This document shows positions 1 through 64,000 of a stretch of DNA of 64,000 bases, piece after piece. The translations under genes and the position numbers were made by a program. The DNA lies in the NCBI RefSeq assembly GCF_036231965.1, contig NZ_CP109499.1, positions 3,906,001 to 3,970,000 of the forward strand. Reading direction: 5' to 3'. The notes below the pieces were generated by a model. That model saw nothing but the letters and a program-made list of their open reading frames with translations. It ran no database searches and was not told the DNA's origin. The stretch is from Streptomyces sp. NBC_01428. GTDB lineage: Bacteria; Actinomycetota; Actinomycetes; Streptomycetales; Streptomycetaceae. Position 1 is the stretch's first letter, and each line of letters opens with the position of its first letter.

Positions 1-1
1 C

Positions 2-985
2 CGGGGCGCGGACGGCACCCTCGATCTCACCCAGGTGGAGACCGCGGCCCGCACCCTCGCCGCCCGGCTGCGGCCGCACACCACGGTGATCATGGAATCG
101 GCCGTGCACCCCGGCACCACGGAGGACTTCCTCCGCCCGCTCCTCGAATCCGGCTCCGGACTGCGCGCGGGACGCGACTTCCACCTCGCCTACTCGCCCA
201 GCCGGGTCGACCCCGGCAACCGCGACTTCACCCCGGCCGGCACCCCCAAGGTCATCGGCGGCCTCACACCGGCGTGCACCGAGTCGGCGGCCGCCTTCTA
301 CGGGCGCCTCACCGACAAGGTCGTCCGCGCGCGCGGCCCCCGCGAGGCGGAGACCGTGCAGGTCCTGGAGACCAACTTCCGGCACGTGAACATCGCCCTC
401 GTCAACGAGATGGCCGTCCTCTGCAACGACCTCGGCGTCGACCTGTGGGACGTCATCCGCTGCGCGGAGACCAAGCCGTTCGGCTTCCAGGCGTTCCGGC
501 CCGGACCCGGCGTCGGCGGACACGGCATCCCCCAGGACCTCGCGGGACACTCGGGCCGCCCCCTGCGGATGGTCGAACTGGCCCAGCAGGTCAACAGCCA
601 CATGCCGCAGTACGTCATCCAGCGCGCCGCCACCCTGCTCAACGAGCACGGCAAATCCGCCCGCGCCGCGCGCGTGCTCCTCCTCGGCGTCACCTACAAG
701 GCGGACATCGCCGACCAACAGGGCTCCCCCGCCCACGAGATCGCCGTGCGCCTGATGGAACTCGGCGCCTCCGTCAGCTACCACGACCCGCACGTCCCCG
801 CCTGGAGCGTCCTCGGCCGGCCCGTGCCCCGCGCGGACTCCCTCTACGAGGCCGCGGCCGACGCCGACCTGACGATCCTGTTGCAGCAGCACCGCACGTA
901 CGACCTGCAGGGACTGTCCGTGAAGGCCCAACTCCTCCTGGACACAAGGGGAGCGACCCCGACCGGCGCGGCACACCGGCTCTGA
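2..985 (+). CDS. Nucleotide-sugar dehydrogenase, 5' end cut by window edge
   Basis: The reading frame is open from base 2, so the start lies outside the window and the NAD-binding Rossmann domain is missing. What remains is the middle and C-terminal part of a UDP-glucose/UDP-ManNAc dehydrogenase-type enzyme, which oxidises a sugar nucleotide C6 (or C2) alcohol for envelope polysaccharide synthesis. Visible are the ESAVHPGTTED stretch, the central helix with NIALVNEMA, and a C-terminal UDP-binding region beginning LLGVTYKADIADQQGSPA. The catalytic motif normally reads GGHCIP or GGSCFP. Here it is VGGHGIPQD, with the cysteine codon replaced by GGC (glycine), around base 525. The protein may therefore be inactive in oxidation or catalyse something else. 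Family assignment is firm; substrate is unknown. Confidence 0.85.
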   Translation, partial: RGADGTLDLTQVETAARTLAARLRPHTTVIMESAVHPGTTEDFLRPLLESGSGLRAGRDFHLAYSPSRVDPGNRDFTPAGTPKVIGGLTPACTESAAAFYGRLTDKVVRARGPREAETVQVLETNFRHVNIALVNEMAVLCNDLGVDLWDVIRCAETKPFGFQAFRPGPGVGGHGIPQDLAGHSGRPLRMVELAQQVNSHMPQYVIQRAATLLNEHGKSARAARVLLLGVTYKADIADQQGSPAHEIAVRLMELGASVSYHDPHVPAWSVLGRPVPRADSLYEAAADADLTILLQQHRTYDLQGLSVKAQLLLDTRGATPTGAAHRL

Positions 986-1140
986 CCCCGGAAATTCCCC
1001 TCACGGATTGTCACTCCCGCCTGCTAATCTGCGGCAGCTCTCGCACACAAGTACGCCCGCGTCCCGGGCGTCCCGCACGCGTGCGCGAACGCTTCCCGCG
1101 CACCACACAGGTGTGCTCGTATCCCTGGGGGGGATCCCAC

Positions 1141-1749
1141 ATGAGCCAGACCACGCCGCCGCCCGGTCCGCCGGTCGACGAGAACCCGTACGCCGGCCAG
1201 TCCGCCGCGCCGGTCGACAACAACCCGTACGCCGGTCAGCCCGCCCAGCCGACCGCGCCGCAGCCGGGCTTCCCGCAGCAGGCAGGTCCGCAGGGCGCGC
1301 CCCAGCCGGGCTTCCCGGTCGCGCCCGTCGCCCCGGCCGTGCCGGTGCGCAACAACCTGGTGCTCGGCGTCGTCGCCGCCCTCGGCGCCGGCGTGATCTC
1401 CGCGATCCTGTACGGCCTCATCATCGGCGCCACCAAGCACGAGATCGGCTACGCCGCGGTGGGCGTCGGCTTCCTGGTCGGCATCGCCGCGGGCCGCCTC
1501 GGAGGCCGCAACCAGACCCTGCCGGTCGTCAGCGTCATCGTCTCGGTCGCGTCCATCTACCTCGGCCAGCTGATCGGCGAGGCCATGATCGGCGCGAAGC
1601 AGCTCGGCGTGGGCTTCAGCGAGGTCTTCTTCGACCACTTCGACGTGGTCCAGGAAGCCTGGAAGGCCGAGGCGGACCCGCTGACCTTCGTCTTCTTCGC
1701 GATCGCGGCCTACGTGGCGTTCCAGAGCACGCGCAAGGCCGGGCTCTGA
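1141..1749 (+). CDS. Proline-rich membrane protein, unknown function
   Basis: A 202-residue protein of unknown function. The first 70 residues are rich in Pro, Gln and Gly with repeats (DENPYAGQ, DNNPYAGQ, then PQPGFP twice), as in many actinobacterial membrane proteins with a cytoplasmic disordered tail. About three or four hydrophobic segments follow, near residues 78-100, 108-122, 128-148 and 180-195. The ATG is preceded by a very strong GGGGGGAT ribosome site about 5 bases upstream. The next small membrane-protein gene starts 2 bases after this stop, so the two are probably cotranscribed. Confidence 0.8.
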   Translation: MSQTTPPPGPPVDENPYAGQSAAPVDNNPYAGQPAQPTAPQPGFPQQAGPQGAPQPGFPVAPVAPAVPVRNNLVLGVVAALGAGVISAILYGLIIGATKHEIGYAAVGVGFLVGIAAGRLGGRNQTLPVVSVIVSVASIYLGQLIGEAMIGAKQLGVGFSEVFFDHFDVVQEAWKAEADPLTFVFFAIAAYVAFQSTRKAGL

Positions 1750-1751
1750 GG

Positions 1752-2018
1752 ATGCCCAGCTACGTGTTCCTGATGCTGCTCGGCCTTCCGGCCGCGGTGG
1801 CCGGGTCCTGGGTCGCCTTCAATGTGCGGGGTTCCGCCGACGCGTTGGAGGCCTTCCGGCAGCGCAACGTGGACCTCAATGCCCTGGGCAGCGGCAGCTT
1901 CGCTCCGCCGGCGGGCTCGGCCGTCGCCATCGGGTACCGGGTGTACGCCACAGTCGTCGGCCTCGGCGGCATCGTCCTGATCCTGGCGAGCGTCGCCGAG
2001 CTGCTGACCAGCAGCTGA
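1752..2018 (+). CDS. Small two-helix membrane protein
   Basis: An 88-residue protein with hydrophobic helices at about residues 4-24 and 62-84, joined by a polar loop. It has no recognisable catalytic motif. The ATG lies 2 bases after the stop of the preceding membrane-protein gene, so it is very likely translated from the same mRNA and may act with it. A long inverted repeat after the stop ends the unit. Function unknown. Confidence 0.7.
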   Translation: MPSYVFLMLLGLPAAVAGSWVAFNVRGSADALEAFRQRNVDLNALGSGSFAPPAGSAVAIGYRVYATVVGLGGIVLILASVAELLTSS

Positions 2019-2026
2019 CAGGCCCG

Positions 2027-2080
2027 CGTACGCGAGAAGGGCCCGACCACCTTCCAGTGGTCGGGCCCTTCTCGCGTACG
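2027..2080. terminator. Strong hairpin terminator between convergent genes
   Basis: A perfect inverted repeat with a 24-base-pair stem (CGTACGCGAGAAGGGCCCG... on the left) and a 6-base loop CTTCCA. It sits between the stop of the small membrane-protein gene (+) and the stop of the guaB-like gene (-), so it probably serves both strands. There is no T run, which is usual in Streptomyces. Confidence 0.9.
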
Positions 2081-2097
2081 GCGTGCGAGCGGCAGAA

Positions 2098-3222
2098 CTA
2101 CCGCTTGTGCTGCGAGTCCGCGACCGTCACCTCGACGCGCTGGAACTCCTTGAGCTCGCTGTAGCCCGTGGTCGCCATCGCGCGGCGGAGGGCGCCGAAG
2201 ATGTTCATCGAGCCGTCCGGGATGAGCGACGGACCGGTGAGGATCTCCTCGATGGTGCCGACGGTGCCGAGGTCGACCTTCTTGCCGCGCGGCAGCTCCT
2301 CGTTCACCGCCTCCATGCCCCAGTGGTGGCCGCGGCCCGGCGCGTCGGTGGCGCGCGCGAGCGGGGAGCCCATCATCACCGAGTCGGCGCCGCACGCGAT
2401 CGCCTTGGGGAGGTCGCCGGACCAGCCGACACCGCCGTCGGCGATGACGTGCACGTAGCGGCCGCCGGACTCGTCCATGTAGTCGCGGCGGGCCGCGGCG
2501 ACGTCGGCGACCGCGGTGGCCATCGGGACCTGGATGCCCAGGACGTTGCGCGTGGTGTGCGCGGCGCCGCCGCCGAAGCCGACGAGGACACCGGCCGCGC
2601 CGGTGCGCATCAGGTGCAGGGCCGCGGTGTACGTGGCGCAGCCGCCGACGATCACCGGGACGTCCAGCTCGTAGATGAACTGCTTCAGGTTCAGCGGCTC
2701 GGCGGCACCGGAGACGTGCTCGGCGGACACCGTCGTGCCGCGGATGACGAAGATGTCCACGCCCGCGTCGACGACGGCTTTGGAGAACTGCGCGGTCCGC
2801 TGCGGGGACAGCGCGGCGGCGGTGACGACCCCGGAGTCGCGCACCTCCTTGATGCGCTGCCCGATCAGCTCCTCCTTGATGGGAGCCGCGTAGATCTCCT
2901 GGAGGCGGCGTGTCGCGGTCTCCGCGTCCAGCTCGGCGATCTCGTCGAGCAGCGGCTGCGGGTCGTCGTACCGCGTCCAGAGGCCTTCCAGGTTCAGAAC
3001 GCCCAGGCCGCCCAGCTCGCCGATACGGATCGCGGTGGCCGGGGAGACGACCGAGTCCATCGGAGCCGCCAGGAAGGGCAGGTCGAAGCGGTAGGCGTCG
3101 ATCTGCCAGGTGATCGAGACCTCCTTCGGGTCCCGCGTACGGCGGCTCGGGACGACGGCGATGTCGTCGAAGGCGTACGCCCGGCGGCCGCGCTTGCCGC
3201 GCCCGATCTCGATCTCAGTCAC
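2098..3222 (-). CDS. IMP dehydrogenase-family paralogue without CBS domains (GuaB3 type)
   Basis: A 374-residue TIM-barrel protein of the IMPDH/GMP reductase family. It begins MTEIEIGRGKRGRRAYAFDD at a GTG preceded by GAAAGG, and lacks the CBS pair found in the neighbouring GuaB. Barrel elements are clear: FLAAPMDSVVSP near residue 55, IADGGVGWSGDLPKAIACGAD and VMMGSPLA. The catalytic-loop motif, GSICTTR in true IMPDHs, reads GGAAHTTR here, so the nucleophilic Cys is replaced by His (codon CAC). Actinobacteria typically carry several guaB paralogues, and not all are IMP dehydrogenases. The gene lies just downstream of guaB on the same strand, separated by a terminator-like hairpin. Biochemical role uncertain. 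Confidence 0.85.
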   Translation of the reverse strand: MTEIEIGRGKRGRRAYAFDDIAVVPSRRTRDPKEVSITWQIDAYRFDLPFLAAPMDSVVSPATAIRIGELGGLGVLNLEGLWTRYDDPQPLLDEIAELDAETATRRLQEIYAAPIKEELIGQRIKEVRDSGVVTAAALSPQRTAQFSKAVVDAGVDIFVIRGTTVSAEHVSGAAEPLNLKQFIYELDVPVIVGGCATYTAALHLMRTGAAGVLVGFGGGAAHTTRNVLGIQVPMATAVADVAAARRDYMDESGGRYVHVIADGGVGWSGDLPKAIACGADSVMMGSPLARATDAPGRGHHWGMEAVNEELPRGKKVDLGTVGTIEEILTGPSLIPDGSMNIFGALRRAMATTGYSELKEFQRVEVTVADSQHKR

Positions 3223-3275
3223 GTTGTGGCCTTTCCCTCTTCGCTTCTGCGCCTCCCAGTATCCCCGACGCCCAC

Positions 3276-3314
3276 GACAAGGGCGGCCCCGGAACCTTCC
3301 GGAGCCGCCCTGTC
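3276..3314 (-). terminator. Hairpin between guaB and the guaB-like gene
   Basis: The arms GACAAGGGCGGC and GCCGCCCTGTC pair with one bulged base, with a further small inner pairing TCCGGA. It lies 44 bases past the guaB stop and upstream of the guaB-like start, so it probably ends or attenuates guaB transcription. Confidence 0.7.
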
Positions 3315-3358
3315 GGGGTGCCACGCACGCGTGGCGCCCGTCGATCGCTGGTGCGCGC

Positions 3359-5255
<1,897 letters not shown>

Positions 5256-5921
5256 CTACTGCTCGGCCAGGGCGCGCAGCCGGCTCAGGGCGCGGTGCTG
5301 GGCGACCCGGACGGCGCCCGGTGACATTCCCAACATCTGCCCCGTCTCCTCGGCCGTGAGCCCCACCGCGATCCGCAGCAGAAGCAGCTCACGCTGGTTC
5401 TCGGGGAGGTTGGCGAGGAGTTTCTTGGCCCATTCGGCGTCGCTGCTGAGCAGCGCGCGCTCCTCCGGGCCGAGGGAGTCGTCGGGCCGCTCCGGCATCT
5501 CGTCGGAGGGAACGGCCGTGGATCCCGGGTGACGCATCGCAGCGCGCTGGAGGTCGGCGACCTTGTGCGCGGCGATGGCGAAGACGAACGCCTCGAAGGG
5601 GCGGCCGGTGTCCTTGTACCGCGGAAGGGCGAGAAGGACGGCGACGCAGACCTCCTGCGCCAGGTCCTCCACGAAGTGCCGCGCGTCGCCCGGAAGCCGG
5701 GACAGACGGGTGCGGCAGTAGCGCAGCGCGAGCGGGTGTACATGGGCGAGCAGGTCGTGGGTCGCCTGTTCGTCGCCGTCGACCGCGCGATGGACGAGCG
5801 CACCGATCCCCGTCGTCTCGTCTTCGCGCATCGGTCCATGGTGCCTTGGCGTCGAAGCGTCCGCGGCACCGCGTCCGTAGTTGTGCACCGAAGCGTTATG
5901 AGCAGGTGCGCCGGAACTCAT
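5256..5921 (-). CDS. shbA: ECF-type RNA polymerase sigma factor, ShbA-like
   Basis: A 221-residue extracytoplasmic-function sigma factor. Region 2 ([24 protein letters not shown]... [19 protein letters not shown]) recognises the -10 element. Region 4 ([45 protein letters not shown]) forms the -35-binding helix-turn-helix. The symbol rests on position: between guaB and bldM, where other Streptomyces encode ShbA, which drives the principal sigma factor gene hrdB. The chosen ATG has GGGGAGGG about 8 bases upstream. An in-frame GTG at 5972 has a poor ribosome site. No anti-sigma gene is adjacent. Confidence 0.85.
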
Positions 5922-6046
5922 CTCCTGCGCCCTCCCCTTCCGCTCGTCCGACTTGTCCCCGAGGAACTCCACACCTCAAGGATGCGGCATCCGCCGGGAA
6001 ACGGGGATCGGACACCGAAGACACTCTCTTCGAGGGCCCGGCCCCA

Positions 6047-6062
6047 CCCGCCGTCCGGCGGG
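6047..6062 (-). terminator. Small hairpin after bldM
   Basis: CCCGCCG and CGGCGGG flank a 2-base centre, 40 bases past the bldM stop. It is short but GC-only, so it may end bldM transcription before the sigma gene. Confidence 0.35.
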
Positions 6063-6099
6063 TAGGGACTACTACCGTCATACCCCCGAGTCCGCTCAC

Positions 6100-6711
6100 C
6101 TAGCGGACCAGACCCCAGCGGAATCCCAGCGCGACCGCGTGCGCCCGGTCCGAGGCGCCGAGCTTCTTGAACAGTCGCCGGGCGTGGGTCTTGACCGTGT
6201 CCTCGGAGAGAAACAGCTCACGGCCGATCTCCGCGTTCGAGCGGCCGTGGCTCATCCCTTCGAGCACCTGGATCTCCCGCGCGGTGAGCGTGGGCGCGGC
6301 GCCCATCTCGGCCGAACGCAGTCTGCGCGGCGCGAGCCGCCAGGTGGGGTCGGCGAGCGCCTGGGTCACGGTGGCGCGCAGCTCCGCCCGTGAGGCGTCC
6401 TTGTGCAGATAGCCGCGGGCGCCGGCGGCGACGGCGAGTGCCACGCCGTCCAGGTCCTCGGCGACGGTGAGCATGATGATGCGCGCACCGGGGTCGGCGG
6501 ACAGCAGCCGCCGGACCGTCTCGACGCCGCCCAGTCCGGGCATGCGTACGTCCATCAGAATCAGGTCCGAGCGGTCGGCACCCCAGCGGCGGAGGACTTC
6601 CTCGCCGTTGGCCGCCGTGGTCACGCGCTCGACACCGGGCACGGTCGCGACCGCGCGGCGGAGCGCCTCTCGGGCAAGCGGGGAGTCGTCGCAGACGAGG
6701 ACGGATGTCAT
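6100..6711 (-). CDS. bldM: Response regulator BldM (orphan, atypical)
   Basis: A 203-residue NarL/FixJ-type regulator, the length of S. coelicolor BldM. The receiver domain is at residues 1-120 (MTSVLVCDDSPLAREALRR; LILMDVRMPGLGGV; HKDASRAEL). The LuxR-type helix-turn-helix is at about 140-200 (LTAREIQVLEGMSHGRSNAEIGRELFLSEDTVKTHARRLFKKLG). BldM controls aerial hypha formation and sporulation genes, alone or with WhiI. No histidine kinase is adjacent. The start was taken at MTSVL, the known BldM N-terminus; the frame runs further upstream without a stop. Divergent from whiD, and preceded by a BldN-type promoter. Confidence 0.96.
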   Translation of the reverse strand: MTSVLVCDDSPLAREALRRAVATVPGVERVTTAANGEEVLRRWGADRSDLILMDVRMPGLGGVETVRRLLSADPGARIIMLTVAEDLDGVALAVAAGARGYLHKDASRAELRATVTQALADPTWRLAPRRLRSAEMGAAPTLTAREIQVLEGMSHGRSNAEIGRELFLSEDTVKTHARRLFKKLGASDRAHAVALGFRWGLVR

Positions 6712-7101
6712 GGCCGCCCTCCGCAGCTGATGCGCGTCACCTTGAGCCTCCAGGCTGTTACGAATCGTCACCTGTGCGGTCGACACTCGCCGACGGATAG
6801 GACCGTCTGCCCGAGCGCTTGTTCCTTCGACCGCCTCCGCCCATCTCAACGATGGTCACCCGAAAGAGTTACGGGGCAGTCGGTCGTCATCGGCACTGTA
6901 CGTGAGGGCGCGGACACGGTGCAGACATGCGCGCCGACCCTCAACGTTTCATCACAACCTATGCCCCATTTAGCCTGTTTTCTTCCCCTTTGCTGGTGTC
7001 TGCGGCTAGATTCGCAATGAGTCATATTTTCATCTCCTTAGATCGTAGATGTACGGTCGGTGGGCACAGAGCAGCCCAGAACGGCAACAAGGGGACACGC
7101 A
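6712..7101. other. Divergent bldM-whiD control region
   Basis: 390 bases shared by bldM (-) and whiD (+). The bldM side holds the BldN-type promoter at 6847-6874. The whiD side (about 6955-7060) is unusually AT-rich for this genome. I could not assign a whiD promoter with confidence. Confidence 0.7.
6847..6874 (-). promoter_or_regulatory. bldM promoter of the sigma-BldN class (bldMp1)
   Basis: Read on the minus strand this is CGTAAC, 16 bases, CGTTGA, about 135 bases upstream of the bldM ATG. It matches the sigma-BldN consensus established for bldMp1 (CGTAAC-N16-CGTTGA) in both hexamers and spacing. It places bldM under the ECF sigma BldN, whose gene is not in this window. Confidence 0.9.
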
Positions 7102-7440
7102 ATGGCAGATTTCTCCCGCCTTCCCGGTCCGAACGCGGACCTCTGGGACTGGCAGCTCCTCGCGGCCTGCCGCGGGGTCGACAGCTCGCTCTTCTTCCAC
7201 CCGGAGGGCGAGCGTGGTGCGGCACGGAGCGCTCGTGAGAACTCGGCCAAAGAGGTCTGCATGAGATGCCCGGTACGCGCCGAGTGCGCGGCACACGCCC
7301 TCGCGGTGCGCGAACCGTACGGCGTGTGGGGCGGACTGACCGAGGACGAGCGCGAAGAGCTCATGGGACGGGCCCGCAACCGGCTGGTCACGGCATCGGC
7401 CACCGGCGGCGGCAGCGGCCCCGCTTCTTCGAACACTTGA
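7102..7440 (+). CDS. whiD: WhiB-family sporulation regulator WhiD
   Basis: A 112-residue WhiB-like protein that binds a [4Fe-4S] cluster through four cysteines. The pattern is visible: Cys at LLAACRG (about residue 23), then CMRCPVRAEC giving C-x2-C-x5-C. The family turn GVWGG and a short basic tail follow. WhiD is needed for late spore development in S. coelicolor, and WhiB-like proteins usually act with the principal sigma factor region 4. Length and the position divergent from bldM match WhiD. The frame extends upstream of the chosen ATG, but MADFSRLPGP is the expected N-terminus. Confidence 0.96.
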   Translation: MADFSRLPGPNADLWDWQLLAACRGVDSSLFFHPEGERGAARSARENSAKEVCMRCPVRAECAAHALAVREPYGVWGGLTEDEREELMGRARNRLVTASATGGGSGPASSNT

Positions 7441-7489
7441 AGGAACGTTTCTGCATGACGGGTGCTCCTGAGGGCACCCGTGCGCGTTC

Positions 7490-8386
7490 CTAGCGGGCCG
7501 CCGCCCGCGCGAGCCGGTCCAGCGTCGCGGCCACCGCCGGCACCTCCGCCAGGTCGGGGAGCGTGAGGGCCACGATCTCCCGCCGTACCGCGGGCTCCAC
7601 CGTCACCGTGCGTGCACCTTTCGGTCGCACGGACTCGATCGCGAGTTCGGGCAGGACGGCGACACCCAGTCCCGCAGCCACCAGCCCGACCACGGCCGGA
7701 TAGTCGTCCGTGGCGAAGTCGATGCGGGGCTCGAACCCGGCGCCGCGACAGACCTCGACGAGCTGACCCCGGCAGCGCGGGCAGCCCGCGATCCACGACT
7801 CGGCGGCGAACTCCCCGATGGAGACGGACTCCGCGCGGGCGAGCCGGTGTCGCTCGGGCACCAGCCCGACCAGACGGTCCGTCAGCAGCGGCCGTACGAC
7901 GAGGTCGTCCCACTCCTCGACGCCCGGTGCGCCCTCGTACCGGAACGCGAGCGCGATGTCGCAGTCGCCCGCCCGGAGTTTCTCGACGGACTCGGGCGGT
8001 TCGGCCTCCTCCAGGGAGACGCGGGTGCCGGGGTGCGCGGCGCGCAGGGCGGCGAGGGCGGTGGGGACCAGGGTGGAACTGCCGCTGGGGAACGAGACGA
8101 GCCGGACGCGGCCCGCCCGCAGTCCGGCGATGGCGGCGACCTCCTCCTCGGCGGCGGTGAGGCCGGCCAGGATGCTCGCCGCGTGCCGGACCAGCGCCTC
8201 ACCCGCCTGGGTGAGGCGCATCTCGCGGCCCGTGCGGATGAGCAGCGGGGTGCCGACCGACGCCTCCAGTGCCTTCATCTGCTGGCTGACGGCGGGCTGG
8301 GTGCAGCCCAGCTCGCGGCCGGCCGCCGAGAAGGAACCGGTGGTGGCGACGGCGCGCAGGACGCGGAGATGACGGGCCTCGATCAC
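7490..8386 (-). CDS. LysR-family transcriptional regulator
   Basis: A 298-residue LysR regulator. The N-terminal winged helix-turn-helix is at residues 1-62 (LRVLRAVATTGSFSAAGRELGCTQPAVSQQMKALEASVG). A periplasmic-binding-like effector domain is at about 88-295. It is divergent from the MOSC gene, 79 bases apart, the usual layout for a LysR protein controlling its neighbour. The GTG start at MIEARHLRVLRA is chosen because the helix-turn-helix begins at once; the frame reaches 8452 but with no better start. Target and effector unknown. Confidence 0.9.
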   Translation of the reverse strand: MIEARHLRVLRAVATTGSFSAAGRELGCTQPAVSQQMKALEASVGTPLLIRTGREMRLTQAGEALVRHAASILAGLTAAEEEVAAIAGLRAGRVRLVSFPSGSSTLVPTALAALRAAHPGTRVSLEEAEPPESVEKLRAGDCDIALAFRYEGAPGVEEWDDLVVRPLLTDRLVGLVPERHRLARAESVSIGEFAAESWIAGCPRCRGQLVEVCRGAGFEPRIDFATDDYPAVVGLVAAGLGVAVLPELAIESVRPKGARTVTVEPAVRREIVALTLPDLAEVPAVAATLDRLARAAAR

Positions 8387-8465
8387 TTCTTGAGCATAAG
8401 CGAGGCTTGGACACAGCGCCGAATACTGCGTCGACGCTTTGGAAGGGATCACTTAGCGTGTCTCC

Positions 8466-9134
8466 ATGAAGCTTCTGTCGCTGAACGTGGGCCGGGCGCG
8501 GTCCGTCGACTACACGGACCACCCGGACGGCGTGACCGGGATCGACAAGCGGCCGGTCGAGGGGAGCGTGCGCGTGACGGCCCCCGGTCCGAAGGGGATC
8601 GCCGCGAGCGGGCTCGCCGGGGACACCGTGTGCGATCTGCGCCATCACGGCGGCGACGACCAGGCGGTGTACGCGGTCGCGCGCGAGGACCTCGACGCCT
8701 GGGAGCGCGAGCTGGGCCGTCCCCTGCCGAACGGCGCGTTCGGCGAGAACCTCACGACGGAGGGGCTCGACGTGTCCGGCGCGCTGATCGGCGAGCGCTG
8801 GCGGATCGGCTCCGAGGTGGTCCTCGAGATCACGAGCGGCCGCATCCCGTGCCGGACCTTCCAGGAGCACCTGGGCGAGAAGGGCTGGGTCAAGCGGTTC
8901 ACGCTGCGGGGCGCTCCGGGCGCGTACCTGCGGGTGATCGTGCCCGGTGAGATCCGTGCCGGGGACGCGGTCCGGATCGTCCACCGGCCGGCTCACGAGG
9001 TGACCGTCGCCGTCCAGTTCCGCGCGGTCACGACCCGACGGGAGCTGCTTCCGGGCCTGTTGGCGGCCGGTGAGGCCCTGCATCCGGAGGCGCGGGCGAC
9101 CGCCGAGAAGTACGTGGCGCAGCACGGCGGATGA
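8466..9134 (+). CDS. MOSC-domain protein (YiiM-like)
   Basis: A 222-residue protein with a MOSC domain, the molybdenum-cofactor sulfurase C-terminal fold used to bind sulfur or Moco. The first strands (MKLLSLNVGRARSVDY), the DLRHHGGDDQAVYAVAREDL stretch and NGAFGENLTTEGLD are typical. The conserved sulfur-carrying cysteine is in RIPCRTFQEHLG (about residue 138). YiiM relatives reduce N-hydroxylated substrates with Moco. It is divergent from the LysR gene and probably regulated by it. No convincing ribosome site precedes the ATG, so it may be leaderless. Confidence 0.88.
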   Translation: MKLLSLNVGRARSVDYTDHPDGVTGIDKRPVEGSVRVTAPGPKGIAASGLAGDTVCDLRHHGGDDQAVYAVAREDLDAWERELGRPLPNGAFGENLTTEGLDVSGALIGERWRIGSEVVLEITSGRIPCRTFQEHLGEKGWVKRFTLRGAPGAYLRVIVPGEIRAGDAVRIVHRPAHEVTVAVQFRAVTTRRELLPGLLAAGEALHPEARATAEKYVAQHGG

Positions 9135-9242
9135 GGGGTGCCCCGGGCCGGCCGGTCCGGGGCGCGGGGAAGTCGGGGAGCGCGGCCGGGCGTTGGGCGG
9201 CACCGGGCGCGGGGCCCCTGAGCAGGTCACTAACCTTGCGCC

Positions 9243-10016
9243 ATGACAACGGCTCTGATTACGGGATCGACCGCGGGAATCGGTGCCGCCTTCGCGCGGC
9301 GGCTGGCGGCGGACGGGCACAACCTCGTGCTGGTGGCGCGGGACACGAAGCGGCTGCACGAGCAGGCGACCGAGCTGCACGACCGGCACGGCATCGAGGC
9401 GGAGGTGCTGACCGCCGACCTGGCGACGGACCAGGGCATCGAGGCGGTCGCCGCCCGCCTCTCGGACCGCAGGAGCCCGGTCGACCTGCTGGTCAACAAC
9501 GCGGGCTTCGGCAACAAGGGCCACTACCTCGACGTGTCGATGGCCGACGAGCTGACGATGCTCAAGGTGCACTGCGAGGCGGTGCTGCGGCTGACGTCGG
9601 CGGCGGCCGAGGCCATGCGCGAGCGCGGCCGGGGCGGCATCGTCAACGTGGCGTCGGTGGCCGCGTTCGTGCCGCGGGGGACGTACGGGGCGTCGAAGGC
9701 GTGGGTCGTGCAGTTCACGCAGGGCGCGGCGAAGGATCTCGCCGGCAGCGGCGTACGGCTGATGGCGCTGGCCCCCGGTTTCGTGCGGACCGAGTTCCAC
9801 GAGCGGGCCGGGATGGGCACGGACAACATCCCGAACTGGATGTGGCTCGACGCGGACAAGCTGGTCGCGTCGGCGCTGGCGGACCTGGCACGCGGCCGGA
9901 CGCTGTCCATCCCCGACGCCCGGTACAAGGTCCTGATGGGGGTGGTGAAGGTGACACCGCGCGCGCTGCTGGGCGGGATCACGTCGAAGACGGGGCGCAA
10001 GTACGGCCCCCAGTAA
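9243..10016 (+). CDS. Short-chain dehydrogenase/reductase
   Basis: A 257-residue classical SDR. It has the NADP-binding TGSTAGIGAAFARRL near the N-terminus, the NNAG motif near residue 83, the catalytic Ser in NVASVAAFV and YGASK supplying Tyr and Lys. An Arg in LVLVARD after strand 2 suggests NADP(H). Substrate unknown. It is the last core-genome gene before the inserted defence island. Confidence 0.9.
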   Translation: MTTALITGSTAGIGAAFARRLAADGHNLVLVARDTKRLHEQATELHDRHGIEAEVLTADLATDQGIEAVAARLSDRRSPVDLLVNNAGFGNKGHYLDVSMADELTMLKVHCEAVLRLTSAAAEAMRERGRGGIVNVASVAAFVPRGTYGASKAWVVQFTQGAAKDLAGSGVRLMALAPGFVRTEFHERAGMGTDNIPNWMWLDADKLVASALADLARGRTLSIPDARYKVLMGVVKVTPRALLGGITSKTGRKYGPQ

Positions 10017-10237
10017 CCACCGGGAGCGAACCCTTCGATCCCGGGAGCGTTGAGCGGGTCTCTCAAGCCCTCGGCTCATCTCCAGGCCGTGGCCGCTGCC
10101 GCGCCCCTGAGCCGGGCAGCGTGCTGGATGGATTGTCGTAGGGGACGACTAAGATTCTGGGTCTGCTGTGCAGGGCGAACTTGGACACTTAGTACCAGCG
10201 TCCTTCCCCTCTCCTACTGCCCGTTCGGAGGTACTCG

Positions 10238-13200
10238 GTGCCCGCTGTCCCCAAGCCGTTGGCTCCCTCTCCGCGGGAGCGCTGGTTCCAGCCGCGGCGG
10301 TCCGGGTTCGAGTGGGAGCAGGAGGGGCTGGACCATCTCCGCGCGCTGATGCCGAAGACCGAGCCCTATCGCGCGTGGGCCACGTTCCAGTTCACCGCGG
10401 CGTCCGGCCGGATCAACGAGTGCGATGTGCTGATCGCCGTGCCCGGCGGGCTCTACCTGCTGGAACTGAAAGGCCACCCCGGCAGGGTGGTGAACCACGG
10501 CGACACCTGGCAGTTCCACAGCGACCGTGTACGCACTCTGCGCAACCCCCTCCACCTCACCGACCTCAAGGCCAAGGAGCTGAAGGGCCAGCTGGAGCGA
10601 GCGGCGCGAACCCTCGGACTGCCTCCCCGCGATGTTCCGTTCATCAAGCCTGCGGTGTTCCTCCACGATCCCGGGCTCGTGAGCGGACTGGACGAGTTCC
10701 AGCGGACCTCGGTCTACGGTCTCAACGACGGTGCGAGCGGTCTGCCGAAGATCTGGGACGACCTGCTGGGCCGCCCGCCGGAGCGGGAGAGCTGGCGGAT
10801 CACACCGGTGATCAGCGAACGCCTGGAACGGCTGATGCAGACGATCGGCATCAGTCACTCCACCGCCCATCTGCGGTTCGGGGACGACTGGAAGCTCGAA
10901 CCGCGTGCCCTCGACGCGGGCCCCGGCTGGGAGGACCGGCTGGCGGTGCGCGACGACGGGCTCGTGCAGGAGAGCGGTCGCGTCCGTATATACCTGGCCG
11001 GCGCCGCCGCCTCCGAGGAGCAGCGCGCGAAGGTGGACCGGGCTGCCCGTCGTGAGTATCAGGTGCTGCAGGGCATCAACCACCGCGGCATCGTGCAGGC
11101 GGCCCAGATCCGTGAGCACCAGGGCGGTCCGGCGATCCTGTTCCGTCACCGCGAGTCGGATCTCCGGCTGGACGCCTACCTCGACGCGTACGGCGGCCAC
11201 CTTGCCCCCGGCCAGCGTGTCGATCTGGTGCGGCAGCTCGCGGAGGCGGTGCGCTACGCACACAACCGGTCCCTCTACCACCGTGCGCTGTCCGCAGGAT
11301 CGGTCTACGTCTCCGCGCGCGAGGACGGCAGTGAGCCCGTTCTACGGATCGCCGACTGGCAGACGGCGGCCCGTGACTTCGAGACGACCTTGCACAGGTC
11401 GCTCGGTGACACCCCGCTGGACGGGGGGCTGATCGCGGACACGGCGCAGGTGTATCTGGCTCCGGAGACCGACCAGGAGTTCGCCGACCCGGTCGACCTG
11501 GACGTCTTCGGTCTCGGCTCGCTCACCTATCTCCTTCTCACCGGCCGGCCTCCGGCGGATCGTCGCAGCGCCCTTCTGGAGCGGTTGCAGAGCGACACCG
11601 GTCTGCATCCCTACGCGGTCTCCGACTCGGTCTCGGCAGCTCTCGACACCCTTGTCTTCCGGGCCACGGCCGCGGACGTACGGGACCGCCTGGCGTCGGT
11701 GGACGAGTTCCTGGACCTGCTGGCCTCGGCCGAGGCGGACGCGGCGGCCCCGCAGCAGACCGGGGGGCGCGCCGCCGATCCCCTCACCGTGCAGCCCGGC
11801 CAGCCGTTGGACGACACCTGGACGGTGCTCCGGGTGCTCGGCACCGGCGCCACGGCTCGTGCGCTGCTGGTCCGTCAGAGCGTCGCCGAGGACGGGGCGG
11901 AGCCCGTCCGCGTCTTCAAGGTCGCCCTGGACCAGGAGAAGGACGGCCGCCTGCTCGCGGAGGCAAAAGCACTGAAGGAGGTGGGCGGTGGGCGCATCGT
12001 CAAACTGCTCGCCGAACCACGTGAGCTCGCGAGCCATACGGTCCTGGAGATCGAGTACGCGGGTGGTTTCCGCGCGGAGGACGACCGCGAGCCGGTGAGC
12101 CTCGGTTCCCGGCTGCGCGATCTGGGCTCGTTGGGCTACGACCAACTGGAGAGATTCGGCAACGATCTGTTCGAGGCCCTGGACACCCTGGCGGCACGCG
12201 GGGTGAGGCACCGGGACATCAAGCCGGACAACCTGGGCGTGTTCAAGCGCAACGACGGTTCCTGGCAGCTGATGCTGTTCGACTTCTCGCTCGCCGACGC
12301 TCCTGACCAAGATGTACACGCGGGCACGCGTGGGTATCTGGACCCGTTTCTCGGCGGTGCCGGCCGTTCGCGCTACGACGACCACGCGGAGTGGTACGCC
12401 GCGGCCGTCACTCTGCACGAGATGGCCTCCGGGGAGAGGCCCGTCTGGGGTGATGGTCAGGGTGACCCGCGGATGGTCGCCGACGCGGCCCTTCACGTGT
12501 CGGCCGAGCTGTTCCCCCAGGCTCTCAGCGAGGGCTTGAAGGGGTTCTTCGAGCGAGCGCTGCACCGGGATGTCGAGCAGCGCCACGACACTCTGGGTCA
12601 GTTGCAGGAAGCGTGGCGGCTGGTCTTCCGCAAGGCCGACGCGGCTAGGCCCGCGACCACGCCCGCCACCGTCGGGACGAGCACGGACGATCTGGAGGAC
12701 ATCCGCGAGCAGGCCGCCGAGGCCGCCGGCCTGAAGACTCCTCTCGCGGCGGCCGGCCTGTCGCCGAGGGCGGTGTCGGTCGCCGAGGGGTTGAAGGCCC
12801 ACACCGTCGAGCAGTTGCTGGACATTCCGCCGCACCACATCTCCCGGGCCCGCGGCGCGGGCAACGCGATCCGCAAGGAGCTGAACCGCCGGCACCGCCA
12901 GTGGACGCAGGCACTGCGCCGCCGCGTGGCCGTGAAGAAGCCCGTGGCTCTGCAGCCGGACGCTCCGGAGGAGGTGCTGGAGTCGATCGACACGCTGGCC
13001 GCGCGCCTCACTCCGCCCGAGGGCAAGCGTCGTACCCGGCCCCGGTCCGACGTGGTCCGTGCGACGCTGCAGCTCCCCGGTGTGCTGGAGGCCGGTGAGG
13101 CACTGGAGCCCTGGCCGGCCCAGAGCGTGATCGCGAAGGCGCTGGGCATGAGCCAGCCGACCGTTTCCGGAAACCAGCGGGTCGCTGTCGAGGAGTGGAC

Positions 13201-14692
13201 CCGGCTGCCGTGGCTCGGGCGGGTCCGTGACGAGTTGGTGGCGATCCTGACCGACCGGGACCGGGTGTCCACGGTCGAGGAACTGGCCTCGGAGCTACGG
13301 GCCCGGCACGGTGCGGGCGCCGGCGACCCGACGGAGGCACAGGCCAAGGCCCTGGCCGTGGTGCGGGCCGCGGTCGAGGCGGAAATCCGTAAGCGGGACG
13401 ACGAGCGCTCCGATGTCGAGTCCGTCGAGACGGCCGAGGCCGCTGCCCGGTTTGCCGTACAGCGGCGTGGTGGCCGGGTCGTCATCGCGCTGGAGGACCA
13501 GCCGGGCACGGACGACCCGACACCCGCCGAACTCGCCGACTACGCGGCGGCGCTGGGCGAACAGGCCGCCGATCTGGCTGGTCGCGAACCGTTGCCCGGC
13601 CGTACCACCGTGCTCCGCGAATTGCGTACGGTTGCCGCGCCCGAGGGCATGACACCGCTCGCCGACACCCGGCTGGTGGAGCTAGCGGCGTCGATGGCGG
13701 GTGGCGTGGCCTTCTCGCCACGGTTGGAGCTGTTCCCGCTCGCGCTCAATCTGGCCCGCGCCCTGCGTATCTCGCAGGCGCCGGCCGGCGTGCGTCCCGA
13801 CACCGGCATCACCACCGCGGACCTGCTCGCCCGGGTACGGGCGCGGTTCCCCGGGCTGGCGATCCTGGACGAGGCGACCTATGTGGAGCTGACCGAGGCT
13901 CTTGCGGAGTCTGGCTTCCCCCTGGACTTCGACCAGGGCCGGCGGCGCTTCTTCCCCCGGGCCGATGAGGGCACGAGCAGCCGTCTGGGTCTGTCCTCCT
14001 CCATGCTGACCAGCACCAGCTCCCTCTACGCAGCTGCCCAGGGGCGTATCGCCGAGGGCAAGGACCCGCGTGAAGTGCTGTCCGCACGGCTCACGGAAGC
14101 CCATCGCCGGGGTGGTTTCCTGGCGCTCACGCTGAAGGGAGCCGAGCTGCCGGGTGTCGCGCAGGCGTTGGCGGAACGGTACGACACCTCCGCCGTGCCG
14201 CTGAACGCCCTGTTCCTGGAGGCTCTCAAAAGGCTGTCCGAGGAGCAGTCCGTGCGCTGGGAAGCCCTGTTGAAGGCGGACGCCAAGTTCGCGGCGACCG
14301 GCACGCTGGGCGCGGCGCTCGCCTCCTACACGCGGCTTGCTGCCGAACGGGTGCGGCAGCAGCTGGTCGACCTGGCCGAGGCCTCCAGTCCACGATCCGT
14401 GCTGCTGGCCCATGAAGCCGGACTGGTCGCCCGTTTCTGGGAGGCCGGTGGGCGTGAACTGCTGGCCGCCGTACAGCAGTCGGCACGACGCCCCGCCGAC
14501 ACACCGCACGGCCTGTGGATACTGCTGCCGGTGGAGGACCCGCGAGCCACGCCCACCCTGGACGGGCGCACAGTGGAAGTGGTGGACAGGGTCACCGAGT
14601 GGGAGGTGCTGGACGGCCTCTTCCTGAAGCAGTTGCGTTCCGGGTCCGAGAGCGGCCAGGACAGGCTGCCGACGGATCGCGGGGGCGCATAG
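10238..14692 (+). CDS. pglW: PglW: NERD-domain dual kinase of the Pgl/BREX type 2 system
   Basis: A 1484-residue protein, the kinase component of phage growth limitation. A NERD nuclease-related domain occupies about residues 30-160, with candidate catalytic D63 and the E-x-K pair of LYLLELKGH. A first kinase fold at about 230-500 is degenerate: its catalytic loop reads YHRALSAGSV and its DFG equivalent reads ADWQ. A second kinase at about 525-800 is intact (GTGATARALL, KVALDQ, HRDIKPDNLG, FDFSLA with DFS for DFG). The C-terminal third has a helix-hairpin-helix stretch resembling the RNA polymerase alpha C-terminal domain (about 828-885) and a helix-turn-helix (LGMSQPTVSGNQR, about 970). The GTG start has GGAGGT 5 bases upstream. 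Family evidence is from the Pgl literature; domain boundaries are by eye. Confidence 0.93.
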   Translation: MPAVPKPLAPSPRERWFQPRRSGFEWEQEGLDHLRALMPKTEPYRAWATFQFTAASGRINECDVLIAVPGGLYLLELKGHPGRVVNHGDTWQFHSDRVRTLRNPLHLTDLKAKELKGQLERAARTLGLPPRDVPFIKPAVFLHDPGLVSGLDEFQRTSVYGLNDGASGLPKIWDDLLGRPPERESWRITPVISERLERLMQTIGISHSTAHLRFGDDWKLEPRALDAGPGWEDRLAVRDDGLVQESGRVRIYLAGAAASEEQRAKVDRAARREYQVLQGINHRGIVQAAQIREHQGGPAILFRHRESDLRLDAYLDAYGGHLAPGQRVDLVRQLAEAVRYAHNRSLYHRALSAGSVYVSAREDGSEPVLRIADWQTAARDFETTLHRSLGDTPLDGGLIADTAQVYLAPETDQEFADPVDLDVFGLGSLTYLLLTGRPPADRRSALLERLQSDTGLHPYAVSDSVSAALDTLVFRATAADVRDRLASVDEFLDLLASAEADAAAPQQTGGRAADPLTVQPGQPLDDTWTVLRVLGTGATARALLVRQSVAEDGAEPVRVFKVALDQEKDGRLLAEAKALKEVGGGRIVKLLAEPRELASHTVLEIEYAGGFRAEDDREPVSLGSRLRDLGSLGYDQLERFGNDLFEALDTLAARGVRHRDIKPDNLGVFKRNDGSWQLMLFDFSLADAPDQDVHAGTRGYLDPFLGGAGRSRYDDHAEWYAAAVTLHEMASGERPVWGDGQGDPRMVADAALHVSAELFPQALSEGLKGFFERALHRDVEQRHDTLGQLQEAWRLVFRKADAARPATTPATVGTSTDDLEDIREQAAEAAGLKTPLAAAGLSPRAVSVAEGLKAHTVEQLLDIPPHHISRARGAGNAIRKELNRRHRQWTQALRRRVAVKKPVALQPDAPEEVLESIDTLAARLTPPEGKRRTRPRSDVVRATLQLPGVLEAGEALEPWPAQSVIAKALGMSQPTVSGNQRVAVEEWTRLPWLGRVRDELVAILTDRDRVSTVEELASELRARHGAGAGDPTEAQAKALAVVRAAVEAEIRKRDDERSDVESVETAEAAARFAVQRRGGRVVIALEDQPGTDDPTPAELADYAAALGEQAADLAGREPLPGRTTVLRELRTVAAPEGMTPLADTRLVELAASMAGGVAFSPRLELFPLALNLARALRISQAPAGVRPDTGITTADLLARVRARFPGLAILDEATYVELTEALAESGFPLDFDQGRRRFFPRADEGTSSRLGLSSSMLTSTSSLYAAAQGRIAEGKDPREVLSARLTEAHRRGGFLALTLKGAELPGVAQALAERYDTSAVPLNALFLEALKRLSEEQSVRWEALLKADAKFAATGTLGAALASYTRLAAERVRQQLVDLAEASSPRSVLLAHEAGLVARFWEAGGRELLAAVQQSARRPADTPHGLWILLPVEDPRATPTLDGRTVEVVDRVTEWEVLDGLFLKQLRSGSESGQDRLPTDRGGA

Positions 14693-14741
14693 CCCGAACC
14701 CGCAAGACTGGGCGCCCCCGTGATCCGCCCGTGTTCGGCGC

Positions 14742-15347
14742 TCAGCTGCCGCCGGCCGACTCCAGCTTGTCCGGCCAGCCGATGAGCTCGCCGCTGTCCC
14801 GCAGCCGGTACAGATCGGACATGAGTCGGCCGGGCGCCCCTCCGGCACGTGTGGACCAGCCGAAGAACTCGGCCACCTCGGCGACGGCCTGTTCGGCGCC
14901 GAGCCCGCGCGGACGGTCCTCGACGAGCCCGAGCAGTGCCCGCTCCCGCTCGCCCGGAGCAACGTGTTCGACGGGGCGGCGGGTGAGGCCGGGCAGCGGC
15001 CACCGAGCCTTCGTGGAGGGCCTGTAAGGAAGGTCGAAGAAGTCTCGCACCTCGACGAGCCGCCCGTCCTCCACCAGCGAGGCCGCCGCACTGTCCACAA
15101 GACGCTTTCGTCCAGCACTCAGTCTGGGCTCTTACAGGACCTCACCCGCGTGGAGATGGAGCACCTGCCGGTGGATCGGTCCCTCCGCTTCGACGAGCCG
15201 GTGCACGACATCCGCCAAGGTCGTCCGGGGAGCCTTGGCCGTCCAACTGAAGGCCATCGGGTCGAAGTCGGTGAAGTCGGCCGGCTGGTACGGGACTGCC
15301 CAGTCGCCGTGCTCCCGGGCGGTGTCGGACTTCTTGCGGGTCGGCAT
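14742..15347 (-). pseudogene. DUF3320-like fragment with an in-frame TAA stop
   Basis: Two open stretches in the same frame, codons from 15347 and from 15131, are separated by one TAA at 15134-15132. Before it, TTLADVVHRLVEAEGPIH resembles the DUF3320 module at the C-terminus of large superfamily 1 helicases. After it, the frame continues sensibly with PRLSAGRKRLVDSAAASLVEDGRL and a winged-helix-like remainder, about 200 codons in total. The start ATG lies 14 bases after the RNase III-like gene, so it is in that operon. Simplest reading: a stand-alone DUF3320-like gene broken by a nonsense mutation. A 71-residue product may still be made. A sequencing error is also possible. Confidence 0.6.
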
Positions 15348-15361
15348 GGGAGATCGCCTCT

Positions 15362-18250
15362 CTACTTCTCTTGGTCCGGCAGGGAGGATCCGGCATCAAC
15401 GACCACGGTCTGCCGTCGCACGCCGTTCTCTCCGAGGTAGGCGTCCATTCCGGCCGCCGCCAGCGGGGAGAGGGTGCTCGGGTCGGGACGGCTGTGCAGC
15501 CTCAGCAGCACGTGGTCGTCGTCGACCAGACAGTCGGTGTACGGCAGGGTGCGGGACAGGAGTTGGGCGAAGTCGTCGCAGGCGGCCCTGACGTCGACGC
15601 TGTGCAGACCGATCCAGACGTGGAGCGTGCCGTCCTGGACGGTCAGTTCGACGTCGACCGGGGTCCCGGCAGCGTCGGCGGCCTCGCCGCACCACTTCAG
15701 CGTCTCGTGCAGCGCGCCGAGGTGCGCGTGCAACGGCTCGAAGGCGTCCCGGCGCATGTCGTCGCGGACCGTGACACCGGTGTCGGGCGCCTGGTCGCGC
15801 CACCAGTCCTGGACGATGTCGCGGACGGTCTTCTCCCACGGCCCAGCGTGCAGGACGCGGCGTACGGTGGCGGCGGCGTGCCGCCGGACGGTGCTCGGCC
15901 CGTCGGTGCCCTGCTCGGCGGCCATCCGCCGCAACAGGGAGTGGGGGCCCTGGCGGGCGTCGTGGACAACCTGCCGGTACAGCTCGCGCAGCGGGTCGGG
16001 CAGGGTCGTGCCGTCCGGGCCGAGCAGGGTGCCGACGCGTTCCGCCCAAGCCTGGAACGCCTCGGTGTCCCCTGTGGCGAGGAGGTCGGCCCCGAGGTCG
16101 CCGCGAGCGAGGATCCGCGTGCGCTGGCGCTCAGTGGTAGCACCGAGGCCGTCGAACTGGGCGCGGAGAAGGGCGGCCAGCAGGTCGCGGCGGCGAACGG
16201 TGAGGCTGTCGAGGGCCTCCATGGAGGTCTGCGCGGCCAGGATGTCGAGCATCTCCTGGACGGTCGTCTTCTTCGCCTCCGGCTTCCCCGTGTGTCCCTC
16301 GGTGCGGGCCGTCCATCGGTGGACCCTGCCCCTGGCGTCCCGCAGGACAGCGGTGACGGTGAAGCTCTTGCGGTGATCCGGTCCCGAGGTCTGCTCCTCG
16401 AAGTCGCACGTCATGCCGTACACGGCCACCAGCGCGTCGAAAACGGTCACCGGGTCGTGCCGGTGGTCGAGCTCGGTGAGCCAGCCGTCCAGGTCGACAG
16501 GCCGGCGTTGCAGAAGTTCCGGGCCGCGTGTCCGCCAGGCCGCCGCGACCACGGCCTGGGCCGCGTCGGAGATCGACCTGCGTCCTTCTCCGTCCTCACC
16601 GTGCCCGGTGAGGAGCCCGGTGCCGACGGCGAGCACGGCACCGAGCCGGGCAGTGTCCTCGTCCGTAGTGGGGAGGAGGCGCGTGTCGTCCTCGTCGAGC
16701 CGGAGATCGCGGGCGAACGCGGTACGGGCCCTGGTGTGGGCCGCCAGGTGGTCGATGACGAACGAGCCGTGGTGGGCGAGGAGGTCGTTGGCCCGCTGGT
16801 GGGCCGCGCCGACCGCGGCCTGGTTCTCGTAGGCCCAGGACGCGTGGGTGAGAGCTTGGGCGAGCAGCCCGTCCGCCCGGTGCCCGAGTTCGAACATGGC
16901 TGCCAGGTCGGTGACGGCGTCGCGGTGCCCGAGGTCCGGGAGGCGGTACGGCCGGGCGGGCACGGCCGGTGTGCAGGCCGACGAGGCCGTTGGGACGGCG
17001 GCCTTCACCATCTGCGGGTACTTGTCCATCAGGGCCTGGGCCGCAGCCGCGCGGGCACCCTTCTTCGAACGCCCGACTCCGAGGGCGCTCCGCCCGGCAC
17101 TGGTACGGGCGATGGTCCGGAAGACCTTCTGGTGGTCGGGCCCCTCCTGGCCGTCGTCGTCGTAGGTCAGCCCTTCCTTCCCGAAGACCGACTGCGCCTT
17201 GGTCACCGGGTCGGGCCCGGTCTCGGCCGACGGCCGGTCGAGACCGGGCCACACGGCTGTGACGAGCCGACGTGCCGTGGCGTGCGCGCCGGTCAGGCTG
17301 AGCACTCCGAGGATCTGGAGGGCGACGCTCTCGCCCACGGACGGGGCCGGCTTCTGTGCCTCACCCGTTCCCATACGCGGCAGACAGCCGTCGGTGGCCC
17401 ACTTGCCCAGGGCCAGTTCTGCAGCACGCCGCCGTCGGGCGTGGTCGACCGCCTGCACACCGGACTTCTGTGGGTGGGCCCACCGCGCGTAGGCGTCGAG
17501 GAGGATCACGTCGAGAGTGGTGGCACCGAGCCGGTCGAGCAGACCGAGCACGTACGGGCTGACGGCATCGGCCTCGTAGCTCTCGTAGAGGTGGCTACGG
17601 TGTTCGGCGGCCAGCCCGAACCATGCGGTCGCCTCCGGAGTGGTCGCCCACTCTCCGGCGGTCTGCCGTACGGCGGCGACCACCTCGACGCCGGATTCGG
17701 CGACCAGTTCCACGGGTGGGGCAACCAGGGGCGGATACGTGATGTCACGGGAGGCGAGTTGCCGGTGGGGCCGGGGGGGCTGGCGTACGGGCTCGAAGGA
17801 CGGCCGACGGTCGTCCCTGGTCTCGCGGACAGGGGCGGGCTCACGACGGGTCGACGGTTCCGGCCGAAGACGGTCCCGGGCGTGGCTGAAGGTCGCCTGC
17901 CGCGGGGACGCATTTCCTTCGTACGCCTTCTTCGGCGCGGCGGCGCCCTGGTCGAGGGCGCTGCGTAGGTCGCCGACGAGCCAGCCGGGCAGCCCTCGCG
18001 GGGGTTGGCCGCCGTTGAAGAACGCACCAGCCAGGTCGACGCAGTACTGCCAGTGGTCCCACTCGTAGCGGTTCGCGTACTCCTGGGCGAGCCTGCGCAG
18101 CGCCGCACGCATGCGCTCGTACGGAACCTGTCGACTGCCGAGCGTGTACGACGTGCGCTTGCGGGCCGCCTCGATCGCGAGAGCGATGCGGTGCACAGGC
18201 GTGGGCGGTGCGGTCTCCCGCAGCGACACGATGCCGACCCAGCGGTTCAT
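15362..18250 (-). CDS. Large protein with RNase III-like domain between two dsRNA-binding-like domains
   Basis: A 962-residue protein that I cannot match to a named family. Residues about 348-411 (VTKAQSVFGKEGLTYDDD... SKKGARAAAAQALMDKY) look like a dsRNA-binding domain, ending in the KKxAxxxAA helix. Residues about 440-590 resemble RNase III: LLAQALTHASWAYEN matches the ALTHxSxxxEN signature. The catalytic NERLEFLGD segment is replaced by RANDLLAHHGS, and the second site reads SISDAAQAVVAAAW (Gln for Glu). A second dsRBD-like domain lies at about 600-674, with an all-helical C-terminus. It is probably a dsRNA-binding, non-cleaving protein. The ATG start has GGGGGAGGG just upstream; the frame extends 40 codons further without support. 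It lies antisense between pglW and pglX. Confidence 0.7.
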   Translation of the reverse strand: MNRWVGIVSLRETAPPTPVHRIALAIEAARKRTSYTLGSRQVPYERMRAALRRLAQEYANRYEWDHWQYCVDLAGAFFNGGQPPRGLPGWLVGDLRSALDQGAAAPKKAYEGNASPRQATFSHARDRLRPEPSTRREPAPVRETRDDRRPSFEPVRQPPRPHRQLASRDITYPPLVAPPVELVAESGVEVVAAVRQTAGEWATTPEATAWFGLAAEHRSHLYESYEADAVSPYVLGLLDRLGATTLDVILLDAYARWAHPQKSGVQAVDHARRRRAAELALGKWATDGCLPRMGTGEAQKPAPSVGESVALQILGVLSLTGAHATARRLVTAVWPGLDRPSAETGPDPVTKAQSVFGKEGLTYDDDGQEGPDHQKVFRTIARTSAGRSALGVGRSKKGARAAAAQALMDKYPQMVKAAVPTASSACTPAVPARPYRLPDLGHRDAVTDLAAMFELGHRADGLLAQALTHASWAYENQAAVGAAHQRANDLLAHHGSFVIDHLAAHTRARTAFARDLRLDEDDTRLLPTTDEDTARLGAVLAVGTGLLTGHGEDGEGRRSISDAAQAVVAAAWRTRGPELLQRRPVDLDGWLTELDHRHDPVTVFDALVAVYGMTCDFEEQTSGPDHRKSFTVTAVLRDARGRVHRWTARTEGHTGKPEAKKTTVQEMLDILAAQTSMEALDSLTVRRRDLLAALLRAQFDGLGATTERQRTRILARGDLGADLLATGDTEAFQAWAERVGTLLGPDGTTLPDPLRELYRQVVHDARQGPHSLLRRMAAEQGTDGPSTVRRHAAATVRRVLHAGPWEKTVRDIVQDWWRDQAPDTGVTVRDDMRRDAFEPLHAHLGALHETLKWCGEAADAAGTPVDVELTVQDGTLHVWIGLHSVDVRAACDDFAQLLSRTLPYTDCLVDDDHVLLRLHSRPDPSTLSPLAAAGMDAYLGENGVRRQTVVVDAGSSLPDQEK

Positions 18251-18543
18251 GGCCCTCCCCCGGCGGGGTGGCACGGCCCGGCACATGGCGAGGGGCGCGG
18301 TACGGGCACGCTCCCCCGGTGACGTACGGGCGTCCCCTCCCCGACCTACTGTTCCCCTCCTCCCCCGCACTCCCCGTCTCCGGTGATCACGGGGAACTCC
18401 CTGATCAGGTTAGGTCGACGCCTGCGCCTTGGACAGAGGTTCGCGGGATCTCGTCGGAGGCGGATCGTGGCGTATGCCCGAAGGTACGAGGTCGGCAGGA
18501 CAGGCCGACGGACCGTGAGGTCCTGTGCGGGAGCAGTAAAGCC

Positions 18544-18611
18544 TGCGCCTGCTCCTTCAAAGGCGATCTTCGGGAGCGGGCCTAAGCCGAGCCGGAGTTC
18601 CGGAACGCGCT
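18544..18611 (+). pseudogene. Decayed fragment of a pglX 5' end
   Basis: About 68 bases align with the start of pglX at 22718-22790. The longest shared run is GCCGAGCCGGAGTTCCGG, followed after one change by ACGCGCTG, with CTTCGGGAGCGG upstream of it. A 2-base insertion and a GAG-to-TAA change break the frame. Nothing else of pglX is recognisable nearby. It lies in the 500-base gap between the RNase III-like gene and the XRE module. Confidence 0.75.
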
Positions 18612-18698
18612 GGACGGCCCCCGCGGCCCAGGCGGTCCCAGCGTTGAGTGTGTCGCCGATGCGATCAGTGTCCCCATAGCGCGGACGCCGAACACTAA

Positions 18699-18716
18699 GT
18701 GACGCTACGTTGTCAC
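18699..18716. promoter_or_regulatory. Palindrome upstream of the XRE/glycine-zipper module
   Basis: GTGAC, 8 bases, GTCAC, centred 45 bases upstream of the first gene of the module. The second gene encodes an XRE helix-turn-helix, so this is a plausible autoregulatory operator. Spacing and position are suggestive only. Confidence 0.4.
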
Positions 18717-18751
18717 CACATACACCGTCAGCGATGAAAGGCCCCACTGTC

Positions 18752-18976
18752 GTGTCTCGCTTCAACCTGGCCCAACTGGCCCAACTGGCCCTCATTGTCG
18801 CCGTCATCGAGGCCGCCGACGGATTTCGCCGCGACCCGGCCGTCGCCAAGGCGGCCAAGCAGTTCATGGAAGACGGCGCGCAGGCTTTCCGCTCCGGTGG
18901 TGCGCTGGCACGTGAGGTTCAGTCCTACTGGCGTCGCCACAACCCGCTAGCCGACGGGACCGGAACCGATGAATGA
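18752..18976 (+). CDS. Small protein coupled to the XRE/glycine-zipper gene
   Basis: A 74-residue protein of unknown function starting MSRFNLAQLAQLALIVAVIEAADGF. The N-terminal half is a probable short membrane or amphipathic helix and the rest is polar helix. The GTG start is chosen because AAAGG lies 9 bases upstream; an ATG at 18734 is in frame with no ribosome site. Its stop overlaps the start of the next gene by 8 bases (ATGAATGA), so the two are translationally coupled. It may be a partner, or an immunity protein, of the membrane-inserting product downstream. Confidence 0.6.
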   Translation: MSRFNLAQLAQLALIVAVIEAADGFRRDPAVAKAAKQFMEDGAQAFRSGGALAREVQSYWRRHNPLADGTGTDE

Positions 18977-20192
18977 TTTCAGCGCGGAAGCGATGGGTCT
19001 CGTGATCCGCGAGCACCGCCAGGCCCAGCAACCCCCGATGACCCAGGAAGAGTTGGCCGAGCAGGCCGATTACGGGAAGGGTGGCGCGGTCTCGATCTCC
19101 CGGATCGAGCGCGGGCTCGTAAGTCCCCGAGAGCATCGTCTGGCCGCCGTCGCCCTCGCGCTCCGACTGACACCCGGGCAACTCGAACAGGAGGCGGAGG
19201 ACCGAACCAGGTCTCTCGCTCTTCAACGGGGTCGGCGGCCAGTGAAGTTGCGCGACCAGGTCGCGGAGACGAAGAGACGTCACGCCGAGATCACCGAGAA
19301 GACGACGCAGCGGTCGAAGATCACCCAAGAACACGGGGAAAGCTTCAAGCGCGTCCATGATGTCGTCCGCGACAAGTTCTTCATGAGGTTCGTGGCGCTG
19401 GCCGAGAGCATCAGCGGGGCGCCCGAACCAGAGAAGCCGGGTGAGAAGGAGATCGAGAGTACGCGCGAGGCTCCTACGGCGATACATATCGAAGCCATGT
19501 CCGCCGGGATCGCCAACGCGATCCGTGGCGCTGCCGCCGGAGGTGCGGCCGGGGCGGCAGTCGGCGGCGCCGCGGCCTACGGTGCGTTCACCGCCGCCGC
19601 ATTGTTCGGGACCGCCTCCACCGGCGCGGCCATCCCGACGCTGACCGGGGTCGCCGCGACCAACGCGACCCTGGCACTCCTGGGAGGAGGAACGCTGGCC
19701 GCGGGCGGTGCGGGCATGGCGGGTGGAACCCTCCTGCTCACGGGTATGGTCGCCGCCCCGGCGGCAGCACTGGCGGCAGCCGGCTTCTACGTCGTGAAGC
19801 AGCGTCGGAACAAGAAGGAGGAGGAACGCCTCCGAACCCAGATCGAGGCCGCGGAGAAGGATCTGGACCAGTCGCAGAAAGGCTTCGACACGATGGTCGA
19901 CGTACTGTCGCGCGCCACGGTCATCATGGAATACGTCGAAGTCCACGGCATCCACGCCCTGGAGAAGTGGAGGGCGAGTCTGCCGCCGGAGTCCCGGGAC
20001 TGGGAATCGCTCGGGCACGGGGGGCAGGAACGGTACAAGGGGTTCCTCACCCTGGCGGGATGCCTCCTCGCCATGAACATCGTCAACGTCCCTGATCTCC
20101 TCACGGCAGAGCCCGGCCCTTTGCGCGAGTTGGACGAGATCATCGACGAGACGCTGCGGTACGCGGACAAGACCATCAGGTCGATCGTCTGA
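18969..20192 (+). CDS. XRE helix-turn-helix fused to glycine-zipper membrane domain
   Basis: A 407-residue protein with an unusual architecture. Residues 8-75 are an XRE-type helix-turn-helix (MTQEELAEQADYGKGGAVSISRIERGLVSP). Residues about 85-150 are a charged helix or coiled coil. Residues about 180-270 are dominated by Ala and Gly with glycine-zipper spacing (AAAGGAAGAAVGGAAAYG; LLGGGTLAAGGAGMAGG), ending in FYVVKQRRNKKEEERLR, as in pore-forming or membrane-inserting segments. Residues 270-407 are soluble helix. A DNA-binding head on a membrane-active body suggests a regulated toxin or abortive-infection effector, but this is inference. No known family recognised. Confidence 0.75.
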   Translation: MNDFSAEAMGLVIREHRQAQQPPMTQEELAEQADYGKGGAVSISRIERGLVSPREHRLAAVALALRLTPGQLEQEAEDRTRSLALQRGRRPVKLRDQVAETKRRHAEITEKTTQRSKITQEHGESFKRVHDVVRDKFFMRFVALAESISGAPEPEKPGEKEIESTREAPTAIHIEAMSAGIANAIRGAAAGGAAGAAVGGAAAYGAFTAAALFGTASTGAAIPTLTGVAATNATLALLGGGTLAAGGAGMAGGTLLLTGMVAAPAAALAAAGFYVVKQRRNKKEEERLRTQIEAAEKDLDQSQKGFDTMVDVLSRATVIMEYVEVHGIHALEKWRASLPPESRDWESLGHGGQERYKGFLTLAGCLLAMNIVNVPDLLTAEPGPLRELDEIIDETLRYADKTIRSIV

Positions 20193-20500
20193 GTCCCGAA
20201 GTCGTTGCCACGCGCAGATTGCGACCATGAGTTCCTACGCGGGACGGGGCTTGGTCGCCTGCGAGACCGTTCCGCTCGTCTTCGGCCGGCGGGGACCGTT
20301 CCGGCTGTCCCGGTCTTCTCGGCGGCCCGCGCCTTCTGCTTGGCCTGTACCCGTTCCTCCTGCTGCTTCTTCCGGGCCTGCTCTCTCCGCCGCTCGCGTT
20401 GCAGGTCCGCCGTGGTCAACACCATGTACGCGGCTCCGGTCGGCTTGGCTCCGCCCTTGGCTGTCGGTTTCCCCGGCCGTCGGCCCTTCCCGTTGTCCAT
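19787..20500 (-). CDS. Small basic protein; C-terminal part doubtful
   Basis: The ATG at 20500 follows GGAGGT and starts MDNGKGRRPGKPTAKGG. The first 65 residues are convincing: a Lys/Arg/Glu-rich helix (LQRERRREQARKKQQEERVQ). The frame then runs on for another 170 codons antisense to the XRE gene with no stop, which is unlikely to be all coding. A one-base shift near 20290 would end the protein at a TAG at 20237-20235 after about 85 residues. It may therefore be frameshifted, or the two genes truly overlap tail to tail. It lies 37 bases after the preceding minus-strand gene, probably in the same operon. Function unknown. Confidence 0.4.
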   Translation of the reverse strand: MDNGKGRRPGKPTAKGGAKPTGAAYMVLTTADLQRERRREQARKKQQEERVQAKQKARAAEKTGTAGTVPAGRRRAERSRRRPSPVPRRNSWSQSARGNDFGTQTIDLMVLSAYRSVSSMISSNSRKGPGSAVRRSGTLTMFMARRHPARVRNPLYRSCPPCPSDSQSRDSGGRLALHFSRAWMPWTSTYSMMTVARDSTSTIVSKPFCDWSRSFSAASIWVRRRSSSFLFRRCFTT

Positions 20501-20537
20501 CACACCTCCACGCAGCGCAGGGCGTCGTGCCCTGTTG

Positions 20538-21365
20538 TCAGTAGTCCAAGTCGGCCAGGCGGACGTGGCAGCGCCACCAGTCGACCGACCACTCGCCGTT
20601 CATCTCGTATCCGGCCTCGGCCACCTGCTCGGTCGCCCGTCGCAAGCAGCCCCGCAGCCCTTCCAGGGTGCTGACGTCCGGGATCTCCTCGCAGGGGCGG
20701 AACACGGGCGTGTGGTGCATGACGTGCCGCTCTCCACCGCGCATGCCGGTGATCCGGAGGGTCGGGGCACCGTCGTCGTTCGTGATCGACACCTGGCGGT
20801 GGATCACGCCCGTCTCCTCGTCCAGACCCTCGCCGGAGGGGCCGAAGTCCTCTCCTTCCCGGGCGGGGTCGGTGACGGCACTCTCGCAGGAGAACCAGAC
20901 CAGGTTCCAGGACCCGTCCGTGTCCCACCGCTCCGCGTCCAGCCTTCTCTGCGCGACTTCGGTAAGGAAGGTCAGTCTTTCGATCGTATGAGGGTCGAAG
21001 TCCGGCGGGAGTTCGCGGCTCAGGTCGAAGGAGGGGTCCTCCCCCATTCCTCCGGCGTAGGCATTCACGAGTTTGAGGACACGCGGGTCGCTGTCCTCAT
21101 CATCGTCGTCCTCGTCACCCGCCTCGTCGTCCGTCAGGCAGTGACGACGGTCGAGCTTCGCGTAGGGCTGCTCGGGCGACTCGCAGCCCAGGCAGAGACC
21201 GGGCATGCCATCGCAGGTGCAGGTGTCCGTGTCATCGGCTTCGTCGTAGATCGCCTCGACGACCTCGTCCGCCTCCGCCCCGGGCGGCACCTCGTCCCGC
21301 GCGGCGTCGCGATCGACGGCCGGGAAGTCCGCCCGGTCCGGCCCGGTGTCGGAAGGTACGGGCAT
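20538..21365 (-). CDS. Acidic protein of unknown function
   Basis: A 275-residue, strongly acidic protein with no recognised family. It has a cysteine cluster near residue 50 (CTCDGMPGLCLGCE), possibly metal-binding, and an acidic run (DEAGDEDDDDEDSD) near residue 85. The C-terminal two thirds look folded, with several Trp (WNLVWF, WSVDWWRCH). The start is at the ATG with GGAGG about 9 bases upstream; the frame extends 37 codons further without support. It is followed by the small basic protein gene, so an acidic/basic partner pair is conceivable. Confidence 0.65.
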   Translation of the reverse strand: MPVPSDTGPDRADFPAVDRDAARDEVPPGAEADEVVEAIYDEADDTDTCTCDGMPGLCLGCESPEQPYAKLDRRHCLTDDEAGDEDDDDEDSDPRVLKLVNAYAGGMGEDPSFDLSRELPPDFDPHTIERLTFLTEVAQRRLDAERWDTDGSWNLVWFSCESAVTDPAREGEDFGPSGEGLDEETGVIHRQVSITNDDGAPTLRITGMRGGERHVMHHTPVFRPCEEIPDVSTLEGLRGCLRRATEQVAEAGYEMNGEWSVDWWRCHVRLADLDY

Positions 21366-21558
21366 GTCGAGCAGCCTCCGGAGTCGAGGGACTCCGATAG
21401 CGCACTGCCGCACCCCGGTGATCTGCGCCTTCCCGCGCGCCTCGCGCGGTCCGGTCGTCACCCGGGCGTCTCGCACCCGGATGCAATGCGGTCCTGCACG
21501 TCAAGGTTTGACTCTGGATCACACGGCCGAGCGGGAAGCTAACACCGACACCAGCCTT

Positions 21559-21613
21559 CCGCAAGATCTTCACAAACCCTTGCCGCCGAGGTCGCGATCA
21601 TGAAATCTTGCGG
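21559..21613. promoter_or_regulatory. Widely spaced inverted repeat in a divergent promoter region
   Basis: CCGCAAGAT and ATCTTGCGG are 37 bases apart, between the divergent acidic-protein gene (-) and the DUF3293 gene (+). It could be a pair of half-sites or a long stem-loop in the DUF3293 leader. Nothing else is seen in the 335-base gap (21366-21700). Confidence 0.4.
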
Positions 21614-21700
21614 CCTGGTAGCTCCGGTTGATCCCGGCCGAGGGCGAGCACCGATCTCCCTGCACTGTCCGTAAGGGGGTCTTCGTTCCGAGGAGGCCTT

Positions 21701-22216
21701 GTGCACGCCATCGACGCAACCGGCACGCCCCGCAACTGGGACCTGTACCAGGCAGCGGTCGTCGACATCCGGTTCCGGGACCGGATCGTTCGCGTCGAAC
21801 CGCGCTCCCCGGGCACGGCTGGGGGTTCCTTCCCCGAACCGGCCGGCGGCGCCACCGTCCATGTGATCACCGCGTGGAACCCCCTCGGCCGTGACGCGTC
21901 CCCCGAGGCCAACGCCCGCGCCCATCGCCTGCTGCTCGCCGAGGTCCGCCGCCGCAGTCTCACCTGGTGGCCCGCGATAGGTGGCGACAGGTCCGGGACA
22001 CACCGCGAGGAGAGCCTCGCGGTCACCGGTCTGAGCGACACCGCCGCGCGCGACCTGGGCCGCCGCTTCGGCCAGGACTCGGTCTTCGCCTGGACTCCCG
22101 ACGCGTGGCGCGTCCTGGCGTGCGACACCGATGCCGCCGCGGTGAACGGATGGGCGGTGTCCGAGAGGGCCGCTTCCCGGGGGCGGGCGGTCATCGAGGC
22201 GGGGGCATACGAGTGA
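21701..22216 (+). CDS. DUF3293-family protein
   Basis: A 171-residue protein matching the DUF3293 pattern: an early strand, then HVITAWNPLGRDASPEANARAHRLL, a stretch ending in ESLAVTGL, and FGQDSVFAW near residue 128. The family has no established biochemical role. The GTG start follows GGAGGCC. It overlaps the next gene by one base (TGATG), so the two are cotranslated. Confidence 0.8.
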   Translation: MHAIDATGTPRNWDLYQAAVVDIRFRDRIVRVEPRSPGTAGGSFPEPAGGATVHVITAWNPLGRDASPEANARAHRLLLAEVRRRSLTWWPAIGGDRSGTHREESLAVTGLSDTAARDLGRRFGQDSVFAWTPDAWRVLACDTDAAAVNGWAVSERAASRGRAVIEAGAYE

Positions 22217-22428
22217 TGGGCATGTACCCGATGCGTACGCCGGATCACTGTCCGCGCTGCGGCAGGCGTCTTGCCGATCCACCGGCCGAGCGGGTCAAGG
22301 TCGACGGCTTTCCGGCGGAGGTGACGTACGCGATCGATCCGGTGTGCGGGGCGCGCTGGCACGTGTGGGACAAGACGTCGCCGCTGCGCCGACTGGCCCG
22401 GCGGCCGTATGTGGAGGGCCCGGAATGA
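22216..22428 (+). CDS. Small zinc-ribbon-like protein
   Basis: A 70-residue protein starting MGMYPMRTPDHCPRCGRRL. The CPRC knuckle and a later Cys in DPVCGARWHVWD suggest one metal site. The ATG shares its A with the stop of the DUF3293 gene. Function unknown. About 210 bases without a gene follow before pglX. Confidence 0.65.
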   Translation: MGMYPMRTPDHCPRCGRRLADPPAERVKVDGFPAEVTYAIDPVCGARWHVWDKTSPLRRLARRPYVEGPE

Positions 22429-22640
22429 CGTCTCGCCGCACTGGGAGGCGCGGCGGCCGGCTGCCCGTGAAGACGGGCGACCGATGTCGTGCGCGGCAAG
22501 TGCGCGGATGACGCTCGGCCGGTGTCTACAGCCGGTGATGCCGGGCTGGCAGGATGGGACGGCGAGCCTTGGGGTGTTCGCCGTGAAATGTGCGCATCCG
22601 TGGTGATCGCGGTGCCGTGAGCAGGATGAGAGGTGCGGCT

Positions 22641-25600
22641 GTGACCGTGACAGCTGAGGGGACGCAAGGGGCGGGGGCCTCGCTCGATCGCACACGGCTG
22701 CTGAAGGATCTCCAGGCACAGGCGCGGCTCCTTGAGGACGACCTTCGGGAGCGGACCGAGGCCGAGCCGGAGTTCCGGGACGCGCTGCGGGTGGAGTACG
22801 ACAAGGCCGTCGCGGCGGAGCGTACGGCAGCCATGTACGAGACGTGGCGTGACGAACGAGTCGTCCAGATTGCCGCCGCGTGGGTGCTGGCATGCGTTTT
22901 CGTGCGGTTCAGCGAGGACAACGGGCTGATCTCGGACCCGTGGCTCTCCGGGCCGGGGGATCGACTGGCCGAGGCGCAGGACCGGCACGACGCGTACTTC
23001 CGGGAGAACCCCGCGAGGAACGACCGGGACTGGCTGCTGGACTCCTTCGAGTTCCTCGCCAAGTCGCACCGGACGGTGGCGGGGCTGTTCGACCGCACGC
23101 ACAACCCCTTGTACGAGGTCACGCCGTCGTACGAGGCCGCGACCGCGCTGCTCGCGTTCTGGCGTCAGCGGGGCGCCGACGGCGAGATCGCGCACGACTT
23201 CACGAACCCCGAGCTGGACACGCGTTTCCTGGGTGACCTGTACCAGGACCTGTCGGAACACGCCCGCAAGACGTACGCGCTGCTCCAGACCCCGGTGTTC
23301 GTGGAGGAGTTCATCCTCGACCTGACGCTGGAGCCCGCGGTGGAGGAGTTCGGGCTCACGCCGGCATGGAAGCACCGGCCTGGCGGCTGGGACGGCGAGG
23401 TGTTCCCGGACGGACCCGATGGCGAGGAGGTCGTACGGGGGCTGCGCTGCATCGACCCCGCGTGCGGCTCCGGGCACTTCCTGCTGGGCATGTTCGAGCG
23501 GCTGCTGGAGAAGTGGCGCGCCGCCGAACCGGGCACCGAGCCGTGGGTGCTGGTGCGACGGGCGCTGGAGTCCGTGCACGGTGCCGACAAGAACCCGTTC
23601 GCTGTGGCTATCGCACGGTTCCGGTTGTTGGTGGCGGCGCTAAAGGCGGGTGGCGTACGGGAGCTGAGCGCGGCTCCTGGGCTGCCTATTCGGGTGGCTG
23701 TGGCGGACTCGTTGCTGCACGGGCGGGGTGCGGAGACGGTCACGGAGTCTCTGGACACGCTGTTCGCGGAGGACGAGCCGTTTTATTTCCGGACCGAGGA
23801 CGTGGAGGAGTACGCGCGGGAGGTGGACCTACTCGGGCGGGGGACCTATCACGTCGTAGTGGGGAATCCTCCGTACATCACGGTCAAGGACGCGAACGAG
23901 AACAAGAACTACAAGGCCGCGTACGACGCTTGCTATCGGCAGTACGCGTTGTCGGTTCCGTTTGCTCAGCGAATTTTCGAGCTGGCGGTGCGGGCTGGAG
24001 GCGACCATCGGGATGGGGGGTTTACGGGCCAGATCACCTCTAACTCTTTCATGAAGCGAGAGTTCGGGAAGAAGCTGATTGAGGAATTCTTCCCGACGGT
24101 TCAGCTGACGCATGTGATCGATACGTCCGGGGCATACATTCCGGGGCATGGGACGCCTACGGTGATTCTGGTGGGGCGAAATCAGATCGCTCGGCAGGGT
24201 GAGCCGGTGCGTGCACTACTGGGAGTGCGGGGGGAACCTGGGCAACCAGCCGAGCCTGAAAATGGCTTTGTCTGGCAGGCGATCATTAAGCAACACGGCG
24301 CACCCGGAAGCGAGTCGGACTGGATGTCCGTTGAAGATGCCCAGCGCAATCGCTTCTCAAGTCACCCATGGGCACTCAGCGGTGGCGGAGCCGCCCCCGT
24401 GCAAGCGAGGATCGAGCAGAACACCAGCCCGCTGTGCGAGCTGGGCGCGATCGGCTCAGGCGCTGTGACGCGCGAGGACAGCGCATACCGCGTTACCTCC
24501 GGCACGCTCCGCAGACACGGCATCGGATCCAATTTTCAGCGAACCCTTCTGGAAGCTGAAAACATTCGCGATTACGGGTATACGGACCCCATCGTTGGCC
24601 TCTACCCATACAATGGCTCACTTGAGGCATGCAGCACAGCAGACATCGAACGCTTCCTCTGGCCCGCACGTGCCATTCTTCGCGAACGAGTCGCTTACGG
24701 AAAGACACAGCTCGAACGTGGCCTTAAGTGGTTCGAATACTCGATGTTCTTCCCCGGAAAATACAGAACGCCACTTTCCATCACTGTAGCATTTTTCGGT
24801 ACCCACAACCACTTCAAGCTCGACAGGGGCGGCAATGTATTCAACCGCTCTGCGCCCGTAATAAAGCTATCCGAAGACGCAGACGAGGAACGGCACCTTG
24901 AGCTCCTTAGCGTGCTAAATTCTTCAACAATCTGTTTCTGGCTCAAGCAGGTCTGCCACGACAAGGGAAGTCAGTCAGGCACAGGCGGCTTCATGCATGA
25001 CGAGTGGGAGAGGTTCTACGAATTCTCAGTAACAAAACTTCAGAAGACCCCTATCCCGGCTCGACTCCACTCAGTTCCAGCAGGGGATCTTGATGGCTCG
25101 GCAAGGGAGCTTGGAGCACATGAGCCATCCACGCTGACGAGCCAAGGTACGCCGACGCGGAAATCCCTCGATGCATCGCGAGAGACCCAGGCGACGATCC
25201 GAGCACGGATGATCGCATTGCAGGAGGAGCTGGACTGGAGCGCGTACGGGGCGTACGGGCTCCTCGCCGCCGAGGAGGTCGCGCGAGCCACCATTCCAAT
25301 GCGCGTCGGCACCGACATCCCCGAAGTAGTTCTCGGTCAGCGGGCATTTGAGATTGTGCTCGCACGAAAGGTTGCTGCCGGTGAGGTTGAAACGGTGTGG
25401 TTCGAGCGGCACGGAGCCGTCCTAACCACAGAGATCCCAGCCGACTGGCCGCTTGAGTACCAGCAGATCGTGCAGGCTCGAATCGACTTGATCGAGGCCA
25501 ACAAAGACATCCGCCTCATCGAGCGCCCCGAATTCAAGCGCCGCTGGGCGACCGAGCCCTGGGAGAAGCGGGAAGCCGCCGCCATCCGCAACTGGCTGCT

Positions 25601-26369
25601 CGACGCCGCCGAACGCGAGGACCTCTGGTTCGAGGATCGGGACGGTTTCACCGTGCCCAGGCTGCTCACCGTCAACCAGCTCGCCGATGCCCTCCGCCAC
25701 GACAAGGACGTCCAGGCCGTCGCCGCGCTGTACGCCGCCGATCACCTCGGCAAGCGTGACGCCTCTCTCGCCACCGTCCTGGCCGCCGTCATCGAGGCCG
25801 AGCACGTGCCGTACCTCGCCGCCCTGCGCTACAAGGACACCGGCCTGCGCAAGCGTGCCCAATGGGAGCAGGTCTGGGAGCAGCAGCGCGAGGAGGACCG
25901 GACCGGGCAACGGCTCGACATCAAGGTGCCGCCGAAGTACGTCGGCGCCGACTTCCTCAAGCAGTCCTTCTGGTCCAACCGCGGCAAGCTCGACGTGCCC
26001 AAGGAGCGCTTCATCTCCTACCCCGGCGCCTCCTTGGAGTCGGACACCTCTCTCCTCCTCGGCTGGGCCGGCTGGAACCACCGGGACCAGGCCGACGCCC
26101 TCATCGGGCTCATCCGTAACCGCGTCGAAGACGGCGGCTGGGACAAGAAGGACCCCCGGCTCGTGCCGCTGCTCGCGGGGCTGAGGGAAGTCCTTCCATG
26201 GGTTCACCAGTGGTACGGCGAGTACGACGAGGAGTGGGAGGGCAACCCCGCCGAGGAGTTTCAGGCCGCCCTCGAATCGGGCCGCGCGGACGCGGAGTTG
26301 TCGGAGAACGACCTCGCCAACTGGCGACCCGAGAAGAAGACTCGGGGTCGGCAGAAGAAGAGCGAGTAA
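22641..26369 (+). CDS. pglX: PglX: adenine-specific DNA methyltransferase of BREX type 2/Pgl
   Basis: A 1242-residue N6-adenine DNA methyltransferase, the modification and specificity subunit of Pgl. SAM-binding motif I is DPACGSGHFLLG near residue 271 and the catalytic motif is NPPY near residue 409 (VVVGNPPYITVKD). A long target-recognition region follows (about residues 440-900) and then a helical C-terminus. In S. coelicolor, PglX is toxic without PglZ and phase-variable. Bases about 23,900-25,500 are clearly richer in A and T than both ends of the gene. A G6 run lies at 24015-24020. The GTG start (MTVTAEGTQGAG) has AGAGG 7 bases upstream; an ATG at 22626 is the alternative. Confidence 0.93.
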   Translation: MTVTAEGTQGAGASLDRTRLLKDLQAQARLLEDDLRERTEAEPEFRDALRVEYDKAVAAERTAAMYETWRDERVVQIAAAWVLACVFVRFSEDNGLISDPWLSGPGDRLAEAQDRHDAYFRENPARNDRDWLLDSFEFLAKSHRTVAGLFDRTHNPLYEVTPSYEAATALLAFWRQRGADGEIAHDFTNPELDTRFLGDLYQDLSEHARKTYALLQTPVFVEEFILDLTLEPAVEEFGLTPAWKHRPGGWDGEVFPDGPDGEEVVRGLRCIDPACGSGHFLLGMFERLLEKWRAAEPGTEPWVLVRRALESVHGADKNPFAVAIARFRLLVAALKAGGVRELSAAPGLPIRVAVADSLLHGRGAETVTESLDTLFAEDEPFYFRTEDVEEYAREVDLLGRGTYHVVVGNPPYITVKDANENKNYKAAYDACYRQYALSVPFAQRIFELAVRAGGDHRDGGFTGQITSNSFMKREFGKKLIEEFFPTVQLTHVIDTSGAYIPGHGTPTVILVGRNQIARQGEPVRALLGVRGEPGQPAEPENGFVWQAIIKQHGAPGSESDWMSVEDAQRNRFSSHPWALSGGGAAPVQARIEQNTSPLCELGAIGSGAVTREDSAYRVTSGTLRRHGIGSNFQRTLLEAENIRDYGYTDPIVGLYPYNGSLEACSTADIERFLWPARAILRERVAYGKTQLERGLKWFEYSMFFPGKYRTPLSITVAFFGTHNHFKLDRGGNVFNRSAPVIKLSEDADEERHLELLSVLNSSTICFWLKQVCHDKGSQSGTGGFMHDEWERFYEFSVTKLQKTPIPARLHSVPAGDLDGSARELGAHEPSTLTSQGTPTRKSLDASRETQATIRARMIALQEELDWSAYGAYGLLAAEEVARATIPMRVGTDIPEVVLGQRAFEIVLARKVAAGEVETVWFERHGAVLTTEIPADWPLEYQQIVQARIDLIEANKDIRLIERPEFKRRWATEPWEKREAAAIRNWLLDAAEREDLWFEDRDGFTVPRLLTVNQLADALRHDKDVQAVAALYAADHLGKRDASLATVLAAVIEAEHVPYLAALRYKDTGLRKRAQWEQVWEQQREEDRTGQRLDIKVPPKYVGADFLKQSFWSNRGKLDVPKERFISYPGASLESDTSLLLGWAGWNHRDQADALIGLIRNRVEDGGWDKKDPRLVPLLAGLREVLPWVHQWYGEYDEEWEGNPAEEFQAALESGRADAELSENDLANWRPEKKTRGRQKKSE

Positions 26370-26374
26370 GTGAC

Positions 26375-26403
26375 GAGGGGCGGTCGGCAATCGACCGCCC
26401 CTC
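26375..26403. terminator. Hairpin terminator between pglX and the DUF397 gene
   Basis: GAGGGGCGGTCG and CGACCGCCCCTC, 12 perfect pairs with loop GCAAT, lie 6 bases past the pglX stop and 8 bases past the stop of the convergent DUF397 gene. It probably serves both. Confidence 0.88.
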
Positions 26404-26410
26404 CCTCACA

Positions 26411-26617
26411 TCAACCGCGCGCGGCCATCCGCACGAACGCGGCCCACTCATCGGCGCCGACGGAGAGGAACGTCTCCCCCGGCCGCTTGGAGTCGCGGAC
26501 CAGCACGGCCGTACCGGCGTCAGCGACCTCGACGCAGTCGCCACCATTGCCTGCGCTGTAGCTGCTCTTGAACCAGCCCAGCTCCCCAGCGACATGCCTG
26601 GGGCTACCTGCCTTCAT
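26411..26617 (-). CDS. DUF397 protein
   Basis: A 68-residue DUF397 protein with the family pattern WFKSSYSAGNGGDCVEVAD, then VLVRDSKRPGE and a C-terminal WAAFV. DUF397 proteins are paired with XRE regulators in Streptomyces (WhiJ/AbaA-type modules). They are thought to modulate the regulator. Its ATG overlaps the stop of the upstream XRE gene by 4 bases (ATGA). Confidence 0.92.
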   Translation of the reverse strand: MKAGSPRHVAGELGWFKSSYSAGNGGDCVEVADAGTAVLVRDSKRPGETFLSVGADEWAAFVRMAARG

Positions 26618-27435
26618 AGCTCTCCCAACAGCTTCTCGATGAAGGCCAGGGACTCCCGAGGAGTCAGTGCCTGAGCCCGGAGAACGCCGTACGTAGCTTC
26701 GAGCGGGCTGACCTTCTTCGACTCCGTGTACAGGGCGCTCACATCCTGTACTTCCATATAGGCCATCCTGCGCTCGTTCTTCGAGTGGATCAATGTGAAC
26801 GGCCCTGCAAGACCGGCATGTTCGTCTCGCTCTGCCGTCATGACCTGTATCTCGACGTTGCGCTGGTGCCCGTAGATCAGAAGCTGTTCAAGTTGGCCCC
26901 GCCATACTTCACGGCCACCCAACGGCCGCCGAAGCACATGCTCCTCGATGACGAAGCTCAGCAGCGGAGCCGGGCGTCGCGCGAACAGCTTCTGCCGTTC
27001 CATGCGTGCGGACACGCCCTGCTCGATCGCCTCCTCGTCCAGCAGCGGACGCCACATGCGGAACACCGCCCGCGCACAGTCCTCCGTCTGCAAGATGCCC
27101 TTGATGACATGGTTCACGTAGGCGTGCAGCTCAACAGCCTCAGCCTCCAACTGCACGTACCGCCGGAAGAACCCCGGATACCGAGCCCTGGCCACCTCCT
27201 CCTTCATGGCCGCCAACACCCCCCGCGCCCCCACCGCCCGATCCACCGCATCGATCAGCTCGGGCTTGGGAATCCGCCGCCCCTGCTCCACGGCCGCGAT
27301 CTGCGCCTCGCCGTACCCGACCCGTTCCCCCAACTGCGCCTGGGTGAGCCCGGCCAGCTCCCGCAACAGCTTCACCTGGCGCCCGAAGCACCGCAGGAAC
27401 TCGACGTCCGAGTCCGGTTCCGCACCCGCGTCCAT
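26614..27435 (-). CDS. XRE regulator with DUF5753 domain
   Basis: A 273-residue WhiJ-like regulator. The helix-turn-helix is at about residues 15-70 (LRELAGLTQAQLGERVGYGEAQIAAVEQGRRIPKPE). The DUF5753 effector domain is at about 95-270 (FRRYVQLEAEAVELHAY; LLIYGHQRNVEIQVM). It forms a coupled pair with the DUF397 gene. Such pairs regulate development or antibiotic genes and are common in genomic islands. The ATG at MDAGAEPDSD is chosen; a GTG 24 bases upstream is possible. Confidence 0.88.
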   Translation of the reverse strand: MDAGAEPDSDVEFLRCFGRQVKLLRELAGLTQAQLGERVGYGEAQIAAVEQGRRIPKPELIDAVDRAVGARGVLAAMKEEVARARYPGFFRRYVQLEAEAVELHAYVNHVIKGILQTEDCARAVFRMWRPLLDEEAIEQGVSARMERQKLFARRPAPLLSFVIEEHVLRRPLGGREVWRGQLEQLLIYGHQRNVEIQVMTAERDEHAGLAGPFTLIHSKNERRMAYMEVQDVSALYTESKKVSPLEATYGVLRAQALTPRESLAFIEKLLGEL

Positions 27436-27600
27436 CCCGCTCGCCCCCGCCGCCTCCACGCTCCGTAGCCGCAGGCTAGGACGCTCCTGCGTCAACCAAG
27501 GGCACAACCAGGCAAGTTGGTTCGTGTGAGTGAAAACGCCCGCGAAAGCTTTCTTTACTCAATGCGTCTATCTGAACACTTTCCGTGCTTGACCGTCAGC

Positions 27601-27645
27601 AAAAAAATACGGCCCCCGCAACGGCTGGAACCGTTCGCGAGGGCC
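27601..27645 (-). terminator. Intrinsic terminator pointing left, with T run
   Basis: Arms GGCCCCCGC-AACGG and CCGTTCGCGAGGGCC pair with one bulge. The A7 run at 27601-27607 becomes a U run for transcripts reading leftward. It therefore fits a classical minus-strand terminator, yet the nearest minus-strand gene that could use it is 2.4 kb away. Confidence 0.6.
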
Positions 27646-27676
27646 TGAACCACCAGTGGAAGTTAGGGCTCCCACC

Positions 27677-28675
27677 GTGATTTACAGGCACCATATCGCG
27701 CCCCCGCGCGCCTTCACCCAGTTCTCCCACGAGCTCATCCGGCACCCCCGGCTGTCCTCCGACGCGGTCCGCCTCCTGACCTGGCAGCTCTCCCTTCCGG
27801 AGGGAGCGCGCGAGCCCCTCTCGCGCACCGCCGAACGCGCCCGTATCGGAGCAACCGCCTTCACCCGCGCCAAGCGCCAGCTGAAGGACGAGGGCTTCGT
27901 GCACGAGCGGCGCCTTCAAGGCCCCGGCGGCCACTGGGTCACCCAACAGCTCGTCTCCAGCGTCCCGTTGAACCCCGGTGAAGCCGCTAAGCTCCTCGCG
28001 CAAATGCCCGTGTCGCCGCAGGCCGCACCGAGTGCCCGCAATCCGGCGGTCGGTGAGCGGACAGGTCGGCTCACCGGCGGTCTTCCCTACGGCGACACCC
28101 ATGTGAACACCCGCAACCGTCCCCCCAAACCCCCCGAGGACACACCCGATGGCCCCGCACCCGCCGAAGCCTCCGAAGCCGCGCACTCCTCGCCAGCCCC
28201 GGAAACCCCGCAAGCCCAGGTAGACCGCGAGGGTCACGAGGACGGCAGGCCAGGTCCCCCGAACCCCCATCTCGAAGAGGCCCGCACCCTCGCCGCCTCC
28301 TACCGCGACCTGGACCCCGCCCTCCGTCACATCCCCCGCCCCATGCACGCCGAGCTGACCCGCCTCACCGCCCGCTGGCTCGACGCAGGCCACCCGCCCA
28401 CAGCTATCCGCACCCACATCCTCCGCGGCCTCCCCGACGACGGCACCCCCGTCCACCGCCCCGGCGGCCTGCTGCGCCACCTGCTCCAGGACGTGCCACC
28501 CCCGCCCGTCGCCCCTCGCAGCGCTCCCCCACGCACCTCGCAGCAGCTCGATCCCTCCGCCGCCGGCCTCTCCTCGCGACTGGCCGCCCTGCGTGAGTGC
28601 GAGGGCCATCACGTGCAGGCGACCCTGTTCCGGCCGGTCCACGACGAGATGCTCTGCCCGCGCTGCTCCGGCTGA
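27677..28675 (+). CDS. Winged-helix-like protein with disordered middle
   Basis: A 332-residue protein. Residues about 10-100 look like a winged helix (DAVRLLTWQLSLPEGAREPL... TAERARIGATAFTRAKRQLKDEGF), of the type in plasmid replication initiators and actinobacterial regulators. Residues 105-200 are Pro/Ala-rich and probably unstructured. The C-terminus (about 205-332) is helical and ends with a CPRC-like pair (EMLCPRCSG). The GTG at MIYRHHIAPP is chosen, with AGGG about 9 bases upstream; 27656 is an alternative. Role unknown; the NYN nuclease gene follows 36 bases later. Confidence 0.65.
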   Translation: MIYRHHIAPPRAFTQFSHELIRHPRLSSDAVRLLTWQLSLPEGAREPLSRTAERARIGATAFTRAKRQLKDEGFVHERRLQGPGGHWVTQQLVSSVPLNPGEAAKLLAQMPVSPQAAPSARNPAVGERTGRLTGGLPYGDTHVNTRNRPPKPPEDTPDGPAPAEASEAAHSSPAPETPQAQVDREGHEDGRPGPPNPHLEEARTLAASYRDLDPALRHIPRPMHAELTRLTARWLDAGHPPTAIRTHILRGLPDDGTPVHRPGGLLRHLLQDVPPPPVAPRSAPPRTSQQLDPSAAGLSSRLAALRECEGHHVQATLFRPVHDEMLCPRCSG

Positions 28676-28711
28676 ATGCGCTTCAACTCGTTGCTGCCGT
28701 ACCGTAATCGC

Positions 28712-29350
28712 ATGACTACCAACATCTACATCGACGGCTTCAACCTCTACTACGGCCGCCTCAAGAAGAACCCCGAGCTCAAGTGGCTCGACCCGGTCTC
28801 CCTGTGCGCCAAGCTCGTCCCGGCCGGACAACAGATCAAGCGCGTGCGGTACTTCACGGCGAGAATCAAGCCACGCCCGGACGATCCGGGCGGTCCACAG
28901 CGCCAGGACGCCTATCTGCGCGCCCTCGGCACACTGCCCCAAGTGTCCGTCCATTACGGGAGGTTCCTGCAGACCACCCCGCGCATGCGGCTGGCCCAGC
29001 CGCCGCCCGGCGGTCCGAACACGGTCGCGGTGGTCAAGACCGAGGAGAAGGGGACCGACGTCCACATCGCCTCGCACATGCTGCTCGACGCCTTCCGCAA
29101 GGACTGCGACCTGATGGTCCTCGTCAGCAATGACAGCGACCTGTGCGAACCGCTGCGGATGGTCAAGGAGGAGCTCGGCGTCGACATCGGCATCCTCAAC
29201 CCGTTCGACAAGCCGAGCCACTGGCTCCGACAGCTCCAGCCGGCGTTCATGAAGCCGATCCGGGAAGGTGTCGTGCGCGCCTCGCAGTTGCCCGACCCGG
29301 TGCTCCTGGGTGACGGCAAGGAGGTGCGCCGGCCCAAGGAGTGGGTCTGA
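28712..29350 (+). CDS. NYN-domain (PIN-like) nuclease
   Basis: A 212-residue NYN protein, a PIN-like fold usually acting as a metal-dependent RNase. The acidic residues expected in the site are present: IYIDGFNLYYG at residues 5-15, the aspartate of KGTDVHIASHMLLDAF near 125, and SNDSDLCEPL near 145. Length is normal. The start is at MTTNIYIDGFN; no ribosome site is obvious. In a defence island such a nuclease could be a toxin or an RNA-degrading effector, but this is inference. Confidence 0.85.
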   Translation: MTTNIYIDGFNLYYGRLKKNPELKWLDPVSLCAKLVPAGQQIKRVRYFTARIKPRPDDPGGPQRQDAYLRALGTLPQVSVHYGRFLQTTPRMRLAQPPPGGPNTVAVVKTEEKGTDVHIASHMLLDAFRKDCDLMVLVSNDSDLCEPLRMVKEELGVDIGILNPFDKPSHWLRQLQPAFMKPIREGVVRASQLPDPVLLGDGKEVRRPKEWV

Positions 29351-29374
29351 GGAGCACTCTCGCAGCAAAAAGCA

Positions 29375-29402
29375 GAGGCCCACCGAATCCTTGGTGGGCC
29401 TC
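29375..29402. terminator. Hairpin after the NYN gene
   Basis: GAGGCCCACC and GGTGGGCCTC, 10 perfect pairs with an 8-base loop, lie 25 bases past the NYN stop. An A5 run precedes the stem, so the U run lies on the leftward strand; the hairpin may work in both directions. Confidence 0.75.
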
Positions 29403-29444
29403 GCGCCTGCTCGCCGCGACGAACAGGGGAATGAATATCCACCC

Positions 29445-29466
29445 TAGCGCACTGGGGAGTGCGCTA
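29445..29466. promoter_or_regulatory. Perfect palindrome upstream of the HATPase gene
   Basis: TAGCGCACT, GGGG, AGTGCGCTA: 9-base perfect arms. It lies 145 bases upstream of the HATPase gene in a gene-free stretch and looks like a dimeric repressor operator. The XRE regulator at 26614-27435 is a candidate binder. Confidence 0.5.
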
Positions 29467-29539
29467 CCAAGCGAACAGCTACCGTCACGTAAAGTTCCGG
29501 CCGACCGGGCCCCTACAGCCCGCCGCGCAGCGCCACCTC

Positions 29540-29566
29540 ACCCCTACAGATGCGTTCTGTAGGGGT
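29540..29566. promoter_or_regulatory. Inverted repeat with a third copy upstream
   Basis: ACCCCTACAG and CTGTAGGGGT with a 7-base loop, 45 bases before the HATPase start. A further direct copy CCCCTACAG lies at 29510-29518. Three copies of a 9-base word in 57 bases suggest a regulator-binding array rather than a terminator. Confidence 0.5.
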
Positions 29567-29610
29567 GTCCTACCTGGTCAGCGCCTCCCCGGAGGCCCGA
29601 TCTTCGGGTC

Positions 29611-30096
29611 ATGAGCACCTTCGTCCTCCGCTTCAGCGCCACCCCTCGCGGCGCCCGCCTCGCCCGCCGTCTCGCCTCCCACCAGATGGACCTGTGGGGC
29701 TGGGACTACGGCAGCCCCGTGCACGACACCGTGGAGCTGATCGTCGCCGAGCTGGCCGCGAACGCCGTCACCCACGGCAAGATCCCTGGCCGGGACGCCG
29801 AACTACGTCTCGCCCGGCAGGTCGACGAAGGGCTCGTCCGGGTCGAAGTGGATGACGTACGCGGGGAACGGCTGCCCGTGCTCGCGGCGGACCCGCACGG
29901 CTCTCCCCTCTCGGACCGCGGGCGCGGACTCGCTCTCGTCACGGCGCTGGCCGAGGAGTGGGGTGTCGCCGAACGACTCGGGGGCCCCGGCAAGACCGTG
30001 TGGGCCGTGGTCGCCGCGCCCCGCTCGCCGGCGGAAGTGACCTGCTCCGACGTCAGCCCGCGACCCTCGGCACGCCACCCTTGCGGCCCACGTTGA
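29611..30096 (+). CDS. ATP-binding protein, anti-sigma-factor kinase-like (HATPase_c)
   Basis: A 161-residue single-domain GHKL ATPase. The N-box is ELIVAELAANAVTHG near residue 45 and the G1/G2 region is DRGRGLALVTALAEEWG near residue 105. Such RsbW/SpoIIAB-like proteins are abundant in Streptomyces, often beside XRE/DUF397 pairs. They are thought to bind sigma or anti-sigma partners. The 3' end overlaps the convergent ATPase gene by 44 bases. Partner unknown. Confidence 0.85.
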   Translation: MSTFVLRFSATPRGARLARRLASHQMDLWGWDYGSPVHDTVELIVAELAANAVTHGKIPGRDAELRLARQVDEGLVRVEVDDVRGERLPVLAADPHGSPLSDRGRGLALVTALAEEWGVAERLGGPGKTVWAVVAAPRSPAEVTCSDVSPRPSARHPCGPR

Positions 30097-31522
30097 AAGC
30101 GATGCGGTAGACGTCCGGCAGGTCTATACGGTCGTCACGGCGCCGGCGCATGACACCCAGCGAGATCAGCTCCTCGATCAACAACGCCGGATCCTCCGGG
30201 TGGCGAGGACCGGTGCGTACCAGCGTGTCGTCCTGGGGGTTGCTGGGCACGTACCGCTCAGCCTCTTTCTGCAGGGCCTCGACGAGTCGCGACTCCGCCC
30301 ACAGTGCCTCGACCTTCTCCTGCTCCACCGGCACCTGCCGCCCGGCCAGCGGCTCGATCGCCAGCCGCACCCACGGCATGTCCTCGCTCACCTCGGCGAC
30401 CCGGGTCTCCGACGCCGTCTGCACTCCCCGCCGGATGCCTTCGTGGTGCAGGGCGAACTCATGCCCGGCGTACTGGTCACGAGTCTCCGCCAAAGCCTTC
30501 TGCAAAGCGCTCAGGAAACTGCGCGGGCTGACCTGCTCGACCCCGTCCATCAGGTGGTTGGGCAACCAGGTGAAGGTGTGGCCCTTGCGGAAGTTGGAGC
30601 CCATATAGGGGCTGGCGATCAGGGTGAACTGGTCCGTCTGGAACTGTTCGTCGCCGCTGAGCAGTGCGGGAGGAACATGCCGCTGACCGTCGGCCTCGGA
30701 CTGCCAACCCCCCGTGAGCTGCCGGAAGCGGGCCGCGAGATCGCCGTCGTGATTGCCCAGTGTGTGGAACAGGAGGCCGTACAGGTTGGCGCGGGACCAG
30801 GTCAGGGCCGCCGCGTTCGACGTCAGCTTCGAGGCGTCCGGGAAGTGCAGCAGAGCACCGTCGTACATGTCGGGGCGGATGAACACCTTGAAGCGGATGT
30901 TCCGAGTTCCCAGACGCATGGCGAGCGCCAGCTCCAGAATGCCGCTCACGAGGCGGTCCGCATGCGAGCGGACCCGGTGGAGATGCTCCAGAGCGTCGAA
31001 GAGGATCAGGTGCGTGCCCTTCGCATCCCTGTCCACACGCTGCACCGTGCGCTCGGCGGCGCCGGGATTGCGGCGCACCCAGGCCGCCTTGTCCCGCCAC
31101 TCGGCGAGGTCACGGAGCTCCGGCTGATCGAAGGCGGTGAGCAGTACGGCGTACCAGATGTCGTACGGCGGCACCCCTTCCTCGACCAACTGCCGCAGGT
31201 TGCCCGGCCCGGGGTAGAGGTTCGGTTTCCACGCCGCACCGTACCCGGTCGACACCTTGACATTGCGCAGTCGTTCGATGCCGTACTCCTGGGCGGCGAT
31301 CCCACGCAGGCTCGGGTCCTGCAGCGAGCGGTACCAGAAGGTCTTGCCCACACCGCGGCCTCCGCGGACCACGGTGGTGTCGACATACAGCGCCGCCCGA
31401 TGCGTGTCCGGCGTGAACAGACTCCTGACGTTCGGCTCGGCTGTATCGGCGTCGTGAGCCTCTGGCAGGGCGGCAGCCAGAAGGTCGCGGTACTCCTGGA
31501 CGACCAGTGCGGCGGTGTTCAT
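30053..31522 (-). CDS. P-loop ATPase, last gene of a HEPN/ParA/ATPase trio
   Basis: A 489-residue ATPase. Walker A is GGRGVGKTFWYRSL near residue 55 and a Walker B-like strand is HLILFDALEHL near residue 175, followed by a sensor-like FKVFIRPDMYD. The C-terminus (about 440-485, ALLIEELISLGVMRRR) resembles a winged helix. The layout recalls STAND/AAA-type signal ATPases, but I do not recognise a named family. It starts 8 bases after the ParA-like gene, so the three minus-strand genes form one operon. Confidence 0.75.
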   Translation of the reverse strand: MNTAALVVQEYRDLLAAALPEAHDADTAEPNVRSLFTPDTHRAALYVDTTVVRGGRGVGKTFWYRSLQDPSLRGIAAQEYGIERLRNVKVSTGYGAAWKPNLYPGPGNLRQLVEEGVPPYDIWYAVLLTAFDQPELRDLAEWRDKAAWVRRNPGAAERTVQRVDRDAKGTHLILFDALEHLHRVRSHADRLVSGILELALAMRLGTRNIRFKVFIRPDMYDGALLHFPDASKLTSNAAALTWSRANLYGLLFHTLGNHDGDLAARFRQLTGGWQSEADGQRHVPPALLSGDEQFQTDQFTLIASPYMGSNFRKGHTFTWLPNHLMDGVEQVSPRSFLSALQKALAETRDQYAGHEFALHHEGIRRGVQTASETRVAEVSEDMPWVRLAIEPLAGRQVPVEQEKVEALWAESRLVEALQKEAERYVPSNPQDDTLVRTGPRHPEDPALLIEELISLGVMRRRRDDRIDLPDVYRIAFNVGRKGGVPRVAG

Positions 31523-31530
31523 CGCGGTCC

Positions 31531-32916
31531 TTAGCTGCTCTGCGGATCTGCAGTGATCAGGAGCCTAGCGTTGGGGAGGAAATCCCGGTACGCGGCCTGG
31601 ACGAAGGCGCGGTCCTGCCAGCCCGGAGCGGCGACGGCATCCAGGCCGACCAGCCCCGGCTCGAACAGGATGGGGATGGGGTGGTGCGGAGCGGCCTCGT
31701 CCTCCAGGAAGGGGGAGAAGGTACTGGGGTCCAGTTCGTTGGTCTCCGGGTCGACATCGTCGTTGTCGTAGAGCAGGGAGAAGCAGTCCCAGGCGTGCTC
31801 GCGGAACGACTGGAGGTAGGCGGCCTGAGGACGGAGGGGGGAGTCCGGAACCATCGACGCCACCATGCGCAGCTTCTCGCGGATCGCCGGAGCCTGTCCC
31901 GATGACAGCCATGCCTCGAAGAGGTCCCGGTAGCCCTCCCAGGTCTGGGCGTTGTCCGTGCCGAACAGGAGCGCCAGGTCGCAGAGGCGGGAGATCGCGA
32001 CGGCGGCGATGTCATGGATGCCGGCCCTGCTGTCGATCAGGACGACGTCGGGGCGCCGGCCGCTGTCGCCGTCCCGGGCCACCGCTTCCTCGCAAGCGTG
32101 CAGGGCCTGCTCCAGCCGGTCGGCGAAGTCCGCGCCCGGGACGTCCGCGTACGCACGGTTCAGCTTGTCGACATAGGCGTAGGGGACACCGGGGGTGCCC
32201 TGGCCGCGAGCGGGCGCCACCCAGAGTTCGCCCCGCCCGCCGCGGGGCTCGTACTGAGTGCGGATCACGTGGTCCAGGCCTTCCGCGTTGCCGATGGCCG
32301 ACTCCACGAGCTGGTCGATGACGCCGTGAGGGGGCAGATCCGCACCCTCGGCGACCAGCGGGCCCACGCCGGGCGACTCGAGATCCAGGTCGACGACGAG
32401 AACGATGTATCCCTGGTCCGCCAGGTGGCGGGCCAGCACGGCGGTCGCGGTGCTACGTCCTACGCCACCCTTGAAGCCGTAGAGCGCGGTGCGGTGGGTC
32501 CGCGAGCCGTCTGGTTCCGGAGCGGGGGTGGACACCTGCCCCCAGTCCTCCCCGACGACGGTGTTGTCGAGGATCCGTACCCGTCCGGTGGGCTGCTCGG
32601 GGTCCTTGACGACCCGCTCGGAGTTCAGCAGAGCCCCTGCCGAGAAGAGACCGGACGCCGGCATCAGCGGGCGGTCGGAGGCGTAGCGCCCCAGCTCCTG
32701 GGTGAGACGACGCCCGTAGGCGGCTTCGAGGTTCTCCAGGACGGGCGGGAGCGGCTGCGTGCGATCGTCGACGATGAGGGTGAAGCGTCCGAGGACATCT
32801 CGCACGGCCAGTACATCCACCCCCGCGCCCGCGATCTCGTGGGCCAGTGCCAGAGCGCGAAGACGTGCTTCGGCGAAGCGGACCAGCGGGACGACTGGTT
32901 CGGGGGCGACGGTCAC
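31531..32916 (-). CDS. ParA/MinD-like ATPase with N-terminal extension
   Basis: A 461-residue protein. After about 140 residues of unknown fold comes a deviant Walker A, FKGGVGRSTA near residue 148, in which Arg replaces the usual P-loop Lys of KGGVGKT. It is followed by YIVLVVDLDLESPGVG and DVVLIDSRAGIHD, as in ParA/MinD/SIMIBI ATPases. Such KGGVGR proteins are common in actinobacteria beside signalling ATPases. The GTG start overlaps the stop of the HEPN-like gene (GTGA), so the two are translationally coupled. The frame extends further upstream but antisense-like. A role in sensing or assembly is inferred. Confidence 0.78.
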   Translation of the reverse strand: MTVAPEPVVPLVRFAEARLRALALAHEIAGAGVDVLAVRDVLGRFTLIVDDRTQPLPPVLENLEAAYGRRLTQELGRYASDRPLMPASGLFSAGALLNSERVVKDPEQPTGRVRILDNTVVGEDWGQVSTPAPEPDGSRTHRTALYGFKGGVGRSTATAVLARHLADQGYIVLVVDLDLESPGVGPLVAEGADLPPHGVIDQLVESAIGNAEGLDHVIRTQYEPRGGRGELWVAPARGQGTPGVPYAYVDKLNRAYADVPGADFADRLEQALHACEEAVARDGDSGRRPDVVLIDSRAGIHDIAAVAISRLCDLALLFGTDNAQTWEGYRDLFEAWLSSGQAPAIREKLRMVASMVPDSPLRPQAAYLQSFREHAWDCFSLLYDNDDVDPETNELDPSTFSPFLEDEAAPHHPIPILFEPGLVGLDAVAAPGWQDRAFVQAAYRDFLPNARLLITADPQSS

Positions 32917-33407
32917 GGAAGCCTTCCGGTGATCAACGCCTGCTCGTGCAGGCTGAGTATGTTCTCGGCCACGGTACGCCGCTGCTGTACGTCGGCCTCG
33001 ACGACATCGCTGCCGTCGCTGTACCGGTCGTCGACCTTCCACGCGTCGAAGGCGGTCAGTCCGCCGAGCGCGGCCGACAGGCGGGTGACGGACCGTCCAT
33101 GCGTCAAGAGAGCCACATCGGTCGCCATCCAGGGGAGGTGGCTGTAGGTGTGGGCGGCCTTGCCGGTCGCCGGGTCTCTGATCCAGGGGGATTTCGACGG
33201 CAGTCCGTTGGGCTTCTTGGGGTCCATGGTCGCCACCGTGAAGCGGAGCAGCAGGCTCTTGAGAGCGCACTCGACCGCGAACCCGTAGTGGTGGTCGGCA
33301 TTGGGCAGCCGGGCATTGTCGTGAAGGAAAACGCCGTCCTCGTAGTGCCGGGCGGCGGCATGGGCGTAGTGGTGCTCTGCGGGATTCACCGACACCCGAC
33401 GGATCAT
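32913..33407 (-). CDS. HEPN-like protein, first gene of the trio
   Basis: A 164-residue helical protein. HHYAHAAARHYEDGVFLH and ADHHYGFAVECALKSLLLRF fit the two-helix HEPN pattern, in which an aliphatic AVECALKxLL helix follows. The catalytic RxxxxxH motif of RNase HEPNs is not evident: RRTVAENILSLH has the wrong spacing. It may be a non-catalytic HEPN or use another site. The ATG has no good ribosome site. It is coupled to the ParA-like gene and divergent from pglY, with a shared 152-base control region. Confidence 0.6.
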   Translation of the reverse strand: MIRRVSVNPAEHHYAHAAARHYEDGVFLHDNARLPNADHHYGFAVECALKSLLLRFTVATMDPKKPNGLPSKSPWIRDPATGKAAHTYSHLPWMATDVALLTHGRSVTRLSAALGGLTAFDAWKVDDRYSDGSDVVEADVQQRRTVAENILSLHEQALITGRLP

Positions 33408-33559
33408 AGGGCGGGCGACCCGAACGGGGCTCGCACTTTCCGCACCGCCCCTTGGGCACGTCCCCTCATTTCGATCCCTCCGGCCGCCCCGCCGTCCTGC
33501 CCCGGCCTGGCAGGATAAGGAGAAGTTGTGAGAGACACCAAGGGGAGCGGGAGCAGCCG

Positions 33560-36500
33560 ATGGCCAGGGGTGGCGACACGGTCGTACTGAGGGACGTCCT
33601 CGACATCAAGGAGGACGTGTACGCCGGCGACTTCAAGGTCGAACTGTCCCAGGGCTTCAAGGGCGACACGGCCGGACAGGTCGAGGAGTACGTGGTCACG
33701 CCGCAGCTCCAGGAACAGTTCGGCAAGGCGCTGAAGCTGGTGCGCGGCGCGGTCCGCAAGAACACTTCGTACGCCGCCTACCTGCACGGTTCCTTCGGTG
33801 CCGGTAAGAGCCACTTCCTGACCGTGCTGCACGCCGTGCTCAACGGGGACGCCTCGGCGCGGGCCAAGCCGCGGCTGCGCGAGGTCATCGCGGAGCACGA
33901 CGAGTGGCTGCGCGGCAAGCGGTTCCTCATGGTGCCCTACCACCTGGTCGGCGCGGCCAACCTGGACGAGGCGCTGCTCGGCGGATACGTGAGGGCCGTA
34001 CGCGACCAGCACCCGGAGGCGCCCACCCCGACCGTGTTCCGCTCCGACGCGATGCTCGCCGACGCCAGGCGGATGCGCGAGCAGCTCGGCGACGACGCGT
34101 TCGTCCGTCTGCTGCCCGCGGAGAGCGGCGGCGCCACGGCGGGGGACGACGACGATGACGAGCTCCAGGTCATCGGCGCCGGCGGGGCCTGGACCTCGGG
34201 TGAACTGGACGACGCGTTCGGCGCGCCCGCCGGGGACCCACGGCGTGAGCGGCTGGTGTCCGCGCTGCTCACCGGGCCGATGCGGTCGTACGCGGAGAGC
34301 GCCCGCGGGGATGCTGCCAAGTACGTGCCGCTGGAGAACGGACTGGCCGCGATCAGCCGGCACGCCCGTTCCCTGAACTACGACGGTGTCGTGCTGTTCC
34401 TCGACGAGCTGGTGCTGTGGCTCCAGGCGCACATGCGGGACCGGACCTTCGTCAACAGCGAGATCCAGAAGCTGGTGAAGCTGATCGAGTCGGGGGACGC
34501 CGACCGGCCCGTGCCGATCGTGTCGTTCATCTCCCGCCAGCGCGACCTGTCCCAGCTCGTCGGCTCCGACGTGCTCGGCGCCGACGTCAAGGCGATGGAG
34601 CAGGCCCTCGAATACCTCAACGAGCGGTTCGACACGGTCGACCTGGAGGACCGCAACCTGCCGGAGATCATCAAGGAGCGGGTGCTCAAGCCGCTCCCCG
34701 GCAAGGAGGTGGTGCTGGAGAACGCGTTCGGCGGGATCGACCGGTCCAACCAGCAGGTCAAGGACATCCTGCTGGACGGCGGCGGTGCCACCCACGCCGA
34801 CTGGACCGACTTCCGGGCCGTTTACCCGCTGTCGCCGGCGCTGCTCAACGTGCTCGTCGCCCTCTCCGGCGCCCTCCAGCGCGAGCGGACCGGTCTGAAG
34901 CTCGTCCAACTGCTGCTGGAGCGGAACGCAGGTGCCGCCGTGGGTCGGCTGATCCCGCTCGGCGACCTGTGGGACGTGCTCCTCGACGGGACCGGCGCCG
35001 CCTTCACCGACAAGCTGAAGCGCGAGTCCGAGGCCGCCGTGAAGTTCCACGCCAAGGCGCGCGCCCACCTGCTGGAGAAGTACGGCTCGGACGAGCACGC
35101 CGACTTCCAGGCCGACGACCGGTTCGTGAAGACCCTGCTACTCGGGGCGCTGGCACCGGACGTGCCCGCGCTGCGGCGGCTGACGGGCGCACGGCTCGCG
35201 GGGCTGAACCACGGCTCGGTGCGCTCCCGGACCGTTCCCGCCGGTGACGTCGTCGTACGGCGGATGCGGGACCTCCAGGCCACGTTCCCGTCCGAGGTGC
35301 GCTCCGACGGCGAGGCCGACCCCGTGTTCTCGCTGCACCTGTCCGACCTGGACATCGAGCCGCTGCTCGACGCCGTCGCCGAGGAGGACAAGGCCGGCGT
35401 GCGCCGGGTGTGGCTGCGCGACCGGCTGTGGGAGGCCGTCGGTGTACGGGACGGTCAGTTCGTCGCCGAGAAGGAGATCGTCTGGCGCGGTACCCGGCGG
35501 GTCGCCGAGTTCGTCTTCGGGAACGTACGGGACCGGGCGGACCTGCCCGACGAGCAGTTCACGCCCTCGACCGCGGGCAACGTGCGGTTCGTCGTCGACT
35601 ATCCCTTCGACGACGGCGACCACTACCCGAGCGACGACTTCCACCGCGTGGAGCAGCTGAAGAAGGACGGGGTGACCGCGCCGACCCTGGTGTGGCTCAC
35701 CGACTTCTTCTCCGACCAGCGCAGGGCCCAGCTCGGCCGGCTGATGCGGATCGGGTTCCTGCTGGAACGCGACCGTCTCACCGACTACACGGGGAACTTC
35801 CCGCCCGACGACCGCGCCAAGGTCAAGCGCCAGCTCGAAGTGGCCCGCGACACCCTCACCGACCAGCTCACGGGAGCGCTCGCCGAGGTGTACGGGCTGG
35901 CCCAGCCGACCGACTCCAACCCGGGCCCCGAAGTGCCGGACGGACGGCACGTGCTCTCGCTCCAGCCGGAGTTCGCGCACCCCCGCGAGGAGGGCGGCAA
36001 GGGCTTCGAGAAGAACGTGCAGCACCTGGCCGACGGCATGTTCTCCGCCCTGTACGCCAAGCACCCCGACTTCGGCCTGGACGGCAAGGGGCAGCGCAAG
36101 GCGGTGACGCCCGCCGAACTGCGCACCGCCCTGGAGTGGATCACCCGGGCCATGGACGACGGCGGACGGGCCCAGAACGTCGACAGCCACCACCTCAAGA
36201 CCGTCAAGCGCATCGTGGAGCCGCTGGAGCTCGGCACGGTCCACGACGGTCCGCTGGTCATGCGACAGGACTGGCGCACCCGCATCAACCAGGCCGCCGC
36301 CGCGCACAAGCAGCGCGGCGACCTCGCCGTCGAGGACATCCGCCTCTGGATCTCCAAGGACCTCGGCTACGGCGGCCTCGACAAACTCACCGGGAACCTC
36401 CTCATCTCGGCCTACGCGCTGCTCGACGACCGGGCCTGGGCGTACCAGGGCGGGCCGGAGCGGGAGGCGCCCGCACTGCACGAGATCGGCCCCGGCTGGT

Positions 36501-37477
36501 CGCTGCGCTCGCAGCCGCTGCCCAGCGAGGAGCAGTACGCGGCGGCCCGCGACCGGGCGGCCCGGCTGTTCGGTGTGTCCGCCAAGCCGAACATGTACGC
36601 GCGCAACGTCAACCGGCTCGCCGAGGATCTCCGCGCCAAGGCGGAGGCGTGGGAGAAGGACGTCGCCGGGGTACGGACCTCGCTGGAGCGGCATGCCGCT
36701 CTGCTCGGTCTCGGCGGTGAGGGCGAGGCCGCGGCCCGTACCGCGATCCTGCGTGAGGCCGCCGGTCTGCTCGCCCGGCTGACCCGGCACGGCAGCGACG
36801 CCACCGCGCTGGTGCGCGAGCTGGCCTCCGCCACGTACACGGCGACCGAGCGGGACCTCAACACCGCCATGGGCAGTGCGGGCGAGGTCCTTCAGGCCCT
36901 GGACGACGCCGCCTGGCCGGCTCTCACCAACGTGCGTGGTCTGGTCGCACGCGAGGACGGGGTGGGCGACCGGGCCCGGCGGCTCTTCGACGAGATCGCG
37001 CTGGCCGCACGTGCCTCCGAGTTCGAACGGTCGCTGGTGCCGGTGCTCGACGCGGCGGGCGAGCGGGCCAACGCGATCATCAACGCGGCGCTCCAGGTGG
37101 AGAACGTGTTCGTGCAGCGGCAGGACCCCGCCCCGGGAGCGCAGGACGTACGGGTGACCGATCCGGAGGTGGCGACCAAGCATCCCCAGCCCGCATCCGG
37201 TGTGCTTCCCGTTCCCGAGCGGACCGAGCCCGCCCCCGCCGTGGAGCCGGGTCCGGCGGGCGGCGAAGGCCAGACCCGTCGGGCGGGGCGGCGGCTCATC
37301 GCCGTCAGCGGAACGACCCCGCTGGAAGAGCGGCTGGCCGGCGAACTGGCGGGCGTCCGGGACGACATCCGTGCCTTCCTAGCCGCCCATCCCGACGCCA
37401 CCATCGAGCTCAGCTGGAGGCCGATCGGGTCCGGCGCGGACACCGCCTCCGACGAGTCCGGCGAAGGGGCCCGCTGA
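33560..37477 (+). CDS. pglY: PglY: large ATPase of BREX type 2/Pgl
   Basis: A 1305-residue ATPase (the BrxC equivalent in type 2 BREX). Walker A is GSFGAGKSHFL near residue 77 and Walker B-like VVLFLDELVLWL near residue 276. The N-terminal stretch LRDVLDIKEDVYAGDFKVELSQGF is typical of PglY/BrxC proteins. Large helical regions follow to a low-complexity tail (about 1200-1250) rich in Pro and Glu. In S. coelicolor, PglY ATP binding is needed for phage resistance. The ATG (MARGGDTVVL) is preceded by GGGAG. It overlaps pglZ by one base (TGATG). Confidence 0.94.
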   Translation: MARGGDTVVLRDVLDIKEDVYAGDFKVELSQGFKGDTAGQVEEYVVTPQLQEQFGKALKLVRGAVRKNTSYAAYLHGSFGAGKSHFLTVLHAVLNGDASARAKPRLREVIAEHDEWLRGKRFLMVPYHLVGAANLDEALLGGYVRAVRDQHPEAPTPTVFRSDAMLADARRMREQLGDDAFVRLLPAESGGATAGDDDDDELQVIGAGGAWTSGELDDAFGAPAGDPRRERLVSALLTGPMRSYAESARGDAAKYVPLENGLAAISRHARSLNYDGVVLFLDELVLWLQAHMRDRTFVNSEIQKLVKLIESGDADRPVPIVSFISRQRDLSQLVGSDVLGADVKAMEQALEYLNERFDTVDLEDRNLPEIIKERVLKPLPGKEVVLENAFGGIDRSNQQVKDILLDGGGATHADWTDFRAVYPLSPALLNVLVALSGALQRERTGLKLVQLLLERNAGAAVGRLIPLGDLWDVLLDGTGAAFTDKLKRESEAAVKFHAKARAHLLEKYGSDEHADFQADDRFVKTLLLGALAPDVPALRRLTGARLAGLNHGSVRSRTVPAGDVVVRRMRDLQATFPSEVRSDGEADPVFSLHLSDLDIEPLLDAVAEEDKAGVRRVWLRDRLWEAVGVRDGQFVAEKEIVWRGTRRVAEFVFGNVRDRADLPDEQFTPSTAGNVRFVVDYPFDDGDHYPSDDFHRVEQLKKDGVTAPTLVWLTDFFSDQRRAQLGRLMRIGFLLERDRLTDYTGNFPPDDRAKVKRQLEVARDTLTDQLTGALAEVYGLAQPTDSNPGPEVPDGRHVLSLQPEFAHPREEGGKGFEKNVQHLADGMFSALYAKHPDFGLDGKGQRKAVTPAELRTALEWITRAMDDGGRAQNVDSHHLKTVKRIVEPLELGTVHDGPLVMRQDWRTRINQAAAAHKQRGDLAVEDIRLWISKDLGYGGLDKLTGNLLISAYALLDDRAWAYQGGPEREAPALHEIGPGWSLRSQPLPSEEQYAAARDRAARLFGVSAKPNMYARNVNRLAEDLRAKAEAWEKDVAGVRTSLERHAALLGLGGEGEAAARTAILREAAGLLARLTRHGSDATALVRELASATYTATERDLNTAMGSAGEVLQALDDAAWPALTNVRGLVAREDGVGDRARRLFDEIALAARASEFERSLVPVLDAAGERANAIINAALQVENVFVQRQDPAPGAQDVRVTDPEVATKHPQPASGVLPVPERTEPAPAVEPGPAGGEGQTRRAGRRLIAVSGTTPLEERLAGELAGVRDDIRAFLAAHPDATIELSWRPIGSGADTASDESGEGAR

Positions 37478-40212
37478 TGGCGGCGGCCCGGCCCGCCGCC
37501 GGACGGCGTGCCATCGAGGTGCTGCTGGAGGCCGAACTGCCGTACGCCGAAGGGCGGCGGCTCGTGCTGGTCGACGCGGTGTGGGCGGGCGGCGACACGG
37601 ATCGCGAATTCACCGTGCAGGTGGAGGGCACCGCCCGTCGCGTGCACGTCACCGATCAGGACTCGCCGCTCGGCATCGCCGACGCCTGGCGGCGCCACAG
37701 CACCGACACCGACCCTGGCGGTGACAGCGTCCTCGTCGTCACCGGCAAGGTCCCGGCCGACCAGCTCGGCTGGGACCTGCGCGGACACGCCGTACGCCGT
37801 CGGCCGCTGGCCGTCGAACGGGCCGACATCGTCAGGCAGTTGTTCGGAACCGGCGATCTGGACACCCGGATGGTGCGCGAGACCTGGTTGCTGGACGCAC
37901 TCCTGGAGGCCGAACCCACCGGCGGCTGGCCCAGGGCAGGCTCCGTTCTCACCCGTGACCGGGCGGTGCGGGCGCTGCTCGCCGCCCGCACCGGTCTCGG
38001 CAACACCAATGAGGACTCGCTGGACCTCGACGCCGACACCCTGTTCGACTGGAGCCGTACCTCGACCGGTCCGCGGCGCTTCGCCGAACTGGCCGAACAG
38101 GAGAGGTCCGGCCTCACCGCCTGGCTGGCCGAAGTGACCGGTCCCGCCGCACCCACGCTGCTGGCGCTGGCCGCGGACGGCCGCGGCACCGACGCGCTGC
38201 CGCTCGGCGCACTCGCCTCGGCCGCCCTCGGCTGCCCGTCCGCCGCCGACGCCGGCTTCGCGCTCGGCACGCTCTTCGGCCGGGCCCTCGGCTCGTTCGA
38301 CGCACTCGCCCCGTACGCGACGGCCGCCACCGGTGTCCTCACCCGGTGGATCGCGCAGGCCGAAGCGGGCGGGAGCGCGGGCTCGGAGGCCCGTGCCCGC
38401 GTCCTGACCGTGCTGGAACGCGCCGACCAGCTCGCCGAGACCGCGCGCCTGACCGGACTGCTCTCCGGGGACCGGCTGCTGCCCTCCGGGTACCGGACAC
38501 GGCTGCGAACTCTCGCCTCCGCGCTCGACGGCCGGCCCGGTCCCGCGCAGGCCGCGCTGCGCGACCTCGCCGACCACCAGCTCGACAAGCTGCTCGCGGA
38601 CTCCACCGAACGCGCCCACACCGCCGTACGCCTGCTGCGCTGGCTGGACTCCCCGCAGTTCGCCCCGGAGTCGGTCGGCAAGGGCGTACGCCACCACATC
38701 GAATCCACCGGCTGGGTGGACCTGGCGACCGGGATCCTCGCCGAGGGCGACGCCTCGCGCGACAGCGAGATCGGGGAGGCCTACCACCGGCTGATCGGCC
38801 GGGTACGGGAGCGGCGCCGAGAGCTCGACGAGCAGTTCGCGGCGACCCTGGCCACCTGGACGGAGGCAGCGTCCCAGCAGGCGCCGCACGGTGCTCTGCT
38901 CATCGAGGATGTGCTTGCCGAGGCCGCCGCGCCGCTCGCCCGGGACGGCGGCCGACCGCTCGTCCTAGTCCTCGACGGGATGAGTGCCGACGTGGCCGTC
39001 GAACTGGCCGCCGGACTCGACCGGCGCTTTTGGACCGAGGTCGTCCCCGCCACACCGGCGGGCAGTCGTTCCGGCCGGCTCGCCGCCGTCGCCATGCTGC
39101 CCACCCTCACCAAGATCAGTCGGACCTCGCTGCTGAGCGGAACCCCTGCCGAGGGCGGGCAGGACGTGGAGCGCGCCGGATTCACGTCCTTCTGGAAGAA
39201 GCGACGCCGCGAGGCGGTGCTCTTCCACAAGGGCGGCTACGAGGGGACAGCCGGACACCGGCTCGCACCCGAGCTGCTCGGCGCGCTCGCCGACGAGAAG
39301 ACGATCGTCGGCGTGATCGTCAACACCATCGACGACGCGCTCGGCGACGGACGCGAGAACGGGCGCGCCCGCTGGCGCATAGGGGACATCGCGAAGCTGG
39401 CCGACCTGCTGGGCGCCGCTCTCGGCGCGGGCCGGCCGGTCCTGCTCGTCTCGGACCACGGTCACATCCTGGACCGCAGCCCGCGCGAGACCGGTCCCAC
39501 CGTGGCGGACGGCGCCCAGGGCGCCCGCTGGCGCACCGGGCCTGCCCAGCCCGGTGAGGTGGAACTCGCCGGACCGCGGGTCCGGGCCGCGGGCGGACGG
39601 ATCACCGCCGCCTGGCGCGACGACCTGCGATACACCGCCCGTCAGGCCGGGTACCACGGCGGTGCCTCGCTGGCCGAGGTCACCGTGCCTGTCCTGGCGT
39701 TCGTTCCGTCGGGGAGTGAGATCCCCACCGGATGGACAGCACTGCCCGCAGAGGACACCGCTCCCCAGTGGTGGCGCGGGGGTGCCGAGACGGCGGAACC
39801 GCAGGAGGCCGCTTCGACACCTCGTGGCAAGGGCAACCGCAAACCACCGCCTCAGTCCGAGGGGCTGTTCCCGCAGAAGGGACACGGCACGCTCGGCGAG
39901 CAGACGGTGCGCAGCAAGCCATACGAGACGCAGCGCGAATTCGTGCGGAACGCACCGAACAACGCGGCAGTGGCCGCCGCGCTCGACGCGCTGCTCGCGG
40001 CCGGCGGCAAGCTCTCACCGGCCGCTGTGGCCTCGGCCGCCCAGGCCGCCACCGGCAAGTCGGAGCGCAACCCCCAGCGGTTCGTCACCATGCTCGAACG
40101 GCTGCTCAACATCGACGGCTATCCCGTTCTCCAACTGGTGGAGTCCGGACGCACCGTCCATCTCGACAGGGAGCTCCTGCGGCAGCAGTTCCCGGAAGGC
40201 GCCCCCTCGTGA
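37477..40212 (+). CDS. pglZ: PglZ: alkaline phosphatase-fold protein of BREX/Pgl
   Basis: A 911-residue PglZ-domain protein, the signature subunit of all BREX systems. Metal-binding motifs of the alkaline phosphatase superfamily are visible: LVLVLDGMSADVA near residue 495 and LLVSDHGHILDR near residue 656. The N-terminal half is helical. In S. coelicolor, PglZ suppresses toxicity of PglX. Translational coupling on both sides (1 base with pglY, 4 bases with brxD) shows a single operon. Confidence 0.95.
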   Translation: MAAARPAAGRRAIEVLLEAELPYAEGRRLVLVDAVWAGGDTDREFTVQVEGTARRVHVTDQDSPLGIADAWRRHSTDTDPGGDSVLVVTGKVPADQLGWDLRGHAVRRRPLAVERADIVRQLFGTGDLDTRMVRETWLLDALLEAEPTGGWPRAGSVLTRDRAVRALLAARTGLGNTNEDSLDLDADTLFDWSRTSTGPRRFAELAEQERSGLTAWLAEVTGPAAPTLLALAADGRGTDALPLGALASAALGCPSAADAGFALGTLFGRALGSFDALAPYATAATGVLTRWIAQAEAGGSAGSEARARVLTVLERADQLAETARLTGLLSGDRLLPSGYRTRLRTLASALDGRPGPAQAALRDLADHQLDKLLADSTERAHTAVRLLRWLDSPQFAPESVGKGVRHHIESTGWVDLATGILAEGDASRDSEIGEAYHRLIGRVRERRRELDEQFAATLATWTEAASQQAPHGALLIEDVLAEAAAPLARDGGRPLVLVLDGMSADVAVELAAGLDRRFWTEVVPATPAGSRSGRLAAVAMLPTLTKISRTSLLSGTPAEGGQDVERAGFTSFWKKRRREAVLFHKGGYEGTAGHRLAPELLGALADEKTIVGVIVNTIDDALGDGRENGRARWRIGDIAKLADLLGAALGAGRPVLLVSDHGHILDRSPRETGPTVADGAQGARWRTGPAQPGEVELAGPRVRAAGGRITAAWRDDLRYTARQAGYHGGASLAEVTVPVLAFVPSGSEIPTGWTALPAEDTAPQWWRGGAETAEPQEAASTPRGKGNRKPPPQSEGLFPQKGHGTLGEQTVRSKPYETQREFVRNAPNNAAVAAALDALLAAGGKLSPAAVASAAQAATGKSERNPQRFVTMLERLLNIDGYPVLQLVESGRTVHLDRELLRQQFPEGAPS

Positions 40213-41552
40213 ACACCCCGGTCGGCCCCCAAGCCCCCGACATCAGTCCCGCCCGCGCCCGGGACGTCGTCGACGCGCTGCGCCGCGGCACCGTGCCGCA
40301 GCAGGGGCTCGGACTGTTCGCCGTCGGCCTGGACCGGTTCGCCGACTCCCTCGACGACGACCTGGCCACCGTCGCCCGCGGTGGCTCCGCCTTCCACGCG
40401 CTGCGCGGCGAGTACGGCTCCGGCAAGACGTTCTTCGCCCGCTGGCTGGCCGAGCGGGCGAAGCGCCGCGGCATGGCCGTCAGCGAAGTGCAGATCTCCG
40501 AGACGGAGACCCCGCTGCACCGCCTGGAGACCGTCTACCGGCGGCTCACGGAACGGCTGACGACGTCCACGCATCCGCCCTCCGCGCTGCGTGCCGTGAT
40601 CGACTCCTGGTTCTACACGCTGGAGGAGGAAGTCCTCGACTCGGGAGACGTCGACGAGAACGACGAGGCCGGACTCGCCCGAGCCGTGGACGAACTCCTG
40701 GAGCTGCGGCTCACGGACGTGGCCCGTACGACCCCGGCCTTCTCCGCCGCGCTGCGCGGCTACCGCGAGGCGGTGGCCGCCGGTGACTCCGCCCATGCCG
40801 AGGCGCTGATCGCGTGGCTCGGCGGACAGAAGTCCGTGGCGGCGTCTGCCAAGCGCGCCGCCGGAGTACGTGGCGACCTCGACCACTTCGCGGCACTCGG
40901 ATTCCTCCAGGGGCTGCTGACCGTGCTGCGCGACTGCGGGCACCCCGGGCTGCTGCTGGTTCTGGACGAGGTCGAGACACTCCAGCGGGTGCGCGGCGAC
41001 GTACGGGAGAAGTCCCTGAACGCGCTGCGCCAGCTCCTCGACGAGATCGACGCCGGGAGGTTCCCCGGCCTGTTCCTCGTCATCACCGGAACCCCCGCCT
41101 TCTACGAGGGTCAGCAGGGTGTACAACGTCTGGCACCGCTCGCGCAGCGGCTGGCCACGGACTTCACGACCGACCCGCGCTTCGACTCCCCGCGCGCGGT
41201 CCAACTGCGGCTTCCCGGCTTCGACCTGGCATCCCTCGGCCGTCTGGGCCGCAACGTGCGCGGTGTGTACCAGGCCACGGCCAAGAACCCCGACCGGATC
41301 GCCGCCCTTGCCGACGACACCTACCTCGACGACCTGGCTCGGGCGGTCACCGGTTCGCTCGGCGGCAAGGCGGGCATCGCTCCCCGGCTGTATCTGCGGA
41401 AACTGGTGGCCGACGTCCTCGACCGGATCGACACGTTCGACGACTTCGACCCCCGCGTCCACTACACGCTCACGGTGAACGCCTCGGAACTCGACGAGGT
41501 CGAGCGCAACGCAGCCGCGAACGCCGGTGACGTGGAGCTGGAGCTGCCGTGA
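40209..41552 (+). CDS. brxD: BrxD: ATP-binding protein of BREX type 2
   Basis: A 447-residue ATPase with Walker A LRGEYGSGKTFFARWL near residue 67 and Walker B LLLVLDEVETLQRV near residue 248. These match the BREX BrxD family, whose N-terminus includes RRGTVPQQGLGLFAVG. The GTG start overlaps the pglZ stop (GTGA), and its own stop overlaps brxHI in the same way. The precise role in phage exclusion is unknown. Confidence 0.92.
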   Translation: MNTPVGPQAPDISPARARDVVDALRRGTVPQQGLGLFAVGLDRFADSLDDDLATVARGGSAFHALRGEYGSGKTFFARWLAERAKRRGMAVSEVQISETETPLHRLETVYRRLTERLTTSTHPPSALRAVIDSWFYTLEEEVLDSGDVDENDEAGLARAVDELLELRLTDVARTTPAFSAALRGYREAVAAGDSAHAEALIAWLGGQKSVAASAKRAAGVRGDLDHFAALGFLQGLLTVLRDCGHPGLLLVLDEVETLQRVRGDVREKSLNALRQLLDEIDAGRFPGLFLVITGTPAFYEGQQGVQRLAPLAQRLATDFTTDPRFDSPRAVQLRLPGFDLASLGRLGRNVRGVYQATAKNPDRIAALADDTYLDDLARAVTGSLGGKAGIAPRLYLRKLVADVLDRIDTFDDFDPRVHYTLTVNASELDEVERNAAANAGDVELELP

Positions 41553-43699
41553 GCGCCGACGCGCTGGACCTGCTCGACCCGATCCTCACCCACCACATCG
41601 TCAACTCACTGGGCTGGCGCTCCCTCCGGCCGCTCCAGGAGGAGGCGATCGGCCCACTGCTGGCCGGACAGGACGCCGTACTGCTGGCGCCGACCGCCGG
41701 AGGCAAGACCGAGGCCGCCGCCTTCCCCCTGCTCACCCGCGCCCAGCGGCACGGGTGGAAGGGCACCGGCATCCTGTACGTCACCCCGCTGAAAGCCCTT
41801 CTGAACAACCTGCACCCCCGCCTGGAGACGTACGCGGGATGGGTGGGACGGACGGCGGAACTGTGGCACGGCGACATCGCCTCGACGCGCCGCCGCCGCA
41901 TCCTCACCCAGCGTCCGGATCTGCTGCTGACGACGCCCGAATCGCTGGAGGCCATGCTGGTCAGCACGCACGTGGACCACCGGGCGTTCTTCTCCGGAGT
42001 GCACAGCGTGGTGGTCGACGAGGTGCACGCCTTCGCGGGCGACGACCGCGGCTGGCATCTGCTCGCCGTACTGGAACGGCTCCAGAATATCGTGGAGCGG
42101 CCGGTGCAACGGGTCGGCCTGTCCGCCACCGTCGGCAATCCGCACGAGCTGCTGGACTGGCTCCAGGGCTCCGGCCACGGACGACGGCCAGGTCAGGTCA
42201 TCGCACCCGGGGTGTCGTTTCCCGGCCAAGGGACCACTCTGTCCTCGGCAGCCACGAGCACACCGCCGGGCGACATCGAGCTGGATTACGTCGGCTCCGT
42301 CGCCAACGCGGCCACGGTCATCGCGGCTCTGCACCGGGGCGAGAAACGCCTGGTGTTCTGCGAGACCCGACGTACCGTCGAGGAACTGGGTGAGCAGCTC
42401 AGGCTCCGTGGTGTCACCACGTTCCTCTCCCATGCCTCGCTCTCCACCGACGAGCGACGGCGGGCGGAGGAGGCCTTCGCCGAGGCCCGAGACTGCGTGA
42501 TTGTCTCGACCAGCACCCTGGAACTCGGCATCGACGTCGGGGACCTCGACCGAGTGATCCAGCTCGACGCACCGGCCACGGTGGCCTCGTTCCTGCAACG
42601 CCTCGGCCGCACCGGGCGGCGGCCCGGCACCGCACGCAACTGTCTTTTCCTGGCCCTCACCGACGCGGGGTTCCTGTCCATCGCTGCCCTGCTACTGGCC
42701 TGGTCGAGTGGCTGGGTGGAGCCGGTGACCGCACCGCCCGAGCCGCGGCACCTCGTCGCCCAGCAGATTCTCGCCCTGTGCCTTCAGGAGCATCAGGTCG
42801 GGGAGAACCTCTGGCAGGAGTGGTGGGGCGGTCTCGGACCGTTCAGAAGCGCCGCCGAGCCCATCGTGCGGCACCTCGTGGAGCAGGGCTATCTGGAGCG
42901 CGACGGCGGCACGCTATTCATCGGACCTGAGGCCGAACGCCGCTTCGGCCACCGGCACTTCATGAACCTGACGGCATCGTTCACAGCGCCGCCCGAGTTC
43001 ACCGTGCTCAGTGGACGGACGGAGATCGGCCGCACGGACCCGGACCTGCTCACCGAGGACGTCGAAGGCCCGAGGAAACTGCTGCTGGCGGGCCGCAGCT
43101 GGCTGGTGACGTACATCGACTGGCGGCGCAGGCGCTGCTTCGTGGAGCCCGTGGACGGGGGCGGGCGGGCCAAATGGAGCGGGTTCGGGTCCATCCGTGT
43201 GCGCTCCCACATGCTGACCCGGGCCGCCCGTGAGGTGTTGCTCGGCAGCGAACCGCCGGTGCTCCTCACGCGCCGGGCGCAGGCGAGGCTCGCGGAAGCA
43301 CGGGAGACACATCTGGACGTGGTGCACCCGGCCGGAACTGTCATCACCCGGCGTGACGACGGCGACGTGCGGTGGTGGACTTGGGCCGGGCACCGGGCGA
43401 ACGCCACGCTCGCCGCGTCTCTTTCCTCCGCCAAGTTGATACACCGACAGATCGACGACCGCTACATCCGGCTGCGCGACGACCTGACCCCTCAGACATG
43501 GCGAGCGGCAGTGGCGGACACCGAGACAGGACTCACTCTGCCGGAGGTGGACATCCAAGCCGTTCGCGGCCTGAAGTTCGCCGAAGCCCTGCCGCAGCGC
43601 CTCGCGGAAGCCACCCTCGCGGCGCGACTGGCGGACGAGGAGGGAGCCAGAGCAGCGCTCGCAGAACCCGTCAGGTTTCTGATGCGGCACGAGGACTGA
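41549..43699 (+). CDS. brxHI: BrxHI: Lhr-like DEAD/H helicase of BREX type 2
   Basis: A 716-residue superfamily 2 helicase. Walker A is LLAPTAGGKTEAAAF near residue 48, the DEVH box VVVDEVHAF near 156, motif III GLSATVGNP near 190, and motif VI LQRLGRTGRRPG near 352. STLELGIDVGDLDRVIQLD is typical of Lhr-type helicases. It is the last gene of the pglYZ-brxD-brxHI operon and carries the usual brxHI position in type 2 BREX. A hairpin terminator follows. Confidence 0.93.
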   Translation: MSADALDLLDPILTHHIVNSLGWRSLRPLQEEAIGPLLAGQDAVLLAPTAGGKTEAAAFPLLTRAQRHGWKGTGILYVTPLKALLNNLHPRLETYAGWVGRTAELWHGDIASTRRRRILTQRPDLLLTTPESLEAMLVSTHVDHRAFFSGVHSVVVDEVHAFAGDDRGWHLLAVLERLQNIVERPVQRVGLSATVGNPHELLDWLQGSGHGRRPGQVIAPGVSFPGQGTTLSSAATSTPPGDIELDYVGSVANAATVIAALHRGEKRLVFCETRRTVEELGEQLRLRGVTTFLSHASLSTDERRRAEEAFAEARDCVIVSTSTLELGIDVGDLDRVIQLDAPATVASFLQRLGRTGRRPGTARNCLFLALTDAGFLSIAALLLAWSSGWVEPVTAPPEPRHLVAQQILALCLQEHQVGENLWQEWWGGLGPFRSAAEPIVRHLVEQGYLERDGGTLFIGPEAERRFGHRHFMNLTASFTAPPEFTVLSGRTEIGRTDPDLLTEDVEGPRKLLLAGRSWLVTYIDWRRRRCFVEPVDGGGRAKWSGFGSIRVRSHMLTRAAREVLLGSEPPVLLTRRAQARLAEARETHLDVVHPAGTVITRRDDGDVRWWTWAGHRANATLAASLSSAKLIHRQIDDRYIRLRDDLTPQTWRAAVADTETGLTLPEVDIQAVRGLKFAEALPQRLAEATLAARLADEEGARAALAEPVRFLMRHED

Positions 43700-43752
43700 A
43701 CCCGGGCACGCCGACAACGTCAAAAAAGCCTCGGCACGCCCGCCGGACAGCA

Positions 43753-43784
43753 CTTCGCCCCGCCGTGGGAACGACGGGGCGAAG
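43753..43784. terminator. Hairpin between brxHI and groEL
   Basis: CTTCGCCCCGCCGT and ACGACGGGGCGAAG pair over 14 bases with one G-T wobble and loop GGGA. It sits between the convergent stops of brxHI and groEL and marks the right end of the island. Confidence 0.88.
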
Positions 43785-43854
43785 CAACACGGCCCGATTC
43801 AGCACCGTGTCCCTGTCCAGGGATTCAGTGCCGACCCCGGCCTACCGGTGTGCG

Positions 43855-45492
<1,638 letters not shown>

Positions 45493-45602
45493 TCAGCCCT
45501 CTCGGAAAACTTTGGGAGAAACGAACGGCGCCCCCAGCGCCCGGTTCAAGAGAAGTAGCGGGGGCCAGGGGCGCAGTTCACTGCAATGCTGGGTGTCGGG
45601 TG

Positions 45603-45623
45603 GTCCGGGGGAAGCCCCCGGAC
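45603..45623 (-). terminator. Hairpin in the groES-groEL spacer
   Basis: GTCCGGGGG, AAG, CCCCCGGAC: 9 perfect pairs, 16 bases past the groES stop. It may act as a partial terminator or RNA processing and stability site, setting the groES to groEL ratio. Confidence 0.6.
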
Positions 45624-45639
45624 GCCCTTGCCCGGTGAA

Positions 45640-45948
45640 TTACTTCTCGATGATCGCGAGCACGTCGCGAGCCGAGAGGACGAGGTACTCCTCGCCGTTG
45701 TACTTCACCTCGGTGCCGCCGTACTTGCTGTAGAGCACGACGTCGCCGACGGTGACGTCGAGCGGAAGACGGTTACCGTCCTCGAAGCGGCCCGGACCCA
45801 CGGCAAGGACGACGCCCTCCTGGGGCTTCTCCTTCGCGGTGTCCGGGATGACCAGGCCAGAGGCCGTGGTCTGCTCGGCGTCGAGCGGCTGGACCACAAT
45901 GCGGTCCTCGAGCGGCTTGATGGCAACCTTGGAGCTGGCGGTCGTCAC
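45640..45948 (-). CDS. groES: Co-chaperonin GroES
   Basis: A 102-residue co-chaperonin that caps Gro[24 protein letters not shown] and [17 protein letters not shown] are diagnostic. The mobile loop is TTASGLVIP. The GTG start has GGAGG 7 bases upstream. First gene of the groES-groEL operon, under HrcA/CIRCE heat-shock control. Confidence 0.97.
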
Positions 45949-46045
45949 GATCCGACCTCCCCCTTCGGAGATCTCACGGGGTTAACTGTCTGAGGTGGCG
46001 ACCGGGTCGATCCGTCGTCGCGGGTGCCGGATCTGCCCTTCGCCA

Positions 46046-46072
46046 TTGGCACTCTCCAGGGGGGAGTGCCAG
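46046..46072 (-). promoter_or_regulatory. CIRCE element 1 (HrcA operator)
   Basis: TTGGCACTC, 9 bases, GAGTGCCAG, matching the CIRCE consensus TTAGCACTC-N9-GAGTGCTAA. It lies downstream of the promoter, between the expected transcription start and groES. Confidence 0.9.
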
Positions 46073-46077
46073 GCCTG

Positions 46078-46107
46078 ACACTATGACTGCGATTAGCACT
46101 CGGTCAA
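46078..46107 (-). promoter_or_regulatory. groES-groEL promoter
   Basis: On the minus strand TTGACC, 18 bases, TAGTGT. The -35 lies inside CIRCE element 2 and transcription would start just before CIRCE element 1, so HrcA would block it directly. The hexamers fit a principal sigma factor promoter. Confidence 0.65.
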
Positions 46108-46119
46108 GCGGAGTGCCAA
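46093..46119 (-). promoter_or_regulatory. CIRCE element 2 (HrcA operator)
   Basis: TTAGCACTC, 9 bases, GAGTGCCAA. The left arm is a perfect consensus. It covers the -35 of the groES promoter. Confidence 0.95.
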
Positions 46120-46200
46120 AGCCGGCGGCGTGGCGCGGCCCGGACGGCCCCTCAGGACGTGCGGGCGGACCCTTTCGGAGGTAGGTCTCCGCCTCCGGCT

Positions 46201-46953
46201 CTAGAGGTAGTTCTCCAGCCGCGCGGGGGTGAAGCCCTCCGCCTGGATGCGCCGGAGCAGCCGGACCGTGGCGTCCGTGAGGTCGGGCTCCTCGAAGCCG
46301 GTGAGGATGTCGCCCGGCCGGAGCCGGTGCGTGCCGGGGGCCCTGCCGAGGACGACCGCGCTGACCCCGCAGTCACCGGCGGCCCGCAGCGTGGTCGCGT
46401 CGTACCGGCCGTAGGGGGGCCGCAGCAGCCGGGGCCGGATGCCGAAGCGCTGCCGGAGCTTGTCCTGCTGCCCGCAGATCTCGGCGCGCTGGCCCGCGTA
46501 GGGCAGGCCGCGCAGGGAGGCGTGGTCGAGGGTGTGGTTCTGGACGGTCGCGCCGACCTCGCGCAGCCGGGCGAAGTGCGCGTACCCCGGCCCGACGACA
46601 CTGTCCGTGAGGAACATGCTGACGGGCAGCCGCAGTTCACGGACCATGTCGACGAACCGCGGATCGCGTTCCGCTCCGTCGTCGTACGTCAGGAAGACGA
46701 CCTTGTCGCGGGTGCGGACGTGGTCCACGACGGGCGGCAGACCCGGGCCCGCGGTGCGCGCGGCGGTCCGGGCGGGCGCGCGGGGCGCCGGGGCCAACGG
46801 GGCGGTCAGGCCCCAGCGGCGGTACGCCGTCTCCTGCGGGTGCACCCGCTGCGCCGCCTTCTTGCCCAGCCGCTCGATCGGGTCGACGGACTGCGCGCAG
46901 CCGGTCAGCAGCAGCGCCGCGAGCAGTCCGGCGACCGGCACCCGCAGCCTCAC
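46201..46953 (-). CDS. Polysaccharide deacetylase lipoprotein (downstream copy)
   Basis: A 250-residue exported NodB-type deacetylase. The signal peptide ends in lipobox LLTGC (Cys 19), so it is membrane-anchored outside the cell. Metal-binding motifs are FLTYDDGAE near residue 88 and the HxxxH of NHTLDH; RPPYGRYD completes the site. The substrate is probably peptidoglycan or another cell-wall polymer. The GTG start overlaps the stop of the upstream paralogue by 4 bases (GTGA). Confidence 0.9.
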   Translation of the reverse strand: MRLRVPVAGLLAALLLTGCAQSVDPIERLGKKAAQRVHPQETAYRRWGLTAPLAPAPRAPARTAARTAGPGLPPVVDHVRTRDKVVFLTYDDGAERDPRFVDMVRELRLPVSMFLTDSVVGPGYAHFARLREVGATVQNHTLDHASLRGLPYAGQRAEICGQQDKLRQRFGIRPRLLRPPYGRYDATTLRAAGDCGVSAVVLGRAPGTHRLRPGDILTGFEEPDLTDATVRLLRRIQAEGFTPARLENYL

Positions 46954-47888
46954 AGGTAGTCCTCCAGGCGCGCGACCGCGTAGCCCTCGGCCGTGATCCT
47001 CTTCAGGAAGCGGCGGACCAGGTCGGGCATGGTCCCCTTCCAGTCCTTGGGGCCGCGGAAGTGGGTGAGGACGATGTCGCCGGGGTGCAGGTCCTGGTCC
47101 TCCTCGCGGTACTCCCAGTGGTCGACGAACACCTCCTCGTCCCAGATGGGCGCGTACTTGATCCCACAGGACTTGGCGGCGCGCAGGGTGTCCTGGTTGT
47201 AGTTGCCGTAGGGCGGGCGGAAGAGCGAGGGGCGCTTGCCGAACTGCTTCTTCATCACGTCCTGCATGCCGCAGATCTCGTGCTTCTGCCGCGCGTAGGA
47301 GAGGCCGGGCAGGTACGGGTGGTGCAGCGTGTGGTTGTTGAGGGTGATGCCGCGGTCCCGCATCTTCCGGAAGTACCCGTAGTCGTCCTTGATCAGGTAG
47401 TCGCTGAGGAAGACGGTGTACGGGATCTTCAGCTCGCTCATCATGCGCAGGAACTGCGGGTCCTTCTCCTCGCCGTCGTCGATGGTGAGGAAGACGACCC
47501 TGTCCTTGGTGGGGACGGTCGTGAAGACGGGCGGCAGCCCCAGTTCCTTCTGGCCGTCGACCTCGAACCCCTTGCGAGCCTCGATGACCGGCTTCCTCGC
47601 GGGCGGCGCCGGGGGCATCAGGGGCGCGGTGGGCAGTCCCCAGCGCCGGGCGACGGCGGTGCGGGCGGCCTGCGCCTTGCGGAGCCGCAGGGCGTACGAG
47701 TCGAGGGCGCGGGCGGGTCCCGCCTGGAGCCGGCCGGCCTGCTGACCGGCGGCGGGCCGGGCGGCGCCGGAGCCGGAGCCCTCGGCGGCACAGCCGGAGA
47801 CGAGGACGGCGAGGGCCAGCGCGCCGATCCCGCAGCGCACACCAGCCCGATTTGCGCCGTTCTTATAGTTTTGTCGTACGGGTCGCAT
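46950..47888 (-). CDS. Polysaccharide deacetylase lipoprotein (upstream copy)
   Basis: A 312-residue NodB-type deacetylase with a signal peptide and lipobox (LVSGC, Cys 33). Motifs: FLTIDDGEEKDP near residue 134, NHTLHH near 185, FRPPYGNYN near 223. It is the paralogue of the next gene and coupled to it by a 4-base overlap, so the two probably work on the same wall polymer. The ATG lies at MRPVRQNYKNG. The frame extends upstream with no support. Confidence 0.9.
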   Translation of the reverse strand: MRPVRQNYKNGANRAGVRCGIGALALAVLVSGCAAEGSGSGAARPAAGQQAGRLQAGPARALDSYALRLRKAQAARTAVARRWGLPTAPLMPPAPPARKPVIEARKGFEVDGQKELGLPPVFTTVPTKDRVVFLTIDDGEEKDPQFLRMMSELKIPYTVFLSDYLIKDDYGYFRKMRDRGITLNNHTLHHPYLPGLSYARQKHEICGMQDVMKKQFGKRPSLFRPPYGNYNQDTLRAAKSCGIKYAPIWDEEVFVDHWEYREEDQDLHPGDIVLTHFRGPKDWKGTMPDLVRRFLKRITAEGYAVARLEDYL

Positions 47889-47978
47889 GGGCCGGGATCC
47901 TCGCAGGTCACCTCCCTGACGCGGCCCCGACACCGCGGCCGGAGGCACACCGTCCACCGACTGGCCCACAATGGCCGG

Positions 47979-49160
47979 GTGAACGACGTCTCCTTCGCCT
48001 CCCTGCTCACCTCCGAGGGCCGCGCCCTGCTCGACGAGGTGCACGGCACCGAACCGGCGCAGGAACTGGCCGTCGCCACCCGGCTGCGCCGTGAGCACCC
48101 CGCCGAGCTGGTCTCGGCCGCCCTCGGGCAGGCGCGGCTGCGGCAGCGGGCGGTGGCGAAGTTCGGGTCCGAGGACGCGGGGCGGATGTTCTTCACGCCG
48201 AACGGGGTGGAGCAGTCCACCCGCACGAGCGTGGCCGTCCACCGCGCCGAACGGCTGCGCGCACTGGGCGTCCGCTCCGTCGCCGACCTCTGCTGCGGGA
48301 TCGGCGGCGACGCGATCGCGCTGGCCCGCGCGGGCATCCGCGTCCTCGCCGTGGACCGCGACCCGCTGACGGTCGCCGCGGCCCGGGCGAACGCCGACGC
48401 GCTGGGGCTCGCCGACCTGATCGAGGTGCGCGAGACCGATGTCACCGAGGTGGACACCGCGGGGTACGACGCGGTCTTCGTCGACCCCGGGCGCCGGGGC
48501 GGCCGGGGCCGCATCTTCGACCCGGAGAGCTACTCGCCGCCCCTCTCCTGGGCGGTCGGCGCGGCCGTGAAGGCTCCCGTCGCCGCGCTGAAGATCGCAC
48601 CCGGCATCCCGCACGAGGCGGTCCCCGCCGAGGCCGAGGCCGAGTGGATCTCCGACGGCGGCGACGTCAAGGAGGCGGTGCTGTGGTTCGGCACCGAACC
48701 GGGCCTGGTGCGCGCCACCCTGCTGCCGGGCCCGCGCGAACTGCGCGGACGCGGGCTGCCCGACCCGGCGGTCCGGGCGGTCGGACGCTATCTGTACGAG
48801 CCGGACGGCGCCGTGATCCGGGCGCACCTGGTCGCCGAGGTGGCCGAGGACCTGGACGGCGGACTCGTCGACGAGACGATCGCCTACGTCACCGCGGACG
48901 AGCTGCGCCCCACGCCGTACGCCTCGGCGTACGAGATCACCGACCGACTCCCCTTCAACGTGAAGAAGTTGAAGGCGCTCCTGCGGGAGCGGGAGGTCGG
49001 TGTCCTGACCGTCAAGAAGCGCGGGTCGGCCGTCGAGCCGGAGGAGCTGCGGCGCAAGGTGAAGCCGCAGGGACCCCGGTCCGCGACGGTGTTCCTGACC
49101 CGGGTGGCGGGCGCTCCCACCATGCTCGTCGGAGCACCCGCGCGGCCTGCCACGACCTGA
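47979..49160 (+). CDS. Class I SAM methyltransferase with THUMP-like C-terminus
   Basis: A 393-residue methyltransferase. SAM motif I is VADLCCGIGGDAIALA near residue 103 and the acidic strand 2 is VLAVDRDPL. A post-core motif VFVDPGRRGGRGR follows near residue 167. The C-terminal third (about 310-393) is a THUMP-like domain, suggesting an RNA substrate. Widely conserved in actinobacteria, substrate not known to me. The GTG start (MNDVSFASLL) is chosen because the coding signal begins there; the ribosome site is weak. Confidence 0.85.
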   Translation: MNDVSFASLLTSEGRALLDEVHGTEPAQELAVATRLRREHPAELVSAALGQARLRQRAVAKFGSEDAGRMFFTPNGVEQSTRTSVAVHRAERLRALGVRSVADLCCGIGGDAIALARAGIRVLAVDRDPLTVAAARANADALGLADLIEVRETDVTEVDTAGYDAVFVDPGRRGGRGRIFDPESYSPPLSWAVGAAVKAPVAALKIAPGIPHEAVPAEAEAEWISDGGDVKEAVLWFGTEPGLVRATLLPGPRELRGRGLPDPAVRAVGRYLYEPDGAVIRAHLVAEVAEDLDGGLVDETIAYVTADELRPTPYASAYEITDRLPFNVKKLKALLREREVGVLTVKKRGSAVEPEELRRKVKPQGPRSATVFLTRVAGAPTMLVGAPARPATT

Positions 49161-49196
49161 CCACGGACAAGGTCACCGGGTCACCGCGTCACCGGG

Positions 49197-50480
49197 TCAC
49201 GAGCCGGGCAGGTCCCGTGCCCGGTCCGTGAGCAGGGCGCGTTCCCGGTCGTTGCGCGCCAGCGCGGCCGCCCGTTCGAGCTCGGCCCGCGCCTCCGCCG
49301 TCCGGCCGAGCCGGGCCAGCAGGTCGCCACGCACGCTGGGCAGCAGGTGGTAGTCGCGCAGGGCGGGTTCGCCGGTGAGGGCGTCGACGATCTCCAGAGC
49401 GGGGCCGGGGCCCTCGGCCATGGAGACGGCCACGGCGCGGTTCAGTTCGACGACGGGCGAGGGGACCCGTGTGGCCAGCGCCCCGTACAGGGCGGCGATC
49501 CGCGGCCAGTCCGTGTCCTCGTAGGTGAGGGCCTGCGCGTGACAGGCGGCGATGGCGGCCTGGAGGGCGTACGGACCCGGGCTGCCGGTGCCGACGGCGT
49601 TCGAGCGGCCCAGCGCGGTGAAGCCCCGGCGGATCAGCATGCGGTTCCAGCGGCGGCGGTTCTGGTCCCTGAGGAGGACGGGTTCGCCACCGGGTCCGGT
49701 CCGGGCGGCGGCGCGGGACTCCTGGAGCTCCAGCAGGGCCGCCAGCGCGTGCACCTCGGGCTCCTTCGGCATCAGCTCGGCGAGCACACGGGCCAGCCGG
49801 AGCGCGTCCTCGCACAGCGCCGGGCGCAGCAGGTCGTCGCCCGCCGTGGCCGCGTACCCCTCGTTGAACACGAGGTAGATGACCTCCAGCACGGAACCGA
49901 GGCGTGCCTCGCGCTCCGGACCGTACGGCACCTCGAAGGCGACGGCCCTGGCCGCGAGCGTCCGTTTGGCGCGCACGATGCGCTGGGCGACCGTCGCCTC
50001 CGGGACGAGGTAGGCGCGGGCGATCTCGGGGGTGGTCAGACCGCCGACGAGCCGCAGGGTGAGCGCGATCCGCGCCTCGGCGGACAGCACGGGGTGGCAG
50101 GCGGTGAAGACCAGGCGGAGCAGGTCGTCGTCGATGTCGTCCGGATCCGAGGGCTCGTCGACGTGGTGCGGCGCCGACAGCGAGAGGTCCCGCCCGACCT
50201 CCTCCAGCTTGCGGGCGTAGCGCTCCCTGCGGCGTACGAGGTCGATCGCGCGGTGCTTGGCGGTCGCCGTCAGCCAGGCCCCGGGGTTGTCCGGCACACC
50301 GTCCCGCGGCCACTGCTCCAGCGCCGCGACCAGCGCGTCCTGCGCGAGTTCCTCGGCGATGCCGACGTCACGGACGATCCGCGCGACGCCCGCGATGATG
50401 CGGGGCGACTCGATGCGGAAGATGGTCTCGACGGTCGTGTCGACGCCGCCGCCGGGGGCCTGGGTGGGCTGTTGTTCCAC
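49197..50480 (-). CDS. ECF42-type sigma factor with TPR-like C-terminal extension
   Basis: A 427-residue sigma factor. Region 2 lies at about residues 20-90 (IAEELAQDALVAALEQWP). Region 4 lies at about 130-185 (LTTPEIARAYLVPEATVAQRIVRAKRTL). A long helical TPR-like extension follows (about 200-427; VIYLVFNEGYAAT, VELNRAVAVSMAEGPGPALEIVD). This architecture defines group ECF42, which lacks an anti-sigma factor and is paired with DGPF proteins. The DGPF gene lies 46 bases upstream on the same strand. Confidence 0.93.
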   Translation of the reverse strand: MEQQPTQAPGGGVDTTVETIFRIESPRIIAGVARIVRDVGIAEELAQDALVAALEQWPRDGVPDNPGAWLTATAKHRAIDLVRRRERYARKLEEVGRDLSLSAPHHVDEPSDPDDIDDDLLRLVFTACHPVLSAEARIALTLRLVGGLTTPEIARAYLVPEATVAQRIVRAKRTLAARAVAFEVPYGPEREARLGSVLEVIYLVFNEGYAATAGDDLLRPALCEDALRLARVLAELMPKEPEVHALAALLELQESRAAARTGPGGEPVLLRDQNRRRWNRMLIRRGFTALGRSNAVGTGSPGPYALQAAIAACHAQALTYEDTDWPRIAALYGALATRVPSPVVELNRAVAVSMAEGPGPALEIVDALTGEPALRDYHLLPSVRGDLLARLGRTAEARAELERAAALARNDRERALLTDRARDLPGS

Positions 50481-50526
50481 AGCCCACCATCAGACACCCG
50501 CGACGGCCCCCGGCCAAGCGGACCGC

Positions 50527-50883
50527 TCAGCCGCCGGCGATCTCGCGCACCTCACAGGTCACCGTCCAGTGCTCCTCGTGCACCTTCAGGAACCGCTTGG
50601 TCCACTCCAGGGCCTCGGCCATGTCCTTGCACTGCATGATCGCGTAGCCGCCGACGACCTCCTTGGACTCGGTGAAGGGGCCGTCGGTGACGGTCAGTTC
50701 GCCGCCCGACCACAGGACGCGCTTGCCCTGCGCGGAGGGCGTCAGACCCTCGGTCTCCAGCATGACGCCCGCCTTGGTGATCTCCTCGATCAGTTCGCCC
50801 ATGCGCTGCATCAGCTCGGGGCTGGGGCCCTCGGCGGGCGCGGTGCTCTCGTCGATCTGGACGAGTGACAGGTAGCGGGGCAT
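50527..50883 (-). CDS. DGPF/YCII-domain protein, partner of ECF42
   Basis: A 118-residue YCII-like protein with the signature TDGPFTESKEVVGGYAIM near residue 65. DGPF proteins are the usual neighbours of ECF42 sigma factors and are often their targets. They have a dimeric ferredoxin-like fold of uncertain activity. The ATG is preceded by GAGGAGT. Same strand and orientation as the sigma gene. Confidence 0.92.
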   Translation of the reverse strand: MPRYLSLVQIDESTAPAEGPSPELMQRMGELIEEITKAGVMLETEGLTPSAQGKRVLWSGGELTVTDGPFTESKEVVGGYAIMQCKDMAEALEWTKRFLKVHEEHWTVTCEVREIAGG

Positions 50884-51033
50884 GGTGACTCCTCGTGTCT
50901 CGGTGGCTCTCGGGACGGGGATCGTCCCCGCCTCTCACCTGTGCGTCGATCGGGCGAGGGCGGTTTCGACACCGTCCCGGCATTTCCTCGAAGTTTTTGT
51001 CGTCTCCCCCGGAAGTCTCTTCCCCGGACGAGG

Positions 51034-52239
51034 TCAGCGCCTGCGCACCGCGTCCGCGGCGGCCGTCTCGGGGCAGCCGGAGAGGGCCCGGAACGTGCCG
51101 TGCCCGGCGGGCTCGCCGGCTGCCGGGCCGGCCAGGTCGGCACAGCCGTCGGAGTCGGTGTCCAGGAGGGTCACCCCGGCTCCGGACCGGCCGTCGCGCG
51201 CACCGGCTCCCGACGCCGCCGGGCCCTCGGGGGTCGGCGACACCGTCACCGATGTCCACGCGCCGCCCCCGCCGATCCCGGCGGCGGAACCGCGCGCCAC
51301 GTCGAACCGCCGGGCGGGCCCGCCGTCGTGCGCCGCATCGGGACCGGGATCGGCCCGGGTACCGGCGTCCACGACGACGTCCGCGTAGCCGTCCCCGTCG
51401 AGGTCGCCGACGGCGACGGCGGGGCCGCCGCGGTGTCCGGCGGTGCGGACCGGCCCGGAGGCGGTGGAGCGGTAGACGTACGTGCAGAAGGCGCCCGCGC
51501 CGCAGTGCGCGGAGAGCACCAGGTCGTCCCGGCCGTCGCCGTCGACGTCCCCGGTGGCACCGCCGACGACCTCGACGTGCGCGAGTCCGCCGGGGTCGAG
51601 GGCGGCCTCCCGGGCGGGGACGCCCGTACGGCGCACCGGGCCGGTCCGGACGGTCGCCTCGGTGCCGGTGGCTCCGTCGCCGCGGGCGGGGCGCAGGAGC
51701 ACCAGATCCAGCAGGCCGTCGCCGTCGAAGTCGCCCGTCCAGGCGGTGGCGGCGGGCACCGAGGTGGCACCGGTCAAGCCGTGCGGACCGCCCCAGACGA
51801 TCACCGCGTCACTCGTCCCCGCGGTGGTGACGACCAGGTCCGCGTAGCCGTCGGCGTCCAGGTCCCCGCGCGCCACCCGGGACCCGAACCCCTCCCCCGC
51901 GACCGGTGAGCCCGGGACACCCCTGGTGGCCCGGCTGATCCCGGCCCGCCGGCCGGCGTCGCCCGTGGACAGGCCGTCCGGGCCGCCGTACAGCACCGTG
52001 ACGCGGCCGGCGCCGTGCCGTCCGCCGACCGTGGCGGTGCCGTCGGCGACCGCGAGGTCCGCATATCCGTCTCCGTCGAAGTCCTCGCGCACGGGAGAGG
52101 CGGCGGGGACCGGGACGAAGGCGGGTGTGACGGGCACGGTCGTCGCGCCCGCCGGACCGCGCCCGGCGGGAGCCACCAGGGCCAGCACGAGGACGGCGAG
52201 GGCTCCCGCCCAACGGGTGCGCGGACGCGGGGAATTCAT
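51034..52239 (-). CDS. Secreted FG-GAP/VCBS repeat protein
   Basis: A 401-residue exported protein with a signal peptide at about residues 10-32. At least six FG-GAP-type repeats carry calcium-binding DxDxDG loops: DFDGDGYADL, DLDADGYADL, DFDGDGLLDL, DVDGDGRDDL, DLDGDGYADV and DTDSDGCADL. This suggests a beta-propeller used in extracellular binding. Function unknown. A palindrome like the sugar operon's operator lies 207 bases upstream of the ATG. Confidence 0.88.
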   Translation of the reverse strand: MNSPRPRTRWAGALAVLVLALVAPAGRGPAGATTVPVTPAFVPVPAASPVREDFDGDGYADLAVADGTATVGGRHGAGRVTVLYGGPDGLSTGDAGRRAGISRATRGVPGSPVAGEGFGSRVARGDLDADGYADLVVTTAGTSDAVIVWGGPHGLTGATSVPAATAWTGDFDGDGLLDLVLLRPARGDGATGTEATVRTGPVRRTGVPAREAALDPGGLAHVEVVGGATGDVDGDGRDDLVLSAHCGAGAFCTYVYRSTASGPVRTAGHRGGPAVAVGDLDGDGYADVVVDAGTRADPGPDAAHDGGPARRFDVARGSAAGIGGGGAWTSVTVSPTPEGPAASGAGARDGRSGAGVTLLDTDSDGCADLAGPAAGEPAGHGTFRALSGCPETAAADAVRRR

Positions 52240-52445
52240 GAGGAGGCCCTCCCGTCACGGTCTCAGGCTCACCGCACGAGACTCGCCGGTCGGCGCATTG
52301 GTTGTACGCGGCACGGGCCGGCACCCCCCGAAGGAACCAAGCGGAATGGGCTGTTCGGAAGGGCCCGCTCGGGGCGGTGCCGCCTCGACGCGGCTCGTCG
52401 CGCGCAGCGGCCTCACCGGGGGCCGCTTCCACGACAGAAACTCTT

Positions 52446-52456
52446 CGAAAGTTTCG
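52446..52456. promoter_or_regulatory. CGAA-N3-TTCG palindrome
   Basis: CGAAAGTTTCG lies between the stop of the LacI gene and the start of the FG-GAP gene (both minus strand). It has the same half-sites and spacing as the operator candidate at 53624-53634, so the LacI protein may also control the FG-GAP gene. Confidence 0.45.
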
Positions 52457-52514
52457 ATCGCAGGTCCGACCGGCTTCGGATGGCGCGCGGGGAAGCCGCT
52501 CACCGGGCCCGGCG

Positions 52515-53543
52515 TCACGCGGGAGGCGCCCCCGTGCTGCTGCGGACCACCAGGCTGGTCGCCAGTTCCATCCGCGTCCCGGCCGCGGGCCTTTCCTGCC
52601 GGCCCAGTTCGAGCACCAGCTTCGCCGCCGCCTCGGCCATCTCCGTCAGCGGCTGCCGCACGGTCGTCAGGGGCGGGCCCACCCAGCGCGCCACGGGAAG
52701 ATCGTCGAAGCCGACGACACTCAGGTCCTCGGGAATCCGCAGCCCCAGCTCGCGGGCCGCCTCGTAGAGGCCGAGCGCCTGGAGGTCGTTGCCGGCGAAG
52801 ACGGCCGTGGGCCGGTCGGGCCGACGCAGGAGTTCGAGCCCGGCCCGGTAGCCGCTCTCGTGATGGAAGGTGCCGGGGAGGATCAGACCGGCGTCGACGG
52901 GCAGCCCCGCCGTCTCCAGCGCGGCACGGTAGCCGTCGACCCGGGCGCGGCTGCACATCATCTGCGAGGGCCCGGTGATCGCGCCGATCCGGGTGTGGCC
53001 CAGTTCGATGAGATGGCGCGTCGCGGCGAGGCCTCCGTGCCAGTTGGTGGCGCCGATGGACGGCACGCCGTCGCCCGGGTCGCCTGCCGGATCCATCACG
53101 ACGAACGGCACGGACCTGCTGGTCAGCAGCGCCCGACCGGACTCGTCGAGACCGGACAGCACGAGGATCACGCCGTACGGGCGGCGCGCGGCGACCTGGT
53201 CGGCCCAGGTCCGGCCCGGGGTCAGCCGGCCGGCGCTCTCCGACAGCACGACGCTCAGCCCCTCGTCCCGCGCCACGTTCTCGACGCCCCGGATGACCTC
53301 CATCGCCCAGGCGCTCTCCAGCTCGTGGAAGACGAGGTCGATCAGGGGCGACCGCGTCGACTCCGCCCTGCGCCGCCGGTATCCGTGGTCGCGCAGCAGC
53401 TCCTCGACACGGCTGCGGGTCGCCGGGGCGACATCGGCGCGGCCGTTGAGCACCTTCGAAACAGTCGGGGCCGACACCCCTGCCTCGCGGGCGATCTCGG
53501 CGAGCGTCGCCGTCCTTGCTTCCACCGAATTCCCAGGCTTCAT
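52515..53543 (-). CDS. LacI-family repressor of the sugar-uptake operon
   Basis: A 342-residue LacI regulator. The helix-turn-helix is at about residues 13-35 ([27 protein letters not shown]). The periplasmic-binding-like effector domain is at about 70-340 ([47 protein letters not shown]). It is divergent from the ABC transporter operon, 138 bases away, so it almost certainly controls it. The layout recalls the xylobiose bxlR-bxlEFGA locus, but the sugar is not proven. The ATG start gives the usual length. Confidence 0.93.
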
Positions 53544-53571
53544 GTCCGCGATCGTATCCCTGCGCGACCTC

Positions 53572-53600
53572 TTGACGAACCCTCCGGATCGCCCTACGTT
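53572..53600 (+). promoter_or_regulatory. Promoter of the sugar ABC operon
   Basis: TTGACG, 17 bases, TACGTT: good principal-sigma hexamers with ideal spacing, about 80 bases before the binding-protein start. Confidence 0.75.
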
Positions 53601-53623
53601 CCCGGAACATTCGAAGTTCAACT

Positions 53624-53634
53624 CGAAACATTCG
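53624..53634 (+). promoter_or_regulatory. Candidate LacI-type operator
   Basis: CGAAACATTCG, half-sites CGAA and TTCG, just downstream of the expected transcription start. More half-sites (ATTCGAAG, ACTCGAA) lie right beside it. A repressor here would block the promoter at 53572-53600. Confidence 0.55.
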
Positions 53635-53681
53635 CGTCGGCTCGTCGTGGAGTCCTCGCGCATACCGAGAGGTGCCGTCCC

Positions 53682-54989
53682 ATGGAGTCCTACAGCAGAC
53701 GTTGGTTCCTCGGCGCGGGCGCGACCGCCCTGGCCTCCGTCGGCGGGCTCACCGCCTGCGGCTCCGACGGCGGCTCGGGCGGCGGCGGCACGCTCACCGC
53801 GTTCGTCTACGGGGACGACGCGGCGAAGATCCAGGTCAAGTCCGTCAGCCGGTTCAACGCGTCGGCCGCGGCGAAGAAGACCAAGGGCACGGTCAAGCTG
53901 CAGAAGGTGCCCGCCACGGACTACCCGGCGAAGCTGCGCACCGCGATGGGCTCGCCCAACGCCCCCGACGTGTTCTTCAACTGGGGCGGCGGCTCGATCA
54001 AGGCGTACAAGGACGCCGGCCAGCTGGTCGACCTGACCGACGTCATCGCGTCCGACCCCGTGCTCAAGAGCGGCTTCCTGCCGTCGGTGCTCAGCGCGGG
54101 CGGCCTGGACGGAAAGAACTACGGCGTGCCGATGCGGGGCATGCAGCCCGTGATCCTCTTCTACAACAAGACCGTCTTCGCCGAGCACAAGCTCCAGCCG
54201 CCCACCACCTGGGACCAGTTGCTCGACATCAACGCCAAGCTGACGAAGGCGAAGATCACCCCGTTCGCGCTGGGCGGCTCGGACATCTGGCCGGAGCTGA
54301 TGTGGCTGGAGTACCTGGTCGACCGGATCGGCGGCCCCGACGTCTTCGAGAAGATCAAGAACGGCGACGCCTCCGGCTGGGGCGACCCGGCCGTCCTCAA
54401 GGCCGCCCAGACCGTCAAGGAGCTGATCGACGACGGCGCCTTCGGCAAGGGCTACAGCTCGGTCGGCTACGGCAACGGCGGCGCTCCGGCGGTCTTCGCC
54501 AAGGGCAGGGCGGCGATGCACCTGATGGGATCGTGGGAGTACTCCACGCAGCTCGGCAAGTTCCCGGACTTCGCCAAGAAGAACCTGGGCTGGTGCGCCT
54601 TCCCGAAGTTCGAGGGCGGCGCCGGCGACATCCGCAACGTGGTCGGCAACCCCACCAACTACTGGTCGGTGAACGCCCGTACCTCCAACAAGGACGCGGC
54701 GATCGCGTTCCTGCGGGACAGCGCCTCCGAGGCCTACACCAAGGAACTCATCGCCAACGGCGACGTGCCGGCCACCGCGAACGCGGCGAGCCTGCTGGAC
54801 GCCTCGCCCAACCCGGAGTTCGCCACGTTCCAGTACCAAATGGTCCAGGACGCACCGGCGTTCACGCTGAGCTGGGACCAGGCGGTCGCCCCGAACGTGT
54901 CGACCCCGATGCTCACCGAGGTCAACAAGCTGTTCGTGGGCAAGTCCTCGCCGGCGCAGTTCGTGTCGGCGCTCCAGGGGCTGAAGTGA
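53682..54989 (+). CDS. ABC sugar-binding lipoprotein, Tat-exported
   Basis: A 435-residue extracellular solute-binding protein of the carbohydrate (CUT1) type. The N-terminus [18 protein letters not shown] carries a twin-arginine motif and ends in the lipobox LTAC (Cys 26), so it is exported folded and lipid-anchored. Body motifs: [34 protein letters not shown]. First gene of a four-gene operon with two permeases and a GH3 enzyme. No ATPase gene is present; Streptomyces sugar systems usually share MsiK encoded elsewhere. Confidence 0.92.
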
Positions 54990-55897
54990 GCACAGCGCAC
55001 GTCAAGGGCGGCCCGCGCACCGCGGGCCGCCCCCGCTCCGCCGCACGCGACCGGGCCGGCCGCCCGAGCGCGGCTCTGGCCCTGCCCGCCATCCTGTTCT
55101 TCGCGTTCTTCGCCGTCGCCCCGATGGTCCTGGCCTTCTACCTCTCCTTCACCCAGTGGAACGGCCTGGGCGATCCCCGCCCGGTCGGCCTGGCGAACTG
55201 GCGCAAGCTCCTGAACGACGACCGGCTCACCCAGTCGCTGACGGTCACCGTGGCGCTGACCGTGGTGAGCTGGGCGTTCCAGACGGTGATCTCGCTGCTC
55301 CTGGGCGTGTGGGCGGCGGGCAGGCAGCGCAACCGCGCGATCCTCTCGGCGATCTTCTTCACGCCGTTCCTGCTGTCGTCGACAGCGATCTCGCTGCTGT
55401 TCTACGCCCTGCTCGACCCGAACTTCGGCATCATCCACGCGGACACGCTCGGCACGACCAGCGGCGCGTTCCTCGCGATCGTGTTCGTCGGCGGCTGGCA
55501 GTTCATCCCGTTCCACACGCTGATCTACCAGGGCGGCGCACGGCAGATCCCCGAGGTGCTCTACCAGGCGGCGGCCATCGACGGCGCCGGACGCCTGCGC
55601 CAGTTCTTCTCGATCACGCTGCCGCAACTGCGCAACACGGCCACCACGTCCGGTGTGCTGATGATCGTCGGCTCGCTCACGTACTTCGAGACGGTCCTGA
55701 TCCTCACCCAGGGCGGACCCGGCACCGACACGGCGATCCTGCCGTACCTGATGTACCAGGCGGGCTTCAAGAGCTACGACTTCGGCTACGCGAGCGCGAT
55801 CGCCTCGTTCCTGGTGATCGCCGCGACCGCGTTGTCCCTGCTGATGGTGCGGCTGTCCGGCTTCGGCGCCATGCGCAGCACCCGGGAAGGAATGTGA
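54986..55897 (+). CDS. ABC sugar permease, MalF-like
   Basis: A 303-residue inner-membrane permease with about six transmembrane segments. The EAA-type loop is [24 protein letters not shown] near residue 195. The GTG start overlaps the binding-protein stop by 4 bases. It works with the second permease to form the channel. Confidence 0.92.
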
Positions 55898-55901
55898 CGA
55901 G

Positions 55902-56801
55902 GTGTCGCACGACACGTTGCAGCGCCCCGTGAGGACGGGCCCGGCCCCGGGCACCGATCCGACCCCGCGCCGCCGCAAGCACTGGTCCGGGCGCGCCAAC
56001 CCGCTCGCCGGCCTCGGCTCGGTGCTCTGGCTGGCCGTCGTGGTCGTCCCGGTCTACGCGATGATCTCGGCGTCGCTCACCCACCAGAGCGAGGCACTGG
56101 GCCACAACGCCCTGAAGCCGCCGTCCCACCCGACCCTGGACAACTACGAGACCGTCCTGCACAACGGCTTCGGCCACCTGCTGTGGAACACCGTGCTCGC
56201 GGCGGCCGCCGTCGTGGCGATCGTCCTGGTGCTCTGCGTCCCGCTCTCGTACGTCGCCGTACGGACCCGCAGCATCTGGTCGGGAGCCGCCTTCCGGCTG
56301 TTCCTGCTGGGCGTGGCGATCCCGGCGCAGGCCGTCGTGGTCCCCCTCTACCTGATGATCGCCAAGCTGGACCTGTACGACAGCCTGCTCGCGATCATCC
56401 TGCCGACGGCGGCCTTCGCCATGCCGGTGTCGGTGCTGATCCTCACCGGCACCCTGCGGGACATCTCGGAGGACCTGTACGAGGCGATGGCCCTGGACGG
56501 CGCCTCCCCCACCCGGATGCTGTTCCAGCTCGTCGTCCCCCTGGCGAAGGGCGGCATCAGCACCGTGGTCGTCTACGCCGCGCTGCAGGCCTGGAACGGA
56601 CTCCTCTTCCCGCTGATCTTCACGCAGTCCGACGGACCGCGGGTGCTGACCCTCGGCCTGTTCAACTACGTGAGCGAGTTCGGCGTGAACATCCCCGCGC
56701 TGCTGGCCTCCGTGGTCCTCTCCGGCGTCCCGATCTTCGTCGTGTACCTGGTGGCCCGCCGCGCGCTGGTCGGCGGCCTCATGGGTGTGGGCGGCAAGTG
56801 A
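55902..56801 (+). CDS. ABC sugar permease, MalG-like
   Basis: A 299-residue permease, the second half of the channel, with six predicted transmembrane segments. The EAA loop is EAMALDGASPTRMLFQLVVPL near residue 187, which contacts the shared ATPase. Starts 4 bases after the first permease stop with a GTG. Confidence 0.92.
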   Translation: MSHDTLQRPVRTGPAPGTDPTPRRRKHWSGRANPLAGLGSVLWLAVVVVPVYAMISASLTHQSEALGHNALKPPSHPTLDNYETVLHNGFGHLLWNTVLAAAAVVAIVLVLCVPLSYVAVRTRSIWSGAAFRLFLLGVAIPAQAVVVPLYLMIAKLDLYDSLLAIILPTAAFAMPVSVLILTGTLRDISEDLYEAMALDGASPTRMLFQLVVPLAKGGISTVVVYAALQAWNGLLFPLIFTQSDGPRVLTLGLFNYVSEFGVNIPALLASVVLSGVPIFVVYLVARRALVGGLMGVGGK

Positions 56802-56850
56802 ACCCGTACGACCAGGGGCAGTCGACCCCCCTTTCACCGACAGGAGTTTC

Positions 56851-59151
56851 ATGACCACCGCTCCCTGGCGCGATCCCTCGCTGACCGCCGCCGTCCGCGT
56901 CGACGACCTGCTCTCCCGGATGACCCTGGAGGAGAAGACCGCCCAGCTGTACGGCGTGTGGGTGGGCGCGGCCACGGACGGCGACGGGGTCGCCCCGCTC
57001 CAGCACGAGATGACCGCCGGCCACGACTGGGACGAACTGATCACGCTCGGGCTCGGCCAGCTGACCCGCTCCTTCGGCACGGCCCCGGTGGACCCGGAGC
57101 TGGGCGCGCGGGCGCTGGCCCGCGCCCAGCGCGCGATCGCCGACGCCGGCCGCTTCGGCATCCCGGCGGTCGCGCACGAGGAGTGCCTCGCGGGGTTCAC
57201 CGCCTGGCGCGCGACGGCCTACCCCGTCCCGCTCGCGTGGGGCGCCACCTTCGACCCGGGACTGGTCGAGGAGCTGGGCCGGCGCATCGGCGAGGACCTG
57301 CGCTCGGTCGGCGTGCACCAGGGCCTGGCGCCCGTCCTCGACGTGGTCCGCGACCTGCGCTGGGGCCGGGTGGAGGAGACGATCGGCGAGGACCCGTACC
57401 TCGTCGGCACGATCGGCACGGCGTACGTGCGGGGCCTGGAGTCGGCCGGGATCGTCGCCACCCTGAAGCACTTCGCCGGGTACGCGTCCTCGGCGGGCGG
57501 CCGGAACCTGGCTCCGGTGCGGGCGGGCGGACGGGAGTTCGCGGACGTCACGCTGCCGCCGTTCGAGATGGCGCTGCGCGAGGGCGGCGCCCGTTCGGTG
57601 ATGGCGGCGTACAACGAGACGGACGGCGTGCCCGCGTCCGCGGACGCGCGGCTGCTCACCGAACTCCTGCGGGAGCGGTGGGGCTTCACCGGAACCGTGG
57701 TCGCCGACTACTTCGGCGTCGGTTTCCTGCAGACCCTGCACCGGGTCGCCGCGAGCCCCGCCGAGGCGGCCCACGCGGCGCTGGAGGCGGGCATCGACGT
57801 CGAACTGCCGACGGTGAACTGCTACGGGAAGCCCCTGGTGGACGCCGTACGCGGAGGCGGCACCCCGGAGGCGCTGATCGACCGTGCGGCCCGCCGTGTG
57901 CTGCTGCAGAAGTGCGAGCTGGGTCTCCTGGACGAGGACTGGAGGCCGGAGCCCGCGGGTCCCGTCGACCTCGACTCGACGGCCAACCGTGACCTGGCCG
58001 GCCGGCTGGCACAGGCGTCGGTGGTCCTGCTGGACAACCCGGCCGGGGTGCTGCCGCTGGCGCCCGGGATCCGTGTCGCGGTCGTCGGCCCCCGCGCGGC
58101 GGATCCGCTCGCGATGCTCGGCTGCTACTCCTTCCCGTCCCATGTCCTCACGCACCACCCCGACGTCCCGGCGGGCATCGACATCCCCACCGTCCTCGAC
58201 TCCCTGCGTTCCGAACTCCCGGACGCGAAGGTGACGTTCGCCGAGGGCTGCGCCGTCTCGGACCCCGACGCGTCCGGCTTCGCCGAGGCGGTGGCGCGGG
58301 CCTCCGAGGCGGACGTGTGCGTGGCGGTCCTCGGCGACCGGGCCGGACTGTTCGGCCGGGGCACCTCCGGTGAGGGCTGCGACGCCGCGGACCTCCGGCT
58401 GCCCGGCGTGCAGGGCGAGCTGCTGGACGCGCTGGTCGACACCGGCGTCCCGGTGGTGCTCGTCCTGCTGACCGGCCGCCCCTACGCGCTGGGCCGCTGG
58501 GAGGGCCGGCTGGGCGCGGTGGTGCAGGCCTTCTTCCCGGGCGAGGAGGGCGGTCCGGCGGTGGCCGGCGTCCTGTCCGGGCGCGTCGGTCCCTCGGGAC
58601 GGCTCCCGGTGAGCGTGCCGCGGCTGCCCGGGTCCCAGCCGTGGACCTATCTCCAGCCTCCGCTCGGCCTCGCGAACGAGGTCAGCAACCTGGATCCGAC
58701 CCCGCTGCACGCCTTCGGCCACGGCCTCTCGTACACGTCGTTCGCGTGGGAGGACTTCCAGGGCGGGGACACCGAGATCACCACGGACGGCTCCTACGAG
58801 GTCTCGCTCACCGTCCGCAACACGGGCGACCGCGACGGCACCGAGGTCGTCCAGCTCTACCTGCACGACCCGGTGGCGTCGGTGACGCGTCCGGACGTGC
58901 GCCTGATCGGCTACCGGCGTCTGGACCTGGCGCCCGGGGAGTCCCGCCGGGTCACCTTCGGCTTCCACGCCGACCTGTCGGCCTTCACCGACCGCGCGGG
59001 CGAGCGGGTGGTCGAGCCGGGGGTGCTGGAGCTGCGGCTGGGGGCGTCGAGCGCGGAGGCGCGGCACACCGCGCGGCTGACACTGACCGGGCCGCGACGG
59101 GTGACGGGCACGGACCGGCGGCTGCGTTGCGAGGTGTCGACGGGCGTCTGA
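56851..59151 (+). CDS. Glycoside hydrolase family 3 (beta-glucosidase/beta-xylosidase)
   Basis: A 766-residue GH3 enzyme without a signal peptide, so it cleaves imported oligosaccharides in the cytoplasm. The nucleophile is probably D286 in TVVADYFGV. KHFAGY near residue 206 and the EETIGEDPYLVG stretch are family hallmarks. The second GH3 domain spans about residues 390-610, and a fibronectin III-like domain about 650-740. CAGGAG lies upstream of the ATG. Last gene of the operon; sugar could be xylobiose, cellobiose or similar. Confidence 0.93.
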   Translation: MTTAPWRDPSLTAAVRVDDLLSRMTLEEKTAQLYGVWVGAATDGDGVAPLQHEMTAGHDWDELITLGLGQLTRSFGTAPVDPELGARALARAQRAIADAGRFGIPAVAHEECLAGFTAWRATAYPVPLAWGATFDPGLVEELGRRIGEDLRSVGVHQGLAPVLDVVRDLRWGRVEETIGEDPYLVGTIGTAYVRGLESAGIVATLKHFAGYASSAGGRNLAPVRAGGREFADVTLPPFEMALREGGARSVMAAYNETDGVPASADARLLTELLRERWGFTGTVVADYFGVGFLQTLHRVAASPAEAAHAALEAGIDVELPTVNCYGKPLVDAVRGGGTPEALIDRAARRVLLQKCELGLLDEDWRPEPAGPVDLDSTANRDLAGRLAQASVVLLDNPAGVLPLAPGIRVAVVGPRAADPLAMLGCYSFPSHVLTHHPDVPAGIDIPTVLDSLRSELPDAKVTFAEGCAVSDPDASGFAEAVARASEADVCVAVLGDRAGLFGRGTSGEGCDAADLRLPGVQGELLDALVDTGVPVVLVLLTGRPYALGRWEGRLGAVVQAFFPGEEGGPAVAGVLSGRVGPSGRLPVSVPRLPGSQPWTYLQPPLGLANEVSNLDPTPLHAFGHGLSYTSFAWEDFQGGDTEITTDGSYEVSLTVRNTGDRDGTEVVQLYLHDPVASVTRPDVRLIGYRRLDLAPGESRRVTFGFHADLSAFTDRAGERVVEPGVLELRLGASSAEARHTARLTLTGPRRVTGTDRRLRCEVSTGV

Positions 59152-59282
59152 CGTTCACCGCGGAGCCTCCCGCGAACAGGTCCGGGGGTGCCCTCGTGGG
59201 GTCGGGTGGATCAGGTCCGCCGTCTCGCCGAGGGCGCCTCCGGCGAGGGCTCCCGGCCCCCTCGGTGCCGACAGGCGCCCCG

Positions 59283-59540
59283 TCAGTCCCCGGCCACCGA
59301 CTCGAACCGCCACCGGTGCACGGCACGGGTCACCAAATCCCCGTCCGGCTCCGGGAGTTCGGGCAGATCGGCGTCGTAGGCGGCGTCCCACCAGGTGATG
59401 ACGAGGACCCGGTCCTGCGGCGCCCGCAGGACCTCGCGCCGCACCGGCGCCCCCGCGACCTCCTGCCGCCGCACCCAGGCGAGCAGGTCGTCGCCCCGGC
59501 CGGCGACCGCCCGGGCCTCCCACATCAGCGCGACGGTCAC
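59283..59540 (-). CDS. Small conserved protein after tsaD
   Basis: An 85-residue protein beginning [20 protein letters not shown], possibly an antibiotic-biosynthesis-monooxygenase-like ferredoxin fold ([10 protein letters not shown]). The GTG start overlaps the tsaD stop by 4 bases (GTGA), so it is translated with tsaD. Function unknown. Confidence 0.65.
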
Positions 59541-60640
59541 GAGTAGAGGTTCTCCTTCGACACCTCGTGCACGTGATCGTGCGTGTGCGTGTGCGTGTGC
59601 CCCGGCACGTGCGGGTCGGTCACCGGCAGGGAGGAGTCCGCGGACAGGTCCCAGTCGGAGGCGGCGCGGTTGCGGGCGACCATCTCGGCGCCGAGCGCGG
59701 CCACCATCGCGCCGTTGTCCGTGCACAGCTTCGGACGCGGCACCCGCAGCCGGATCCCGGCGGCCTCGCAGCGCTCCTGGGCGAGCACGCGCAGCCGCGA
59801 GTTGGCGGCCACCCCGCCGCCGATCATCAGGTGGTCGACACCCTGGTCCTTGCAGGCCCGGACGGCCTTGCGGGTGAGTACGTCCACCACGGCCTCCTGG
59901 AACGACGCGGCGACGTCGCGCACCGGCACGTCCTCCCCCGCCGCCCGCCTGGCCTCGATCCAGCGGGCCACGGCGGTCTTCAGACCGGAGAAGGAGAAGT
60001 CGTACGCCGGGTCGCGCGGTCCGGTCAGACCGCGCGGGAACGCGATCGCCTTCGGGTCGCCCTCCTTCGCGTACCGGTCGATGACCGGACCGCCGGGGAA
60101 GCCGAGGTTCAGGACGCGCGCGATCTTGTCGAAGGCCTCGCCGGCCGCGTCGTCGATGGTCGCGCCCATCGGCCGTACGTCGGAGGTGATGTCGGTGGAG
60201 AGCAGCAGCGAGGAGTGCCCGCCGGACACCAGCAGGGCCATCGTCGGCTCGGGCAGCGCGCCGTGCTCCAGCTGGTCCACGCAGATGTGGGAGGCGAGGT
60301 GGTTGACGCCGTACAGGGGCTTGCCGAGCGCGTACGCGTACGCCTTGGCGGCCGAGACGCCGACGAGCAGCGCGCCGGCGAGACCGGGCCCCGCGGTGAC
60401 GGCGATGCCGTCCAGGTCCCTGGCCGAGACCCCGGCCTCCTTCAGCGCCCGCTCGATGGTCGGGACCATCGCCTCCAGGTGCGCGCGGGAGGCGACCTCG
60501 GGCACGACACCGCCGAAGCGGGCGTGCTCGTCGACGCTCGACGCGATCGCGTCCGCGAGCAGCGTGGTGCCGCGGACGATGCCGACACCGGTCTCGTCGC
60601 AGGAGGTCTCGATGCCGAGGACGAGAGGTTCGTCAGCCAT
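59537..60640 (-). CDS. tsaD: TsaD: tRNA N6-threonylcarbamoyladenosine synthase, catalytic subunit
   Basis: A 367-residue TsaD (Kae1/YgjD). It transfers threonylcarbamoyl to A37 of ANN-decoding tRNAs, together with TsaB and Tsa[37 protein letters not shown] (metal site) and [12 protein letters not shown] are intact. An extra C-terminal tail rich in histidine ([21 protein letters not shown]) is encoded by a GCGTGT repeat. Overlaps rimI by 8 bases. Confidence 0.96.
59579..59600. repeat. GCGTGT tandem repeat in tsaD
   Basis: A 22-base stretch of alternating GCGTGT units that encodes the His-Thr repeats of the TsaD tail. Length changes by 6 bases would keep the frame. Confidence 0.8.
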
Positions 60641-61127
60641 GGGTCTCTGTTCCTTGTACGGAGGAGGAGGGGTCGTGCAGGCGCATCACCAGGGCGTCCA
60701 CGTTCCCCGGCTGGTAGTAGCCGCGCCGGAAGCCGATGGGCTCGAAGCCGAAGCGCTCGTAGAGCTTCTGCGCGCGCACGTTGTCCACGCGGCACTCGAG
60801 CATCACCTCGGCGCAGTCGAAGGCGCTCGCGGCCCGCAGCAGTTCGGTGAGCAGCCGGGCGCCGAGGCCGGTGCCCCACTGGTCCCGGCGTACGGCGATG
60901 GTCTGCACGTCGCCGAGGTCGCCCGAGGCGGCGAGCCCCGCGTACCCGACGAGGAGGTCGCCGTCGCGGGCCACCAGATAGCGGCGGGTGGCCTGCGGCC
61001 CGCGCGCGTGGGCCAGCTCGGACCAGAACATGCCCCGGGACCAGGCGTCGACGGGGAAGAGTTCCTTCTCCAGCTCCAGTACGGGATCGATGTCCCACCA
61101 GCGCATCTCGCGCAGCTCGGCGGTCAC
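60633..61127 (-). CDS. rimI: RimI: ribosomal protein alanine N-acetyltransferase
   Basis: A 164-residue GNAT acetyltransferase. The acetyl-CoA loop is [19 protein letters not shown] near residue 80. [22 protein letters not shown] and [15 protein letters not shown] are typical of RimI, which acetylates ribosomal protein S18. GTG start overlapping the tsaB stop by 4 bases; tsaB-rimI-tsaD order is common in actinobacteria. Confidence 0.93.
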
Positions 61128-61777
61128 TTGGGGGTGACCACCTTGTAGTTCTCGGGGACCTGGGCGTCCGGGCGGCGCAGGTACAGCGGCCGGGGCGGCT
61201 CCAGTTCCTCGCCCGCGGCGAGCTTCTCGGCGGCCAGCGAGGCGAGCGCGGCGGCCGAGACGTGCTCGGGCGAGCGGGCGTCCGGGAAGGTGTCGGGGTA
61301 GAGGAGGGCGCCCGCGCCGACGGCGGGCAGCCCGGCGACCGACGCGGCGATCTCGGCGGGGCGGTCCACGGCGGGGTCCGACACCCGGGTGCGGGGGTCG
61401 GTGTACCGCGCCCAGTAGACCTCCTTGCGGCGGGCGTCCGTGGCGACGACGAAGGGACCCTCCACGTCGGCCGCGTACGCGAGCCCGTCGAGGGTGCACA
61501 GACCGTGGACGGGCACGCCGAGGGCGAGTCCGAAGGTGTCGGCGGTCATGAGGCCGACCCGCAGGCCGGTGTACGGGCCGGGGCCGACGCCCACGACGAC
61601 GCCGGTGACGGCGTCCAGCCCGAGACCGGCCTCGGTGAGCACCCGGTCGACGGCCGGCAGCAGCAGTTCCCCGTGCCGTCGCGCGTCCACCTGGCTCGAC
61701 GAGGCGACGACGGCCGTCCCGTCGTGCAGGGCGACGGTGACGGCGGGGGTGGCGGTATCCAGAGCGAGCAAGAGCAC
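61124..61777 (-). CDS. tsaB: TsaB: tRNA t6A37 modification protein
   Basis: A 217-residue TsaB (YeaZ), a TsaD-like scaffold without its metal site. MLLLALDTATPAVTVALHDG opens the ASKHA fold and VVGVGPGPYTGLRVGL is diagnostic. It bridges TsaD and TsaE. GTG start. First gene of the tsaB-rimI-tsaD operon. Confidence 0.94.
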   Translation of the reverse strand: MLLLALDTATPAVTVALHDGTAVVASSSQVDARRHGELLLPAVDRVLTEAGLGLDAVTGVVVGVGPGPYTGLRVGLMTADTFGLALGVPVHGLCTLDGLAYAADVEGPFVVATDARRKEVYWARYTDPRTRVSDPAVDRPAEIAASVAGLPAVGAGALLYPDTFPDARSPEHVSAAALASLAAEKLAAGEELEPPRPLYLRRPDAQVPENYKVVTPK

Positions 61778-61887
61778 GCAAACAGCCTACGGCGCCCGAG
61801 CCGGACGTACGGCCGCCCGGGAGTCCCGTCCCTCTGCTGCTACCGTCACAGCAAAGACGTACGAAGGTCGAGAGGTGGGCACACAAG

Positions 61888-62442
61888 GTGGCTAGGAGCA
61901 GCTCGGGATTCGTGGCCGGGCTCACCGTGGCGGCTCTCGCCGTAGTCGGCTTCCTCGCCTACCAGGCGTCCGCGAGCGTTCCGGACACCCTGGGCAAACC
62001 GAACGCGAGCGCGACACCGAAGGCCTCCACGTCGAAGGCGCCCCGGGACAAGAAGAACCCCGCCGCGCTGCCCGGCCGGTCCGGCAGCGGCGAGCGGGTC
62101 GTGTACTCGACGGACGACGACCGCGTGTGGCTGGTCGGCGGGAACAACAAGGTGCGGCGCACCTTCGAGGTCACCCCCGGCACGGTCGACCCGGCTCCCG
62201 GCACCTACGCGGTGACGACACGGTCGGGCTCCCTCACCGGGTCCGACGGCGTGGCGATCGAGCACCTCGTGCGGTTCACGCTGGTCAACGGCGTCGCGAT
62301 CGGGTTCAGCGCGGCGGTGGACGGCTCCACGACCGCGCCGGACCCCAGCAAGAAGCTCGGCGGCATCCGGACGTCCCGCGCCGACGCGAACGCGATGTGG
62401 GAGTTCGCCGTGGTCAACGTGAAGGTCGTCGTCATCAAGTAG
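61888..62442 (+). CDS. Exported YkuD-like protein lacking catalytic His and Cys
   Basis: A 184-residue protein with an N-terminal membrane helix (about residues 8-28) and a Ser/Thr/Lys-rich linker. The C-terminal half follows an L,D-transpeptidase (YkuD) pattern: RVVYSTDDDRVWLVGGNNK, APGTYAVTTRS, EHLVRFTLVNGVAIGF, then RADANAMWEFAVVNVKVVVIK. The catalytic SHGCIR motif is missing: the corresponding place reads KKLGGIRTSRADA, and the GFH histidine is Ser. It is probably a wall-binding or regulatory relative without enzyme activity. It points away from tsaB and interrupts the tsa gene cluster. AGAGG-type site precedes the GTG. Confidence 0.7.
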   Translation: MARSSSGFVAGLTVAALAVVGFLAYQASASVPDTLGKPNASATPKASTSKAPRDKKNPAALPGRSGSGERVVYSTDDDRVWLVGGNNKVRRTFEVTPGTVDPAPGTYAVTTRSGSLTGSDGVAIEHLVRFTLVNGVAIGFSAAVDGSTTAPDPSKKLGGIRTSRADANAMWEFAVVNVKVVVIK

Positions 62443-62469
62443 GACGGTGCGTACGGCCCGGCGGATCCG

Positions 62470-62682
62470 TCAGGCGGCCCTGCGGGGTTCCTCGGCGGAG
62501 GCCCGGTGGGCACGGTCCGTGGTGTGCGGCTCGCCCAGGGGCGCGCGGGGCGGCCGGGAGACCGCCTCCGCCGCGGCGGAGGCCGCCAGCAGGTCCCTCA
62601 TCGACACCCCGCCCGTCGCGCGCGGCACCACCGGCAGCTCACGGTCCGCGGCCGGCACTGCGGCCGACTCTGAAGCCGACAT
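62470..62682 (-). CDS. Small unknown protein behind a palindromic operator
   Basis: A 70-residue Ala/Glu/Arg-rich protein starting MSASESAAVPAADRELPV, with a short helix MRDLLAASAAAEAV. No known family. The 20-base palindrome 31 bases upstream of its ATG supports a real regulated gene. Ribosome site GGAGG precedes the ATG. Confidence 0.55.
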   Translation of the reverse strand: MSASESAAVPAADRELPVVPRATGGVSMRDLLAASAAAEAVSRPPRAPLGEPHTTDRAHRASAEEPRRAA

Positions 62683-62712
62683 GGACGCCTCCTGGGGCTT
62701 CGGGGGCCAGCG

Positions 62713-62732
62713 TGGTTAGGTAGACCTAACCA
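62713..62732 (-). promoter_or_regulatory. 20-base palindrome with iron-box-like half-sites
   Basis: TGGTTAGGT, AG, ACCTAACCA: perfect 9-base arms. TTAGGT and ACCTAA are the half-sites of DtxR/DmdR iron boxes, but here they are 2 bases apart rather than 7. It is well placed to control the 70-residue protein gene. Confidence 0.6.
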
Positions 62733-62870
62733 CGCACTGGAGTCCATGTGACCACGGGCGGGACACCGAACGCAATATCTTGCCGACGTCCTGTCGGATA
62801 CTTGGCCGAACGTACGAACCGCCCGGCGACACGGCGGCGGTCCGGGCCGGTGGCCCGGCGCTCGTGCCGG

Positions 62871-63404
62871 TCAGCCGGCGAGGGTGTCCAGGGCGGTGGT
62901 GGCCCAGCGCTCGCCGAGGCCGGTGAGCGTCACGTGCCGCACCTCGTCCGTGGTGTCGCCGACGGCACGGTGGATGACGACGTTCAGCCGGTCGTCGGTC
63001 AGCTCCTCGACCTTGCCCTCGCCCCACTCCACGACGATCACGGAGTCGGACAGCGAGACGTCGAGGTCGAGGTCCTCCATCTCGTCGAGCCCGCCCCCCA
63101 GGCGGTACGCGTCGACGTGCACCAGCGGCGGGCCCTCGACGAGGGAGGGGTGCACCCGGGCGATGACGAAGGTCGGGGAGGTGACCGCGCCGCGCACGCC
63201 GAGCCCCTCGCCGAGGCCCCGGGTCAGCGTCGTCTTGCCCGCCCCCAGTTCGCCGTTCAGCATCACGAGGTCGCCGGCGCGCAGCAGCCGGGCCAGCCTG
63301 CGGCCCAGCTCCTGCATCTGTTCGGGGGAGGTCACGGTGATCTGCGCGCCGGCCGCGTCCCGCGTGGACTCAGCCGGGTTGTGCGCTGCTGCTGGTGCTT
63401 CCAT
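62871..63404 (-). CDS. tsaE: TsaE: ATPase of tRNA t6A37 synthesis
   Basis: A 177-residue TsaE (YjeE). Walker A GELGAGKTTLTRGLGE, SPTFVIARV, HVDAYRLGG and VIVVEWGEGKVEEL are all present. It drives turnover of the TsaBD complex with ATP. The start is taken at ATG 63404; a GTG at 63410 is possible. Its start overlaps the end of the upstream hydrolase gene. Confidence 0.93.
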   Translation of the reverse strand: MEAPAAAHNPAESTRDAAGAQITVTSPEQMQELGRRLARLLRAGDLVMLNGELGAGKTTLTRGLGEGLGVRGAVTSPTFVIARVHPSLVEGPPLVHVDAYRLGGGLDEMEDLDLDVSLSDSVIVVEWGEGKVEELTDDRLNVVIHRAVGDTTDEVRHVTLTGLGERWATTALDTLAG

Positions 63405-64000
63405 AGCCACCCACCGTAGCTCCTGCCGGGACGGCTCCCGCGCGTACCAGGAGGTCGGCGAGGCGGTCGGTGACGACCTCGGGATGCTCCAGCATGACGA
63501 GGTGTCCCGCGTCGGGGACGAGCACCAGCTCGGCGTCCGGCAGCAGGTCGGCGATGGCCTCGCTGTGCTCGCTCGGTGTCACCAGGTCCTTGACGCCGGC
63601 GAGGACGAGGACGGGCAGTTCGGCGAAGTGGGCGAGCGCGGCCGTCTTGTCGTGGTCGGTGAACGCCGGGTAGAACTCGGCGACCACGTCGATCGGCGTG
63701 CCCTCGATCATCCGTTCGGCGAACCGCTCGATCGCCGGGTCGACGTCCCGGCCGGCGAACGAGTAGCGCTTGATGACCCCGGCGAACAGGTCGGCGGTGG
63801 CCCGCCGTCCGCGCTCGACCAGGGCGGCCTGCTGCCCGAGCGCCTTCAGCACACCGGGGAGCACCCGCCGGACGGCGTTGACGCCCGCGACCGGCAGGCC
63901 GAAGTTGACCTCGCCGAGCCGCCCCGACGACGTGCCGACCAGGGCCACGGCGACGACCCGTTCGCGGATCAGCTCGGGGAACCGGTCGGCCAGCGCCATC
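63370..64000 (-). CDS. Alpha/beta hydrolase, N-terminus cut by window edge
   Basis: The C-terminal 210 residues of an alpha/beta hydrolase; the nucleophile elbow lies off the window. The first visible residues MALADRFPELIRERVVAVAL follow the usual G-x-S-x-G helix. The acid is in LVLAGVKDLVTP and the His in VPDAGHLVMLEHPEVV. Overlaps tsaE by 35 bases. Substrate unknown. Confidence 0.85.
   Translation of the reverse strand, partial: MALADRFPELIRERVVAVALVGTSSGRLGEVNFGLPVAGVNAVRRVLPGVLKALGQQAALVERGRRATADLFAGVIKRYSFAGRDVDPAIERFAERMIEGTPIDVVAEFYPAFTDHDKTAALAHFAELPVLVLAGVKDLVTPSEHSEAIADLLPDAELVLVPDAGHLVMLEHPEVVTDRLADLLVRAGAVPAGATVGGYGSTSSSAQPG

Follow-up and report, generated by a model that had tools for sequence, protein, structure and literature searches.

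A tandem RNase III-like/dsRBD protein with mostly lost catalytic residues, encoded in a Streptomyces Pgl locus and beside other defense genes

The type 2 BREX/Pgl locus in the window (the whole 64,000-nucleotide stretch of Streptomyces sp. NBC_01428 DNA analyzed here) carries a gene (15362..18250, minus strand) coding for a 962-residue tandem pseudo-RNase III/dsRBD protein. We propose that it encodes a non-catalytic dsRNA-binding receptor of defense islands whose signal passes through kinase modules in one or more branches of the family, and we judge the chances of this reading to be about even. As described in the first-pass annotation, the gene runs antisense between pglW (10238..14692, plus strand; PADLOC PglW, 1459 bits) and pglX (22590..26369, plus strand; PADLOC PglX, 1629 bits), which form its context and are not part of it; the locus also codes for PglY/BrxC, PglZ, BrxD, and BrxHI. 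No PADLOC family matches the 962-residue protein at an E value of ≤0.1. The assigned start is the ATG at 18250; an upstream GTG would give 1002 residues, and the alignment shows that a start at MNRWVG, or nearly so, is common to the Streptomyces-type relatives.

As read from its sequence, the protein is a duplicated unit with the order RNase III-like domain, dsRBD, RNase III-like domain, dsRBD. The two halves (residues 200 to 430 and 436 to 690 of the family alignment) align with each other over 206 columns with an hhalign probability of 98.1 and an E value, for that single comparison, of 1.4e-13. All domains lie on the minus strand. The first RNase III-like domain (residues ∼200 to 345; 17216..17653) is placed by the profile and half alignments, with its catalytic residues mostly lost, and is followed by dsRBD 1 (residues ∼346 to 414; 17009..17215), identified by Pfam dsrm and a VIA structure match. 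The second RNase III-like domain (residues ∼440 to 597; 16460..16933), with the signature ALTHASWAYEN, is placed by profile match and residue comparison, and dsRBD 2 (residues ∼598 to 675; 16226..16459) by both structure models and a VIA match. This core is preceded by an N-terminal helical domain (residues 1 to 101; 17948..18250; AlphaFold2 mean pLDDT, 68 to 86 in blocks of residues 31 to 100) that is present in the Streptomyces-type members and in relative L003 and is shortened or absent, as aligned, in L004, L005, and L017; a tentative GHKL-like domain (residues ∼806 to 922; 15485..15835), placed by a VIA structure match, lies toward the C terminus. A degenerate RNase III domain and two dsRBDs had been noted before, but the N-terminal RNase III-like domain was overlooked, and a single RNase III domain between two dsRBDs is ruled out as the full order because residues 200 to 345 are also RNase III-like.

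The window protein matches Pfam Ribonucleas_3_3 with an E value of 0.008, short of the model's cutoff, and TIGR02191 RNase III with 36.4 bits (cutoff, 166); at E values of ≤0.1, these models match 10 of 11 and all 11 aligned members, respectively. The family profile matches the structures of Mycobacterium tuberculosis RNase III (2a11; E value, 2.2e-16) and Thermotoga maritima RNase III (1o0w; E value, 3.4e-9). Nine host rnc genes are weakly matched by the first RNase III-like domain together with dsRBD 1. AlphaFold models neither RNase III-like region with confidence (pLDDT mostly below 50 in two models), so that the assignment of the fold derives from sequence. In the 50 alignments listed for each of two VIA searches, the aligned stretch always covers a dsRBD or the GHKL-like part and never an RNase III-like region in its own right, which says little because those regions are poorly modeled. 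The mutant RNase III structures 1yz9 (E110Q) and 1rc7 (E110K) are among the VIA matches.

The catalytic quartet E/D/D/E is intact in all nine Streptomyces rnc genes of the comparison set, and neither RNase III-like copy retains it in full in any of the 12 family members, the window protein included. In the second domain of the window protein, E, D, D, E are replaced by A, S, D, Q, and among the 12 members the first Glu is Ala in all, the first Asp is Ser or Ala in all, the second Asp is kept in 11, and the last Glu is Gln in all. In the first domain as aligned, none of the 12 members has the GD Asp or either of the last two acids, although the alignment register at those last two positions is uncertain; an acid occupies the first catalytic position in 8/12 members, and a Glu stands one place before the third in eight (the window protein, L002, L003, L004, L009, L010, L011, and L015). 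The motifs quoted in the first-pass annotation (ALTHASWAYEN, RANDLLAHHGS, and SISDAAQ) are all present in the translation, and its statement that the active-site acids are replaced holds for most of them but not for D562 of the second copy, which is still acidic. By these residues, both copies are degenerate, and the protein probably binds without cleavage.

The two dsRBD-like regions are better resolved, and both are predicted to fold as dsRBDs, in agreement with the earlier description. Pfam dsrm matches the window protein above its cutoff (E value, 5.1e-5) and all 11 aligned members at E values of ≤0.1. The dsRBD 1 model aligns with Aquifex aeolicus RNase III (1rc7; VIA Z, 11.7; rmsd, 1.5; 68 aligned) and retains the canonical GPDH loop and SKKGAR motifs, which we take to be RNA-contacting; residues G370, P371, and K397 are invariant in the 11 aligned members. 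The dsRBD 2 region has an alpha-beta-beta-beta-alpha order in both structure models and matches chain 8igd_A of the DRB7.2:DRB4 complex (VIA Z, 11.6; rmsd, 1.6; 77 aligned). It may not bind RNA, because it is the least constrained folded domain (dN, 0.41; dS, 0.63) and resembles dsRBDs that serve in dimerization.

Constraint is strongest in the GHKL-like part (window versus L009: dN, 0.17; dS, 0.95). Its model, with modest pLDDT (52 to 74 by block), aligns with the ATP-binding domain of DosS (8sbm; VIA Z, 10.9; rmsd, 3.1; 113 aligned). No Pfam family, HATPase included, matches this part at an E value of ≤1, and hhalign comparison of the stretch with the genuine kinase region of the relatives described below gives no support (1.4% probability). 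By eye, the N-box position is W in all seven Streptomyces-type rows of the alignment and Q in those of L003 and L004; L005 and L017 have a gap there. Judged by these motifs, the window protein appears to lack the phosphoacceptor His and N-box Asn of a histidine kinase. We tentatively regard the modeled C terminus as the ATP-binding domain of a histidine kinase in degenerate form, with the N-box Asn apparently missing.

Three distant relatives (L005, L017, and L021) share the core and then carry an intact histidine kinase at the C-terminal end; a protein of this kinase type matches the window gene with an E value of 2.2e-38 over residues 55 to 671. HATPase_c is found in both Pfam-scanned members of this branch, L021 matches the kinase structure 3sl2 (E value, 1.6e-7), and all three have the motif LLHDxKNQ. 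The next gene in each case codes for a response regulator (Pfam Response_reg E values, 7e-17 to 3.3e-18) with the phosphoacceptor D58, so that the branch combines HATPase_c, a His motif, and an adjacent REC protein with a phosphoacceptor Asp. All three regulators also keep R245-N246-x3-H250, which we call HEPN-like on the assumption that the HEPN motif reads RX4-6H; HEPN_RiboL-PSP is matched in one of the three, below threshold (E value, 0.0068; 16.8 bits against a cutoff of 28.4), and Pfam finds no DNA-binding domain in these regulators. The suggestion that the protein is a dsRNA sensor rather than a nuclease gains support because the core is fused to an intact kinase with a regulator adjacent in three relatives.

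It is plausible that duplication of the RNase III/dsRBD unit in one chain lets a single polypeptide mimic the homodimer of RNase III and grip an RNA duplex, which it should hold without cutting because both active sites are broken. Binding of dsRNA, such as convergent phage transcripts or structured phage RNA, would then change the C-terminal kinase-like half. In the kinase branch, phosphate from the true histidine kinase would pass to the response regulator next door and activate its HEPN-like output, probably a growth-halting RNase; in the window branch, where the kinase-like half is degenerate, the protein would act via a partner encoded elsewhere. More speculatively, and at less than even odds, these could be parts of an actinobacterial dsRNA-triggered immune pathway running from a dead RNase III receptor through a phosphorelay to a HEPN RNase, with the window gene as a pseudokinase branch using defense-island partners.

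The first-pass annotation had raised the case of homologs never found near defense genes; such genes in fact lie beside many copies. Relative L003 is 2.5 kb before BREX-1 genes, L004 adjoins type III restriction-modification genes, L012 adjoins Gabija, L009 adjoins pPIWI-RE/DinG, and L011 adjoins Druantia/GajB-like helicases. Non-kinase PADLOC families are matched (E value, ≤1e-10) by 8 of 20 chosen neighbors and none of 10 controls, in a small survey with neighbors hand-picked by size and nearness, those of L004 after the annotation had been seen, and with L013, L014, L016, and L017 outside the scan. A kinase-only match (L011:4869-7850) is left out of the count because two of the 10 controls, both ordinary kinases, also score against the PADLOC PD-T4-6 kinase models; L019 (the same locus as L004), L020 (the same contig position as L011), and L018 (a 53-residue fragment) are likewise dropped. 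There is no recognized defense gene among the annotated neighbors of L002, two of which were PADLOC scanned. Relatives are present in nine plasmid records, and none were found in the viral contigs or phage records searched.

The plasmid records and the L002 locus would suit a dsRNA sink or an antagonist of RNase III, a regulatory or plasmid-linked, non-immune protein that shields sense/antisense duplexes from host RNase III, and a dead RNase III with dsRBDs fits such a role exactly. We think this unlikely, however, as it leaves the constrained C terminus and the intact histidine kinase/response regulator branch unexplained and is at odds with the PADLOC matches among chosen neighbors and their absence from the controls.

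A true accessory subunit of Pgl/BREX, which would inform PglW or PglX about RNA and tune their activity, is suggested by the position between pglW and pglX, by the BREX-1 genes near L003, and by pgl fragments near other copies (pglX at L001 and L010, and also pglW at L010). The distribution in the genus argues otherwise: PglW is found (E value, ≤1e-100) in 12 of 61 sampled Streptomyces genomes, this one included, and only this one of the 12 has a window-type gene, whereas genome G033 has the gene and no PglW match at that threshold, with at most 14 candidates scored per genome (8 in one of the searches), so that weak copies may escape. Among the 11 other PglW genomes, G011 has a kinase-type gene on another contig. 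Moreover, the gene remains open in L010 and L001 although pgl is reduced to fragments there, and in the window it is antisense to both pgl genes. Membership in Pgl, as implied by the label "Pgl-associated," is thus not supported by the sampled genomes (the 11 other PglW genomes and G033), an accessory role is improbable, and the gene is more plausibly an independent passenger of defense islands than a core Pgl part. The remark that described BREX systems have no such component agrees with the literature searched, the matches listed, and the main text of a BREX survey (PMC12839542), which makes no mention of an RNase III, dsRBD, or dsRNA component.

Preserved reading frames bear on whether this gene is selfish or plasmid-borne, in decay, and at present without a function in its host; such a gene would account for the frameshifted or partial copies (L006, L008, L012, L014, L016, and L018) and an interrupted downstream partner. 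We consider this rather improbable, since all 962 codons of the window copy form an open frame and dN/dS is 0.24 to 0.42 over five compared pairs of open copies (window versus L008: dN, 0.096; dS, 0.30). The frameshifts in L006, L008, L012, and L016 may come from decay, slippage, or sequencing error, and the break in L013 is an assembly gap of N. In L012, the frame switch follows a C6 run, shared with the intact relative L015, at a distance of ∼25 bases; a C7 run lies near the L016 switch and a C5 run near that of L008, and there is no run of 5 or more near the first L006 switch. The window copy holds a C7 run at 17773-17779. The small downstream gene with a DUF3320 motif (14742..15347, minus strand; E value, 8.1e-6) is split here into two open reading frames (15132-15347 and 14742-15098) in one frame with a stop codon between them; it is a single 197-residue frame in L010, is shortened in L001, and is possibly an operon partner of the 962-residue gene, broken in this genome. 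A ribonuclease in disguise, cutting or nicking through leftover acids (D562 and those at or beside two positions of the first domain), through another domain such as the N-terminal one, or by pairing with host RNase III, is highly improbable, as RNase III catalysis requires the active-site acids, those needed are missing in both copies, and the duplicated unit would be expected to pair with itself.

In animal antiviral immunity, double-stranded RNA is the classic signal that raises the alarm, and no bacterial receptor of the kind proposed here is among the literature matches listed, drawn from few subscription papers and no bioRxiv preprints. A natural, duplicated RNase III that looks catalytically dead, with Gln in place of the final catalytic Glu of its second copy in every member, is an odd and testable object, and the kinase branch offers a direct biochemical test of the effect of dsRNA on signaling. 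Bacterial RNase III (rnc; TIGR02191) likewise has an RNase III domain followed by a dsRBD, but in the window protein the unit is doubled in one chain, the acids are mostly lost, and additional domains flank it at the N and C termini. Dicer and Drosha also have two RNase III domains in one chain, where they form an active internal dimer; in the window protein, a separate dsRBD follows each of the RNase III-like domains, neither of which looks active, and no helicase, PAZ, or platform is recognized. The likeness to type 2 BREX/Pgl is one of genomic location in the window, in contrast to the absence of the gene from 11 of 12 sampled PglW genomes and of the protein from the main text of PMC12839542. 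Cyanobacterial HEPN-RNase III-dsRBD fusions, described as single chains with RNase III and HEPN parts predicted to be active (PMC3710099), similarly link dsRNA-recognition parts to a HEPN RNase in bacteria, whereas here the RNase III part appears inactive and a separate regulator, in the kinase branch only, carries the HEPN-like output. Two-component systems share the HATPase_c kinase and REC regulator, encoded by adjacent genes in three relatives, but the sensor of the kinase branch is a dead RNase III/dsRBD tandem and the output domain is HEPN-like. In animals, dsRNA drives a kinase (PKR) or switches on a HEPN RNase (OAS/RNase L); the proposed logic is alike by analogy only, with no kinase or synthase homology, and the system, if the reading is right, would be their bacterial counterpart in logic.

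The protein encoded at 15362-18250 (minus strand; a real ORF, uninterrupted for 962 codons) has a more elaborate plan than the first-pass annotation proposed. The degenerate RNase III character and the two dsRBDs stand, but the single RNase III domain does not: residues 200 to 430 align with residues 436 to 690 at an E value of 1.4e-13 (a single comparison), giving the order RNase III-like domain 1 (residues ∼200 to 345), dsRBD 1 (∼346 to 414), RNase III-like domain 2 (∼440 to 597), and dsRBD 2 (∼598 to 675). Searched alone, the window protein matches the Pfam families dsrm (E 5.1e-5, passing the cut-off) and, below threshold, Ribonucleas_3_3 (E 0.008). We consider the domain picture firm because members of an alignment of 11 open-frame proteins, the window protein included, match dsrm (11/11), Ribonucleas_3_3 (10/11), and TIGR02191 (11/11, with the window protein far under the family cut-off) at E ≤ 0.1. 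The profile of this alignment matches Mycobacterium tuberculosis RNase III across RNase III-like domain 1 and dsRBD 1 (E 2.2e-16) and Thermotoga maritima RNase III across RNase III-like domain 2 (E 3.4e-9); together with the self-alignment, these matches indicate that the core is, at the sequence level, a duplicated RNase III/dsRBD unit.

The acidic active-site residues were described as replaced, and a comparison of 12 members (window included) with nine host RNase III (rnc) proteins, all nine with an intact E/D/D/E quartet, largely bears this out. In domain 2, the changes E to A, D to S/A, and E to Q are present in all 12 and the remaining D is kept in 11. Substitution of E by Q at the last catalytic place is a known route to an RNase III that binds without cutting, and the RNase III mutants 1yz9 (E110Q) and 1rc7 (E110K) are among the structure matches listed. 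As aligned, domain 1 lacks the GD Asp and the two later acids in all 12 members, whereas 8 of the 12 keep an acid at the first catalytic place; its register at the later acids is uncertain because a Glu sits one position ahead of the third catalytic place in eight members.

Two AlphaFold models from shallow alignments (10 and 7 rows) have mean pLDDT values of only 48.9 and 50.3. Of the folds expected by the first-pass annotation, both dsRBDs are clear in the models, with dsRBD 1 matching Aquifex aeolicus RNase III 1rc7 (Z 11.7, rmsd 1.5, 68 aligned) and dsRBD 2 matching 8igd_A of the DRB7.2:DRB4 complex (Z 11.6, rmsd 1.6, 77 aligned), but neither RNase III-like region has a confident fold in either model. 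dsRBD 2 may serve in dimerization, since many of its structure matches are dsRBDs known to make contacts with proteins. The modeled residues 806 to 922 match the ATP-binding domains of DosS, VraS, and DesK (8sbm, Z 10.9, rmsd 3.1, 113 aligned; local block pLDDT 52 to 74) and are tentatively a degenerate GHKL domain; sequence profiles gave no confirmation of this assignment, and the N-box Asn is absent as judged by eye. Whole-gene dN/dS is 0.24 to 0.42 for five pairs of open copies and 0.096/0.30 for the window copy against the frameshifted copy at locus L008; domain by domain, for the window copy against the Streptomyces copy L009, it is lowest in the GHKL-like part (0.17/0.95) and highest in dsRBD 2 (0.41/0.63).

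A second branch shares the duplicated core, followed by an intact histidine kinase, at L005, L017, and L021 (HATPase_c in the first two, best E 2.7e-16; L021 versus kinase structure 3sl2, E 1.6e-7). All three proteins carry an LLHDxKNQ motif, and the L021 protein as query recovers the window gene (E 2.2e-38). The next gene in all three loci codes for a response regulator and overlaps the kinase gene by four bases (L005:9833-14079, L017:9782-13794, and L032:8897-13131, which holds the L021 gene and where the aligning start, 11920, is used). Compared with the L017 regulator, the other two show 45 and 68% identity, and all three of these REC proteins keep a HEPN-like R-N-x3-H motif; Pfam HEPN_RiboL-PSP matches one of them weakly, below cut-off (E 0.0068). 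The most economical account is that the duplicated core would bind dsRNA uncut and the bound receptor would signal into the kinase-type half. The kinase branch would offer a plausible complete pathway, from dsRNA receptor through histidine kinase and response regulator to HEPN-like output; in the window version the kinase residues are lost. This two-component pair merits its own study.

The gene lies, as originally placed, between pglW and pglX of a type 2 BREX/Pgl locus, which is complete relative to the component list in the type 2 section of PMC12839542: PglW (10238-14692) and PglX (22590-26369), both identified by PADLOC, PglY/BrxC (33452-37477), PglZ (37477-40212), BrxD (within the ORF at 39732-41552), and BrxHI (41549-43699). 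The window protein matches no PADLOC family at E ≤ 0.1. Also between pglW and pglX, 18969-20192 (+) codes for a 407-aa protein, possibly another defense passenger, that matches the PADLOC candidate family PDC-M09A (E 4.6e-23); it has hydrophobic stretches rich in glycine and alanine and, at its N terminus, a weak HTH match. NYN-domain (28676-29350, +) and HATPase_c_2 (29611-30096, +) proteins lie between pglX and pglY, and relatives of the genes at 20538-21476 (−), 21701-22216 (+), and 27656-28675 (+) accompany the tandem gene in L008. Directly downstream of the window gene is a stand-alone DUF3320 gene (14742-15347, −) broken by an in-frame stop; it is a single open frame (197 aa) in L010 and shortened in L001.

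That the protein is a regular part of Pgl is not supported by the genus sample. PglW is present at E ≤ 1e-100 in 12 of 61 Streptomyces genomes and only the window's own has the window-type gene; another (G011) has the kinase type on a different contig, and in genome G033 the gene occurs with no PglW match at this threshold. L010 and L008 share the window's chromosomal site, with genes on the flanks that are 80 to 100% and 80 to 98% identical, respectively. In L010, only fragments of pglX and pglW are left, and the window-type gene is open beside the 197-aa DUF3320-like neighbor; in L008 it is frameshifted, with no match to any window Pgl protein in the 22.8 kb compared. Also next to the gene at this site (L010:6863-9697) are a CdiI immunity protein and a protein with a CdiA-type RNase A toxin domain.

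Homologues do occur near defense genes, among them BREX-1 (DUF1819, DUF1788, brxC, and pglX, starting 2.5 kb downstream in L003), Gabija gajA and gajB (L012), and pPIWI-RE with DinG (L009). Others neighbor a type III restriction pair (L004), Druantia-like and GajB-like helicases (L011), a pglX fragment and an annotated type ISP enzyme (L001), or an upstream CHAT/TPR protein (L005). In a small, hand-picked survey that leaves out kinase-only matches and loci L013, L014, L016, and L017, PADLOC families were matched at E ≤ 1e-10 by 8/20 chosen neighbors (4/10 plus 4/10) versus 0/10 controls around the window, two of which matched kinase models; no family was matched by the proteins scanned from L002 (two), L005 (one), L008 (two), and L015 (two).

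Window-type proteins 51 to 63% identical are found in Streptomyces (L001, L002, L009, L010, and L011) and Wenjunlia (L015), with frameshifted, gapped, or partial copies at L006, L008, L012, L013, L014, L016, and L018, and Rhodococcus plasmid versions at 24 to 25% identity (L003 and L004; L019 is a copy of L004). The family is sparse: 12/61 genomes of the genus match at E ≤ 1e-3, nine of them only weakly and at loci that all carry an ordinary rnc gene encoding LEFLGD and GPDH in a single frame, leaving the window's genome, G033, and G011. At E ≤ 1e-8, the class sample yields only the window's genome (1/60), and a kinase-type query matches 31/60 genomes of a phylum sample, where the query ranges beyond the own genome cover kinase parts only, plus two single rnc-like stretches. 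No relatives were found in the viral contigs and phage records searched. A C7 run (17773-17779) lies in the linker of the gene, and phase variation is possible because the frameshifts of some relatives lie close to C runs and S. coelicolor pglX carries a variable G tract, according to the available text of PMC4365076.

The proposal that described BREX systems have no such component agrees with the available main text of a 2026 BREX survey (PMC12839542), in which RNase III, dsRBD, dsRNA, double-stranded RNA, and dsrm are all absent; so are dsRNA in the available text of the Pgl paper (PMC4365076) and RNase III, dsRBD, and dsRNA in that of PMC7159879. Among the titles and abstract openings listed, from open literature with few subscription papers and no bioRxiv, none concerns a bacterial dead tandem RNase III or dsRNA-sensing kinase. 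The cyanobacterial HEPN-RNase III-dsRBD fusions described in the available text of PMC3710099 are predicted to be active, whereas the RNase III catalytic acids of the tandem family are mostly lost.
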